Made by a program: the position numbers and the translations under genes
DNA from: an uncultured Clostridium sp.
GTDB taxonomy: Bacteria > Bacillota > Clostridia > TANB77 > CAG-465
Length of the DNA stretch: 33,059 nt
Direction of reading: 5' to 3'
NCBI GenBank assembly: GCA_948470565.1
Contig: CAOKPF010000017.1
Location: 1 to 33,059 of the forward strand
In this document: in pieces, positions 1 through 33,059 of the stretch
Layout of the letters: each line of letters opens with the position of its first letter
Position numbering within the stretch: the stretch's first letter is position 1
Notes under the pieces: model-generated
Seen by the model: the letters and a program-made list of their open reading frames with translations, nothing else
Databases searched by the model: none
What the model was told of the DNA's origin: nothing

Positions 1-1
1 T

Positions 2-18
2 AAGCATTTTTAATGCTT
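2..18. repeat. Short perfect hairpin at the window edge
   Basis: AAGCATT and AATGCTT form a perfect 7-bp stem around a 3-base loop. It may be the end of a terminator for a gene lying before the window, but no T-run follows it directly, so the role is unproven. Confidence 0.35.
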
Positions 19-157
19 GCAAAGATTTTTTATTAAAAAAAGTGTTTAAGACCCGGATTTAATAATATAATTTTAATTTATACAAATAATAATAATAACT
101 AATTACAAATTTTATTTTTGTAAATTTAAATAGTTTTAACCATTTTTAAAAATTACA

Positions 158-189
158 TTGACACTTTAAAACAAATGTGATAGTATTAT
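158..189 (+). promoter_or_regulatory. Promoter of the phosphatase-rpiB-tagO-like operon
   Basis: A perfect TTGACA lies at 158-163. The -10 is less clear: TAGTAT at 181-186 gives a 17-base spacer and TATTAT at 184-189 gives 20. It lies 30-60 bases before the first ribosome binding site of a tightly packed operon. Confidence 0.6.
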
Positions 190-220
190 AATGTATTATT
201 GTAATATTTTGGAGGGAAAT

Positions 221-676
221 ATGAAAAGCATAATGTTTGTATGTACAGGTAATATTTGCAGAAGTCCAATGGCACATTGGTATACACAGTATATTGTACA
301 AAAATTAGGTAAGCAAAATGATTATTTGATAAGTTCATGTGGTATTTATGCTAATGATGGTGAAGCTTCAACAAATAATGCAAAAGAGGCAATGCTTGAA
401 TATGGTGTTAATATGTCTAATCATAGAGCTACAAATATTGCAAATACTAATATACTAGATTATGATTTAATTATTTGTATGACAGTAAATCACAAATTGG
501 CTATACTATCTATGTATCCAAAATTACAGGGAAAAGTTTTTACATTAAAGGAATATGTTGATAAAGATTTAAAGGAATTAGATATATACGATCCATGGGG
601 ATATGATATTGAAGTGTATAGAAATTGTGCTAAAGAAATTACACAATATGTGGATAGGTTGTTACAAAAATTTTAG
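221..676 (+). CDS. ywlE: Low molecular weight protein-tyrosine/arginine phosphatase (YwlE-like)
   Basis: Cytosolic phosphatase of the low-Mr family (151 aa, normal length), which removes phosphate from protein tyrosine or, in YwlE itself, from arginine. The P-loop CTGNICRS at residues 8-15 supplies the nucleophile Cys8 and the phosphate-binding Arg14, and the DPW near residue 124 supplies the general acid. I chose ATG 221 because GGAGGG sits just before it; the in-frame ATG at 191 has no ribosome binding site and overlaps the promoter. The stop codon overlaps the rpiB ribosome binding site, so the two are co-transcribed, an order also seen in Bacillus and clostridia. Substrate (Tyr or Arg) cannot be decided here. 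Confidence 0.92.
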   Translation: MKSIMFVCTGNICRSPMAHWYTQYIVQKLGKQNDYLISSCGIYANDGEASTNNAKEAMLEYGVNMSNHRATNIANTNILDYDLIICMTVNHKLAILSMYPKLQGKVFTLKEYVDKDLKELDIYDPWGYDIEVYRNCAKEITQYVDRLLQKF

Positions 677-684
677 GAGGAAAC

Positions 685-1152
685 ATGATTATAATAGGTT
701 CGGATCATGCTGGTGTGGATTTAAAAAATATAATAAAAAAGTATTTAGATAATAAAAAAATTGAATATAAAGATGTAACTGATTATATAGACCAGACAGG
801 TGATGATTATCCTGATGTAGCTAAGATTATAACAATAGGTGTTTTAAAAGATAAAAGGAATTTTGGAATTGCAATATGTGGCACAGGCATAGGTATATCA
901 ATTGCATGTAATAAAATAAAGGGAATTAGAGCAGCACTGTGTACTAATTCTAATATGGCAGAACTTGCAAGAAAACATAATAATGCTAATATATTGTGCC
1001 TTGGTGCAAGACTTGATGGTATGAATGATAGATTATTTGTTGAAGAAATTGTAAAAGCATTTTTACAACATTCATTTGAGGGTGGCAGACATGTAGCAAG
1101 GCTAGAGAAAATAGTAGACTTAGAAAATACAGTGATAGAAGGTGAGGTATAA
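685..1152 (+). CDS. rpiB: Ribose 5-phosphate isomerase B (RpiB/LacAB family)
   Basis: Converts ribose 5-phosphate and ribulose 5-phosphate in the non-oxidative pentose phosphate pathway; cytosolic. At 155 aa it has the usual length. The N-terminal GSDHAG (residues 5-10), catalytic Cys65 in ICGTGIGIS, and the NxAELARxHNxAN stretch with a following GARL are family hallmarks. AGGAGG overlaps the stop of the preceding phosphatase gene, and the rpiB stop overlaps the next start (TAATG), so it sits inside a translationally linked operon. LacA/LacB galactose-6-phosphate isomerases share the fold, but no lac genes are nearby, which favours RpiB. Confidence 0.93.
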   Translation: MIIIGSDHAGVDLKNIIKKYLDNKKIEYKDVTDYIDQTGDDYPDVAKIITIGVLKDKRNFGIAICGTGIGISIACNKIKGIRAALCTNSNMAELARKHNNANILCLGARLDGMNDRLFVEEIVKAFLQHSFEGGRHVARLEKIVDLENTVIEGEV

Positions 1153-2228
1153 TGTTATTTGTTTATGGCATTATAGTTGTAACATTTATATCTTGCTTAA
1201 TTTTAACCCCATTAGCAATAAAGCTATGTAAAAAGTTTGGTTGGGTCGATATTCCTAAGGATAGTAGAAGAGTGCATACTAAACCAATGCCTAGATGTGG
1301 AGGAATAGCAATAGTTGCATCTATGTTTATTGGTTTTTTAGTTTATTATTTTTTTACAAAAGATATACCATCAATTGCATTAAGTGAAAAATTTTATGGT
1401 TATGCAATAGGTGGACTTATCATAGCTCTAATGGGATTTATAGATGATATTTTTACACTTAGGGCTAGATATAAGTTTGTTTTTCAACTAATTGCAGCAC
1501 TTATAGCATATTATTTTGGAATTAGAATATCTGGAGTAAAAATTCCATTTATATATACTGATGTTATAGATTTTGGAATACTTGACTTACCAATTACATT
1601 AATTTGGCTTATAGGTGTTACAAACGCATTAAATTTAATTGATGGTTTAGATGGACTAGCAGCAGGTATTGCTTCAATCTCTTCGATAGCTTTGCTTACT
1701 ATATTTATAGCTACATCAGCAAGCTTAGAGGCAATTGTAATAATAGCAGTTTTGGTAGGTGCTACACTTGGATTTTTACCATATAATTTTAATCCTGCAA
1801 AGACGTTTATGGGAGATGTAAGTTCAAATTTGTTAGGATTTACACTTGCAGTTGTTGCAACTTTAGGATTTGCTAAAGGATATACAATGCTTGCTATAAT
1901 ATCCCCAATTCTTATATTGGGTGTACCTATATTTGATACTTTATTTGCTATGGTAAGGCGTTTTTTGAAAGGTCAACCTATGTTAAAACCAGATGGGGCA
2001 CATATACATCATAGATTATTAAAAAGAGGACTTTCACAAAGGCAAGCAGTTTTATTATTATATACAATAACTAGTGTACTTTGTATAATTGCTGTAACAA
2101 TAGTTGATGCTGATATATGGAAATTAATTCTACTTATTATTTCTATTGTAATATTTATATTGCTTGGAATATTAAGTGTAGTAAAGAGTAAAGAAAAAGT
2201 TGAAGAAAATAATGGAAAAGAATTATAG
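1152..2228 (+). CDS. tagO: Undecaprenyl-phosphate GlcNAc-1-phosphate transferase (TagO/WecA, MraY-like)
   Basis: Polytopic membrane enzyme (358 aa) that loads a sugar-1-phosphate onto undecaprenyl phosphate, the first step of teichoic acid or related wall-polymer synthesis. About ten hydrophobic segments are visible. Conserved cytoplasmic loops include an Asp pair in GFIDDIF, NLIDGLDGLA, the metal-binding FMGD motif and HIHHRL, which is typical of the WecA/TagO branch rather than MraY. The FMGD motif continues VSSN where TGS is usual. Start ATG overlaps the rpiB stop by one base. The exact sugar is inferred from the branch, not shown. Confidence 0.88.
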   Translation: MLFVYGIIVVTFISCLILTPLAIKLCKKFGWVDIPKDSRRVHTKPMPRCGGIAIVASMFIGFLVYYFFTKDIPSIALSEKFYGYAIGGLIIALMGFIDDIFTLRARYKFVFQLIAALIAYYFGIRISGVKIPFIYTDVIDFGILDLPITLIWLIGVTNALNLIDGLDGLAAGIASISSIALLTIFIATSASLEAIVIIAVLVGATLGFLPYNFNPAKTFMGDVSSNLLGFTLAVVATLGFAKGYTMLAIISPILILGVPIFDTLFAMVRRFLKGQPMLKPDGAHIHHRLLKRGLSQRQAVLLLYTITSVLCIIAVTIVDADIWKLILLIISIVIFILLGILSVVKSKEKVEENNGKEL

Positions 2229-2241
2229 AAAGGTGATAAAA

Positions 2242-2682
2242 ATGAAAGAATTATTATTAAATGAATTAAAAGAGGCTATGAAGAATAAAGATGAATTAAG
2301 AAAAAATACAATAACAATGCTTAGAGCTGCAATTTTGCAAGTTGAAAAGGATAATCAAAAAGAATTAAATGATGAAGAAATACAAGTTATTGTATCAAAG
2401 GAAGTTAAAAAAAGAAAAGAAGCTATTGAAGATTTCAAGAAAGCAGATAGACAAGATTTAGTAGATAGTTCTAATAAAGAAATTGAAATTTTAAGCAAAT
2501 ATTTACCTGAGCAATTGTCAGAAGAACAGATAGTAACATTAGTAAAAGAGGCTATATCTAGTGTAGATGCAACAAGTCCTAAAGATATGGGAAAAGTAAT
2601 GCAATTTTTAAGACCAAAGGTAAGTGGTAAAGCTGATGGAAAACTTGTTAGCGATATTGTAAAAAATGAACTTTCTAAGTAA
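2242..2682 (+). CDS. yqeY: GatB/YqeY family protein
   Basis: A 146-aa soluble protein of the GatB/YqeY family, related to the tail domain of the GatB subunit of tRNA amidotransferase and thought to be tRNA-linked, though its function is not settled. Features are the N-terminal helix with KxDELRKNTITMLRAAI, an EEIQVIVSKEVKKRKEAIEDF helix, LSKYLPEQLSEEQI, and a C-terminal SGKADGKLVSDIVK segment. ATG 2242 is chosen because AAAGGTGA precedes it by a good distance; upstream in-frame ATGs lie inside the tagO-like gene and lack a ribosome binding site. It is the last gene of the first operon and is followed by a terminator. Confidence 0.92.
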   Translation: MKELLLNELKEAMKNKDELRKNTITMLRAAILQVEKDNQKELNDEEIQVIVSKEVKKRKEAIEDFKKADRQDLVDSSNKEIEILSKYLPEQLSEEQIVTLVKEAISSVDATSPKDMGKVMQFLRPKVSGKADGKLVSDIVKNELSK

Positions 2683-2686
2683 TAAT

Positions 2687-2713
2687 ACCAAGAGTAATCT
2701 TGGTTTTTGTTTT
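2687..2713 (+). terminator. Rho-independent terminator after yqeY
   Basis: ACCAAGA, a GTAA loop and TCTTGGT form a perfect 7-bp stem followed by TTTTGTTTT. It separates the first operon from the peptidase pair. Confidence 0.88.
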
Positions 2714-2754
2714 AATATATAAAAATCGCATATAATAAAAAGGGAGTGATTATA

Positions 2755-4020
2755 TTGAATTTATATAAAATTAATGATGAAAAATTTAAAAGTATATATA
2801 TTTCTATAAACTTTACAATGCCCGTAAAGAATGAAGAAATATCTCAAAATGCAGTGTTGGCTTCTATTTTATCCAAGTCATCTGCAAAATATAAAACACA
2901 AAAAGATATAGAAAAAAAGCTATATGAATTATATGGTGTAAATTTTGATATAAATGTAGAATTTGTTGGTGATTTATATAATGTTGCGTTTAGAATAGAA
3001 TGTATTAATAAAAAATACTTGCCTGATAATCAGGACGTATTAGAAGAAAGTATTCAGTTCTTACATGATATTATATTTGAGCCTAATATGAATTTAGGAA
3101 AATTTGATGAAAAAATAATAGAAATAGAAAAAGATGCAATAATTGAAAAATTAAGAATGATAAAAGATGATAAACTAAGATATTCTGTATTTAAAACAGA
3201 AGGGTTGTTATGCAAAGATGAGCCATTTGGTATGTTTGTATATGGTAAGGAAGATGATGTTAAAGCCATAACAGATGTAGATTTATATAACAGATATAAT
3301 AATTTAATCAAAAATTCATGTATAACAGTACTATTATCAGGAAATTTAAATGGATATGATGATATAGAGCAAAGTTTCCAAAAAATATTTGGAAATAAGT
3401 TAAATACTAATATAAATTACGATGAACTTATATATAATATAGTAAATAGTACTAAAAGAAAAAATAATAAAATAAATGAAACTTATGAGAAACAAGATAC
3501 AGTTCAAAGTGTTATGACGTTTGGACTTAGATTAAAAGAGCATGTAGATAATGATTTTTATGCATTTAATGTGTATAATTCTATTTTAGGTGCAACTCCA
3601 AGTTCTAAGCTATTTCAAAATTTTAGGGAAAAAGAGTCACTTGCATATACTGTAAGATCAAGATGTTATAGATTTAAAGGAATTTTGATTATATATGCTG
3701 GAATAGAAAGGAAAAATTATAATAGGGCAAAGGAAGTAATTATTCAAAATTTAAATGAAATGTGTAGTGGGAATATTTCTGATGCTGAGTTTGAAGCTTC
3801 AAAGAAAAGCTTAATTTCAGATTTATTAGAATGGAATGATTCAAAAATTGCAATTTCAAAAATGATTTTTTCTAATTTAATAGTAAATAAAAATGATAAA
3901 ATTACAGTTTATGATATGATCGATAATATAAAGAAAGTTACAAAGCAAGATGTTATTAATATCGCTAATAGATTAGAAGTTGAAGAAATATTTTTACTTG
4001 GAGGTGAGCAAGATGCATAA
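2755..4020 (+). CDS. M16 peptidase-like protein, non-catalytic partner (YmfF-like)
   Basis: A 421-aa protein of the insulinase/M16 fold. The N-terminal half lacks the HxxEH zinc motif of active M16 enzymes, while the C-terminal half has the typical R/Y pair region (SKLFQNFREKESLAYTVRS). In YmfF/YmfH-type pairs the inactive and active subunits are encoded side by side, as here. TTG 2755 is taken as start because GGGAG ends at 2746 and gives a spacing of 8; a GTG at 2746 would overlap that site. The 3' end overlaps the next gene by 8 bases, pointing to translational coupling. Substrate unknown; a peptide-processing role is an inference from the family. Confidence 0.85.
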   Translation: MNLYKINDEKFKSIYISINFTMPVKNEEISQNAVLASILSKSSAKYKTQKDIEKKLYELYGVNFDINVEFVGDLYNVAFRIECINKKYLPDNQDVLEESIQFLHDIIFEPNMNLGKFDEKIIEIEKDAIIEKLRMIKDDKLRYSVFKTEGLLCKDEPFGMFVYGKEDDVKAITDVDLYNRYNNLIKNSCITVLLSGNLNGYDDIEQSFQKIFGNKLNTNINYDELIYNIVNSTKRKNNKINETYEKQDTVQSVMTFGLRLKEHVDNDFYAFNVYNSILGATPSSKLFQNFREKESLAYTVRSRCYRFKGILIIYAGIERKNYNRAKEVIIQNLNEMCSGNISDAEFEASKKSLISDLLEWNDSKIAISKMIFSNLIVNKNDKITVYDMIDNIKKVTKQDVINIANRLEVEEIFLLGGEQDA

Positions 4021-5308
4021 CTTTGAAATAATTGAAAATAAAATTTTAGATGAAATTACATATAAAACTACTTTAAAAAATGGACTAGATGTATATATTT
4101 GCAAGAAAAAAGGCTATCAAAAAAAGGTTGGAATGTTTGGTACGAAATATGGTTCAATTATAAATGATTTTGTTGATATAAATAGTGGAAAGAGAATTAA
4201 AGTACCAGATGGTGTAGCGCATTTCTTAGAACATAAGCTATTTGAACAGGAAGGTGCTAATGCACTAGATTTATTTTCAAAAATTGGTGTATCATCAAAT
4301 GCTTATACTTCTTTTGACCATACAGTATATTATTTTGAAACAATAGATAAATTTAATGAAGCAATAGAACTTTTAATAAAGCTTGTAAAGACACCATATT
4401 TTACAAAAGAAAATGTTGATAAAGAACAAGGGATAATTGCACAAGAAATTAGTATGTATGATGATGATCCAAGTTATATAGCTTATTTTAACACTCTTAA
4501 AGCTATGTATATTAATCACCCAATAAGTATAGATATTGCAGGGACAGTAGAGTCTATATCACATATAACAGAAGATATATTATATACATGTTATAATACA
4601 TTTTATAACCCAAGTAATATGTTTTTTGTGGTTGTAGGAGATGTAGATGAAAACGAAACTGTGGAATTAATTGAAAAAAATATAAAGCTATATGAACCTG
4701 ATTTTGATAGTAAAACTGTGAAGGAAGTAGAAAAGTATATTAGCCCTGAGCCTGAAGATGTAAAAACTCATGAAATAGAACAAAAATTAGATATATATAT
4801 GCCTCAATTAGGTATTGGATATAAATTATTACCTATTAACGGTGATAGACTTATAAAAATGGAGATTTTAGCTGATATTGTATATGAAATGTATTTTTCA
4901 AAGATTACTAATTTTTATCAAAAAGAATATAATAGTGGATTATTAATTGAACCAGTTATTGTTGAATTTGAAGGAAGTAGTAGTTTTGCACATATTTTAT
5001 TATCTGCAATTTCTCCTAATATTGATACATTAAAAGAACATATACTAGATTATATAGAAATGATAAAAAATAGTGAAATTGATTTAGAATTATTTGAAAC
5101 TATTAAAAAGAAAAAAATTGGTGAAAATATATTAGTATCAGAGAGTATAACAATTTCGTATAGAAGAATAATTGAAAGTATTGTTGATGATACAACACTT
5201 TATGCTCATAATGATATTTTAAAGAATATAACACCACAAGATGTAAAAGAGTTTTTGAATAACTTTGAAAGTGATAAACAAGTCATATCTGTAATTAGAC
5301 AAAAATAG
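4013..5308 (+). CDS. M16 zinc peptidase (YmfH-like), catalytic partner
   Basis: A 431-aa zinc metallopeptidase of family M16. The inverted zinc motif HFLEH lies near residue 70, followed about 75 residues later by an EQGIIAQEI segment that provides the third metal ligand (Glu). The C-terminal half is the usual structural repeat. Start ATG 4013 has GGAGGTGA just upstream, inside the end of the preceding gene. Together the two genes probably encode a heteromeric peptidase in the cytosol, since neither has a signal peptide. No clear terminator follows. Confidence 0.88.
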   Translation: MHNFEIIENKILDEITYKTTLKNGLDVYICKKKGYQKKVGMFGTKYGSIINDFVDINSGKRIKVPDGVAHFLEHKLFEQEGANALDLFSKIGVSSNAYTSFDHTVYYFETIDKFNEAIELLIKLVKTPYFTKENVDKEQGIIAQEISMYDDDPSYIAYFNTLKAMYINHPISIDIAGTVESISHITEDILYTCYNTFYNPSNMFFVVVGDVDENETVELIEKNIKLYEPDFDSKTVKEVEKYISPEPEDVKTHEIEQKLDIYMPQLGIGYKLLPINGDRLIKMEILADIVYEMYFSKITNFYQKEYNSGLLIEPVIVEFEGSSSFAHILLSAISPNIDTLKEHILDYIEMIKNSEIDLELFETIKKKKIGENILVSESITISYRRIIESIVDDTTLYAHNDILKNITPQDVKEFLNNFESDKQVISVIRQK

Positions 5309-5412
5309 ACAATATTTTACAAAAGTTTATTTCCCTATACTGTATATATTTTAAATTGAAACATATACTATTTATGTAGAAAATAAGTTCTCAAAGCTTA
5401 ACAAAAAGCAGA

Positions 5413-5479
5413 TTTTGTCGAATTTTGCGACCGATTTTCGACAACAAATATTGACAATTTTTTTTAAATATAGTATATA
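5413..5479 (+). promoter_or_regulatory. Spo0A-controlled promoter of the Spo0E-like gene
   Basis: TTTTGTCGAA at 5413-5422 matches the Spo0A box, and TTCGACAA at 5437-5444 is a second box on the opposite strand. They are followed at once by TTGACA (5451-5456) and TATATA (5474-5479) with a 17-base spacer. The boxes lie directly upstream of the -35, a position fitting activation by phosphorylated Spo0A, though repression is possible. Confidence 0.72.
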
Positions 5480-5499
5480 TAGTTTAGGGGGAGAGATAT

Positions 5500-5652
5500 A
5501 TGTTAATAGAGGATATAACAAAGTTGAAAGATAAACTTGAAAAACAAGTTGCAAATAATGAACCATATAGTGATATATATGAAACGAGTGTTAAAATTGA
5601 CAAACTTCTCGTTGAATATTATCAAAAATATGGTTTATCTAAAGAAGATTAA
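5500..5652 (+). CDS. Spo0E-like sporulation regulatory aspartyl-phosphate phosphatase
   Basis: A 50-aa protein with the Spo0E family layout of two amphipathic helices and the signature S-x-x-I-D-x-L-L at residues 30-37, in which the Asp is the catalytic residue in known members. Members remove phosphate from Spo0A and so delay sporulation. GGGGGAGAG precedes ATG 5500. Two Spo0A boxes in its promoter suggest feedback on the Spo0A pathway. Its last 14 bases overlap the 3' end of the convergent gene at 5639-6031. The short length and motif fit the family well; which phosphoprotein it acts on is inferred. Confidence 0.8.
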   Translation: MLIEDITKLKDKLEKQVANNEPYSDIYETSVKIDKLLVEYYQKYGLSKED

Positions 5653-6031
5653 AACTACTAAACGATATATTGAATAATAATAGCCCTAGGACAATAATTA
5701 ATGAAAAATCAGTTTCAGTTTCTACAAGTAATAATAATATTAAAGCAATGATTATAAGATCGTCGAGTGCAATAGAAAATCCAAATATTGATATGTTATT
5801 ATCAGTTATATTTAATAAATTTGTTAAAAAATTACCATCTTTGTTTGGAATTTGTTCTTGTCTTTCATTAATATTGCTATTGTCAATATTTTCAGTATGA
5901 GAACTACTAAATGGATTATTATTCATATAATTTAAATTTTGATAAAAGGTAGGATGCCATGTATTGTTTATGTAAGCTCTGTATCTATAATCGTAGAAAT
6001 TTGGGTAATACATATTATTATACATTTTCAT
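5639..6031 (-). CDS. Hypothetical membrane protein, Tyr/Asn-rich head
   Basis: I do not recognise a named function. The 130-aa product has a Tyr/Asn-rich hydrophilic N-terminal part and two C-terminal hydrophobic segments, one containing DDLIIIALILLLL, separated by a short acidic turn (ETETD); similar small proteins are common in clostridia. Start at 6031 (MKMYNN) has AAAGGTAG upstream inside the end of the preceding gene. It is the last gene of a three-gene operon read leftwards from 6733. The N-terminal composition is reminiscent of spore coat or surface proteins, but this is only a resemblance. Confidence 0.7.
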   Translation of the reverse strand: MKMYNNMYYPNFYDYRYRAYINNTWHPTFYQNLNYMNNNPFSSSHTENIDNSNINERQEQIPNKDGNFLTNLLNITDNNISIFGFSIALDDLIIIALILLLLVETETDFSLIIVLGLLLFNISFSSFNLL

Positions 6032-6554
6032 CACTACCTTTTTTATCAAATATGCCTAAAGCATTTATAACTGTTAAAATTGTTATGTATTCATTTATTT
6101 TATCTTGTCTTGACTTTCTTAAGAATGGTTTTAAAGATAAAAGTAAATTTTTTTTAGGATCATTTTTCCCAATTGAGGACATTATTTTTTGAAGTCTTAA
6201 TATATTTTTTTCATCAAACATATTTCCATTTGAATCGCTGCTATTTGTATTAGTATTTGAATTACCACTTATATTTTTTAGTAATGCGCCAATGTCTAAA
6301 TTTTGTAGTATAGAACTTAAACCTGACATATTAATTCCACTATTATTTATGTTTTGATTTTCTTGATTACTATTTGTATTATCATCAGCATTATTAGTAT
6401 TAGTTTGGTCATTTTCAGTATTTGATGAAGAATTATTATTCTGTATATTGCTATCCTCATTTAGCTTTGATTGAATGCTTTGTATTAAATTAAATAACTC
6501 AGCTTGATTAGAAGAACTATTTTGATTTTGTTCTTCAATATTTTTTTCGTCCAT
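6018..6554 (-). CDS. Hypothetical protein with long Asn/Ser/Gln-rich region
   Basis: Unrecognised 178-aa protein. Residues about 1-120 are a low-complexity Asn/Ser/Asp/Gln-rich stretch, interrupted by GINMSGLSSILQNLDIGALLKNI, and the last 60 residues form a more ordered basic helical region. There is no signal peptide or membrane segment. Its ATG overlaps the stop of the 59-aa gene (TAATG), and its end overlaps the next gene, so translation of all three is probably coupled. The helical tail resembles the end of small clostridial proteins that occur with membrane partners; a structural or assembly role is a guess. Confidence 0.7.
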   Translation of the reverse strand: MDEKNIEEQNQNSSSNQAELFNLIQSIQSKLNEDSNIQNNNSSSNTENDQTNTNNADDNTNSNQENQNINNSGINMSGLSSILQNLDIGALLKNISGNSNTNTNSSDSNGNMFDEKNILRLQKIMSSIGKNDPKKNLLLSLKPFLRKSRQDKINEYITILTVINALGIFDKKGSDENV

Positions 6555-6733
6555 TATTTTTGTGTATTGTTTTGGTTTTTGCTAAGCATACCAACCAAAT
6601 TTGCTAAATCTTCACTAGACATATTTTGAACCATTCTACTTACCTGTTCAATTTTTGATTTATCTATTGTTGATAATAATTCTAGTAGTTTTGAATTTAA
6701 CATAGAGTTCATGTCATTTTGGTTATTATTCAT
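6554..6733 (-). CDS. Small hypothetical protein, 59 aa
   Basis: An open frame of 59 codons with AAAGGAGATGA before its ATG at 6733, first gene of the leftward operon. The product is Asn/Gln-rich at both ends with a central amphipathic stretch (KLLELLSTIDKSKIEQVSRM, then MSSEDLANLVGML). Its tail resembles in style the neighbouring 178-aa protein. No function recognised. Confidence 0.68.
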   Translation of the reverse strand: MNNNQNDMNSMLNSKLLELLSTIDKSKIEQVSRMVQNMSSEDLANLVGMLSKNQNNTQK

Positions 6734-6905
6734 AAAAAAATCATCTCCTTTAAATAATTATATTATAAGTATATGCAGGTATTTAATTATTGTGAAAAAA
6801 ATTGCATATATATGTTAAAATATGTGATTGAAATTATATTTTATAGTATTATTGATTTAGGTCCGTTTAATAAGTTACTTTAAAAAAGTAATATTATTGA
6901 AAATT

Positions 6906-6950
6906 ATAACAAAAAAACATTGAAATATATATGTAATTCAATGTCTTTTA
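6906..6950 (-). terminator. Terminator of the AAA/DUF4143 gene; copy 1 of a hairpin repeat
   Basis: ACATTGAA (6917-6924) and TTCAATGT (6937-6944) form an 8-bp stem. On the - strand it is followed by seven T residues, placing it right after the ATPase gene. A near-identical element is at 8926-8970. Confidence 0.75.
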
Positions 6951-6960
6951 CAGTGTATTT

Positions 6961-8275
6961 TTATTTTATTAAAAATGTAGAATACAATGGTATAGTTTTT
7001 ATTTTATTAGCAAAACCAAAATTTTTAGCGCAAATTCTTATACCATAATTAGGCTTAAATTGTTGTATATATAAATTCAAACTTTTTGATTTTATACTAT
7101 CTCCCGCTTTTACTTCTATTGGTATAAGACCATATTTATTTTGTATTACAAAGTCTACTTCAGCAGTATTATTATTTTTCCAATAGTAAATATTTTCAAA
7201 GTTAATATTTAATTGTTGTTGAACATAGTTTTCAGCAATTTCTCCTTTATATATGAATTCTTTATCAAGAATTATATCTTCAAGATTAATATTTAAAATA
7301 GAATTTAATATGCCTACATCATTTAAATATAGTTTGAAAATCTCTTCGTCTTTAAATGCCTCTGGTGGATTTTGTGGAGTTTTTAACATACATATTTTAT
7401 TTACTAGTTTACTAGATAATAGCCATTGTAATGCTGTTTCATAATTTTTACTTCTTGCACCATTACGTACTTTATTATATTGAAATTTATTGCTTTTATT
7501 TCCTATTTGTATAGGAATAGAATTATATATGTTTTCAATTCTAACAGTTTCAGTTGCATCTTTAACATATTTTTTCATATCATTTAAGTATCCATTAGTA
7601 ATATTTTTTAATATTTTTCTATTATATTCGATAATATCTTTATTAACACTTAAAATATTATTTATTGAATCTGGCATTCCACCAGTGCAAAGGTATAGTC
7701 TATATAGTGAAAGTAAATCATTATGTATAACATCTACTATTGGTGTGTTAGTTTCGTAGTGCTCATTTAATATTTGAATAGTATTATCTCCAGTGGTTGC
7801 TATTAAGAATTCTTCAAAATCCATAGGGTACATATTTAGTATATCTACTTTGCCGACAGGAAATGCTTTTTCCATTCTTTTTAATTTAACACCTAGTAAA
7901 CTACCTGCACAAATAATTTTATAAGGAATTTCAGATTCGTTAAAATATTTTAAACTACTTATAATCTCTTCGCTTTCTTGTATTTCATCAAAAAAAATAA
8001 CAGTATTATTAAAATCAATATTTATATTTTTTTCATTTTTAATAATAATTTTTAGTAATTTTATTTTATCCATAATTGAAATTTTTCTTTCAAATAATTC
8101 AACTATGTTTTCACTTTCAAATAAGTTTATATAAACATATTTTTCAAATTCATTTTTACAAAATTCCTTTATTGTATATGTTTTTCCAACTTGTCTTGCT
8201 CCGTACAACCATTAATGGTATTTCTATATTATTGTTTTTCCAATTTAATAATTCATTATATATTTTTCTTTCCAT
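6961..8275 (-). pseudogene. AAA ATPase with DUF4143 domain, frameshifted near its start
   Basis: Member of the AAA_14/DUF4143 ATPase family, common accessory genes of unclear role. The start is ATG 8275 with AAGGGAGA upstream, giving MERKIYNELLNWKNNN..PLMV; one extra base near 8208-8212 then shifts the frame, and the rest reads YGARQVGKT (Walker A), VIFFDEIQE (Walker B) and about 380 more residues without interruption. The C-terminal part contains the DUF4143 region and a nuclease-like AEVDFVI...IPIEVKAG motif, as in PD-(D/E)xK folds. The frame past the shift could only be started from a TTG without a ribosome binding site. It is either freshly inactivated or the base is a sequencing error. 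Confidence 0.82.
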
Positions 8276-8295
8276 AAATTTCTCCCTTATTATAT

Positions 8296-8324
8296 ATTTT
8301 AACTAAATCTAGGAATATTGTCAA
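8296..8324 (-). promoter_or_regulatory. Promoter of the AAA/DUF4143 gene
   Basis: On the - strand TTGACA (8324-8319) and TAAAAT (8301-8296) are separated by exactly 17 bases, with the ribosome binding site just downstream. Three repeats lie directly behind its -35. Confidence 0.82.
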
Positions 8325-8328
8325 TAAT

Positions 8329-8415
8329 TTTTTGCATTTTTTATAGATATCAGATGTAATATTTTTGCATTTTTTATAGATACATTATTAAAAAATTTTG
8401 CATTTTTGACAGATA
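8329..8415. repeat. Three direct repeats at 33-bp spacing between divergent promoters
   Basis: TTTTTGCATTTTTTATAGATA occurs at 8329-8349 in a 21-base form, again identically at 8362-8382, and as a diverged copy at 8396-8415. The GCAT core recurs at 8334, 8367 and 8400, so the period is exactly 33 bases. The array fills the gap between the -35 boxes of the two divergent promoters and is a likely operator. Confidence 0.8.
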
Positions 8416-8426
8416 AATAAAAATAC

Positions 8427-8455
8427 TTTACATACTTGAAAATACATGATATAAT
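8427..8455 (+). promoter_or_regulatory. Promoter of the Sm-like gene
   Basis: TTTACA (8427-8432), a 17-base spacer and TATAAT (8450-8455) with the TGA extension typical of extended -10 promoters. It leaves a leader of about 75 bases, which contains a TGTCGAA (8477-8483) resembling a Spo0A core site. Confidence 0.82.
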
Positions 8456-8580
8456 TTCTTTGTTTTAAAATATTAATGTCGAACAATAAAAAATTAATTA
8501 CGTGTTTATGACTAACTTATAGGAGGTGTGGGGATATAAATTATTATATATTCTTTATCATAATAATATTTATTTTATTA

Positions 8581-8847
8581 ATGAATAGTAGAAAAAATAA
8601 ACTTTATTATAGTATAATAAAAAGGAAAAAAGAGGGGAGGAAAAGGAATATGCCAACAGAGCTAATAAAAGAATTTATAGGTAAAGTTTGTACTGTATCA
8701 TTATTTAATGATTCATTTGGCGTTACTGGCAAAATTGTATCAGTAGAGGGAAATTGGTTAAAAGTTGAAGAGAAAAATGGTAGTCGAATTATAAATGGAG
8801 ATATGATTAGAGATATAAAGATTATGCCTGAAAAGTATCAGAAATAG
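8581..8847 (+). CDS. Small Sm-like fold protein, possibly with an N-terminal membrane anchor
   Basis: The last 65 residues (from Met at 8650) read as a small beta-barrel: IGKVCTVSLFNDSFGVTGKI, then VEGNWLKVEEKNGSRIINGD and MIRDIKIM, similar to clostridial Sm/LSm-like proteins. The start is unclear. ATG 8650 has GGGAGG nine bases upstream. ATG 8581, used here, lacks a site. The frame stays open back to a strong AGGAGG at 8521-8526, and reading from 8536 adds a hydrophobic stretch followed by a basic RKNK...RKKEGRKR, which looks like a real membrane anchor; but the first codon would be ATA. Function unknown; nucleic-acid or membrane-surface binding is a guess from the fold. Confidence 0.65.
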   Translation: MNSRKNKLYYSIIKRKKEGRKRNMPTELIKEFIGKVCTVSLFNDSFGVTGKIVSVEGNWLKVEEKNGSRIINGDMIRDIKIMPEKYQK

Positions 8848-8925
8848 TATAATAGAGAATACTAAATATATGAATATTCTTTGTATAAAAATTAAAGTTG
8901 TAAAAAATCATATTATTATAATCCA

Positions 8926-8970
8926 ATAACAAAAAAACATTGATTTACATATGTATTTTCAATGTTTTTA
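8926..8970 (+). terminator. Terminator after the Sm-like gene; copy 2 of the hairpin repeat
   Basis: AAAAACATTGA (8933-8943) and TCAATGTTTTT (8959-8969) form an 11-bp stem. It shares ATAACAAAAAAACATTGA and most of the rest with 6906-6950, in the same orientation. Confidence 0.75.
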
Positions 8971-9114
8971 TTCTCTATTATATAAAAATTTCTTTGATTG
9001 TTTTAAAGTTATTGAGATGTATTCTTTTTTTATTATTTATTTTACTGTTCTAATTTATATATTAAGCTGTAAATGTTTATTTAATAGAATGACTTTTATA
9101 TAAAATATAAATTT

Positions 9115-9606
9115 TTATGGAGTAGCAGTAATTCCACTTAAGCCACTAACTAAATCCCATTTATTTTTAGTGTATGTACATTTGTATTTCTGGCTAGTAA
9201 CGCCACTATTTGGTATATAGCAATTTACAGTTATATCTATTTTTCTTTTTGATCTTTTATACGTATTAAGTGTAATAGCTATTCCATCTGCATTATATGG
9301 TATTTTATTAATATTTGCAAGTCTTGCATTATCATTGTATTTTTTTAGGTAAGTTAGTATTTCATTTTTTGAATTAGTTGAAAGTTGTTTTCCTGTTAAA
9401 GGATCAAAAAGGGAAGATTTATCAAATTCAATATAATTGTAATTATTGTTAGATATATTCATATCAATTGAATTATTAATTAAATCCTTATATAAATTTA
9501 TAGCTGCTATTTCATTTCCTTTTATATAATAGATGTAATAATATGATATAAATATCGAAATTGTAATTAAAATAATAACAATTAAGAATAATATTTTTTT
9601 ACTCAT
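9115..9606 (-). CDS. Hypothetical protein with N-terminal membrane anchor
   Basis: Unrecognised 163-aa protein. Residues 5-29 form one strong hydrophobic segment preceded by lysines, so it is a signal anchor or uncleaved signal; there is no lipobox Cys. The remaining ~130 residues are outside the cell if the usual topology holds and contain two Cys (VNCYIP and YKCTYT) that could form a disulfide, in a beta-rich, NTF2-like or lipoprotein-like pattern. AAGGAG precedes ATG 9606, and a TTGAAA-17-TATAAT promoter lies upstream. It stands alone and is transcribed away from the FGE-like gene. Confidence 0.75.
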   Translation of the reverse strand: MSKKILFLIVIILITISIFISYYYIYYIKGNEIAAINLYKDLINNSIDMNISNNNYNYIEFDKSSLFDPLTGKQLSTNSKNEILTYLKKYNDNARLANINKIPYNADGIAITLNTYKRSKRKIDITVNCYIPNSGVTSQKYKCTYTKNKWDLVSGLSGITATP

Positions 9607-9628
9607 ATAATCTCCTTAAACTACATTT

Positions 9629-9657
9629 ATTATATGTTATTTTTAGTAAATTTTCAA
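9629..9657 (-). promoter_or_regulatory. Promoter of the leftward hypothetical gene
   Basis: On the - strand, TTGAAA (9657-9652), 17 bases, then TATAAT (9634-9629), about 20 bases before the AAGGAG site. Confidence 0.75.
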
Positions 9658-9686
9658 TATTTGAATTTGCATTATAGAATTTAATA

Positions 9687-9715
9687 TTTACACTTTAGTA
9701 TATAAATGATATAAT
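9687..9715 (+). promoter_or_regulatory. Promoter of the FGE-like gene
   Basis: TTTACA (9687-9692), 17 bases, TATAAT (9710-9715) preceded by TGA (extended -10). A leader of about 45 bases leads to GGAGGG. Confidence 0.82.
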
Positions 9716-9768
9716 TTTTATATATTTTTTACACTATAATTTTTTATATGCAATTTTTGGAGGGAGTT

Positions 9769-11217
9769 ATGAAGAAAAAATATGTTATATTCATCGTGAT
9801 TTTTGTATTACTTGTATTTTTTATATCATTATTTTTAGCTGTATTATTCTTTAGAGGAGATTTAAATTATATAATTAGAGGTAATAAGTTTATTTCTGCA
9901 GAAAAAAGTAGTGTCATTAAAAGTATTGAAAATAATATTAATAATTATGAAATACTAACTACATTTTATGTAGATGATAAAGAATATCCAATATTTGTAA
10001 TTTTAAATGAAGAAGAAATAAAAGAGTTTATAAATATAGCTAATAATATGAGAATAAAAGCAATTAGAGCAAATGATATAAAATATGGAAGTGAGTATGA
10101 ATTTAATATTACTAATATAAATACTGGTAAAACAACAAAGTTTGCATTAAATAAATCACAGTTATATATTTCAAATTATGAGGTATATGAAACTGAGGAA
10201 GATTATAGAACTATGTTTAGTGACTTTCTTGAAAGAATTGCTAATAATGAATTTATTTCAGTGAATGATACAATTAGTAGGTACAATAATCCAACTATAC
10301 CTGATGGATTTAAGGCGGTAGAGACAAATAATGCAAGTTGGGATTTAGATAATCAAGGTGTACCTAAAGGCTGGAATGATGGCTTGGTTATAGAAGATAG
10401 TAATGGAAATCAATTTGTTTGGGTGCCATGTACAAAAGATGGTGAAAATGGTAGTATTAGATATGGGCGTTATGTGTTAGACAGTGAAAATGATGAGTTT
10501 GTTTATTTGCAAAATAATGTATTTAAGTATCCTACATCAGATTGGAGATATTGTGAAATAAATGCTATAAATAGAGAGGTTTTAGCGAGTATAGAAAAAT
10601 ATCAAGGTTTTTATATTGGCAGATATGAGGCTGGTATAGAAAATGCAGTCGCAGATGAAACACCATACATATATCAGTCAGAAGATTATACACCTTGGGA
10701 AAATGAAGAACTTGTTATAAAAAAAGGTGCATATGTTTGGAACTATATTAATATTAGCAAATCAATAGAATTGGCAAAGAAATTTTGTAATAATGATACA
10801 GTAAAAAGTTATCTTATGACATCAAATTGTTATGATACCACTATAAAATGGATATATGAAACTAAAAAGGATATAATATTAAATAGTGAAAAATATGGAA
10901 ATTACAATGTTGTATTAGAAGATGAAAATAAAAAATATTCGACATTTAAAACAGGTTTAGAAGAAAGATATTGTATAAAAAATATTTATGATATTGCTGG
11001 AAATGCAAAAGAATATACAACAGAAGTTTCTAGTAATGAAAAAATCCCATATTCTAATTATTATAAATATAGTTACGGAGTTATAAGAGATGGTCTATTA
11101 GAACAAAATGGTGATAAGTATGATAATGTTAATAGCTTAATTACTAGAATACCAGAAGTTAATACATACTTTACATCAGCTAATGTTGGATTTAGAGTGA
11201 TATTGATATTAAAATAG
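9769..11217 (+). CDS. Membrane-anchored protein with formylglycine-generating-enzyme-like (SUMF1) domain
   Basis: 482-aa protein. Residues 4-27 form a membrane anchor; residues about 40-170 form an unrecognised extracytoplasmic region; from about 190 to the end the SUMF1/FGE-sulfatase fold is recognisable by FVWVP, GFYIGRYEAG, NIYDIAGNAKEYT (in place of the usual GNVWEW) and the closing VGFRVIL. The catalytic Cys pair and Cu-binding context of true formylglycine-generating enzymes is not apparent, so a binding role is more likely than catalysis. Start ATG 9769 follows GGAGGG; the earlier in-frame ATG at 9748 has none. Clostridial genomes often carry several such proteins. No sulfatase gene is nearby. 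Confidence 0.8.
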   Translation: MKKKYVIFIVIFVLLVFFISLFLAVLFFRGDLNYIIRGNKFISAEKSSVIKSIENNINNYEILTTFYVDDKEYPIFVILNEEEIKEFINIANNMRIKAIRANDIKYGSEYEFNITNINTGKTTKFALNKSQLYISNYEVYETEEDYRTMFSDFLERIANNEFISVNDTISRYNNPTIPDGFKAVETNNASWDLDNQGVPKGWNDGLVIEDSNGNQFVWVPCTKDGENGSIRYGRYVLDSENDEFVYLQNNVFKYPTSDWRYCEINAINREVLASIEKYQGFYIGRYEAGIENAVADETPYIYQSEDYTPWENEELVIKKGAYVWNYINISKSIELAKKFCNNDTVKSYLMTSNCYDTTIKWIYETKKDIILNSEKYGNYNVVLEDENKKYSTFKTGLEERYCIKNIYDIAGNAKEYTTEVSSNEKIPYSNYYKYSYGVIRDGLLEQNGDKYDNVNSLITRIPEVNTYFTSANVGFRVILILK

Positions 11218-11490
11218 ATGATTAGTAAAAAATGTACGATTTAATTTTTAATATTTTAATGGATTAATAATACTATATTTTTATTGAAATTAATAGGAAA
11301 AAAATTAAAACTAATTTCTTAGTACAATAAATAAAATTTGATGTAAAGTCCATAAGATAATATAAAAGTAAGGAATATATATACCTTTTAAGAAGTACTT
11401 GTACTAAGCTTTTATAGTGTGTATTAAAAGTCATAACTATGTTTTGGGATAATTATTGTATATTTTTTGTATAATATATCATAATATATA
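11218..11490. other. Intergenic stretch without a clear gene
   Basis: No coding frame of note. It holds TAGTACAATAAAT at 11320-11332 followed by TTGATG (11338-11343), 17 bases and TATAAA (11361-11366), a weak promoter-like site resembling the ankyrin-gene promoter region at 12082-12129. Nothing convincing is transcribed from it. Confidence 0.4.
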
Positions 11491-11519
11491 TTGACGTACG
11501 TAATTACGTATGGTATAAT
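11491..11519 (+). promoter_or_regulatory. Toxin-antitoxin promoter with operator palindrome in its spacer
   Basis: TTGACG (11491-11496) and TATAAT (11514-11519, with TGG extension) are 17 bases apart. The first 14 spacer bases, TACGTAATTACGTA (11497-11510), are a perfect palindrome. Such placement is typical of autoregulation, in which the antitoxin, alone or with toxin, blocks RNA polymerase. Confidence 0.85.
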
Positions 11520-11545
11520 TAATATAGAAAGTGAGGTGCTATATA

Positions 11546-11794
11546 ATGACTAATGTAAATATAACTAATTTCAGGAAAAATATATATAATCTGATAGAAC
11601 AAACAATAAAATATAATGAACCAATAAATATTGTAACACAGAAAGGTAATGCTATCATATTGTCCGAAAGTGATTATAATAATTTAATGGAAACATTGTA
11701 TATATCTTCTATGCCAAAATTAAAAGAGGATATATTAAAAGGTTTAAAAGAAGATATAAAAGATTGTGTGAATGAAGATGAGGTGGAGTGGTAG
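11546..11794 (+). CDS. Antitoxin of the Phd/YefM family
   Basis: 82-aa protein of the Phd/YefM antitoxin family: N-terminal DNA-binding part (TNFRKNIYNLIEQ, then PINIVTQKGNAIILSESDYNNLMETLYI) and an acidic C-terminal tail that in relatives wraps the toxin. Start ATG 11546 follows GAGGTG; an in-frame GTG at 11531 would be inside that site. It lies one base before the toxin reading frame and has a palindromic operator in its own promoter. The pair fits YefM/YoeB. The gene is intact while its toxin partner is frameshifted. Confidence 0.88.
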   Translation: MTNVNITNFRKNIYNLIEQTIKYNEPINIVTQKGNAIILSESDYNNLMETLYISSMPKLKEDILKGLKEDIKDCVNEDEVEW

Positions 11795-11795
11795 A

Positions 11796-12063
11796 ATGTA
11801 CAATATAGTGTATAGAAAGCAAGTACTGAAAGATATACCAAAATTAAAATCATCTCGGTTTAAGCCAAAAAGTTAAAGAATTAGTTGAAGTAATAAAGAA
11901 AAATCCTTTTCAAAATCCACCACCTTATGAAAAACTTATAGGAGATTTACAAGGAGCATATTCAAGAAGGATAAATATACAACATAGATTAGTTTATCAA
12001 GTATTGGAGGAAGAAAAAATAATAAAAATAATTAGTGTATGGTCTCATTATGATAATATATAA
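11796..12063 (+). pseudogene. YoeB-like mRNA interferase toxin, frameshifted
   Basis: The frame from ATG 11796 gives MYNIVYRKQVLKDIPKLKSS and then runs off frame to a stop. Removing one base near 11850-11857 restores GLSQKVKELVEVIKKNPF, then PPPYEKLIGDLQGAYSRRIN, IQHRLVYQV and VWSHYDNI, ending at TAA 12061-12063. This is the YoeB pattern, including the Glu in PPPYEKL, the Arg residues and the C-terminal His-Tyr used for ribosome-dependent mRNA cleavage. Restored length is about 88 aa, the usual size. As read, the product is a 26-residue fragment without the catalytic part. Single-base sequencing error is the alternative. Confidence 0.85.
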
Positions 12064-12100
12064 TGAGATTTCTTAATTGTATAGTACAATAAATTGAAAC

Positions 12101-12129
12101 TTGACATAAAGAAAATATGGTAGTATAAT
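12101..12129 (+). promoter_or_regulatory. Promoter of the ankyrin-repeat gene
   Basis: TTGACA (12101-12106), 17 bases, TATAAT (12124-12129): a full consensus match, with a leader of about 60 bases to AAAGGAGG. Confidence 0.9.
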
Positions 12130-12195
12130 AACGCTGTATCAAAACTATTAAAATCTTCTAGATTATGAGGATTAAAAAGTTAAAGGAGGAATATT

Positions 12196-13050
12196 ATGGA
12201 AGATAGAACAATCAAATACGATGATTTGTTAAATATTGTACGGGGTATGAATAAAGATGAGCTTTTTTGTTTTTTCTTACGTGCCTGTGAAAATGAGAAC
12301 TTGCAAGTATGTCAATTATGTTTAGATGCTGGTGCTGATATTAATATGCGTTATCATGAAGATAGTTTACTAGAATGTTTAGTATTTAATAGAACATTAA
12401 CAATTAAGGTTGCAGACTGGCTTATTGAAAAAGGTGCCAATATGGATACTGGAATAAAAGATAATACACTTTTTACAAAAGCTTGTATGAATGGAAATTA
12501 TAATATTGCAAAATACTTTTTTAATAAAGGCGTAAAAGTTAACGAATATAAAAGTCACTGTGAAAGTGATTTAGACTGGGCCGTTTATGGTGGTAATATA
12601 GAGATAGTAAAATTTATATTAGACTTAGGAGTAGATATAGAAGCTTTTAATTATGAACCAAATAATCCATTTATAAGTGCACTAAAAAAGAAAAGAGCTG
12701 ATATAGTAGAATTATTTTTACAAAAAGGGGTATCACCTGATATTTATATTGGAGGTAATACGTTCCTTCATGAGGCAGTAGCAAATAATGATATAAATAG
12801 TGCACGTGTTTTGTTGAAATATAATGCACAAGTTAATGCTAAATTGAAAGCTCCTTGTTATATGATAAAAAAATATTTAGCTATAAATTCTATGGATATT
12901 GCAGTATTTAATAAAAATGAAGATATGCAAAAATTATTGTTAGAATTTGGCGGTATAGTCTCTAACAAAGATGAAAGAATAGAAGTATTATTAGGTTATT
13001 GTAATGATAATGAATTTGCAATGTTAATGAAAAAAATGTTGATTGAATAG
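12196..13050 (+). CDS. Ankyrin-repeat protein
   Basis: 284-aa cytosolic protein of about six ankyrin repeats, a fold used for protein-protein binding. Repeat signatures are visible as LCLDAGADIN, LIEKGANMDT, FFNKGVKVNE, AVYGGNIEIVKFILDLGVDI, LFLQKGVSPD and HEAVANNDINSARVLL..NAQVN. There is no signal peptide, membrane segment or enzymatic domain. AAAGGAGG precedes ATG 12196, and the gene has its own perfect promoter and a stem-loop after it. The base composition seems slightly less AT-rich than the neighbours. It lies next to a toxin-antitoxin remnant, so it may be part of an accessory island. Partner unknown. Confidence 0.88.
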   Translation: MEDRTIKYDDLLNIVRGMNKDELFCFFLRACENENLQVCQLCLDAGADINMRYHEDSLLECLVFNRTLTIKVADWLIEKGANMDTGIKDNTLFTKACMNGNYNIAKYFFNKGVKVNEYKSHCESDLDWAVYGGNIEIVKFILDLGVDIEAFNYEPNNPFISALKKKRADIVELFLQKGVSPDIYIGGNTFLHEAVANNDINSARVLLKYNAQVNAKLKAPCYMIKKYLAINSMDIAVFNKNEDMQKLLLEFGGIVSNKDERIEVLLGYCNDNEFAMLMKKMLIE

Positions 13051-13071
13051 TAACGTTTTTTAACTATTGAC

Positions 13072-13103
13072 AATGAGAGCATTTATTTTTAAGTGTTCTC
13101 ATT
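13072..13103 (+). terminator. Probable terminator after the ankyrin-repeat gene
   Basis: AATGAGAGCA and TGTTCTCATT form a 10-bp stem with one G-T pair and a 12-base loop. Only a weak T-run (ATTTAATT) follows. Confidence 0.55.
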
Positions 13104-13171
13104 ATTTAATTAATATATATAATTTTGGACATTTTGAATATTTGTATTTAATATAAATAAAATATTATTCA

Positions 13172-13230
13172 TGATAATCAAGTATAATTATAATGTAAAT
13201 TTAGTAAATGGTACATTTTGTTGATTATCA
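13172..13230. repeat. Separated inverted repeat upstream of the secretion operon
   Basis: TGATAATCAA (13172-13181) and TTGATTATCA (13221-13230) are perfect inverted copies 39 bases apart. They lie upstream of the operon promoter at 13268 and are candidate regulator half-sites. The rest of the gap between the ankyrin gene and 13385 shows nothing else. Confidence 0.55.
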
Positions 13231-13267
13231 CTTATATTGTAATTTATAGAAAAATATAAATTTTTTC

Positions 13268-13296
13268 TTGACATTCATAAAATACTGTGCTAATAT
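13268..13296 (+). promoter_or_regulatory. Promoter of the VirB4/Tad-like operon
   Basis: TTGACA (13268-13273), 17 bases, TAATAT (13291-13296) preceded by TGC (extended -10). The leader of about 80 bases ends in AGGAGG at 13374-13379. Confidence 0.8.
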
Positions 13297-13384
13297 ATTA
13301 GTACATTTTTTCAAATATTTTTTTCAAATTCATTTTACAAATCGTAAAATTTTCAAAATAAAATACAAAATGTAGGAGGTGGTA

Positions 13385-13918
13385 ATTTTTAAGAAGAATA
13401 CATATAAAGATATATTTGAGTTATACAATATACAAAAAATAACTGATGAATGTATAGAGGTTTGTATAAATAAAATAAAGAAAAAAGTATATATATATGA
13501 GATTTCCCCTATAACTATACTTAACATATCTGATGAAATAGTGTCTAATATAACTAATATATACACAGAATTTTTAAGAGAATTAGAAATTGAATTTCAA
13601 ATACTAGTATCAAATCAAAAATTAGATGTAGAAAAATACATTCAAGATTTTATGCAATTTATAGATATAGACAAAAATATGAGTGAAATATATGTAGAAT
13701 ATATAGAAGATATAAAAAAGAAATTATATGATGAACAATTATATAACACTAAATATTATATAATTACATATATAAAGAATACAAGCATTAAAAAAGAAAA
13801 GGAGATAATGGCAACACTATGTAAGCTAAAACAAATAGGTTGTAACGTAAAAAGAATAATCGGAAGAAACAATTTGTTAAAAATAATGTATAACTCTATA
13901 AACAAAGAATTTATTTGA
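13385..13918 (+). CDS. TraC-like type IV secretion accessory protein
   Basis: About 177 aa, first gene of the secretion operon. Phrases such as YIYEISPITILNISDEIVSN, IYTEFLRELEIEFQILVSNQ and VEKYIQDF resemble TraC-like proteins, related to the N-terminal domain of VirB4 ATPases, that precede virB4 in Gram-positive and other type IV secretion loci. The start is unusual: AGGAGG ends at 13379, and the only suitably placed in-frame codon is ATT at 13385; a GTG at 13379 would overlap the binding site. Probably cytosolic or membrane-associated and a partner of the VirB4 ATPase encoded nine bases on. Family assignment is by pattern only. Confidence 0.65.
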   Translation: MFKKNTYKDIFELYNIQKITDECIEVCINKIKKKVYIYEISPITILNISDEIVSNITNIYTEFLRELEIEFQILVSNQKLDVEKYIQDFMQFIDIDKNMSEIYVEYIEDIKKKLYDEQLYNTKYYIITYIKNTSIKKEKEIMATLCKLKQIGCNVKRIIGRNNLLKIMYNSINKEFI

Positions 13919-13927
13919 GGTGATAAA

Positions 13928-15724
13928 ATGCAAGATGAAAAATCTATAATACCATCATATATAGATAATACTAATTTTAGATATTTAAAAGTAGATAATA
14001 AATATATAGCAAGCATTATAATATCTGATTATCCTAGAGAAATTGACGTATTTGAATTTATAGAAGCTCTCTTAAACAATGTTTCTTATGATATGTCAAT
14101 GTATATTCAAAAACAAGATACAGCAAACATTCTAAAACAATTATCATATAGTATATCATCATCAGGTACAGAACTTAAAACTGCTAATGAAAATCAGCTT
14201 GATATAGATATATTAGATAGGTTAAAAGAAGATGCAAAAAGACTTAGAAGAGATATACAATTAAATAATGAAGAGGTATATTACTTAAACATATATATTA
14301 CGTTATATGATACAGATAAACAAAATTTATTAAATATTTTAAAAAGATTTCAAAGTAGACTTTATTCAAAATCAATTATTTCTAATATTGCTAATTTTAG
14401 GCATTTAGATTCATATATTTTAACTTTACCCTTAGTTAATTTTGAAAATAAATTATTGAAAAATTCATATAGAAATATCACAACCAGTACACTTAGTAAT
14501 TTTTTCCCATTTTATACCAAAACAATATTTGACAAATATGGCGTTATATTTGGATATACATTAAATGAAAATAGAATGTGTAGTATAGATATATTTAATG
14601 AAAAGTATCTAAATGCAAATATGTGTATTTTTGGTAGTAGTGGTTCAGGCAAATCATATTTTACTAAGGTACATATTATAAGAGAGTTTTTGTTGGGGAA
14701 ACATCAATATATTTTTGATCCTGAGGGAGAATATGTAAATATAGCAAAGAGATTAAATTCACATAGTATTTCATTTAAAGATAAAAGTACTAATAAATAT
14801 ATAAACATATTGCAAATTACACAAGTAGATATAAAAGTTTATGGGGAAAATGTAATTTTTGAGTGTATAGAAAATAGTACCAAGTTTTTAGCCCAGTTAT
14901 GCTGTATTCAAAATGAAGGATATATTCAGGAATTAAAACTAGGAATAAAAAAAGCATATGAGTATAAAGGTATTAGTACTATAAATGATTTATACTTAGA
15001 AGAAGAAGGAGAGAAGATTTTTTTAGATAAAAAACTAAAGGGTGCTAAATATTATCCAAATTTATATGATATGATGGAAAATATTACTTCAGAGAAATTA
15101 GTACATATTATAAAAGAAAATATTATAGATAAATATCCATGTTTAACCCAAAATACAAATGTGGATATATATTCAAAATTATTTGTATATGATTTATCTG
15201 ATATTAGTACATATGATGCTGTAATTTTTATAAAATTCTTTTTGAATAAAATAGAACAGAAATTAAAACTGGAAAAAAACTCGATAAGTGAAAATAATGT
15301 AGGTATTAACACATTGATATACTTTGACGAAATATGGAAATATATTAGCATGAAAGGAAAATTTAATCTATCTGAAAAGATATTTTCAATGTTTAAAACT
15401 ATAAGAAAATATAAGGCAGGCATTGTAGTAATAACACAAGATGTATCTGATTTTTTCTCATATGAGAATGGCAGTTATGGAAAAACTATACTAAATAATT
15501 CTTGTTTTAAATTGTTTTTCAAATTAGAATATTCTGATATAAAAGTATTAGATAAACTTAATATATTAAATTCATATGTTTATGAAAAAATATCATATCT
15601 TGGTAAAGGACAATTATTAATGATGTTTAAAAATAATATAGCATTGCTTAATGTAAAGGCAAATAGCTATGAAAATAATATTGTAGAGGAGGGAAAAAAT
15701 GAAATTAATAGTAGCACTAAATAA
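13928..15724 (+). CDS. VirB4-type conjugation/secretion ATPase
   Basis: 598-aa ATPase that in relatives energises assembly of or transport through a type IV secretion channel at the inner face of the membrane. The N-terminal ~200 residues match the VirB4/TraC N domain (including RLKEDAKRLRRDI and the NFRHLDSYILTLPL stretch). Walker A GSSGSGKS is at 236-243, followed by FDPEGEYVNIAKRL; Walker B LIYFDEIW has Asp467-Glu468; TQDVSDFF follows as in the family. GAGGTGATAAA precedes ATG 13928. Its 3' end overlaps the next gene by 26 bases. No relaxase, coupling protein, VirB6 or VirB8 is encoded in the window. Confidence 0.87.
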   Translation: MQDEKSIIPSYIDNTNFRYLKVDNKYIASIIISDYPREIDVFEFIEALLNNVSYDMSMYIQKQDTANILKQLSYSISSSGTELKTANENQLDIDILDRLKEDAKRLRRDIQLNNEEVYYLNIYITLYDTDKQNLLNILKRFQSRLYSKSIISNIANFRHLDSYILTLPLVNFENKLLKNSYRNITTSTLSNFFPFYTKTIFDKYGVIFGYTLNENRMCSIDIFNEKYLNANMCIFGSSGSGKSYFTKVHIIREFLLGKHQYIFDPEGEYVNIAKRLNSHSISFKDKSTNKYINILQITQVDIKVYGENVIFECIENSTKFLAQLCCIQNEGYIQELKLGIKKAYEYKGISTINDLYLEEEGEKIFLDKKLKGAKYYPNLYDMMENITSEKLVHIIKENIIDKYPCLTQNTNVDIYSKLFVYDLSDISTYDAVIFIKFFLNKIEQKLKLEKNSISENNVGINTLIYFDEIWKYISMKGKFNLSEKIFSMFKTIRKYKAGIVVITQDVSDFFSYENGSYGKTILNNSCFKLFFKLEYSDIKVLDKLNILNSYVYEKISYLGKGQLLMMFKNNIALLNVKANSYENNIVEEGKNEINSSTK

Positions 15725-16955
15725 TGAAAAGATAAAAAGTAAACTAACAGAAAAGTATGGAAGTGATGTATACGAACAAGATATAACATATATGGAGGGA
15801 GTAATTGAATTTATAAGTAGATATAATGATGAAATTACAATTATTACAAAAGATACTCTTAGTGGCAATTTAACCAAAATTTTGTATGTGAAACAAATTA
15901 GGCTCGCTAATCCAAATGCTAAAGTAATATATATAGTTGGAAATTTAACAGATGAATACAAAGAGTTTTTGTTTGCTAATGAAATTTTTAATATAATAGA
16001 GGGAAATGAAATTGAAGTTGATAATATAATAGATTGTATTGAAAATGGAAAAGAGGTAGTATACAAAAACAATGAAATAAGTTATATTCCAGAGTTTGCT
16101 TTTAATGAGCCTGCTCAAGATATGGAATATTTGAGTCAAAATCAAGTTATAACCAAACAACTAATAGCAGTTTATGGAACAAGTGGTGCAGGAAAGTCTG
16201 TATGTTCAAGTATTATTGCAAAGGAAATTGCTGACAGATTAAATATATCAGTTGCACTACTAGACATGGATTTTGAAAATTCTTCAATGGATATTATAAA
16301 TAATATAGATACAAATATCAGTTCATTAACAAGTTTTGTAGAGGATATAGATAAAATGATTGATATAAATAACAATATGGAAAGTTACATGATAAAAGAT
16401 AAAAGAAATAGCAAAATTTCATATTTTACTAATAAGACTGGTATATTTGAATGCCAAAATAAGCTTTCAGTAAAATATTATTCAAAAATATATTCTGCTA
16501 TAAAATCAGCATATGATTATACAATAGTAGATCTTCCAGCAAGCCCATTTTTGGATATTGTACTATATACATTAAATATATCAACCAAAGTATTTTTTGT
16601 TATTAATGCAAATTATACTAGTATAAGACAAGCAACTAAATATTTAGATATGCTAACAAAATTGTGGGAGATTCCAAAATCAAAAATTGGTATAGTTGTA
16701 AATAAAGTTCAAAAAGATTCGTTAGATAATATTCAAATTGAGGCGATGTTAAAAGATTATGAGGTAATTGCTAATATTGGAAATAACAAAAGTATGGAAG
16801 CATATGTAAATGGTGTAGTTTCAAATATAGATTTTAGTATAAATTGTGATAAAATTTATGATAAACTAGGTGTTAAGAATGTAAATTCTAAGAAGAAAAA
16901 ATTTAAACCTATAAATTTATTTATAAACAAGAAAGGAAATAATAATGATAATTAA
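15699..16955 (+). CDS. TadZ/CpaE-like ParA/MinD-fold ATPase
   Basis: 418-aa protein. Residues 1-130 form a receiver-like domain without an obvious phospho-acceptor pattern, and residues about 150-400 a ParA/MinD-fold domain with P-loop GTSGAGKS at 160-167, a LLDMDFENSS switch and IVDLPASPFLD. The P-loop lacks the signature lysine of the KGGxGKT type, a deviation also described in TadZ proteins. In Tad systems TadZ/CpaE places the pilus machine at a cell site. GAGGAGGG lies inside the end of virB4-like, giving a 26-base overlap. Presence directly before a TadA/CpaF homologue supports the call. Confidence 0.83.
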   Translation: MKLIVALNNEKIKSKLTEKYGSDVYEQDITYMEGVIEFISRYNDEITIITKDTLSGNLTKILYVKQIRLANPNAKVIYIVGNLTDEYKEFLFANEIFNIIEGNEIEVDNIIDCIENGKEVVYKNNEISYIPEFAFNEPAQDMEYLSQNQVITKQLIAVYGTSGAGKSVCSSIIAKEIADRLNISVALLDMDFENSSMDIINNIDTNISSLTSFVEDIDKMIDINNNMESYMIKDKRNSKISYFTNKTGIFECQNKLSVKYYSKIYSAIKSAYDYTIVDLPASPFLDIVLYTLNISTKVFFVINANYTSIRQATKYLDMLTKLWEIPKSKIGIVVNKVQKDSLDNIQIEAMLKDYEVIANIGNNKSMEAYVNGVVSNIDFSINCDKIYDKLGVKNVNSKKKKFKPINLFINKKGNNNDN

Positions 16956-18132
16956 TCCTTTTAATATTAATAATTTATATGTGTCAGATGAAACTGAAAT
17001 AAATGTTGATACAAAAGGAAATGAAAGTAATATAGATTTTAAACTATTAGAAAAGTATATAATAAATAATTATATGAATTATTTGCAAAATAATTTAAAA
17101 CAAGAGTTAATGTCAAAAATACATGAATATTTATATGATACATATTCCATTAAAGATAATGAAAAGTTAATGGAAGTATCTGATAAAATTATTAATAAAA
17201 TGTTTGGATATGATATACTTCAAAAGTATATAGAAGATATAGAAATTACAGATATTAGAGTAGTTAAGTATAATAGTATATATGTAAAGAAAAAAGGTAA
17301 TTGGATAAAGACAATAGATGCTTTTGAAAGTGATGAAATTTTTGAGGAATATGTTAGATATTGTATATTAAAAAATAATGGTAATATAAATTATGATACG
17401 CCAATTGTCGTAATAAGTGATAAAAAGTATAATCTTAGAATAGAGGCTGGAATTAGTCCAGTTAATGTAAATTCACCAAGTTTAGTTATAAGAATACATA
17501 GGCATAATTTTAATATAACATTAGAAAATCTTTTTGTTATTGATGAGATGTTAGATGCAAGTTCGTATAAAATAATATCTAATGCTATAAATAATAGATG
17601 TAATATTGTTATATCAGGAAAAGGTGGAAGTGGTAAGACCAGTTTACTTAGGGCAATAATCAATAAAATTCCAGATGAGTGGGCTATAACAATAAATGAA
17701 GAATCTACAGAATTATTTATACAAGGTAAAAATATAATTCAAAGAGAAATTATAAAAAATAGAGAAAATAATAAAAAAATTACATTACAAAAATTAATGG
17801 AACATTCTCTTGTAATGTCAAATGATGTTATAGTTGTAGGTGAGTTAAAAGGTGAGGAAACTTCATATTTTATAGATGCAATTAGCACAGGGCATATGGG
17901 ACTTGCAACAGTTCATGCTAGTAGTGCACTAAATACACTTGATAGGATATTAGTATTATTTAAAAGAGATATTAAAAATCAGCAATATAATGAAGTTTTT
18001 GTTTCAAAGATTTTAGCTACAAGTATAGATTATATAATATATATAGAAGACTATAAAGTAAAACAAATTGCAACTGTAGATTTTGATAAATGTAATGAAA
18101 GGTTAGTAATAGAAAATATTTATGAGAGGTGA
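16945..18132 (+). CDS. TadA/CpaF-family secretion ATPase
   Basis: 395-aa hexameric secretion ATPase of the VirB11/CpaF/TadA family, which powers pilus extension or secretion at the cytoplasmic membrane. The N-terminal helical part (IDFKLLEKYIINNYMNYLQN) is followed by the CpaF pattern YDILQKYIEDIEITDIRV. Walker A GKGGSGKT lies at 225-232, then EESTELFI, Walker B DVIVVGELKGEE, and the His-box TGHMGLATVHASS. AAAGGAAA precedes ATG 16945, overlapping the preceding gene by 11 bases. VirB11 is the alternative label, but adjacency to TadZ-like and TadB/C-like proteins favours TadA/CpaF. Confidence 0.9.
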   Translation: MIINPFNINNLYVSDETEINVDTKGNESNIDFKLLEKYIINNYMNYLQNNLKQELMSKIHEYLYDTYSIKDNEKLMEVSDKIINKMFGYDILQKYIEDIEITDIRVVKYNSIYVKKKGNWIKTIDAFESDEIFEEYVRYCILKNNGNINYDTPIVVISDKKYNLRIEAGISPVNVNSPSLVIRIHRHNFNITLENLFVIDEMLDASSYKIISNAINNRCNIVISGKGGSGKTSLLRAIINKIPDEWAITINEESTELFIQGKNIIQREIIKNRENNKKITLQKLMEHSLVMSNDVIVVGELKGEETSYFIDAISTGHMGLATVHASSALNTLDRILVLFKRDIKNQQYNEVFVSKILATSIDYIIYIEDYKVKQIATVDFDKCNERLVIENIYER

Positions 18133-18137
18133 TATTA

Positions 18138-19010
18138 ATGATTAGTGTTATATCTAGTTTAATCCTATTTGTAATAATATATTTTTCAACAAATGTAATT
18201 TTTAGTTTTTTTGAAACAAGAAAAGTAAATAATTTTTTAAATAATATGTCTTATACCAAGAAATTTAAAGCATATATATATGAATTTGAAAAATCATATA
18301 ATAAAAAGGTAAAATTTATATCATTAATAAATATATTAATATTTTCATTTATACTATCAGTAATTGTATTTGTCAGTGTATATAGTTTTGTAAAAATAGT
18401 ATCTACGGCATTAATTATAGCTATATTTTCTTTTTTTCTACCATATTTTTTCGTAAAGTATTTAGTAAAAATAAAAAAACAACAAATCTTAAATATATTT
18501 CCTACATATGCAGTTAATTTAAAAAATTACACTAAAATTGATAATGATATAGTAATAGCATTTAGAAAAACAAAAACTAGTAAACCTTTAAGTTTGTATA
18601 TAGATAAATTTAATTTATCAGTTGAAAAGGGATTAAATGTGTATGAGGCGTTTAATGAATTAAAAAACGATATAAATATAAAGAGTATAAATGACTTTTT
18701 AACTGCTGCACAATATTCATATCTAAATGGTGGCAATTTTAACCAATTACTTGATAAGTATTCAAAAATTCTGGTAAAAGCTAATATCCAAAGAGAAAAA
18801 GAAAAACAGGAAAGTTTTTCATCAAAATTTATTTTATTTTTACTTATAATTATAAACATATATATTTTGTTTATTTTTATATTTTCAAATGAAGAATATA
18901 GGAGCATAATGTTTCAAACTAATACAGGAAAATTTATTATAAATTTAAATATTATTTCTTATATTTTTATATTTTATTTTATTCATAAATTAAATGAAAT
19001 GGAGGAGTGA
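18138..19010 (+). CDS. TadB/TadC-like inner-membrane platform protein (type II secretion F domain)
   Basis: 290-aa membrane protein. Hydrophobic segments at about 2-22, 58-80 and 85-105 precede a cytoplasmic helical domain (LSLYIDKFNLSVEKGLNVYEAF through YSYLNGGNFNQLLDKYSKIL) typical of T2SF platform proteins, and two more segments close the protein. Standard Tad loci have two such proteins, TadB and TadC; only one is here. GAGAGGTGA precedes ATG 18138, which is preferred over an in-frame GTG at 18129 that lies inside the binding site. It probably forms the membrane base on which the CpaF-like ATPase acts. Confidence 0.8.
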   Translation: MISVISSLILFVIIYFSTNVIFSFFETRKVNNFLNNMSYTKKFKAYIYEFEKSYNKKVKFISLINILIFSFILSVIVFVSVYSFVKIVSTALIIAIFSFFLPYFFVKYLVKIKKQQILNIFPTYAVNLKNYTKIDNDIVIAFRKTKTSKPLSLYIDKFNLSVEKGLNVYEAFNELKNDINIKSINDFLTAAQYSYLNGGNFNQLLDKYSKILVKANIQREKEKQESFSSKFILFLLIIINIYILFIFIFSNEEYRSIMFQTNTGKFIINLNIISYIFIFYFIHKLNEMEE

Positions 19011-19016
19011 TTGATT

Positions 19017-19754
19017 ATGACTAATTTAAATGAATTTAACTTAATAGAGGGAATAAACTTAGAAAAAAGTAATGATTTAGAACTTAGTAGAACATCAAAT
19101 GAATTTGAAAATATTGTTAAAAATGCAATTGATAAAGGAGCAGAATTTATTATAAAAGCATCCCCTCTAAATACGCATATAAAAGATATACTAATAGATG
19201 TAAAAGATGCATTAAAAACTAAGGACTTCAAAGAAATATTAAAAACTGCAGTAAATAGTAGTATAAGGGAAGGAATTGAGATTTTAAATTTACCTAAAAC
19301 TACATTAAAAAATATCACAAATATAGCAAACTCCGCTTTTAAAGGCGGACTTCCACTTGCAATTAATACAACACTTGATATATTTATAAAGAAAAAATAT
19401 AATGGAAATATTTTCTTTAATTATATCTCTAGTTTTGCAAGTGAATTAAAATCATTCGTAAATAGTAGAAGTTTTAAAGATAGAGTAACAAGTGGAGTTA
19501 ATAAGGTAACAAATAATATAGAAAATTTCAAAGAACTATGCCAAAACTGGCATAATTCATATAATAATAAAAATTTGGATATTGAAAAAATTAACCAAAT
19601 AGCTTTAGATATAAAAAAGAAAAGCAAGGAATTAAAGAATTTTGCAGATTGTATAAGAGAAAATAATGTTATTCAAAATATGACTGAACTAATTAATAGC
19701 AAGAAAGACAAACTATCTGATACACAACTTGAAATTTGCAGTAGTTTAGCATAA
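19017..19754 (+). CDS. Unrecognised helical protein, last gene of the VirB4/Tad operon
   Basis: 245 aa, no function recognised. The protein is almost entirely helical, with no signal peptide; a moderately hydrophobic middle (LPKTTLKNITNIANSAFKGG, LPLAINTTLDIF) could be a membrane-active or buried helix pair. The last 100 residues are a charged, coiled-coil-like region with two Cys. ATG 19017 fits GGAGGAG at 19001-19007 with a spacing of 9; TTG 19011 is less well placed. As the only gene of the operon without a family, it might be a secreted substrate, a pilus component or an anchoring factor; these are guesses. Confidence 0.7.
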   Translation: MTNLNEFNLIEGINLEKSNDLELSRTSNEFENIVKNAIDKGAEFIIKASPLNTHIKDILIDVKDALKTKDFKEILKTAVNSSIREGIEILNLPKTTLKNITNIANSAFKGGLPLAINTTLDIFIKKKYNGNIFFNYISSFASELKSFVNSRSFKDRVTSGVNKVTNNIENFKELCQNWHNSYNNKNLDIEKINQIALDIKKKSKELKNFADCIRENNVIQNMTELINSKKDKLSDTQLEICSSLA

Positions 19755-19756
19755 AA

Positions 19757-19789
19757 TAAGTAGACAGTATATACCACCTACTTATGTAT
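19757..19789. terminator. Possible stem-loop between convergent genes
   Basis: ATAAGTAG and CTACTTAT can pair over 8 bp around a 14-base loop, between the end of the VirB4/Tad operon and the converging kinase gene. There is no T-run, so a terminator role is uncertain. Confidence 0.4.
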
Positions 19790-19812
19790 AATTATACTAA
19801 TAAACTTTTATT

Positions 19813-20388
19813 TTAAAATTCTAATATACTTTTTATTTTAGACTTTAACTCTTCAAAATCACCATCATTAGCAACCTTATAAACTTTTATATTTTTGTAA
19901 TTTTCTTCAATTTCACTAGCTAGTTGTAAGTATGCTTGTTGTTGCTTTACACTACTTTCTACATTAAATTTTGCATATTTAGTGATACCTTTGTCCTTTC
20001 TTTGTAATCTTTTTTCATATAAAGATGTATCATTTAAGTAGAGAGAAATGTAGTATATATCATATGACATATCATTTAGTTTTTTTGCATATTCAAGATA
20101 TTTATCAGTAAAGGAATATTCCTTGAAACCAAGTCTACAATATACCTCTTCAGTAAAAAATGTTCTGTCAAATAACAAATTAATGTCTAATTTTTGAAGT
20201 TCATATATATATGACATAAGTGCATTGTACATAGCTGTAGATTTGTCTAATCCATCAGGTGTACTTTGTGAAGTTCCACATAATCTATACAGATTTGTAT
20301 AGGGCATAGAATAACGTATAAAATCTGTGACAGTGGTTTTTCCTGTTCCTTGTGGTCCTTCAACTATTATTAATTTTGATGTATTCAT
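19813..20388 (-). CDS. P-loop nucleoside/nucleotide kinase-like protein
   Basis: 191-aa soluble kinase of the thymidylate/deoxynucleoside kinase fold. Walker A GPQGTGKTT lies at residues 11-19 right after the first strand, LLFDRTFFTEEVYCRLG is the DR(S/T)-type substrate and Mg site, and the RLQRKDKGI region acts as lid. AAAAGGAGG precedes ATG 20388. It converges on the secretion operon and is monocistronic. Length and motifs fit either dTMP kinase or dNK-like enzymes; substrate cannot be decided. Confidence 0.82.
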   Translation of the reverse strand: MNTSKLIIVEGPQGTGKTTVTDFIRYSMPYTNLYRLCGTSQSTPDGLDKSTAMYNALMSYIYELQKLDINLLFDRTFFTEEVYCRLGFKEYSFTDKYLEYAKKLNDMSYDIYYISLYLNDTSLYEKRLQRKDKGITKYAKFNVESSVKQQQAYLQLASEIEENYKNIKVYKVANDGDFEELKSKIKSILEF

Positions 20389-20545
20389 ATTTTTTCCTCC
20401 TTTTAAAAAGTTTTGATTTACAGTAAAATAATTATTATTACATAAATTTTATATATATCGTATTGTATCATGTGAGATTTTAAAAGTCAATAAAAATATT
20501 TTAAACTCAAAAAACGGGGTAGGCTTTTGTGTAAATTTGGTGAAA

Positions 20546-20590
20546 TTTGTCGAAAAATTATTGAAAAATTTTTTTAATTCATAGTATAAT
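20546..20590 (+). promoter_or_regulatory. Promoter of the CapA-like gene with an upstream Spo0A box
   Basis: TTTGTCGAA (20546-20554) matches a Spo0A box. TTGAAA (20561-20566), 18 bases and TATAAT (20585-20590) follow. The box sits seven bases before the -35. Confidence 0.62.
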
Positions 20591-20628
20591 AATAATGCTT
20601 TTATAAAATAATATTTTTAGGGGATTTT

Positions 20629-21942
20629 ATGAGAAAAAGAGTAGAAGAATTTGAGAAATTTGATGATGAATATAGTTATAATGAGTTAAATGTAGATAGA
20701 GATAATGATTATAATACAGGTAAAAATACTAAAACACAAGTTTTGGTATTAATGATATGTATATTGTTATTTTTTTTAGTATATTATAGTGTGTATAATT
20801 TGTCGATGTATACGATAGGTAGAAGAGATATTAGTCAAATGTGGCTATATAGAAATGTTAATAATATGCTTGGAATTTGGTTTGACAAGTCTAGTAAAGA
20901 TACAGTTGAAAATTATAGTGTAAAACTTGCAGCACTTGGTGATATATATTTTACAAGTAATACTTTAAAACTTGCTAAATTATCTAACGGTAGTTATGAT
21001 TTTGAAACTGGAACAGAAAAAATTCAAGATATTTTAAAGGATTATGATATAGTAATGGCTAGTCTTTCAACTCCAATTGCTGACAAGTCAGAAGGGTATT
21101 CTTCAAAGCAAGTATATAACTGTCCAGATGAATTAATTGAGACTTTAAGTAAACTTCATATTAATGTTGTAGCTACCGCTACATCACATGCTTTTGATAA
21201 AGGTGAAACAGGAATTAGTGATACTATTGAAAATTTAAAAAATGGCGAGATAGAGCAAATAGGAGTTAGTTCAAATACAAGAAATAATCCTTTAATTATA
21301 ACTAAGAATAATATTTCAATTGGAATACTATCTTATACATCTGAAATTTCTAATAAATTAAAAAAGTCTAAAAGTTATATGGTTAATACTATTTCTGAAG
21401 AAAATTTGATGAATGATATTAATTATTTAAAATCTAATAATGTTGATTATATAGTTTCATATTTATATGTACCAAATGAAAATTCTACAATAACTAATAG
21501 TGAACAAAAAAAATATATTGAGCAGTTATTTAATGCTGGTGTAAATGTTGTAATTGGAACTGGTAATGGTACTGTACAAGGGCAAGAAGAGGATCAAATT
21601 GAAGTAAATGATGCAACAAATCATGTATATGTAAATTATTCAGTAGGGGATTTTATGGGAAACTATGAAGATGAAGAAAACAGAATAAGTAGTATAGTAA
21701 ATATTGAATTTACAAAAGAGGTTGTAAAGGATAAAAAAGGTGAAATAAAAAATACAAGTACAGATATGAAAGTAAAAGAACCAATAGGACTTTGGACAAA
21801 ATTTGTTAATAATAAATCGAAAGAAATATTTGTTATTGATGATGAAATAAAATTGTATGATAGTGATAATTCGAAACTTACTACTAAGGATTACATGGAA
21901 TTAAAAGATGCAAAACAGAAGGTATTAGATTTATACCAGTAG
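20629..21942 (+). CDS. CapA-like (PGA_cap) protein with membrane anchor
   Basis: 437-aa protein of the CapA/PgsA family, metallophosphatase-like proteins linked to poly-gamma-glutamate capsule synthesis or related envelope functions. Acidic N-terminus, membrane anchor at about 37-56, then the domain: LAALGDIYF, YDIVMASLSTPI (NLET in classic members), ATATSHAFDKGETGI (TANNHSLDRG in classic members), and ISIGILSYTSE. Replacement of the Glu and Asn of those motifs suggests weakened or lost metal catalysis. It follows AGGGGA, stands alone between a Spo0A-boxed promoter and a strong terminator, and no other capsule genes are near, so the capsule role is doubtful. Confidence 0.83.
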   Translation: MRKRVEEFEKFDDEYSYNELNVDRDNDYNTGKNTKTQVLVLMICILLFFLVYYSVYNLSMYTIGRRDISQMWLYRNVNNMLGIWFDKSSKDTVENYSVKLAALGDIYFTSNTLKLAKLSNGSYDFETGTEKIQDILKDYDIVMASLSTPIADKSEGYSSKQVYNCPDELIETLSKLHINVVATATSHAFDKGETGISDTIENLKNGEIEQIGVSSNTRNNPLIITKNNISIGILSYTSEISNKLKKSKSYMVNTISEENLMNDINYLKSNNVDYIVSYLYVPNENSTITNSEQKKYIEQLFNAGVNVVIGTGNGTVQGQEEDQIEVNDATNHVYVNYSVGDFMGNYEDEENRISSIVNIEFTKEVVKDKKGEIKNTSTDMKVKEPIGLWTKFVNNKSKEIFVIDDEIKLYDSDNSKLTTKDYMELKDAKQKVLDLYQ

Positions 21943-22022
21943 TAAATTTTTGGAAAATACATTAATAGGAAAAAAATATTTTTGGGATATATAAATTTAT
22001 TATTGTAATAGTAATTAAATAG

Positions 22023-22070
22023 GAACTTAAATAAAGACAGGTTTGTTATTATTTAAGTTCTTATTAGTTT
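22023..22070 (+). terminator. Terminator after the CapA-like gene
   Basis: GAACTTAAATAA (22023-22034) and TTATTTAAGTTC (22049-22060) form a perfect 12-bp stem with a 14-base loop, followed by TTATTAGTTT. Confidence 0.8.
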
Positions 22071-22109
22071 AATTTAACGTGATTTCAAAATAAAATTTAG
22101 TAAAATCAT

Positions 22110-22133
22110 TTTAAAAAAATGCGGGTACCCGCA
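22110..22133 (-). terminator. GC-rich perfect palindrome, terminator-like on the - strand
   Basis: TGCGGGTACCCGCA at 22120-22133 is a perfect 14-base palindrome, the most GC-rich patch in its surroundings. On the - strand TGCGG-GTAC-CCGCA is followed by seven T residues, the form of an intrinsic terminator, yet no - strand gene is seen to its right. It could instead be an operator. Confidence 0.5.
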
Positions 22134-22212
22134 AAAATTTAAAGTGAGGTATAAAATATGAAATTTGTAAAAATCGATTTATACTTACCAAAATTTATAG
22201 AAAGTAAAGAAA

Positions 22213-22386
22213 ATGAATAAAATAAAATTATACAGGTATAAGAAGATATGGAAAATCTTTCTTTTAAATAAATTATTCAATAACTATTCGAAAATGTATA
22301 AGCGAAAAAAATATATTTATATAGGGTTGGGTAAAAAAGGATATAAGTATAAAAGTATCAAACAGTTAGAAAGAGTAATCAATTAA
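22213..22386 (+). CDS. Small basic hypothetical protein, 57 aa
   Basis: Open frame of 57 codons for a Lys/Tyr/Arg-rich protein (MNKIKLYRYKKIWKIFLL at its start, later KMYKRKKYIYIGLGKKGYKY). It overlaps the end of a 20-codon frame at 22158-22220, which has a fair ribosome binding site (GTGAGG); the short frame may serve as a coupling leader, since the 57-aa gene has only AAAGAAA in front. Nothing recognised. It could be a small nucleic-acid-binding protein, the tail of a decayed gene or chance. Confidence 0.42.
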   Translation: MNKIKLYRYKKIWKIFLLNKLFNNYSKMYKRKKYIYIGLGKKGYKYKSIKQLERVIN

Positions 22387-22428
22387 AAGATAATTCATAT
22401 TGATTTTTAATAAAAAAATTAAATTTAC

Positions 22429-22457
22429 TTGGATTTTAGATGTAATTATTGTATAAT
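22429..22457 (+). promoter_or_regulatory. Promoter of the ylbF-like gene
   Basis: TTGGAT (22429-22434), 17 bases, TATAAT (22452-22457), about 20 bases before AAAGGAAAGGG. Confidence 0.75.
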
Positions 22458-22485
22458 AGTTTAAGAAAGGAAAGGGTGAGTATAT

Positions 22486-22824
22486 ATGAACTTTTATGAT
22501 AAAATTCATGAATTAGTTAGAAGTTTTAAAGAAACAGAGGAGTATAAGGAATTTATAAGTTTAAAAAATAACATAAAGAAAGATGAGGAGACATATAAGC
22601 TTTTAAAAGATTTTAAATCATGTCAGCAAAAGCAACAATTAGAATTTATTAATACAGGTAAAACTGATGATAAAATACAACAGGAGCTTGAAAATATGTA
22701 TTCAATAGCCATACAAAATGAAAATATAAGAAAATTACTAGAATGTGAAATGAAATTAAATGTATTACTTGCAGATGTGCAAAAAATAATTGGCGATGGA
22801 ATTAAGGAGATAATTGAATATTAA
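22486..22824 (+). CDS. YlbF/YmcA family protein
   Basis: 112-aa all-helical cytosolic protein of the Com_YlbF family. In Bacillus, YlbF, YmcA and YaaT form an Fe-S-bearing complex that tunes RNase Y and affects sporulation, competence and biofilms. Here the pattern YDKIHELVRSFKETEEYKEF, ETYKLLKDFKSCQQKQQLEF, and MKLNVLLADVQKIIGDGI is diagnostic. Its stop overlaps the start of the next gene (TAATG), so it is co-translated with a membrane peptidase. Which of the family members it is cannot be told. Confidence 0.85.
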   Translation: MNFYDKIHELVRSFKETEEYKEFISLKNNIKKDEETYKLLKDFKSCQQKQQLEFINTGKTDDKIQQELENMYSIAIQNENIRKLLECEMKLNVLLADVQKIIGDGIKEIIEY

Positions 22825-23465
22825 TGAAATTATATAATGCACTAAAAGTATTTAAAAAAGATACAGTTGAACGAAAAGAGGTTATAGGAATTATTTCAAA
22901 ATTGCCTGATAATGATAAAGTAACAAAAGAAATATTAGAGATGTTAGGAAACAAAACTACAAAATGTAAAAGAGATGAAGATTTTAAAGGTAGCTATTAT
23001 GTATTTTTAAATGACACTATATTTTTATCTGATAGAAAAGAATGCAAAGATGACTATTCTAGAATTTGTCTAATAGCACATGAATGTATACATTCAGTAC
23101 AATCTAAGATACTGCAAAAGTTAAATTTTGTAGTATCTAATATAGATATAATAGCATTTTTAGTAATTTTTGTATTAAGATTTGTTTTTGGAAATATTAG
23201 CTTTATTCCGTATATTTATCTAGTTATAGCCATTGTTTCTTCTATTCCTAGAATTATATTAGAAATTGATGCAGTTAAAAGATCAACAATAGTATCATAT
23301 GAATATATGGAAGGCAAAATAGAGAAAAATGAACTTGAATATATAGATAGTATATATAAATTTCAAACAAAACTATTATTACCATTATTTTTATTAAATC
23401 TTTTAATTTGGAAAATAGTTAGATGTGTATTTATTTTCATATTGTACTATATTGTAGTTTTATAA
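22824..23465 (+). CDS. Membrane-bound zinc metallopeptidase-like protein
   Basis: 213-aa protein with an N-terminal soluble part carrying HECIH at residues 86-90, a classic HExxH zincin motif in an AHECIHSVQ setting. It is followed by two hydrophobic segments, EIDAVKRS, which could supply the third zinc ligand (Glu) as in YugP-like peptidases, and a final hydrophobic stretch. YugP-like zinc-dependent peptidases share the HE..H..Q and E.DA pattern. The start overlaps the ylbF-like stop by one base. Substrate unknown. A second small membrane protein is encoded 37 bases on. Confidence 0.75.
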   Translation: MKLYNALKVFKKDTVERKEVIGIISKLPDNDKVTKEILEMLGNKTTKCKRDEDFKGSYYVFLNDTIFLSDRKECKDDYSRICLIAHECIHSVQSKILQKLNFVVSNIDIIAFLVIFVLRFVFGNISFIPYIYLVIAIVSSIPRIILEIDAVKRSTIVSYEYMEGKIEKNELEYIDSIYKFQTKLLLPLFLLNLLIWKIVRCVFIFILYYIVVL

Positions 23466-23502
23466 TATTTATATTCAGAATATATTTATTATAGGTGATA
23501 AA

Positions 23503-23655
23503 ATGAAAATTACATATAAACAATATATAGTATTATTTTCAGGTGTTATTCTAATTATTTTACTTTCAGTGTATGCTAATATAGTAATAAGAGATAGACA
23601 ACACTATGAAGATGTAAATGTTATAAAGAATAAAAATGTAGAAATATATAATTAA
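23503..23655 (+). CDS. Small single-pass membrane protein, 50 aa
   Basis: A 50-codon frame with ATAGGTGATAAA before its ATG. Residues 8-29 form one hydrophobic helix (YIVLFSGVILIILLSVYANI), followed by a charged tail. Probably the third gene of the ylbF-like operon. No family recognised. Confidence 0.62.
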   Translation: MKITYKQYIVLFSGVILIILLSVYANIVIRDRQHYEDVNVIKNKNVEIYN

Positions 23656-23658
23656 CTG

Positions 23659-23682
23659 AAAGATAAATTTAATCTTTATTTT
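23659..23682 (+). terminator. Weak terminator-like hairpin
   Basis: AAAGAT and ATCTTT pair over 6 bp around a 7-base loop, followed by ATTTTA, just after the small membrane protein gene. Confidence 0.4.
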
Positions 23683-23691
23683 ACATAATTA

Positions 23692-23720
23692 TTGACAAAA
23701 TTGTATAAATTTGATATAAT
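23692..23720 (+). promoter_or_regulatory. Consensus promoter of the 200-aa hypothetical gene
   Basis: TTGACA (23692-23697), 17 bases, TATAAT (23715-23720) with a TGA extension: a full consensus promoter. Confidence 0.9.
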
Positions 23721-23768
23721 ATAAATGCTATTATTATGTAAATCAACTTTAATAAGGAGGATAAAGCT

Positions 23769-24371
23769 ATGATAAAAGGAAATAAAATTTTATTTTATAG
23801 TGCAACTTTAGAGGGACTTAATGCCAAATGTGAGTATGATCCAAAGACGGATCGCTATTATCATTGTTTCTGCATTTATTCAGAAATTGGAGTACGAAAA
23901 TTATCAATTTTTGTACCAGAAAAAGAACTGAGTGATGAAAAAGCTATGATAAGAATTATAAAGAAACTTGCGTCTGGTACTATAAAAAAATATCAACTTT
24001 TTGACACCTTGGAGAAATCTGAAAGAATGGTCATTGAAGAGTTTATTGAAAAATATGGATTAAATAACTTGGAGATGGTTTATGAAGAAATTATCGACAA
24101 GATGAGGTGGTATGATAATGACAACAGTCTTGTTCAAAAAATTTCAAAAATATGTTATAAACCTTTTGAAAAGAATGAGACAGGTTTAAAATTTGATAGG
24201 GACGCAGAAGATGTTGACATTATGGTATATGATGGTGAAATCATAGCCATTGGAAATTGTAGTGTAAACTGCTGGTTTGAATTATACTCTCAGCAGTTAA
24301 AGGCAGAATACGAAATTAGAGAAAAATATATACCAAAGAAGAAAAGTTTTTTTAGAAGAATTGTAGCGTAA
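23769..24371 (+). CDS. Hypothetical protein, 200 aa
   Basis: Unrecognised. A soluble alpha/beta protein: beta-rich first 60 residues (KILFYSATLEGLNAKCEYDP, RKLSIFVPEKEL), helical middle, a second beta segment with DVDIMVYDGEIIAIGNCSVN, and a basic C-terminal tail (KKKSFFRRI). Several Cys are scattered rather than clustered. AAGGAGG precedes ATG 23769 and the promoter is a perfect sigma-A match. The codon choice looks a little less AT-rich than its neighbours, which may point to recent arrival. No domain name can be supported. Confidence 0.72.
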   Translation: MIKGNKILFYSATLEGLNAKCEYDPKTDRYYHCFCIYSEIGVRKLSIFVPEKELSDEKAMIRIIKKLASGTIKKYQLFDTLEKSERMVIEEFIEKYGLNNLEMVYEEIIDKMRWYDNDNSLVQKISKICYKPFEKNETGLKFDRDAEDVDIMVYDGEIIAIGNCSVNCWFELYSQQLKAEYEIREKYIPKKKSFFRRIVA

Positions 24372-24393
24372 AAAAATATTTATAAGATAGAAA

Positions 24394-24421
24394 AGGTGTT
24401 GTATGTAATAATACAGCACCT
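24394..24421 (-). terminator. Terminator of the lemA-dut-splB group
   Basis: AGGTGTTGTA and TACAGCACCT form a 10-bp stem with one G-T pair. On the - strand it ends in TTTT and starts right at the splB stop codon. It may also serve the convergent 200-aa gene. Confidence 0.75.
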
Positions 24422-25432
24422 TAAACTATATATTTTATTTCAAAATTATCAAAATTTTTATTTATACATTCGACTAAAAATTTTTTTGCAGTTTCTTTAA
24501 CAGAGTTTTTATAATGGTATTTTCCAATTCCTCTATTAGTCATTAATTCAGTAGAATAAAGTTTAATTGCGTTTGGAAAAGCCTCTTCGTTAATTTTTCT
24601 ATGAACATAGCTATATGTCATAAAAATAATTTCAAATGTAATATGTTTTTTTGAAGTTTTTGATAGATTGTTTTTTAAATAAGAAAATAATTCAGAATAG
24701 ATTTTTTCAAAATTATCAGTAATAATTATCGGTGCAATTAATATATATACAGGATAGCCAAGTTCAGATAATATATTAATAGTATCAACCCTATCTTTTA
24801 AATTACTAGTTCTAAATTCAACCTTATTAATTATATATTCAGGATTTAAGCTAATTCTTGGTATAACTCTATTATTATGTTTAATATTTAATAAAGGCTC
24901 AATAAACTTAAATTTTGTAGGAAATGTAAGTTTTCCTTTATTTGTATTATTTAAAAAATAATTTATATTATCACTTAAGTTTTCAGTAACCAAATTTTCT
25001 AATAGTAAATCACTATTACTGCCTATTTCAAAAACAAGTTCTTGATCACTATTATTAGAGAATTTTATAAGTTTTGAAAGAATTTCTTTGGTATTTACAA
25101 ATACTCTTAAATATGAACACTTATTATAATTACAGACTAGATAGCAGTACATACACATAGCAACCAGATGATGTAAAAGGTACTAAATAATCTGAAATTT
25201 TATGATTTTCTGTATATTTATGAGTTTTACGAGCTCCAATTATTAAATAGTCTTTTAATTTAGTAAAATCTTTATTTTCATATTTTCTTAATTCCTCTAT
25301 ATTATTATGAGATGTAATTTTATGTTTTTCTATATTTTGATATTTATTAAGTAGCATTTTTCCAAGTGGATATTTTTCAATATTTTCCTCATAATATATT
25401 CTATCAAAATTAGGAAATATTATATTATTCAT
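24421..25432 (-). pseudogene. splB: Spore photoproduct lyase, frameshifted in the radical SAM motif
   Basis: Radical SAM enzyme that repairs the thymine dimer specific to spores. The first part (from ATG 25432) holds YPLGKMLLNKY, LIIGARKTHKY and YLVPFTSSGC, then leaves frame and stops at 25130-25132. The second part resumes at MCMYCYLVCNYNKCSYLRVF and runs to 24421. Relatives read GCTAMCxYC at this point (Cys-x3-Cys-x2-Cys); here five bases are missing between two TGC copies near 25145, which removes the spacing between the first and second iron-sulfur Cys and shifts the frame. The rest is intact, so the damage is recent, or a sequence error. A neighbour of lemA and dut in one leftward group. 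Confidence 0.88.
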
Positions 25433-25482
25433 TTTTAACACCGTTAATAGTATAACCATAAATGAATAAATTATAAAATATA

Positions 25483-26007
25483 TTAGTTGGTACTTCCAAA
25501 ACCACCTTTTCTAATACCAGTAGCATTATCATTATCGGCTATTAAGAATTTTTGGAAATACGCTTGTCCAACAACTTCACCTTTTTTTATAATTAAACTT
25601 TTTGGAAAAATATTATAATATGAAAACATCAAATGTCCATCATTCGTTTCATTTTCATAATAGTCACTTTCAATAATTCCAATACTATTTGACATTACTA
25701 ATCCTTTTTTTATAGGAAAAGAGCTTTTATTTGCAAGTACTAATATTTCATCTTCACCAAAATATGCTTTAAGTCCTGTTGGGATTAATGTTGGCAAAAT
25801 TTTTTCACTGACCCCATTACCTGTAAGAAAATTTTTAAAATTAGAAAACACAGTTTTCCATATAGATGGAATTTCAATATCTTCTGCAGCTTCTATATCA
25901 TAACCCACTGAGCACCTTGTTTTTCTCACTGGTAAGTTTATATTTTTATTCAAATAATTTTTACATACTTCAAATCCTCTAACTTTGTGACTTTCTTTTT
26001 TATACAT
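25483..26007 (-). CDS. dut: dUTPase-like nucleotidohydrolase
   Basis: 174-aa protein of the trimeric dUTPase/dCTP deaminase fold, which hydrolyses dUTP to dUMP and keeps uracil out of DNA. Family motifs in order: RCSVGYDIEA (motif 1), LANKSSFPIKKGL (motif 2), GIIESDYYEN (motif 3), KKGEVVGQAYFQKF (motif 4) and the glycine-rich RKGGFGSTN tail (motif 5). A loop of about 30 residues after motif 1 (IWKTVFSNFKNFLTGNG) is longer than usual. Start at 26007 (MYKK) has GGGGGA just upstream. Lies between lemA and splB. Confidence 0.86.
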   Translation of the reverse strand: MYKKESHKVRGFEVCKNYLNKNINLPVRKTRCSVGYDIEAAEDIEIPSIWKTVFSNFKNFLTGNGVSEKILPTLIPTGLKAYFGEDEILVLANKSSFPIKKGLVMSNSIGIIESDYYENETNDGHLMFSYYNIFPKSLIIKKGEVVGQAYFQKFLIADNDNATGIRKGGFGSTN

Positions 26008-26039
26008 TATATCCCCCATAATCTATATTCGTATAACCT

Positions 26040-26564
26040 CTAAATTTCAAAGTAATTTTTTTCATAAAATCCTAATTTTCCTTTAAAAATTCTATTTGGA
26101 AAACAATCAAGAGCAGTGTTATATTTTTTTACATTTTCATTATATAATTGTTTTTTGTAATTAATATTATTTTCTGTTAAAGACAATTCTTTTTGCAAAT
26201 CTTTAAAACTTTCATCTGATTTTAATTCGGGATAAGCTTCAGATAAAGCAAATATTGACTTTAAATTATACGTAAGGGTACTATCTGCTATGGATTTTTC
26301 TTCAGTAGTTTTCGATGAATTATATTGGTTATTTGCTTCAATTATAGCGTTTAACGTATCCATTTCATATTTCATATGAACTTTAATAATTTGAGTTAGG
26401 CCAGGAATTAATTCAAATCTTTTGTTTAGTTCAGCATCAATTAGTTTCCATGAATTGTCTACGTTAGCTCTTAATTGTTTTAGATTGTTATATATTAAAA
26501 ATAATAAAATTACACTAGTTGCAATTAGTATTATTATAGTTCCAATTATAGCACTAATTAACAT
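26040..26564 (-). CDS. lemA: LemA family protein
   Basis: 174-aa membrane-anchored helical protein of unknown function, widespread in bacteria. One N-terminal membrane segment (residues 3-27) is followed by the typical coiled-coil pattern YNNLKQLRANVDNSWKLIDA, LNKRFELIPGL, the SEAYPELKSDESFKDLQKEL helix, and the closing YNENVKKYNTALDCFPNRIF. GGGGGA precedes ATG 26564. It heads a leftward group with dut and splB, gaps being 32 and 50 bases. Confidence 0.92.
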   Translation of the reverse strand: MLISAIIGTIIILIATSVILLFLIYNNLKQLRANVDNSWKLIDAELNKRFELIPGLTQIIKVHMKYEMDTLNAIIEANNQYNSSKTTEEKSIADSTLTYNLKSIFALSEAYPELKSDESFKDLQKELSLTENNINYKKQLYNENVKKYNTALDCFPNRIFKGKLGFYEKNYFEI

Positions 26565-26589
26565 AGTTTAATCCCCCTTGTCCTTACAT

Positions 26590-26618
26590 ATTTTAACATG
26601 TAATATAAATATATTCAA
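26590..26618 (-). promoter_or_regulatory. Promoter of lemA
   Basis: On the - strand TTGAAT-like ATTCAA complement (26618-26613), 17 bases, and TAAAAT (26595-26590), about 15 bases before the ribosome binding site. Confidence 0.65.
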
Positions 26619-26706
26619 GTGATTTTAGTAAAATGAAATATATTTGAAATATATAAAAATGAAAAATGTAACAAAAAAGATATATAACGAGTATAATGGC
26701 TATAAA

Positions 26707-26733
26707 TCAGTGTTAAATCGTTGCAAACACTGA
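26707..26733. repeat. Inverted repeat upstream of the G5/SLT gene
   Basis: TCAGTGTT and AACACTGA pair perfectly over 8 bp around an 11-base loop, 30 bases before the -35 of the next promoter. There is no T-run, so an operator or transcript-end structure is possible. Confidence 0.5.
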
Positions 26734-26762
26734 ATTTCGACTATATTTGCAGAATAAAAAAA

Positions 26763-26791
26763 TTGACAAAGAATATAAATTGTAGTATAAT
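26763..26791 (+). promoter_or_regulatory. Consensus promoter of the G5/SLT gene
   Basis: TTGACA (26763-26768), exactly 17 bases, TATAAT (26786-26791). Confidence 0.92.
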
Positions 26792-26822
26792 ATAGCCATC
26801 TTAGGATTAAGGAGGAATTATT

Positions 26823-27893
26823 GTGAAAGAAGAAAAAGCAGACATATTAAGAAAAACAGTTATTGTAATAACTATTATATTAATATTTGCGACAGCTGGT
26901 TTGTTAATGATAACAACACAAATCAAAACTGTAGTACTAGATTACTATGGTCAGATAAGTACAATTAAAACACTAGCTGGAACAGTGGATAGCTTTTTAC
27001 TACAGAACAACATTTATATGGGTCGTAACACTGACATTTCACCTGCTAAAGATAGTAAATTAGTAGATGGAATGGAAATAAAAATAACTTCAGTAAATGA
27101 ATTATCAAAATTAGACTTAAATAAACTACAAGCAGATTATTCTCCATTATCAGTAAAAATTGAAGAAGTTGTTGAAGAGATCCCATATACAGAAGAAACA
27201 AATGATAATCCTTTGGTAAATGTAGGAACAACAAATATTTTACAAGAAGGAAGCAACGGAGAAAAGACTACTACGTTTTTAGTAAAATACACAAATGATA
27301 AAGAAATTGCAAGAGCACAAATCGGAGAGGCAATAACAGTAGAACCTAAGAATAAAGTAATAGAAGTTGGAACTAAAGTAAAACCAGTAGTTTCAAGAAG
27401 TAGAACCGTTCAAACTGTTAATTCAACAGTTGTAGATGGTGGATATAAACAATATAATATAGCATTATCAAGTGAATTACAACAATATGCATATAATATA
27501 TGTAAAAAATATGGAATAGAATATGAGCTATTTTTGGCAGTTATGTACAAAGAGAGTAGATTTAATATAAATGCTGTTGGTTCAAATTCTTATGGACTTT
27601 GTCAAATATATGCTACTAATATATCAAGTCTTAAAAATAAATTAGGAATTACAGATATAATGAATCCCTATGATAACATGACAGCTGGTGCATATTTATT
27701 ATCACAATATTTTGCAAATGCTAGAAAACAAGTATCAGGCACAGCCGCTATTGAAGCTTACGCCTTGAATTCATATAATATGGGTGAAAATACATATTTT
27801 AAACTATGTTATAGTAGAGGTGTAATAAATAGAGAGTATAGTAATTCAATTAAAAATATTAGAAACAGATTAATTGCTAATGGGGGATTATAA
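26823..27893 (+). CDS. G5-domain lytic transglycosylase (YabE-like)
   Basis: 356-aa cell-wall protein. Residues 12-33 are a membrane anchor; a DUF348-type segment (IKTLAGTVDSFLLQNNI) follows; about 120-200 is a G5 domain (EEVVEEIPYTEET to VIEVGTK); the C-terminal 130 residues are an SLT lytic transglycosylase domain with catalytic Glu244 in MYKESRFN, then SYGLCQIY and YNMGENTYF. It would cleave peptidoglycan outside the membrane. GTG 26823 follows AAGGAGG. In Bacillus yabE lies just before rnmV and ksgA; here ksgA follows directly and rnmV is missing. A terminator closes the gene. Confidence 0.9.
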   Translation: MKEEKADILRKTVIVITIILIFATAGLLMITTQIKTVVLDYYGQISTIKTLAGTVDSFLLQNNIYMGRNTDISPAKDSKLVDGMEIKITSVNELSKLDLNKLQADYSPLSVKIEEVVEEIPYTEETNDNPLVNVGTTNILQEGSNGEKTTTFLVKYTNDKEIARAQIGEAITVEPKNKVIEVGTKVKPVVSRSRTVQTVNSTVVDGGYKQYNIALSSELQQYAYNICKKYGIEYELFLAVMYKESRFNINAVGSNSYGLCQIYATNISSLKNKLGITDIMNPYDNMTAGAYLLSQYFANARKQVSGTAAIEAYALNSYNMGENTYFKLCYSRGVINREYSNSIKNIRNRLIANGGL

Positions 27894-27905
27894 AATATAT
27901 TTACA

Positions 27906-27941
27906 AATAATTGTCAGAGTGCTGGCAATTATTTTTTCTTT
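27906..27941 (+). terminator. Terminator after the G5/SLT gene
   Basis: AATAATTGTCA and TGGCAATTATT form an 11-bp stem with one G-T pair around GAGTGC, followed by TTTTCTTT. Confidence 0.9.
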
Positions 27942-27967
27942 ACATACCATTTTTCTTGTGGTATAAT
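27939..27967 (+). promoter_or_regulatory. Promoter of rsmA
   Basis: TTTACA (27939-27944), 17 bases, TATAAT (27962-27967) with a TGG extension. Confidence 0.85.
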
Positions 27968-27990
27968 TTAAATTTAAGACAGGTGAGAAA

Positions 27991-28863
27991 ATGGAATATA
28001 TTGATAGTTTAAAAATTACAAATCAAATATTGAAAAAATATAACATTAGAGCAGAAAAAAAATATGGTCAAAATTTCTTAATAAATGATAACATATTAAA
28101 AGAAATTATAGATATTTCTAATATAAACAAAGATGATTTAGTCATTGAGATTGGTCCAGGTCTTGGCAATCTTACACATTATATTTTAAATACTGCTAAA
28201 TATGCCTTGCTTATAGAAATAGATGAAAAATGTTTAAATATATTAAATGATAGATTTTCTAAAAATGAAAATTATACTTTATTAAATGAAGATATATTAA
28301 ATATAAATATAGATGAAATTATATCAAATTTAGAAGTTCATAATAAAGAAACGTATAATAATGTAAAAGTAGTTGCAAATTTACCATATTATATTACTAC
28401 ACCAATTATTTTTAAATTATTACAAAATTCTAATAAAATAACTGATATAACTATAATGGTACAAAAGGAAGTTGCAGAAAGAATGGTTGCAAATACAAGA
28501 ACTAAGGATTATGGTATATTAACACTTATGGTAAAATATTTTGCAAAAACTACAATAGAATTAATTGTGCCAAATTCAAGCTTTATCCCTGAACCCAATG
28601 TTACATCAGCAGTAGTTCATTTAAAAAAAGAGAAGTTGTATAATACTAAAAATGAGCAGTTATTATTTGAATTAATACATAAAAGCTTTGCACAAAGAAG
28701 AAAAAAGATGGTTAATTCATTAGTTTCAAATAAGTTTAATAATATGAATAAAGAGCAAATAGAACTGCTTTTACAAAAATGTAATTTAAGTTTAAATGTT
28801 AGAGCTGAAGAACTAGAATTAGAAGATTATATTAATATAATTAGTAATATTGATAATATATAA
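27991..28863 (+). CDS. rsmA: 16S rRNA dimethyladenosine transferase (RsmA/KsgA)
   Basis: 290-aa SAM-dependent enzyme that dimethylates two adjacent adenosines in the last helix of 16S rRNA during 30S assembly. KKYGQNFLIN (residues 21-30) and the SAM-binding VIEIGPGLGNLT are present, as are the acidic NEDILNINID and the catalytic NLPYYITTP motif; the C-terminal domain has RAEELELEDY. CAGGTGAG precedes ATG 27991. Own promoter; followed by the GNAT gene 27 bases on. Confidence 0.95.
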   Translation: MEYIDSLKITNQILKKYNIRAEKKYGQNFLINDNILKEIIDISNINKDDLVIEIGPGLGNLTHYILNTAKYALLIEIDEKCLNILNDRFSKNENYTLLNEDILNINIDEIISNLEVHNKETYNNVKVVANLPYYITTPIIFKLLQNSNKITDITIMVQKEVAERMVANTRTKDYGILTLMVKYFAKTTIELIVPNSSFIPEPNVTSAVVHLKKEKLYNTKNEQLLFELIHKSFAQRRKKMVNSLVSNKFNNMNKEQIELLLQKCNLSLNVRAEELELEDYINIISNIDNI

Positions 28864-28890
28864 TTTAACTAAATAAATAGGAGGAATTTA

Positions 28891-29493
28891 ATGTATTATT
28901 CAGATATGAAACAGGCAGTAAAACTTTTACACAGTGAATGGGATCTTGGAAAGAGGGAATGTGGTGCTAAAGATGATATTTGTGCCTGGATTTATTTATT
29001 TGATGTATTAGAAGAAAGCGAAAAAATTATTATATATAGAGATGGTAAAAAGCTGGTAGGATTTTGTGGTTATTCAAAAAATAATTCAAAGAAATATTTA
29101 ATAAAGAAAAAAATATATCATTTTATAAAAACTAAATTATATAAAAGTAAGAAAATAAAAGATTTAGAGAGTTTGAAAAAATATGAAGCAAATTATAATT
29201 ATTTACCTAAAGAATTAGAAGATTATTTTGATGGCGAGGTTTCAATATTAATAGTAGATAAAAATTACAGAGGAAAACATATTGGGAAAAAATTATTGCT
29301 TGAAGTGTTTGAACTTGCTAAAAAAGATAATATGAAAAATTTGCAAATATTAACGGACGAGTCTTGTAATTATAAATTTTATGAAAGTTGTGGTTGTAGA
29401 AAATTATATGAAACAGTAGTTAAAAATTATGAATATGGTCGTTTGGGGAATATTTCAAATGAAAAAGCATTCATATATGAAAAAAGATTATAA
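28891..29493 (+). CDS. GNAT family N-acetyltransferase
   Basis: 200-aa acetyltransferase of the GNAT fold. The acetyl-CoA binding segment is VSILIVDKNYRGKHIGKKLL, with the R/Q-x-x-G-x-G/A loop represented by RGKHIGK, and the C-terminal YKFYESCGCRKLYE segment is the usual beta5-alpha4 closing unit. Residues about 60-95 form a very basic insert (SKKYLIKKKIYHFIKTKLYK). ATAGGAGG precedes ATG 28891. Substrate unknown. It sits between rsmA and cas9 and ends in a terminator, so it is not part of the cas9 transcript. Confidence 0.82.
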   Translation: MYYSDMKQAVKLLHSEWDLGKRECGAKDDICAWIYLFDVLEESEKIIIYRDGKKLVGFCGYSKNNSKKYLIKKKIYHFIKTKLYKSKKIKDLESLKKYEANYNYLPKELEDYFDGEVSILIVDKNYRGKHIGKKLLLEVFELAKKDNMKNLQILTDESCNYKFYESCGCRKLYETVVKNYEYGRLGNISNEKAFIYEKRL

Positions 29494-29512
29494 ATTAAAT
29501 ATTGTATAATAT

Positions 29513-29547
29513 GGCTATAAATTTTCGTGATTTATATGCCTTTTTTT
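29513..29547 (+). terminator. Terminator between the GNAT gene and cas9
   Basis: GGC-TATAAAT pairs with ATTTATA-GCC (one bulged T) around TTTCGTG, followed by seven T residues. It insulates cas9 from upstream transcription. Confidence 0.88.
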
Positions 29548-29592
29548 AACTTTTAATGGTAAAAATTTCCATATATTAAAATCAATTTTTTA

Positions 29593-29621
29593 TTGATATT
29601 ATAAAAAATATATAATATAAT
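29593..29621 (+). promoter_or_regulatory. Promoter of cas9
   Basis: TTGATA (29593-29598), 17 bases, TATAAT (29616-29621). Transcription would start about 13 bases before the GTG, placing GGAGG (29629-29633) at the very 5' end of the message. Confidence 0.85.
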
Positions 29622-29640
29622 TTCTTGCGGAGGTTGATTT

Positions 29641-32600
29641 GTGTTTAAGGAAAATAATGAGTTATCATTCGGTTTTGATTTAGGAATTGCCTCAGTTGGT
29701 TGGGCAGTTACTAATATTAAAACTAATGAAATAATCGATAAAGGAGTATATTTATTTTCAGAAGTAAATAAATCACAAGAAAGAAGATATATAAGAAGTT
29801 TAAGGAGATTAAGAAAGCGAAAACTTCATAGAGTTGAAAGGGTATACCAAATTTTTGAAAGAAAAGGTATAAATATAAAATGTGTACCAGATGCAAATTT
29901 ACTAGATAAGCGAATAAAATCACTTTATGAAAAGGTTGAATTACAAGATTTAGTAAATATTATAATATATTACATTAAACATAGAGGGCATATATTATAT
30001 GAAAATGAGAGATTATTTACTACATATGTAACTGATTATAAAGAAGGCGAATATCCATGTCATATCCAAAAGAAGATATTACAAAATGCTGGTAAGTATA
30101 GAGGATTAAAATATGTTTTTATGCATGAGGATTATGTTAGAGAAATAACCCAAATATTGCATATGCAAAGTAAGTGGTATAATGACTTTTTATCTGGTGA
30201 GGTTATAGATGAAATTATTAATATTCTAAAACGTAAACGAAAATTTTGGGAAGGTCCTGGTGGTCCAAAATTAAATCAACTTAGTAAGTATGGTAGGTAT
30301 AAATGTAAAGAAGATATAGAAAAATATAATATAGATAAAAACTATAATAAGTTTTTGTATGAACAATTTATCGGAAAATGTAAAGTGTATCATGGTGAAA
30401 AGAAAACGCCATATTCTAATTTTTACGTAGAGTACTTCAATATATTTAATGATTTAATGGGATTGAGATTTGATAAATCACAGATAAATCATATAAATTC
30501 TAAATATTTTGTTAGAGTAAATCAAAATTTATATAAATTAACATCAAATAGTGCTCAAATTCTAATTGAAGAAGTATTAGATTTAGAAAAGCTAAATATT
30601 TCAAAGGTTATAAAAGAATTATTTTTTGTAGAGGAATTTGTTAAAAATTCAAAAAATGAAATAAAAATATCATCTTTTGAAAATTATAGAAAGTTAAGAC
30701 GAACTATAAATAATAATGAAATATTTAACATTATTAAATCTGATATAGATTTATATAATGATATTATGTATGTAGTTCAAGTATCACCAGATAATTTGTC
30801 AAGATATGAAATTTTAAAAGAAAAATTTTCTGAGTATATTCCAGATGATTATTTAAAAGTAATATCTAATTTAAACTTAGAAAATAAATATCATAGTTTT
30901 TCTGAAAAAGCTTTAAAGCAATATATTAAATATATGCAAATTTCAAATGAAAATTCTACGTATGTTGCTAATAATTTTGCAAATGAAATTGCATCTGATG
31001 TTGAAGAATATAAAATACAAAAATATATAAGTAACAATAAGACGGGAGAGTTAAAATACATAGCAAAATATTTCGTTGATGAATTAGAGGCATCACCACA
31101 AATGAAAAAAACATTGAGGAAAGCTATTCTTGTAATAAATAGATTATTTTCAAAATTTGGTTATCCTAAATATATATGTATTGAAACTGCAAAGGTATTA
31201 TTAAATTCTAAGCAACAAAAAGAACAGGAGAAAATGACATTAGACAATCAAAATATAAGAAAATATGCTAAGGATTTTTTAATTCAAAATAATATTGAGA
31301 TAAGTAAATATAATATAGATAGATTTATTTTATACTGTGAATGCAATCAAAAATGTATTTTTTGTGATAAAGAATTGGATTTTGAAAGTACATATATTAC
31401 CAATATATTACCTGTTAATAAAGTATATGATGATACATATTCTAATAAATGTATAGCTTGTAATATATGTAGAGAAAAAATTTCTAATGTTATACCAATG
31501 AAATTTGTTGATAATGTGGATAACTATATTAAAAGAATAAATAAAAATAAGAAATTGGGCGATATAAGGAAGGGATACTTGCTATTTAACTTAAATATAG
31601 ATAAATATAAAAAGAAATTTAAAAGCAGTAATTTAAATGATACAGCTTATGCTAGTAATGAATTTGCTAATTTAATTAATACTTTTAAAAAAGCATATTA
31701 TAGAATTAATGGGATTAATCTTAAATTAAGTGTAATAAAAGTACCTGGGCAATTTACACATAGAATTAGAGAAAAGTATGATATTGTTAAGGATAGAGAG
31801 CAAAAATTTCACCATGCTGTTGATGCAACTATTGTATCATCAATTCCAAATTGTAATATTGGTAAAATAATGAATTTTATTCAAAATAAAAGTGATGAGT
31901 ATTGGTTAAGTAAGCTTATGGACGATTACAGAGATAATATTAATGATAATTTATATTTAGAAAGTTCTATTATAGAAAATTTAAAAAGTGCTAATTATAC
32001 AAATACTAGAGTATGTTTAGAAGTAAAAAAGGATATAAATGCTAAACTTTTTAATTCAACAATTAATACTTGTTTTAAAAAAGATGATAATTTTTTTAGA
32101 ATTAGTAAAATAAAAAATATTTATGAATTAGAACCCAAAAAAGTAAAAGATATTTTTAAAAAGAAGCTTTTGTGTAAAGAAAAAGATGTAATATTATACA
32201 ATAAGCTTTTTGATATATCAAATAACTATTATGATGAAAATATTAATGCTTTTAAAAAGTATTGTATTGAAAATTATAATATTGATCAAATTGAATTTAA
32301 TCCTAATATTCATGGGATAAGAAGAAATAATAGTGAAAAGTCACCAATTGTTAAGAGTATAAAATATTATGAACATGCTAATATGCCATTCCTTTTAACT
32401 AAGAAAAATATTAATAAAAAGGAAAGTAAACTTTTAGCATATAATATGTTATCTACTTATTGTATTAGAATATATATAAATAAAGTTACAAGTGAGTATC
32501 GAATTATGCCTATATATAGGATTTTTTTTAATTTAGATAATGAAAGTTTAAATGTAGAAAATCCATATTATAAGCAAATATTTAAAAATTATGTTGGAAT

Positions 32601-32817
32601 AGATGATACAAATATATTGTTTTATATGGATTTATTTAAAAATGATATGGTAAGATATGAAGATGAGTTTGGAAAACATGAAGGGGTTATTGGTTGTTTT
32701 AATAAAGTGGATTGCTCAATAATGATGAAAAATGGTGAAAGAAAAATTACAAAAAATACTAAAAACATAGAAAGAATAAATACTGATATTTTAGGTATTT
32801 ACAATTTTAATATTTAA
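29641..32817 (+). CDS. cas9: Compact Cas9 (type II) with RuvC intact and HNH catalytic pair lost
   Basis: 1058-aa RNA-guided DNA endonuclease homologue, the size of type II-C Cas9. RuvC-I FGFDLGIASVGWAV has Asp13; the Arg-rich bridge helix (RRYIRSLRRLRKRKLHRVER) starts near residue 48; RuvC-II YICIETAK has Glu515; RuvC-III HHAVDAT has His725 and Asp728. The HNH core aligns as YITNILPVNKVYDDTYSNK at 585-603: where active enzymes have Asp-His before I-[IL]-P, this one has Thr587-Asn588. The later Asn602 and Asn608/616 region is kept, flanked by Cys pairs 572/575 and 604/607/610, a probable zinc knuckle. The LNDTAYASNEF linker and a PAM-interacting C-terminus follow. Predicted to nick only the non-target strand or only to bind. 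GTG start with GGAGG. No cas1, cas2 or csn2 beside it. Confidence 0.94.
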   Translation: MFKENNELSFGFDLGIASVGWAVTNIKTNEIIDKGVYLFSEVNKSQERRYIRSLRRLRKRKLHRVERVYQIFERKGINIKCVPDANLLDKRIKSLYEKVELQDLVNIIIYYIKHRGHILYENERLFTTYVTDYKEGEYPCHIQKKILQNAGKYRGLKYVFMHEDYVREITQILHMQSKWYNDFLSGEVIDEIINILKRKRKFWEGPGGPKLNQLSKYGRYKCKEDIEKYNIDKNYNKFLYEQFIGKCKVYHGEKKTPYSNFYVEYFNIFNDLMGLRFDKSQINHINSKYFVRVNQNLYKLTSNSAQILIEEVLDLEKLNISKVIKELFFVEEFVKNSKNEIKISSFENYRKLRRTINNNEIFNIIKSDIDLYNDIMYVVQVSPDNLSRYEILKEKFSEYIPDDYLKVISNLNLENKYHSFSEKALKQYIKYMQISNENSTYVANNFANEIASDVEEYKIQKYISNNKTGELKYIAKYFVDELEASPQMKKTLRKAILVINRLFSKFGYPKYICIETAKVLLNSKQQKEQEKMTLDNQNIRKYAKDFLIQNNIEISKYNIDRFILYCECNQKCIFCDKELDFESTYITNILPVNKVYDDTYSNKCIACNICREKISNVIPMKFVDNVDNYIKRINKNKKLGDIRKGYLLFNLNIDKYKKKFKSSNLNDTAYASNEFANLINTFKKAYYRINGINLKLSVIKVPGQFTHRIREKYDIVKDREQKFHHAVDATIVSSIPNCNIGKIMNFIQNKSDEYWLSKLMDDYRDNINDNLYLESSIIENLKSANYTNTRVCLEVKKDINAKLFNSTINTCFKKDDNFFRISKIKNIYELEPKKVKDIFKKKLLCKEKDVILYNKLFDISNNYYDENINAFKKYCIENYNIDQIEFNPNIHGIRRNNSEKSPIVKSIKYYEHANMPFLLTKKNINKKESKLLAYNMLSTYCIRIYINKVTSEYRIMPIYRIFFNLDNESLNVENPYYKQIFKNYVGIDDTNILFYMDLFKNDMVRYEDEFGKHEGVIGCFNKVDCSIMMKNGERKITKNTKNIERINTDILGIYNFNI

Positions 32818-32826
32818 TGCTATAAT
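32798..32826 (+). promoter_or_regulatory. Promoter of the small RNA, inside the end of cas9
   Basis: TTTACA (32798-32803) lies within the last cas9 codons; 17 bases on is TATAAT (32821-32826) with a TGC extension. The expected start is near 32833. Confidence 0.85.
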
Positions 32827-32832
32827 GGATTT

Positions 32833-32920
32833 GCATGTTAAATGCTAGGAATATTACGGTGTTCTTTATTATAACAGTAGAATACGGAATTGAGGGGGCT
32901 TTTGCCCCTTTCTTTATTAT
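32833..32920 (+). ncRNA. Predicted small RNA next to cas9, tracrRNA candidate
   Basis: A stretch of about 85 bases between a near-consensus promoter and a strong terminator, with no reading frame. It begins with a GCAT/ATGC hairpin; the middle can fold through TATT/AATA, AC/GT and TGTT/AACA around a 9-base loop; it ends in the terminator stem. Size, position and a terminal GC-rich hairpin fit a tracrRNA, but no repeat is available in the window to test the anti-repeat. It could alternatively be a cas9-associated guide-like RNA of another kind. Confidence 0.68.
32893..32920 (+). terminator. Terminator of the small RNA
   Basis: AGGGGGC, a TTTT loop and GCCCCTT pair over 7 bp (one G-T), followed by TCTTTATTAT. 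It also ends cas9 read-through. The remaining 139 bases of the window hold no gene or repeat that I can see. Confidence 0.88.
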
Positions 32921-33059
32921 ATAGTATATAGGTAGTTGTAAAATTGTATAAGTATAAAAAATACATATTTTTGTAAGAACATAAATGTAATACTTTTGAA
33001 ATTTAATGTAAATGTCAAGTAAAAAGTTAATAAAAAGTGGAAAATAAAAAAGTCATAAA

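What the first reader, a model, noticed from the sequence alone, without database searches (positions are those of the whole stretch)
31381..31500. Naturally HNH-inactive Cas9: catalytic Asp-His replaced by Thr-Asn while RuvC is complete
Seen in the sequence: the HNH core reads I-T-N-I-L-P...DDTYSNK (residues 586-603), where active Cas9 enzymes have I-D-H-I-[IVL]-P...DDS-x-NK. The general-base His is Asn588 and the preceding Asp is Thr587. RuvC residues Asp13, Glu515, His725 and Asp728 are all present, and the reading frame is uninterrupted over 1058 codons. Known: mutation of this His in SpCas9 (H840) abolishes target-strand cleavage. Inference: a natural non-target-strand nickase, or a binding protein used for gene control, or a partner of another nuclease. 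Conservation of the surrounding HNH framework argues against random decay.
Basis: partly seen in the sequence, partly recalled or inferred. Interest (0 to 1): 0.92.

Follow-up and report, generated by a model that had tools for sequence, protein, structure and literature searches.

The report
Natural Cas9 with a dead HNH
A gut bacterium carries an intact Cas9 gene in which only one of the two DNA-cutting sites has been lost, so it should cut a single DNA strand at most, and three other unrelated Cas9 genes in the same bacterial order have lost that site too.

Summary
The HNH domain holds no histidine, yet its predicted fold and CxxC pairs persist. All RuvC residues are kept. The loss belongs to this branch: the nearest relatives (44% identity) have a normal Glu-His…Asn site, so Thr-Asn is not conserved. 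It is not simple decay. HNH is the domain selectively lost, the frame has no stop where neutral decay predicts at least 19, and a homologous tracrRNA gene with promoter and terminator follows cas9. No type II cas1 or matching CRISPR repeat was found in the assembly; an insertion-sequence end lies about 190 bp downstream. Three further HNH-dead Cas9s, on separate branches, occur in the same order. All four lack adaptation genes and arrays, whereas 34 of 37 intact loci have cas1. Best reading: an RNA-guided, RuvC-only Cas9, most likely a non-target-strand nickase (IsrB-like in action) derived from a type II-A system. Guide, target and activity are unknown; binding-only regulator or late relic remain possible.

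The parts
29641..32817 (+). cas9 CDS, 1058 aa, GTG start
   Evidence: TIGR01865 336 bits; 44% identical over full length to the Cas9 of L049/L061
31321..31560 (+). HNH domain (residues 561-640), no histidine; fold and CxxC pairs retained
   Evidence: alignment; structure
31399..31404 (+). T587-N588 codons (acc aat) in place of Asp/Glu-His (SpCas9 D839-H840)
31471..31473 (+). R611 codon in place of the catalytic Asn (SpCas9 N863)
29677..29679 (+). RuvC-I D13 (SpCas9 D10)
31183..31185 (+). RuvC-II E515 (SpCas9 E762)
31810..31824 (+). RuvC-III HHAVD (H724, H725, D728)
32798..32826 (+). promoter TTTACA-17-TATAAT (11 of 12, extended -10) starting inside the last codons of cas9
32833..32916 (+). predicted tracrRNA: anti-repeat (about 32830-32863), hairpin GTGTTCT/AGAATAC, terminator hairpin
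   Evidence: homologous in sequence and position to tracrRNAs of L049, L092, L093; terminator 32892-32911
33007..33059 (.). 53-bp end of a multi-copy insertion-sequence-like repeat where the contig breaks
   Evidence: shared with own-genome contigs C114 (L138), C71 (L175) and, over at least 40 bp, C79 (L183)

Best explanation
This is a functional, chromosomal, RuvC-only Cas9. It descends from a type II-A-like CRISPR-Cas9 (shown: nearest relatives have cas9-tracr-cas1-cas2 plus a fourth gene and an array). In its own lineage the HNH catalytic triad was lost while RuvC, the bridge helix, the REC and WED/PI regions, the reading frame and the tracrRNA gene were kept (shown by comparison). It should therefore still load a tracrRNA:crRNA-type guide, open an R-loop, and nick only the non-target strand (inferred, by analogy with SpCas9 H840A and the natural HNH-less nickase IsrB). 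The source of its guide is not in the assembled contig: the sequence runs into an insertion sequence about 190 bp after cas9, and no matching repeat was found elsewhere in the 97%-complete assembly. Its targets, and whether it serves residual defence or gene control, are unknown.
For: (1) All three HNH catalytic residues are replaced and the domain has no His, yet the fold is kept. (2) HNH is selectively lost: of positions invariant in the window's three relatives, 21/64 are kept in HNH against 123/193 in RuvC (Fisher p = 2e-5). Relative L049, tested against the other intact Cas9s, shows no such bias (p = 0.53). (3) Not pseudogene drift: in 300 neutral simulations, by the time all three catalytic residues had changed every run had at least 19 stops and 297 had lost a RuvC catalytic residue; the window has none of either (supporting simulation). 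(4) A tracrRNA gene with an 11/12 promoter and terminator is retained and has diverged in step with that of the relatives. (5) HNH loss recurs: four HNH-dead Cas9s on four branches, 0/4 with cas1 against 34/37 intact, non-edge loci (p = 3.5e-4).
Against: No crRNA, repeat or array matching the tracrRNA was found in the assembly, so a guide is not shown. The neighbouring insertion sequence and missing cas1 are also what a dying locus looks like. No relative closer than 44% was found, so selection after HNH loss is inferred from simulation and domain contrasts, not from dN/dS. In one parallel case (L103) RuvC is dead too, which favours binding over nicking there. In Cas9, HNH movement helps activate RuvC, so RuvC activity with a degenerate HNH is not guaranteed.
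Confidence: 0.52

Rival explanations
1. RNA-guided DNA-binding regulator (natural dCas9-like): cleavage has become irrelevant and the protein blocks transcription at one or few chromosomal sites with a solitary guide, as FnCas9 does with scaRNA or type II-A Cas9 with tracr-L.
For: Parallel orphan L103 has lost both nuclease sites but keeps an open frame and a tracrRNA. HNH-dead L047 is followed by a promoter, about 25 nt, a single repeat and a terminator, laid out like an scaRNA. Precedents: PMC12231574, PMC11417352, PMC6199352.
Against: In the window RuvC catalytic residues are strictly kept and RuvC is the most conserved part, which a binding-only role would not require. No solitary repeat or self-match of 12 nt or more to the tracrRNA 5' part was found in the window.
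Confidence: 0.22
2. Relic: an orphaned cas9 on its way out, HNH lost first, frame still open by chance or by recent loss of selection.
For: No array, no type II cas1, an insertion sequence next door. Relative orphan L013 has a premature TGA. No close relative keeps the variant.
Against: Neutral simulation predicts at least 19 stops by this stage; HNH-specific rather than gene-wide loss; tracrRNA promoter, hairpin and terminator intact.
Confidence: 0.18
3. Still an interference system: it defends with a guide source beyond the contig end, and RuvC nicks, or successive RuvC cuts on both strands as in Cas12, are enough.
For: The contig stops 242 bp after cas9, so a downstream array is not excluded; relative L049 has cas9-tracr-array without cas1.
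Against: No repeat complementary to the anti-repeat in the assembly; the contig end is an insertion sequence, not an array.
Confidence: 0.06
4. Assembly or alignment artefact.
For: The assembly is a fragmented draft; a spore photoproduct lyase gene 4.5 kb away is frameshifted.
Against: Substitutions are in frame, concern three separate codons, and lie in a preserved framework; the frame is open for 1058 codons.
Confidence: 0.02

Closest known systems
Type II-A Cas9 (St1Cas9-like; relatives L049/L092/L093 here)
   Same: Full-length Cas9 architecture, RuvC residues, bridge helix, Zn-type CxxC HNH framework, tracrRNA downstream of cas9
   Different: HNH triad lost; no type II cas1/cas2 or array found
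IsrB (OMEGA nickase, PMC9581776)
   Same: Predicted action: RuvC-only, RNA-guided, non-target-strand nick
   Different: IsrB never had an HNH domain, is about 350 aa, uses a long omega-RNA and is transposon-linked; this is a 1058-aa Cas9 with a dead HNH and a tracrRNA
Phage-encoded RuvC-inactive type II-C Cas9 (PMC10910872; variant II-C2 in PMC12669027)
   Same: A natural Cas9 with one nuclease domain lost, array-less, tracrRNA nearby, ORF kept
   Different: There RuvC is dead, HNH apparently active, phage-borne with an SNF2 helicase; here HNH is dead, RuvC intact, near chromosomal housekeeping genes
FnCas9 with scaRNA / type II-A tracr-L repression (PMC12231574, PMC11417352)
   Same: Cas9 used for gene control through a non-array guide RNA; a solitary guide-like unit sits beside parallel orphan L047
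   Different: Those Cas9s are nuclease-competent; no scaRNA was found in the window
Naturally cleavage-inactive Cas12 (V-C, V-M; PMC12669027)
   Same: Repeated natural loss of nuclease sites with retained RNA-guided binding
   Different: Type V effectors; loss of RuvC, not HNH

Membership tests
Cas9 protein family (type II effector) | Matches the Cas9 profile over full length above the curated cut-off | tested here: met
   TIGR01865 336.5 bits, residues 9-1044, cut-off 100
Cas9 protein family (type II effector) | RuvC catalytic residues D, E, H, D | tested here: met
   D13, E515, H724-H725, D728
Cas9 protein family (type II effector) | HNH catalytic residues D/E-H ... N | tested here: not met
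   T587, N588, R611; no His in residues 561-640
Functional type II CRISPR-Cas locus | tracrRNA gene | tested here: met
   Homologous to tracrRNAs of three relatives, promoter and terminator; expression not tested
Functional type II CRISPR-Cas locus | CRISPR array with a repeat complementary to the anti-repeat | tested here: inconclusive
   No match in window or own assembly; contig ends at an insertion sequence and the draft is incomplete
Functional type II CRISPR-Cas locus | cas1-cas2 adaptation genes of type II | tested here: not met
   The only cas1 in the genome lies in a type I locus on C13
IsrB OMEGA nickase | No HNH domain, about 350 aa, PLMP domain, omega-RNA | tested here: not met
   1058 aa with REC lobe and a folded HNH
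IsrB OMEGA nickase | RNA-guided nicking of the non-target strand | not testable with these tools
   needs purified protein
Phage RuvC-dead type II-C Cas9 | RuvC inactivated, HNH active | tested here: not met
   The reverse is seen
scaRNA-type regulatory Cas9 | Solitary small RNA with promoter, guide and repeat-like part pairing with tracrRNA | tested here: inconclusive
   None found in the window; present beside parallel orphan L047

The most novel reading that the evidence does not exclude
In one order of gut Clostridia, orphaned Cas9 genes have repeatedly lost HNH activity and been retained as RNA-guided nickases or DNA-binding regulators that work with a stand-alone tracrRNA and a solitary guide instead of a CRISPR array: a Cas9 counterpart of nuclease-dead TldR and Cas12 regulators.
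Probability: 0.35. Interest if true: 0.88.

Novelty: new variant of a known kind. Interest (0 to 1): 0.7.

Why it matters
The 2025 CRISPR-Cas classification (PMC12669027), in the passages read, describes many naturally inactivated Cas12s but only one inactivated Cas9 variant, phage-borne with RuvC dead. A chromosomal Cas9 with the opposite lesion, together with three more HNH-dead Cas9s on separate branches that all lack adaptation genes and arrays, suggests that Cas9 too is repeatedly turned into something other than a double-strand cutter. It makes the question 'what is Cas9 for once it cannot cut both strands?' directly testable, and offers natural nickase or dCas9 scaffolds.

Tried and rejected
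Structure of the whole Cas9 from a two-row alignment failed (mean pLDDT 30) and was not used. Peptide-pattern scans with the window protein alone found nothing in viral or genome contigs; the alignment scan found one full relative (L061 = L049) and one N-terminal fragment cut by a contig end (L062). Viral, phage and plasmid collections hold only distant Cas9s; the eight viral-contig ones inspected have an intact HNH. Rfam gave no match in the window. I considered that the contig ends at a CRISPR array and rejected it: it ends in a multi-copy insertion-sequence-like repeat. I considered that Cas9 borrows the resident type I array and rejected it: the anti-repeat does not pair with that repeat (-6.9 kcal/mol against about -39 for relatives' cognate pairs). 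Genomic targets for the solitary guides of L047 and L103 were not found beyond the guides themselves; one two-mismatch match for L103 equals the control. A single clade of HNH-dead Cas9s was rejected: the tree forces four changes. Literature searches found no report of a natural HNH-dead, RuvC-intact Cas9, but only open-licence papers are held.

Full report
WHAT IS THERE. The window is the whole contig C17 of a 2.1 Mb, 126-contig draft genome (97% complete). Its last gene is a 1058-codon Cas9 (29641-32817, +). T587 and N588 occupy the columns of the HNH Asp and His in alignments with St1Cas9 and with 44 other Cas9s from the same order. The third catalytic residue, the metal-binding Asn (SpCas9 N863), is Arg611. 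No histidine lies in residues 561-640, so no neighbouring His can substitute. RuvC D13, E515, H724/H725 and D728 are all there. The HNH domain modelled alone (mean pLDDT 79, nine-row alignment) finds Cas9 HNH domains as its best solved matches, so the fold is kept; the four Cys of the CxxC pairs are kept as well. The whole-protein model failed.

WHEN THE LOSS HAPPENED. The closest full-length relatives are Cas9s of three genomes in another family of the same order: L049 (44%; public record CANQQQ010000044.1, uncultured Clostridia MAG 'Lapin-008'), L092 and L093. All three have Glu-His...Asn, so Thr-Asn-Arg arose on the window's own branch. L092 and L093 are followed by tracrRNA, cas1, cas2 and a fourth gene in the csn2 position (no family match), and L093 also has arrays; L049 keeps the tracrRNA and a short array and shows a remnant of the cas1 start. 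The ancestor was therefore a II-A-like system.

WHY IT IS NOT SIMPLE DECAY. (a) The change is domain-specific. Of positions invariant in the three relatives, the window keeps 33% in HNH, 59-69% in the RuvC segments (the first counted together with the bridge helix) and 44-47% in REC and WED/PI; HNH against RuvC p = 2e-5. Relative L049 and unrelated L016 show no such bias. (b) A neutral simulation from the L093 gene with AT-rich mutation gives at least 19 stops in every one of 300 runs by the time the three catalytic residues have changed, and an unchanged RuvC site in only 3 of 300 (an independent series, gives 6-37 stops on average at 95-66% protein identity). The window has no stop and an intact RuvC site. 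(c) A tracrRNA gene follows cas9: promoter TTTACA-17-TATAAT (11/12) at 32798-32826, a transcript of about 84 nt aligning along its length with the three relatives' tracrRNAs, and a terminator at 32892-32911. These arguments show that selection maintained the protein and its RNA after HNH was lost. They do not show that selection continues today.

WHAT IS MISSING. The only cas1 in the genome belongs to a type I locus on C13 with its own array; its repeat does not pair with the window's anti-repeat. Pattern searches of the whole assembly for the predicted repeat found only the tracrRNA itself and one two-mismatch hit without an array. Sixty smaller contigs were read and hold no array. The contig ends inside a 53-bp sequence shared with contigs C71, C79 and C114, which behaves like the end of a multi-copy insertion sequence. 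An insertion about 190 bp after cas9 thus explains the contig end, and the guide source, if any, is unresolved.

IT IS NOT ALONE. Among 45 Cas9 loci examined in the order, four have lost HNH catalytic residues: the window (T-N...R), L013 (D-Y...K), L047 (D-Y...I) and L103 (D-Y...A, with RuvC E, HH and D also lost). A tree built without the HNH columns needs four separate changes (long branches, so placement within clades is approximate). None of the four has cas1 or an array next to it, against cas1 in 34 of 37 intact loci not cut by a contig edge (Fisher p = 3.5e-4; 1.5e-3 counting edge-cut loci as lacking it; 2.0e-3 without the window, whose flank is truncated). L103 keeps a tracrRNA and has one repeat-like element after cas9 that pairs with it (-21.1 kcal/mol; shuffles mean -6.8, best -15.9). 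L047 has, after cas9, TTGATT-17-TATAAT, about 25 nt, a single repeat and a perfect terminator, the layout of an scaRNA; no tracrRNA was recognised near it. L013 keeps a tracrRNA but its cas9 has a premature TGA near the C-terminus. No genomic targets were found for the two solitary guides.

HOW IT PROBABLY WORKS. Shown: protein and tracrRNA gene retained, HNH chemistry impossible on present knowledge of the catalytic residues, RuvC site intact. Inferred: the complex still forms an R-loop and nicks the non-target strand, as HNH-mutated SpCas9 does (established knowledge) and as IsrB does naturally (PMC9581776). RuvC conservation favours nicking over mere binding in the window, whereas fully dead L103 points to binding there. 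Whether the outcome is defence or gene control is open.

COMPARISON AND NOVELTY. The nearest published case is a phage-borne, array-less type II-C Cas9 with RuvC dead and HNH active, proposed to be an anti-CRISPR decoy (PMC10910872; PMC12669027). Here the lesion is the opposite one and the neighbours are chromosomal housekeeping genes (rRNA dimethylase, acetyltransferase, transglycosylase). I file it as a Cas9 family protein that is not a complete type II system, and as a new variant of a known kind.

Noticed in passing
L047 (G002:C8) about 6880-7030, next to cas9 7029-10334 (-): Beside an HNH-dead Cas9: promoter TTGATT-17-TATAAT, about 25-nt guide-like stretch, one repeat GTTATACTTTCCTATTGTTTTATAATAAAT and a perfect intrinsic terminator, i.e. 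a solitary crRNA/scaRNA-like unit with no array. No tracrRNA was recognised nearby and no genomic target found.
   Followed up: partly
L103 (G390:C2), cas9 6288-9461 (+): A Cas9 with both nuclease sites lost (HNH D-Y...A; RuvC E to K, HH to KY, D to N), open frame, tracrRNA upstream and a single repeat downstream preceded by TATAAT and about 20 nt: a candidate natural dCas9 with its own guide.
   Followed up: partly
L013 (G024:C12), cas9 4489-7527 (-): HNH-dead orphan Cas9 (D-Y...K) with tracrRNA kept but a premature TGA near the C-terminus; a transposase-like gene lies just upstream.
   Followed up: partly
L049 (G185:C44) about 3440-3710: cas1-cas2-fourth gene apparently deleted between tracrRNA and array, leaving the first codons of cas1; cas9, tracrRNA and a five-repeat array remain.
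   Followed up: partly
window 24421-25459 (-): Spore photoproduct lyase is split in two frames (profile positions 4-88 and 91-337) by a +1 frameshift near the Cys motif: pseudogene or assembly error.
   Followed up: partly
window 33007-33059: End of a multi-copy insertion-sequence-like element (also on own contigs C71, C79, C114) about 190 bp after the Cas9 stop codon.
   Followed up: yes
L012 (G000:C13) 12025-20000: The same genome carries a type I CRISPR-Cas locus (I-B-like by gene order) with a small array, repeat ATTTAAATACAACTATTGTTAAAGTTAAAC.
   Followed up: no

What the first reader, a model, noticed from the sequence alone, without database searches (positions are those of the whole stretch)
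32798..32920. Self-contained small RNA gene immediately after cas9
A promoter (TTTACA, 17 bases, TGC-TATAAT) starts within the last cas9 codons and drives about 85 bases ending in a GC-rich intrinsic terminator. A dedicated promoter and terminator beside cas9 strongly suggest a tracrRNA or a related Cas9-binding RNA. In usual type II-C loci tracrRNA and array are close together, but no array is visible here.
Basis: partly seen in the sequence, partly recalled or inferred. Interest (0 to 1): 0.75.

Follow-up and report, generated by a model that had tools for sequence, protein, structure and literature searches.

The report
tracrRNA gene beside HNH-damaged cas9
The small RNA gene right after cas9 is almost certainly the ordinary Cas9 helper RNA (tracrRNA) in its normal family position; the CRISPR array looked absent because the assembled sequence stops just downstream, and the less ordinary part is that the neighbouring Cas9 has lost the catalytic residues of one of its two DNA-cutting domains.

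Summary
The promoter (TTTACA-17-TGC-TATAAT) and GC-rich terminator form the only such unit in the 33 kb window, and none appeared in 40 shuffles. Nearest Cas9 relatives (44% identity; genomes G185, G507, G516) and a distant one (G824) have the same arrangement: -35 box in the last cas9 codons, -10 just after the stop, small RNA, terminator. In G185 and G516 that RNA carries a 25-26 nt anti-repeat to the array repeat, so there it is a tracrRNA by complementarity. The window RNA aligns to it (27 of 32 columns; 0-1 of 2000 shuffles as good). In G507 and G516 the order is cas9-tracrRNA-cas1-cas2-unknown gene (G516 then array), so the 'usual II-C layout' premise was wrong. The array 'absence' is partly an assembly effect: the contig ends 139 bases past the unit, inside a multi-copy element that also ends seven other contigs. 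No matching repeat or matching cas1-cas2 was found in the assembled genome (96.6% complete), so the array is lost or unassembled. This Cas9 has Thr-Asn for Asp/Glu-His in HNH with RuvC motifs intact: a decaying system or a natural RuvC-only nickase. Expression and Cas9 binding are inferred, not shown.

The parts
29641..32817 (+). cas9, 1058 aa; RuvC I/II/III motifs intact, HNH catalytic pair replaced
   Evidence: TIGR01865 E 4e-100; alignments
31399..31404 (+). codons T587-N588 at the place of the HNH Asp/Glu-His pair
32798..32803 (+). -35 box TTTACA inside the last cas9 codons
   Evidence: same place in four relatives
32818..32826 (+). extended -10 (TGC TATAAT) directly after the cas9 stop
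   Evidence: TGn conserved in G185, G507, G516
32833..32920 (+). tracrRNA gene, inferred transcript
   Evidence: homology with tracrRNAs of G185/G507/G516, unique unit in the window
32833..32875 (+). inferred anti-repeat region, ending TTATTATAAC; the predicted repeat would begin near GTTATA and contain CCGTAATATTCCTAGCATTTAACATGC
   Evidence: alignment to proven anti-repeats; no matching array found, so inferred only
32876..32891 (+). conserved tracrRNA body AGTAGAATACGGAATT
32892..32920 (+). intrinsic terminator and 3' hairpin
33007..33059 (.). end of a multi-copy, insertion-sequence-like element at which this contig and seven others stop

Best explanation
It is the tracrRNA gene of a type II CRISPR-Cas9 locus whose family layout is cas9-tracrRNA-cas1-cas2-third gene-array. 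RNA polymerase starts just downstream of cas9 (shown: conserved promoter; inferred: transcription). The roughly 85-nt RNA would pair through its 5' anti-repeat with pre-crRNA, be trimmed by RNase III and load into the adjacent Cas9 (inferred from the family). In this genome the adaptation genes and array are either deleted or lie beyond a repeated element that broke the assembly, and Cas9 has lost its HNH active site, so the locus is most likely decaying, or at most nicks or binds DNA.
For: Unique promoter-terminator unit. Same unit at the same place in G185, G507, G516 and, with a 12/12 promoter, in distant G824. Anti-repeat in G185/G516 matches their array repeat over 25-26 nt; the same anti-repeat is present in G507, whose array is beyond its contig end. 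Window RNA core 27/32 identical to that tracrRNA, 0-1 of 2000 shuffles as good. Cas9 groups with these with 100/100 support. Cas1 and Cas2 identified in G516. Contig ends in a repeat that ends seven other contigs.
Against: No CRISPR repeat complementary to the RNA was found in the assembled genome, so the defining pairing could not be shown here. No Rfam match. No expression data.
Confidence: 0.9

Rival explanations
1. A regulatory Cas9-associated RNA such as a scaRNA or a natural single guide, rather than a tracrRNA.
For: Own promoter and terminator, no array seen; scaRNAs are described as small RNAs outside the array with their own start and terminator, partly complementary to a tracrRNA (PMC6199352).
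Against: A scaRNA needs a separate tracrRNA and repeat-like sequence; this RNA is instead the positional and sequence counterpart of anti-repeat-bearing tracrRNAs. No match of 13 nt or more to the rest of the window, including the cas9 promoter region.
Confidence: 0.04
2. A relic: the tracrRNA gene of a dead locus, still readable but no longer used. This concerns present use and is compatible with the tracrRNA identity.
For: HNH active site lost, long Cas9 branch, no array or matching cas1/cas2, repeated element 90 bases downstream. A congener, G008, shows a further stage: HNH His replaced, cas9 reading frame apparently shifted near its end, no cas1 and no array within 16 kb.
Against: cas9 reading frame intact over 1058 codons; promoter and terminator close to consensus.
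Confidence: 0.55
3. The RNA serves the type I-B array on another contig.
For: That is the only array seen in this genome, but only part of the genome was scanned for arrays.
Against: No complementarity beyond shuffled repeats; type I-B systems use Cas6, not tracrRNA (established knowledge).
Confidence: 0.01

Closest known systems
tracrRNA of the related Cas9 loci in genomes G185 (contig CANQQQ010000044.1), G507 and G516
   Same: Position after cas9, 17-bp spaced promoter overlapping the cas9 end, core sequence, single 3' hairpin terminator
   Different: Window RNA lacks the extra 5' hairpin, its anti-repeat sequence differs, and no array is assembled
Type II-A loci with small Cas9 such as Streptococcus thermophilus CRISPR1 (St1Cas9 is the best solved relative; its tracrRNA place is recalled from memory, not tested)
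   Same: Small Cas9, tracrRNA between cas9 and cas1
   Different: Third gene after cas2 matches no Csn2 family; window lacks cas1-cas2
Type II-C-like loci of the same bacterial order
   Same: tracrRNA with own terminator, Cas9 near 1100 aa
   Different: tracrRNA lies upstream of cas9, different repeat, Cas9 about 26% identical

Membership tests
tracrRNA | Encoded in the cas9 locus as a separate transcription unit | tested here: met
   (sequence signals; transcription itself not tested)
tracrRNA | Homologous to RNAs with a demonstrated anti-repeat | tested here: met
tracrRNA | Anti-repeat complementary to the repeat of the host's array | tested here: inconclusive
   no matching repeat in the assembled genome, but the contig stops where the rest of the locus is expected
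tracrRNA | Processed with crRNA and bound by Cas9 | not testable with these tools
   needs RNA-seq and pull-down
Type II-A CRISPR-Cas | csn2 next to cas1-cas2 | tested here: inconclusive
   relatives have a 273-279 aa gene in that place with no Csn2 family match; none in this genome (no positive control)
Catalytically complete Cas9 | HNH His and RuvC residues present | tested here: not met
   RuvC met, HNH His replaced by Asn588, Asp/Glu by Thr587

The most novel reading that the evidence does not exclude
A natural RuvC-only Cas9 (HNH inactive) retained with its own tracrRNA after loss of adaptation genes, working as a nickase or DNA-binding regulator rather than an immune nuclease; the congener G008 shows an independent loss of the HNH His.
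Probability: 0.12. Interest if true: 0.7.

Novelty: new member of a known kind. Interest (0 to 1): 0.35.

Why it matters
It fixes the identity of the RNA and shows that the tracrRNA promoter sits inside the end of cas9 in this branch, a handy landmark for annotating fragmented loci. The pairing of an intact tracrRNA gene with an HNH-inactive Cas9 makes a testable case for whether such Cas9s are relics or natural nickases.

Tried and rejected
A first reading took the segments on both sides of the central hairpin as one split anti-repeat; alignment and most co-folds with the real G185/G516 repeat favour a continuous anti-repeat instead, although one truncated co-fold of G516 gave another pairing. 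Three-mismatch hits to the predicted repeat were single sites with no array around those inspected. Cas9 structure prediction from four rows was poor (mean pLDDT 34), only the HNH region was better, so no fold search was made. Searches for relatives in viral contigs gave none, and in phages and plasmids only 21-25% matches. Literature searches for natural HNH-inactive Cas9 found nothing pertinent in the held library.

Full report
The observation. The sequence at 32798-32920 is as described: TTTACA, 17 bases, TGC, TATAAT, then about 85 bases ending in a GC-rich hairpin with a T-rich tail. Promoter-like matches are common in this AT-rich DNA (57 against 50 expected), but a promoter of 11 or more matches followed by a GC-rich terminator occurs once in the whole window and never in 40 shuffles.

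The surroundings. The window is an entire contig of 33059 bases from a 2.1 Mb, 126-contig genome. Its last 53 bases, from 33007, are a sequence that also ends seven other contigs (C9, C10, C16, C45, C58, C71, C79) and occurs inside others, so assembly stopped at a multi-copy element. That it is an insertion-sequence end is an inference from its look and copy number. The only cas1 found in the genome belongs to a type I-B locus with an eight-repeat array, whose repeat does not pair with the RNA.

Relatives. Within the family of the window's genome no other full-length close Cas9 was found. In the wider order, G185 is 44% identical over the full length, and G507 and G516 are 82-83% identical to G185. 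All three have, directly after cas9, a small RNA gene with TTTACA-17-TGn extended -10 and a terminator. In G185 and G516 the RNA contains GTTTTACATTATTAA(A/G)GATTTACAGT, complementary over 25-26 nt to the array repeat GTTTTAGAGTACTGTAAATCTTTAATAATGTAAAAC (in G516 one position is a G-U pair). G507 has the same sequence, but its array lies beyond its contig end. G507 and G516 continue with cas1, cas2 and a third gene of 273-279 aa, and G516 then with array repeats. In G185 only the start of cas1 remains, joined to the array leader, so that locus lost its adaptation genes; no cas1 was found elsewhere in G185. The distant relative G824 has a perfect TTGACA-17-TATAAT promoter in the same place and an RNA with a classic AAGGCTTTATGCCG hairpin before cas1 (the cas1 and cas2 there are read from sequence, not family-tested). 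A tree puts the window with this branch at full support. The II-C-like loci of the same order keep tracrRNA upstream of cas9 and use another repeat.

The window RNA. It aligns with the relatives' RNA over the central segment with 27 of 32 identical columns; 0, 0 and 1 of 2000 shuffles score as well against G185, G516 and G507. The 5' part, which should be the anti-repeat, differs, as expected if the repeat differs. From the alignment the repeat should begin near GTTATA and contain CCGTAATATTCCTAGCATTTAACATGC. No such repeat was found in the assembled genome: BLAST of the region gave no long match, a two-copy GTTATAATA pattern gave none, and an 18-mer with up to three mismatches gave only isolated sites. 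A query of the relatives' Cas1, Cas2 and third protein also found nothing, without a positive control.

Cas9. RuvC I, II and III residues are intact, but the HNH Asp/Glu-His pair is Thr587-Asn588; the HNH segment is 31% identical to G185 against about 60% for the RuvC segments, and Pfam HNH models that hit the relatives do not hit it. Its tree branch is long. The congener G008 independently has Tyr for the HNH His; its cas9 frame appears shifted near the end and no cas1 or nearby array was found. This fits relaxed selection, though the window's cas9 is full length.

Mechanism. Shown: conserved promoter, core and terminator signals, and anti-repeat pairing in relatives. Inferred: transcription, pairing with crRNA, RNase III trimming, Cas9 loading. 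With HNH inactive, established Cas9 biochemistry (PMC3936727: inactivating one domain leaves nicking by the other, and catalytic motifs are not needed for dual-RNA maturation) predicts at most RuvC nicking of the non-target strand.

Verdict. A tracrRNA in its normal family position, ordinary in kind; the missing array is lost or unassembled, and the HNH-inactive Cas9 is the more interesting lead.

Noticed in passing
31399-31404: HNH catalytic pair of Cas9 replaced by Thr-Asn while RuvC motifs and the HNH-flanking cysteines are kept.
   Followed up: yes
L049:4489-7527 (G008): A congener's Cas9, about 26% identical, has Tyr for the HNH His and an apparent frameshift near its end; a tracrRNA-like sequence with an AAGGCAAAATGCCG hairpin lies upstream.
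   Followed up: partly
L047:1300-3660 (G185): cas1-cas2-third gene deleted leaving the cas1 start joined to the leader; degenerate repeat copies scattered downstream.
   Followed up: partly
L083:10188-11027 and L082:65-886: Third gene after cas2 (273-279 aa) with no Csn2, Pfam, NCBIfam or PADLOC match.
   Followed up: partly
33007-33059: Multi-copy element whose end terminates at least eight contigs of this genome; matched no plasmid record.
   Followed up: partly
L009:12025-19861: Type I-B cas genes with an eight-repeat array in the same genome.
   Followed up: partly
13928-19010: Run of ATPase and membrane genes that look like a secretion or pilus cluster; judged by eye only.
   Followed up: no
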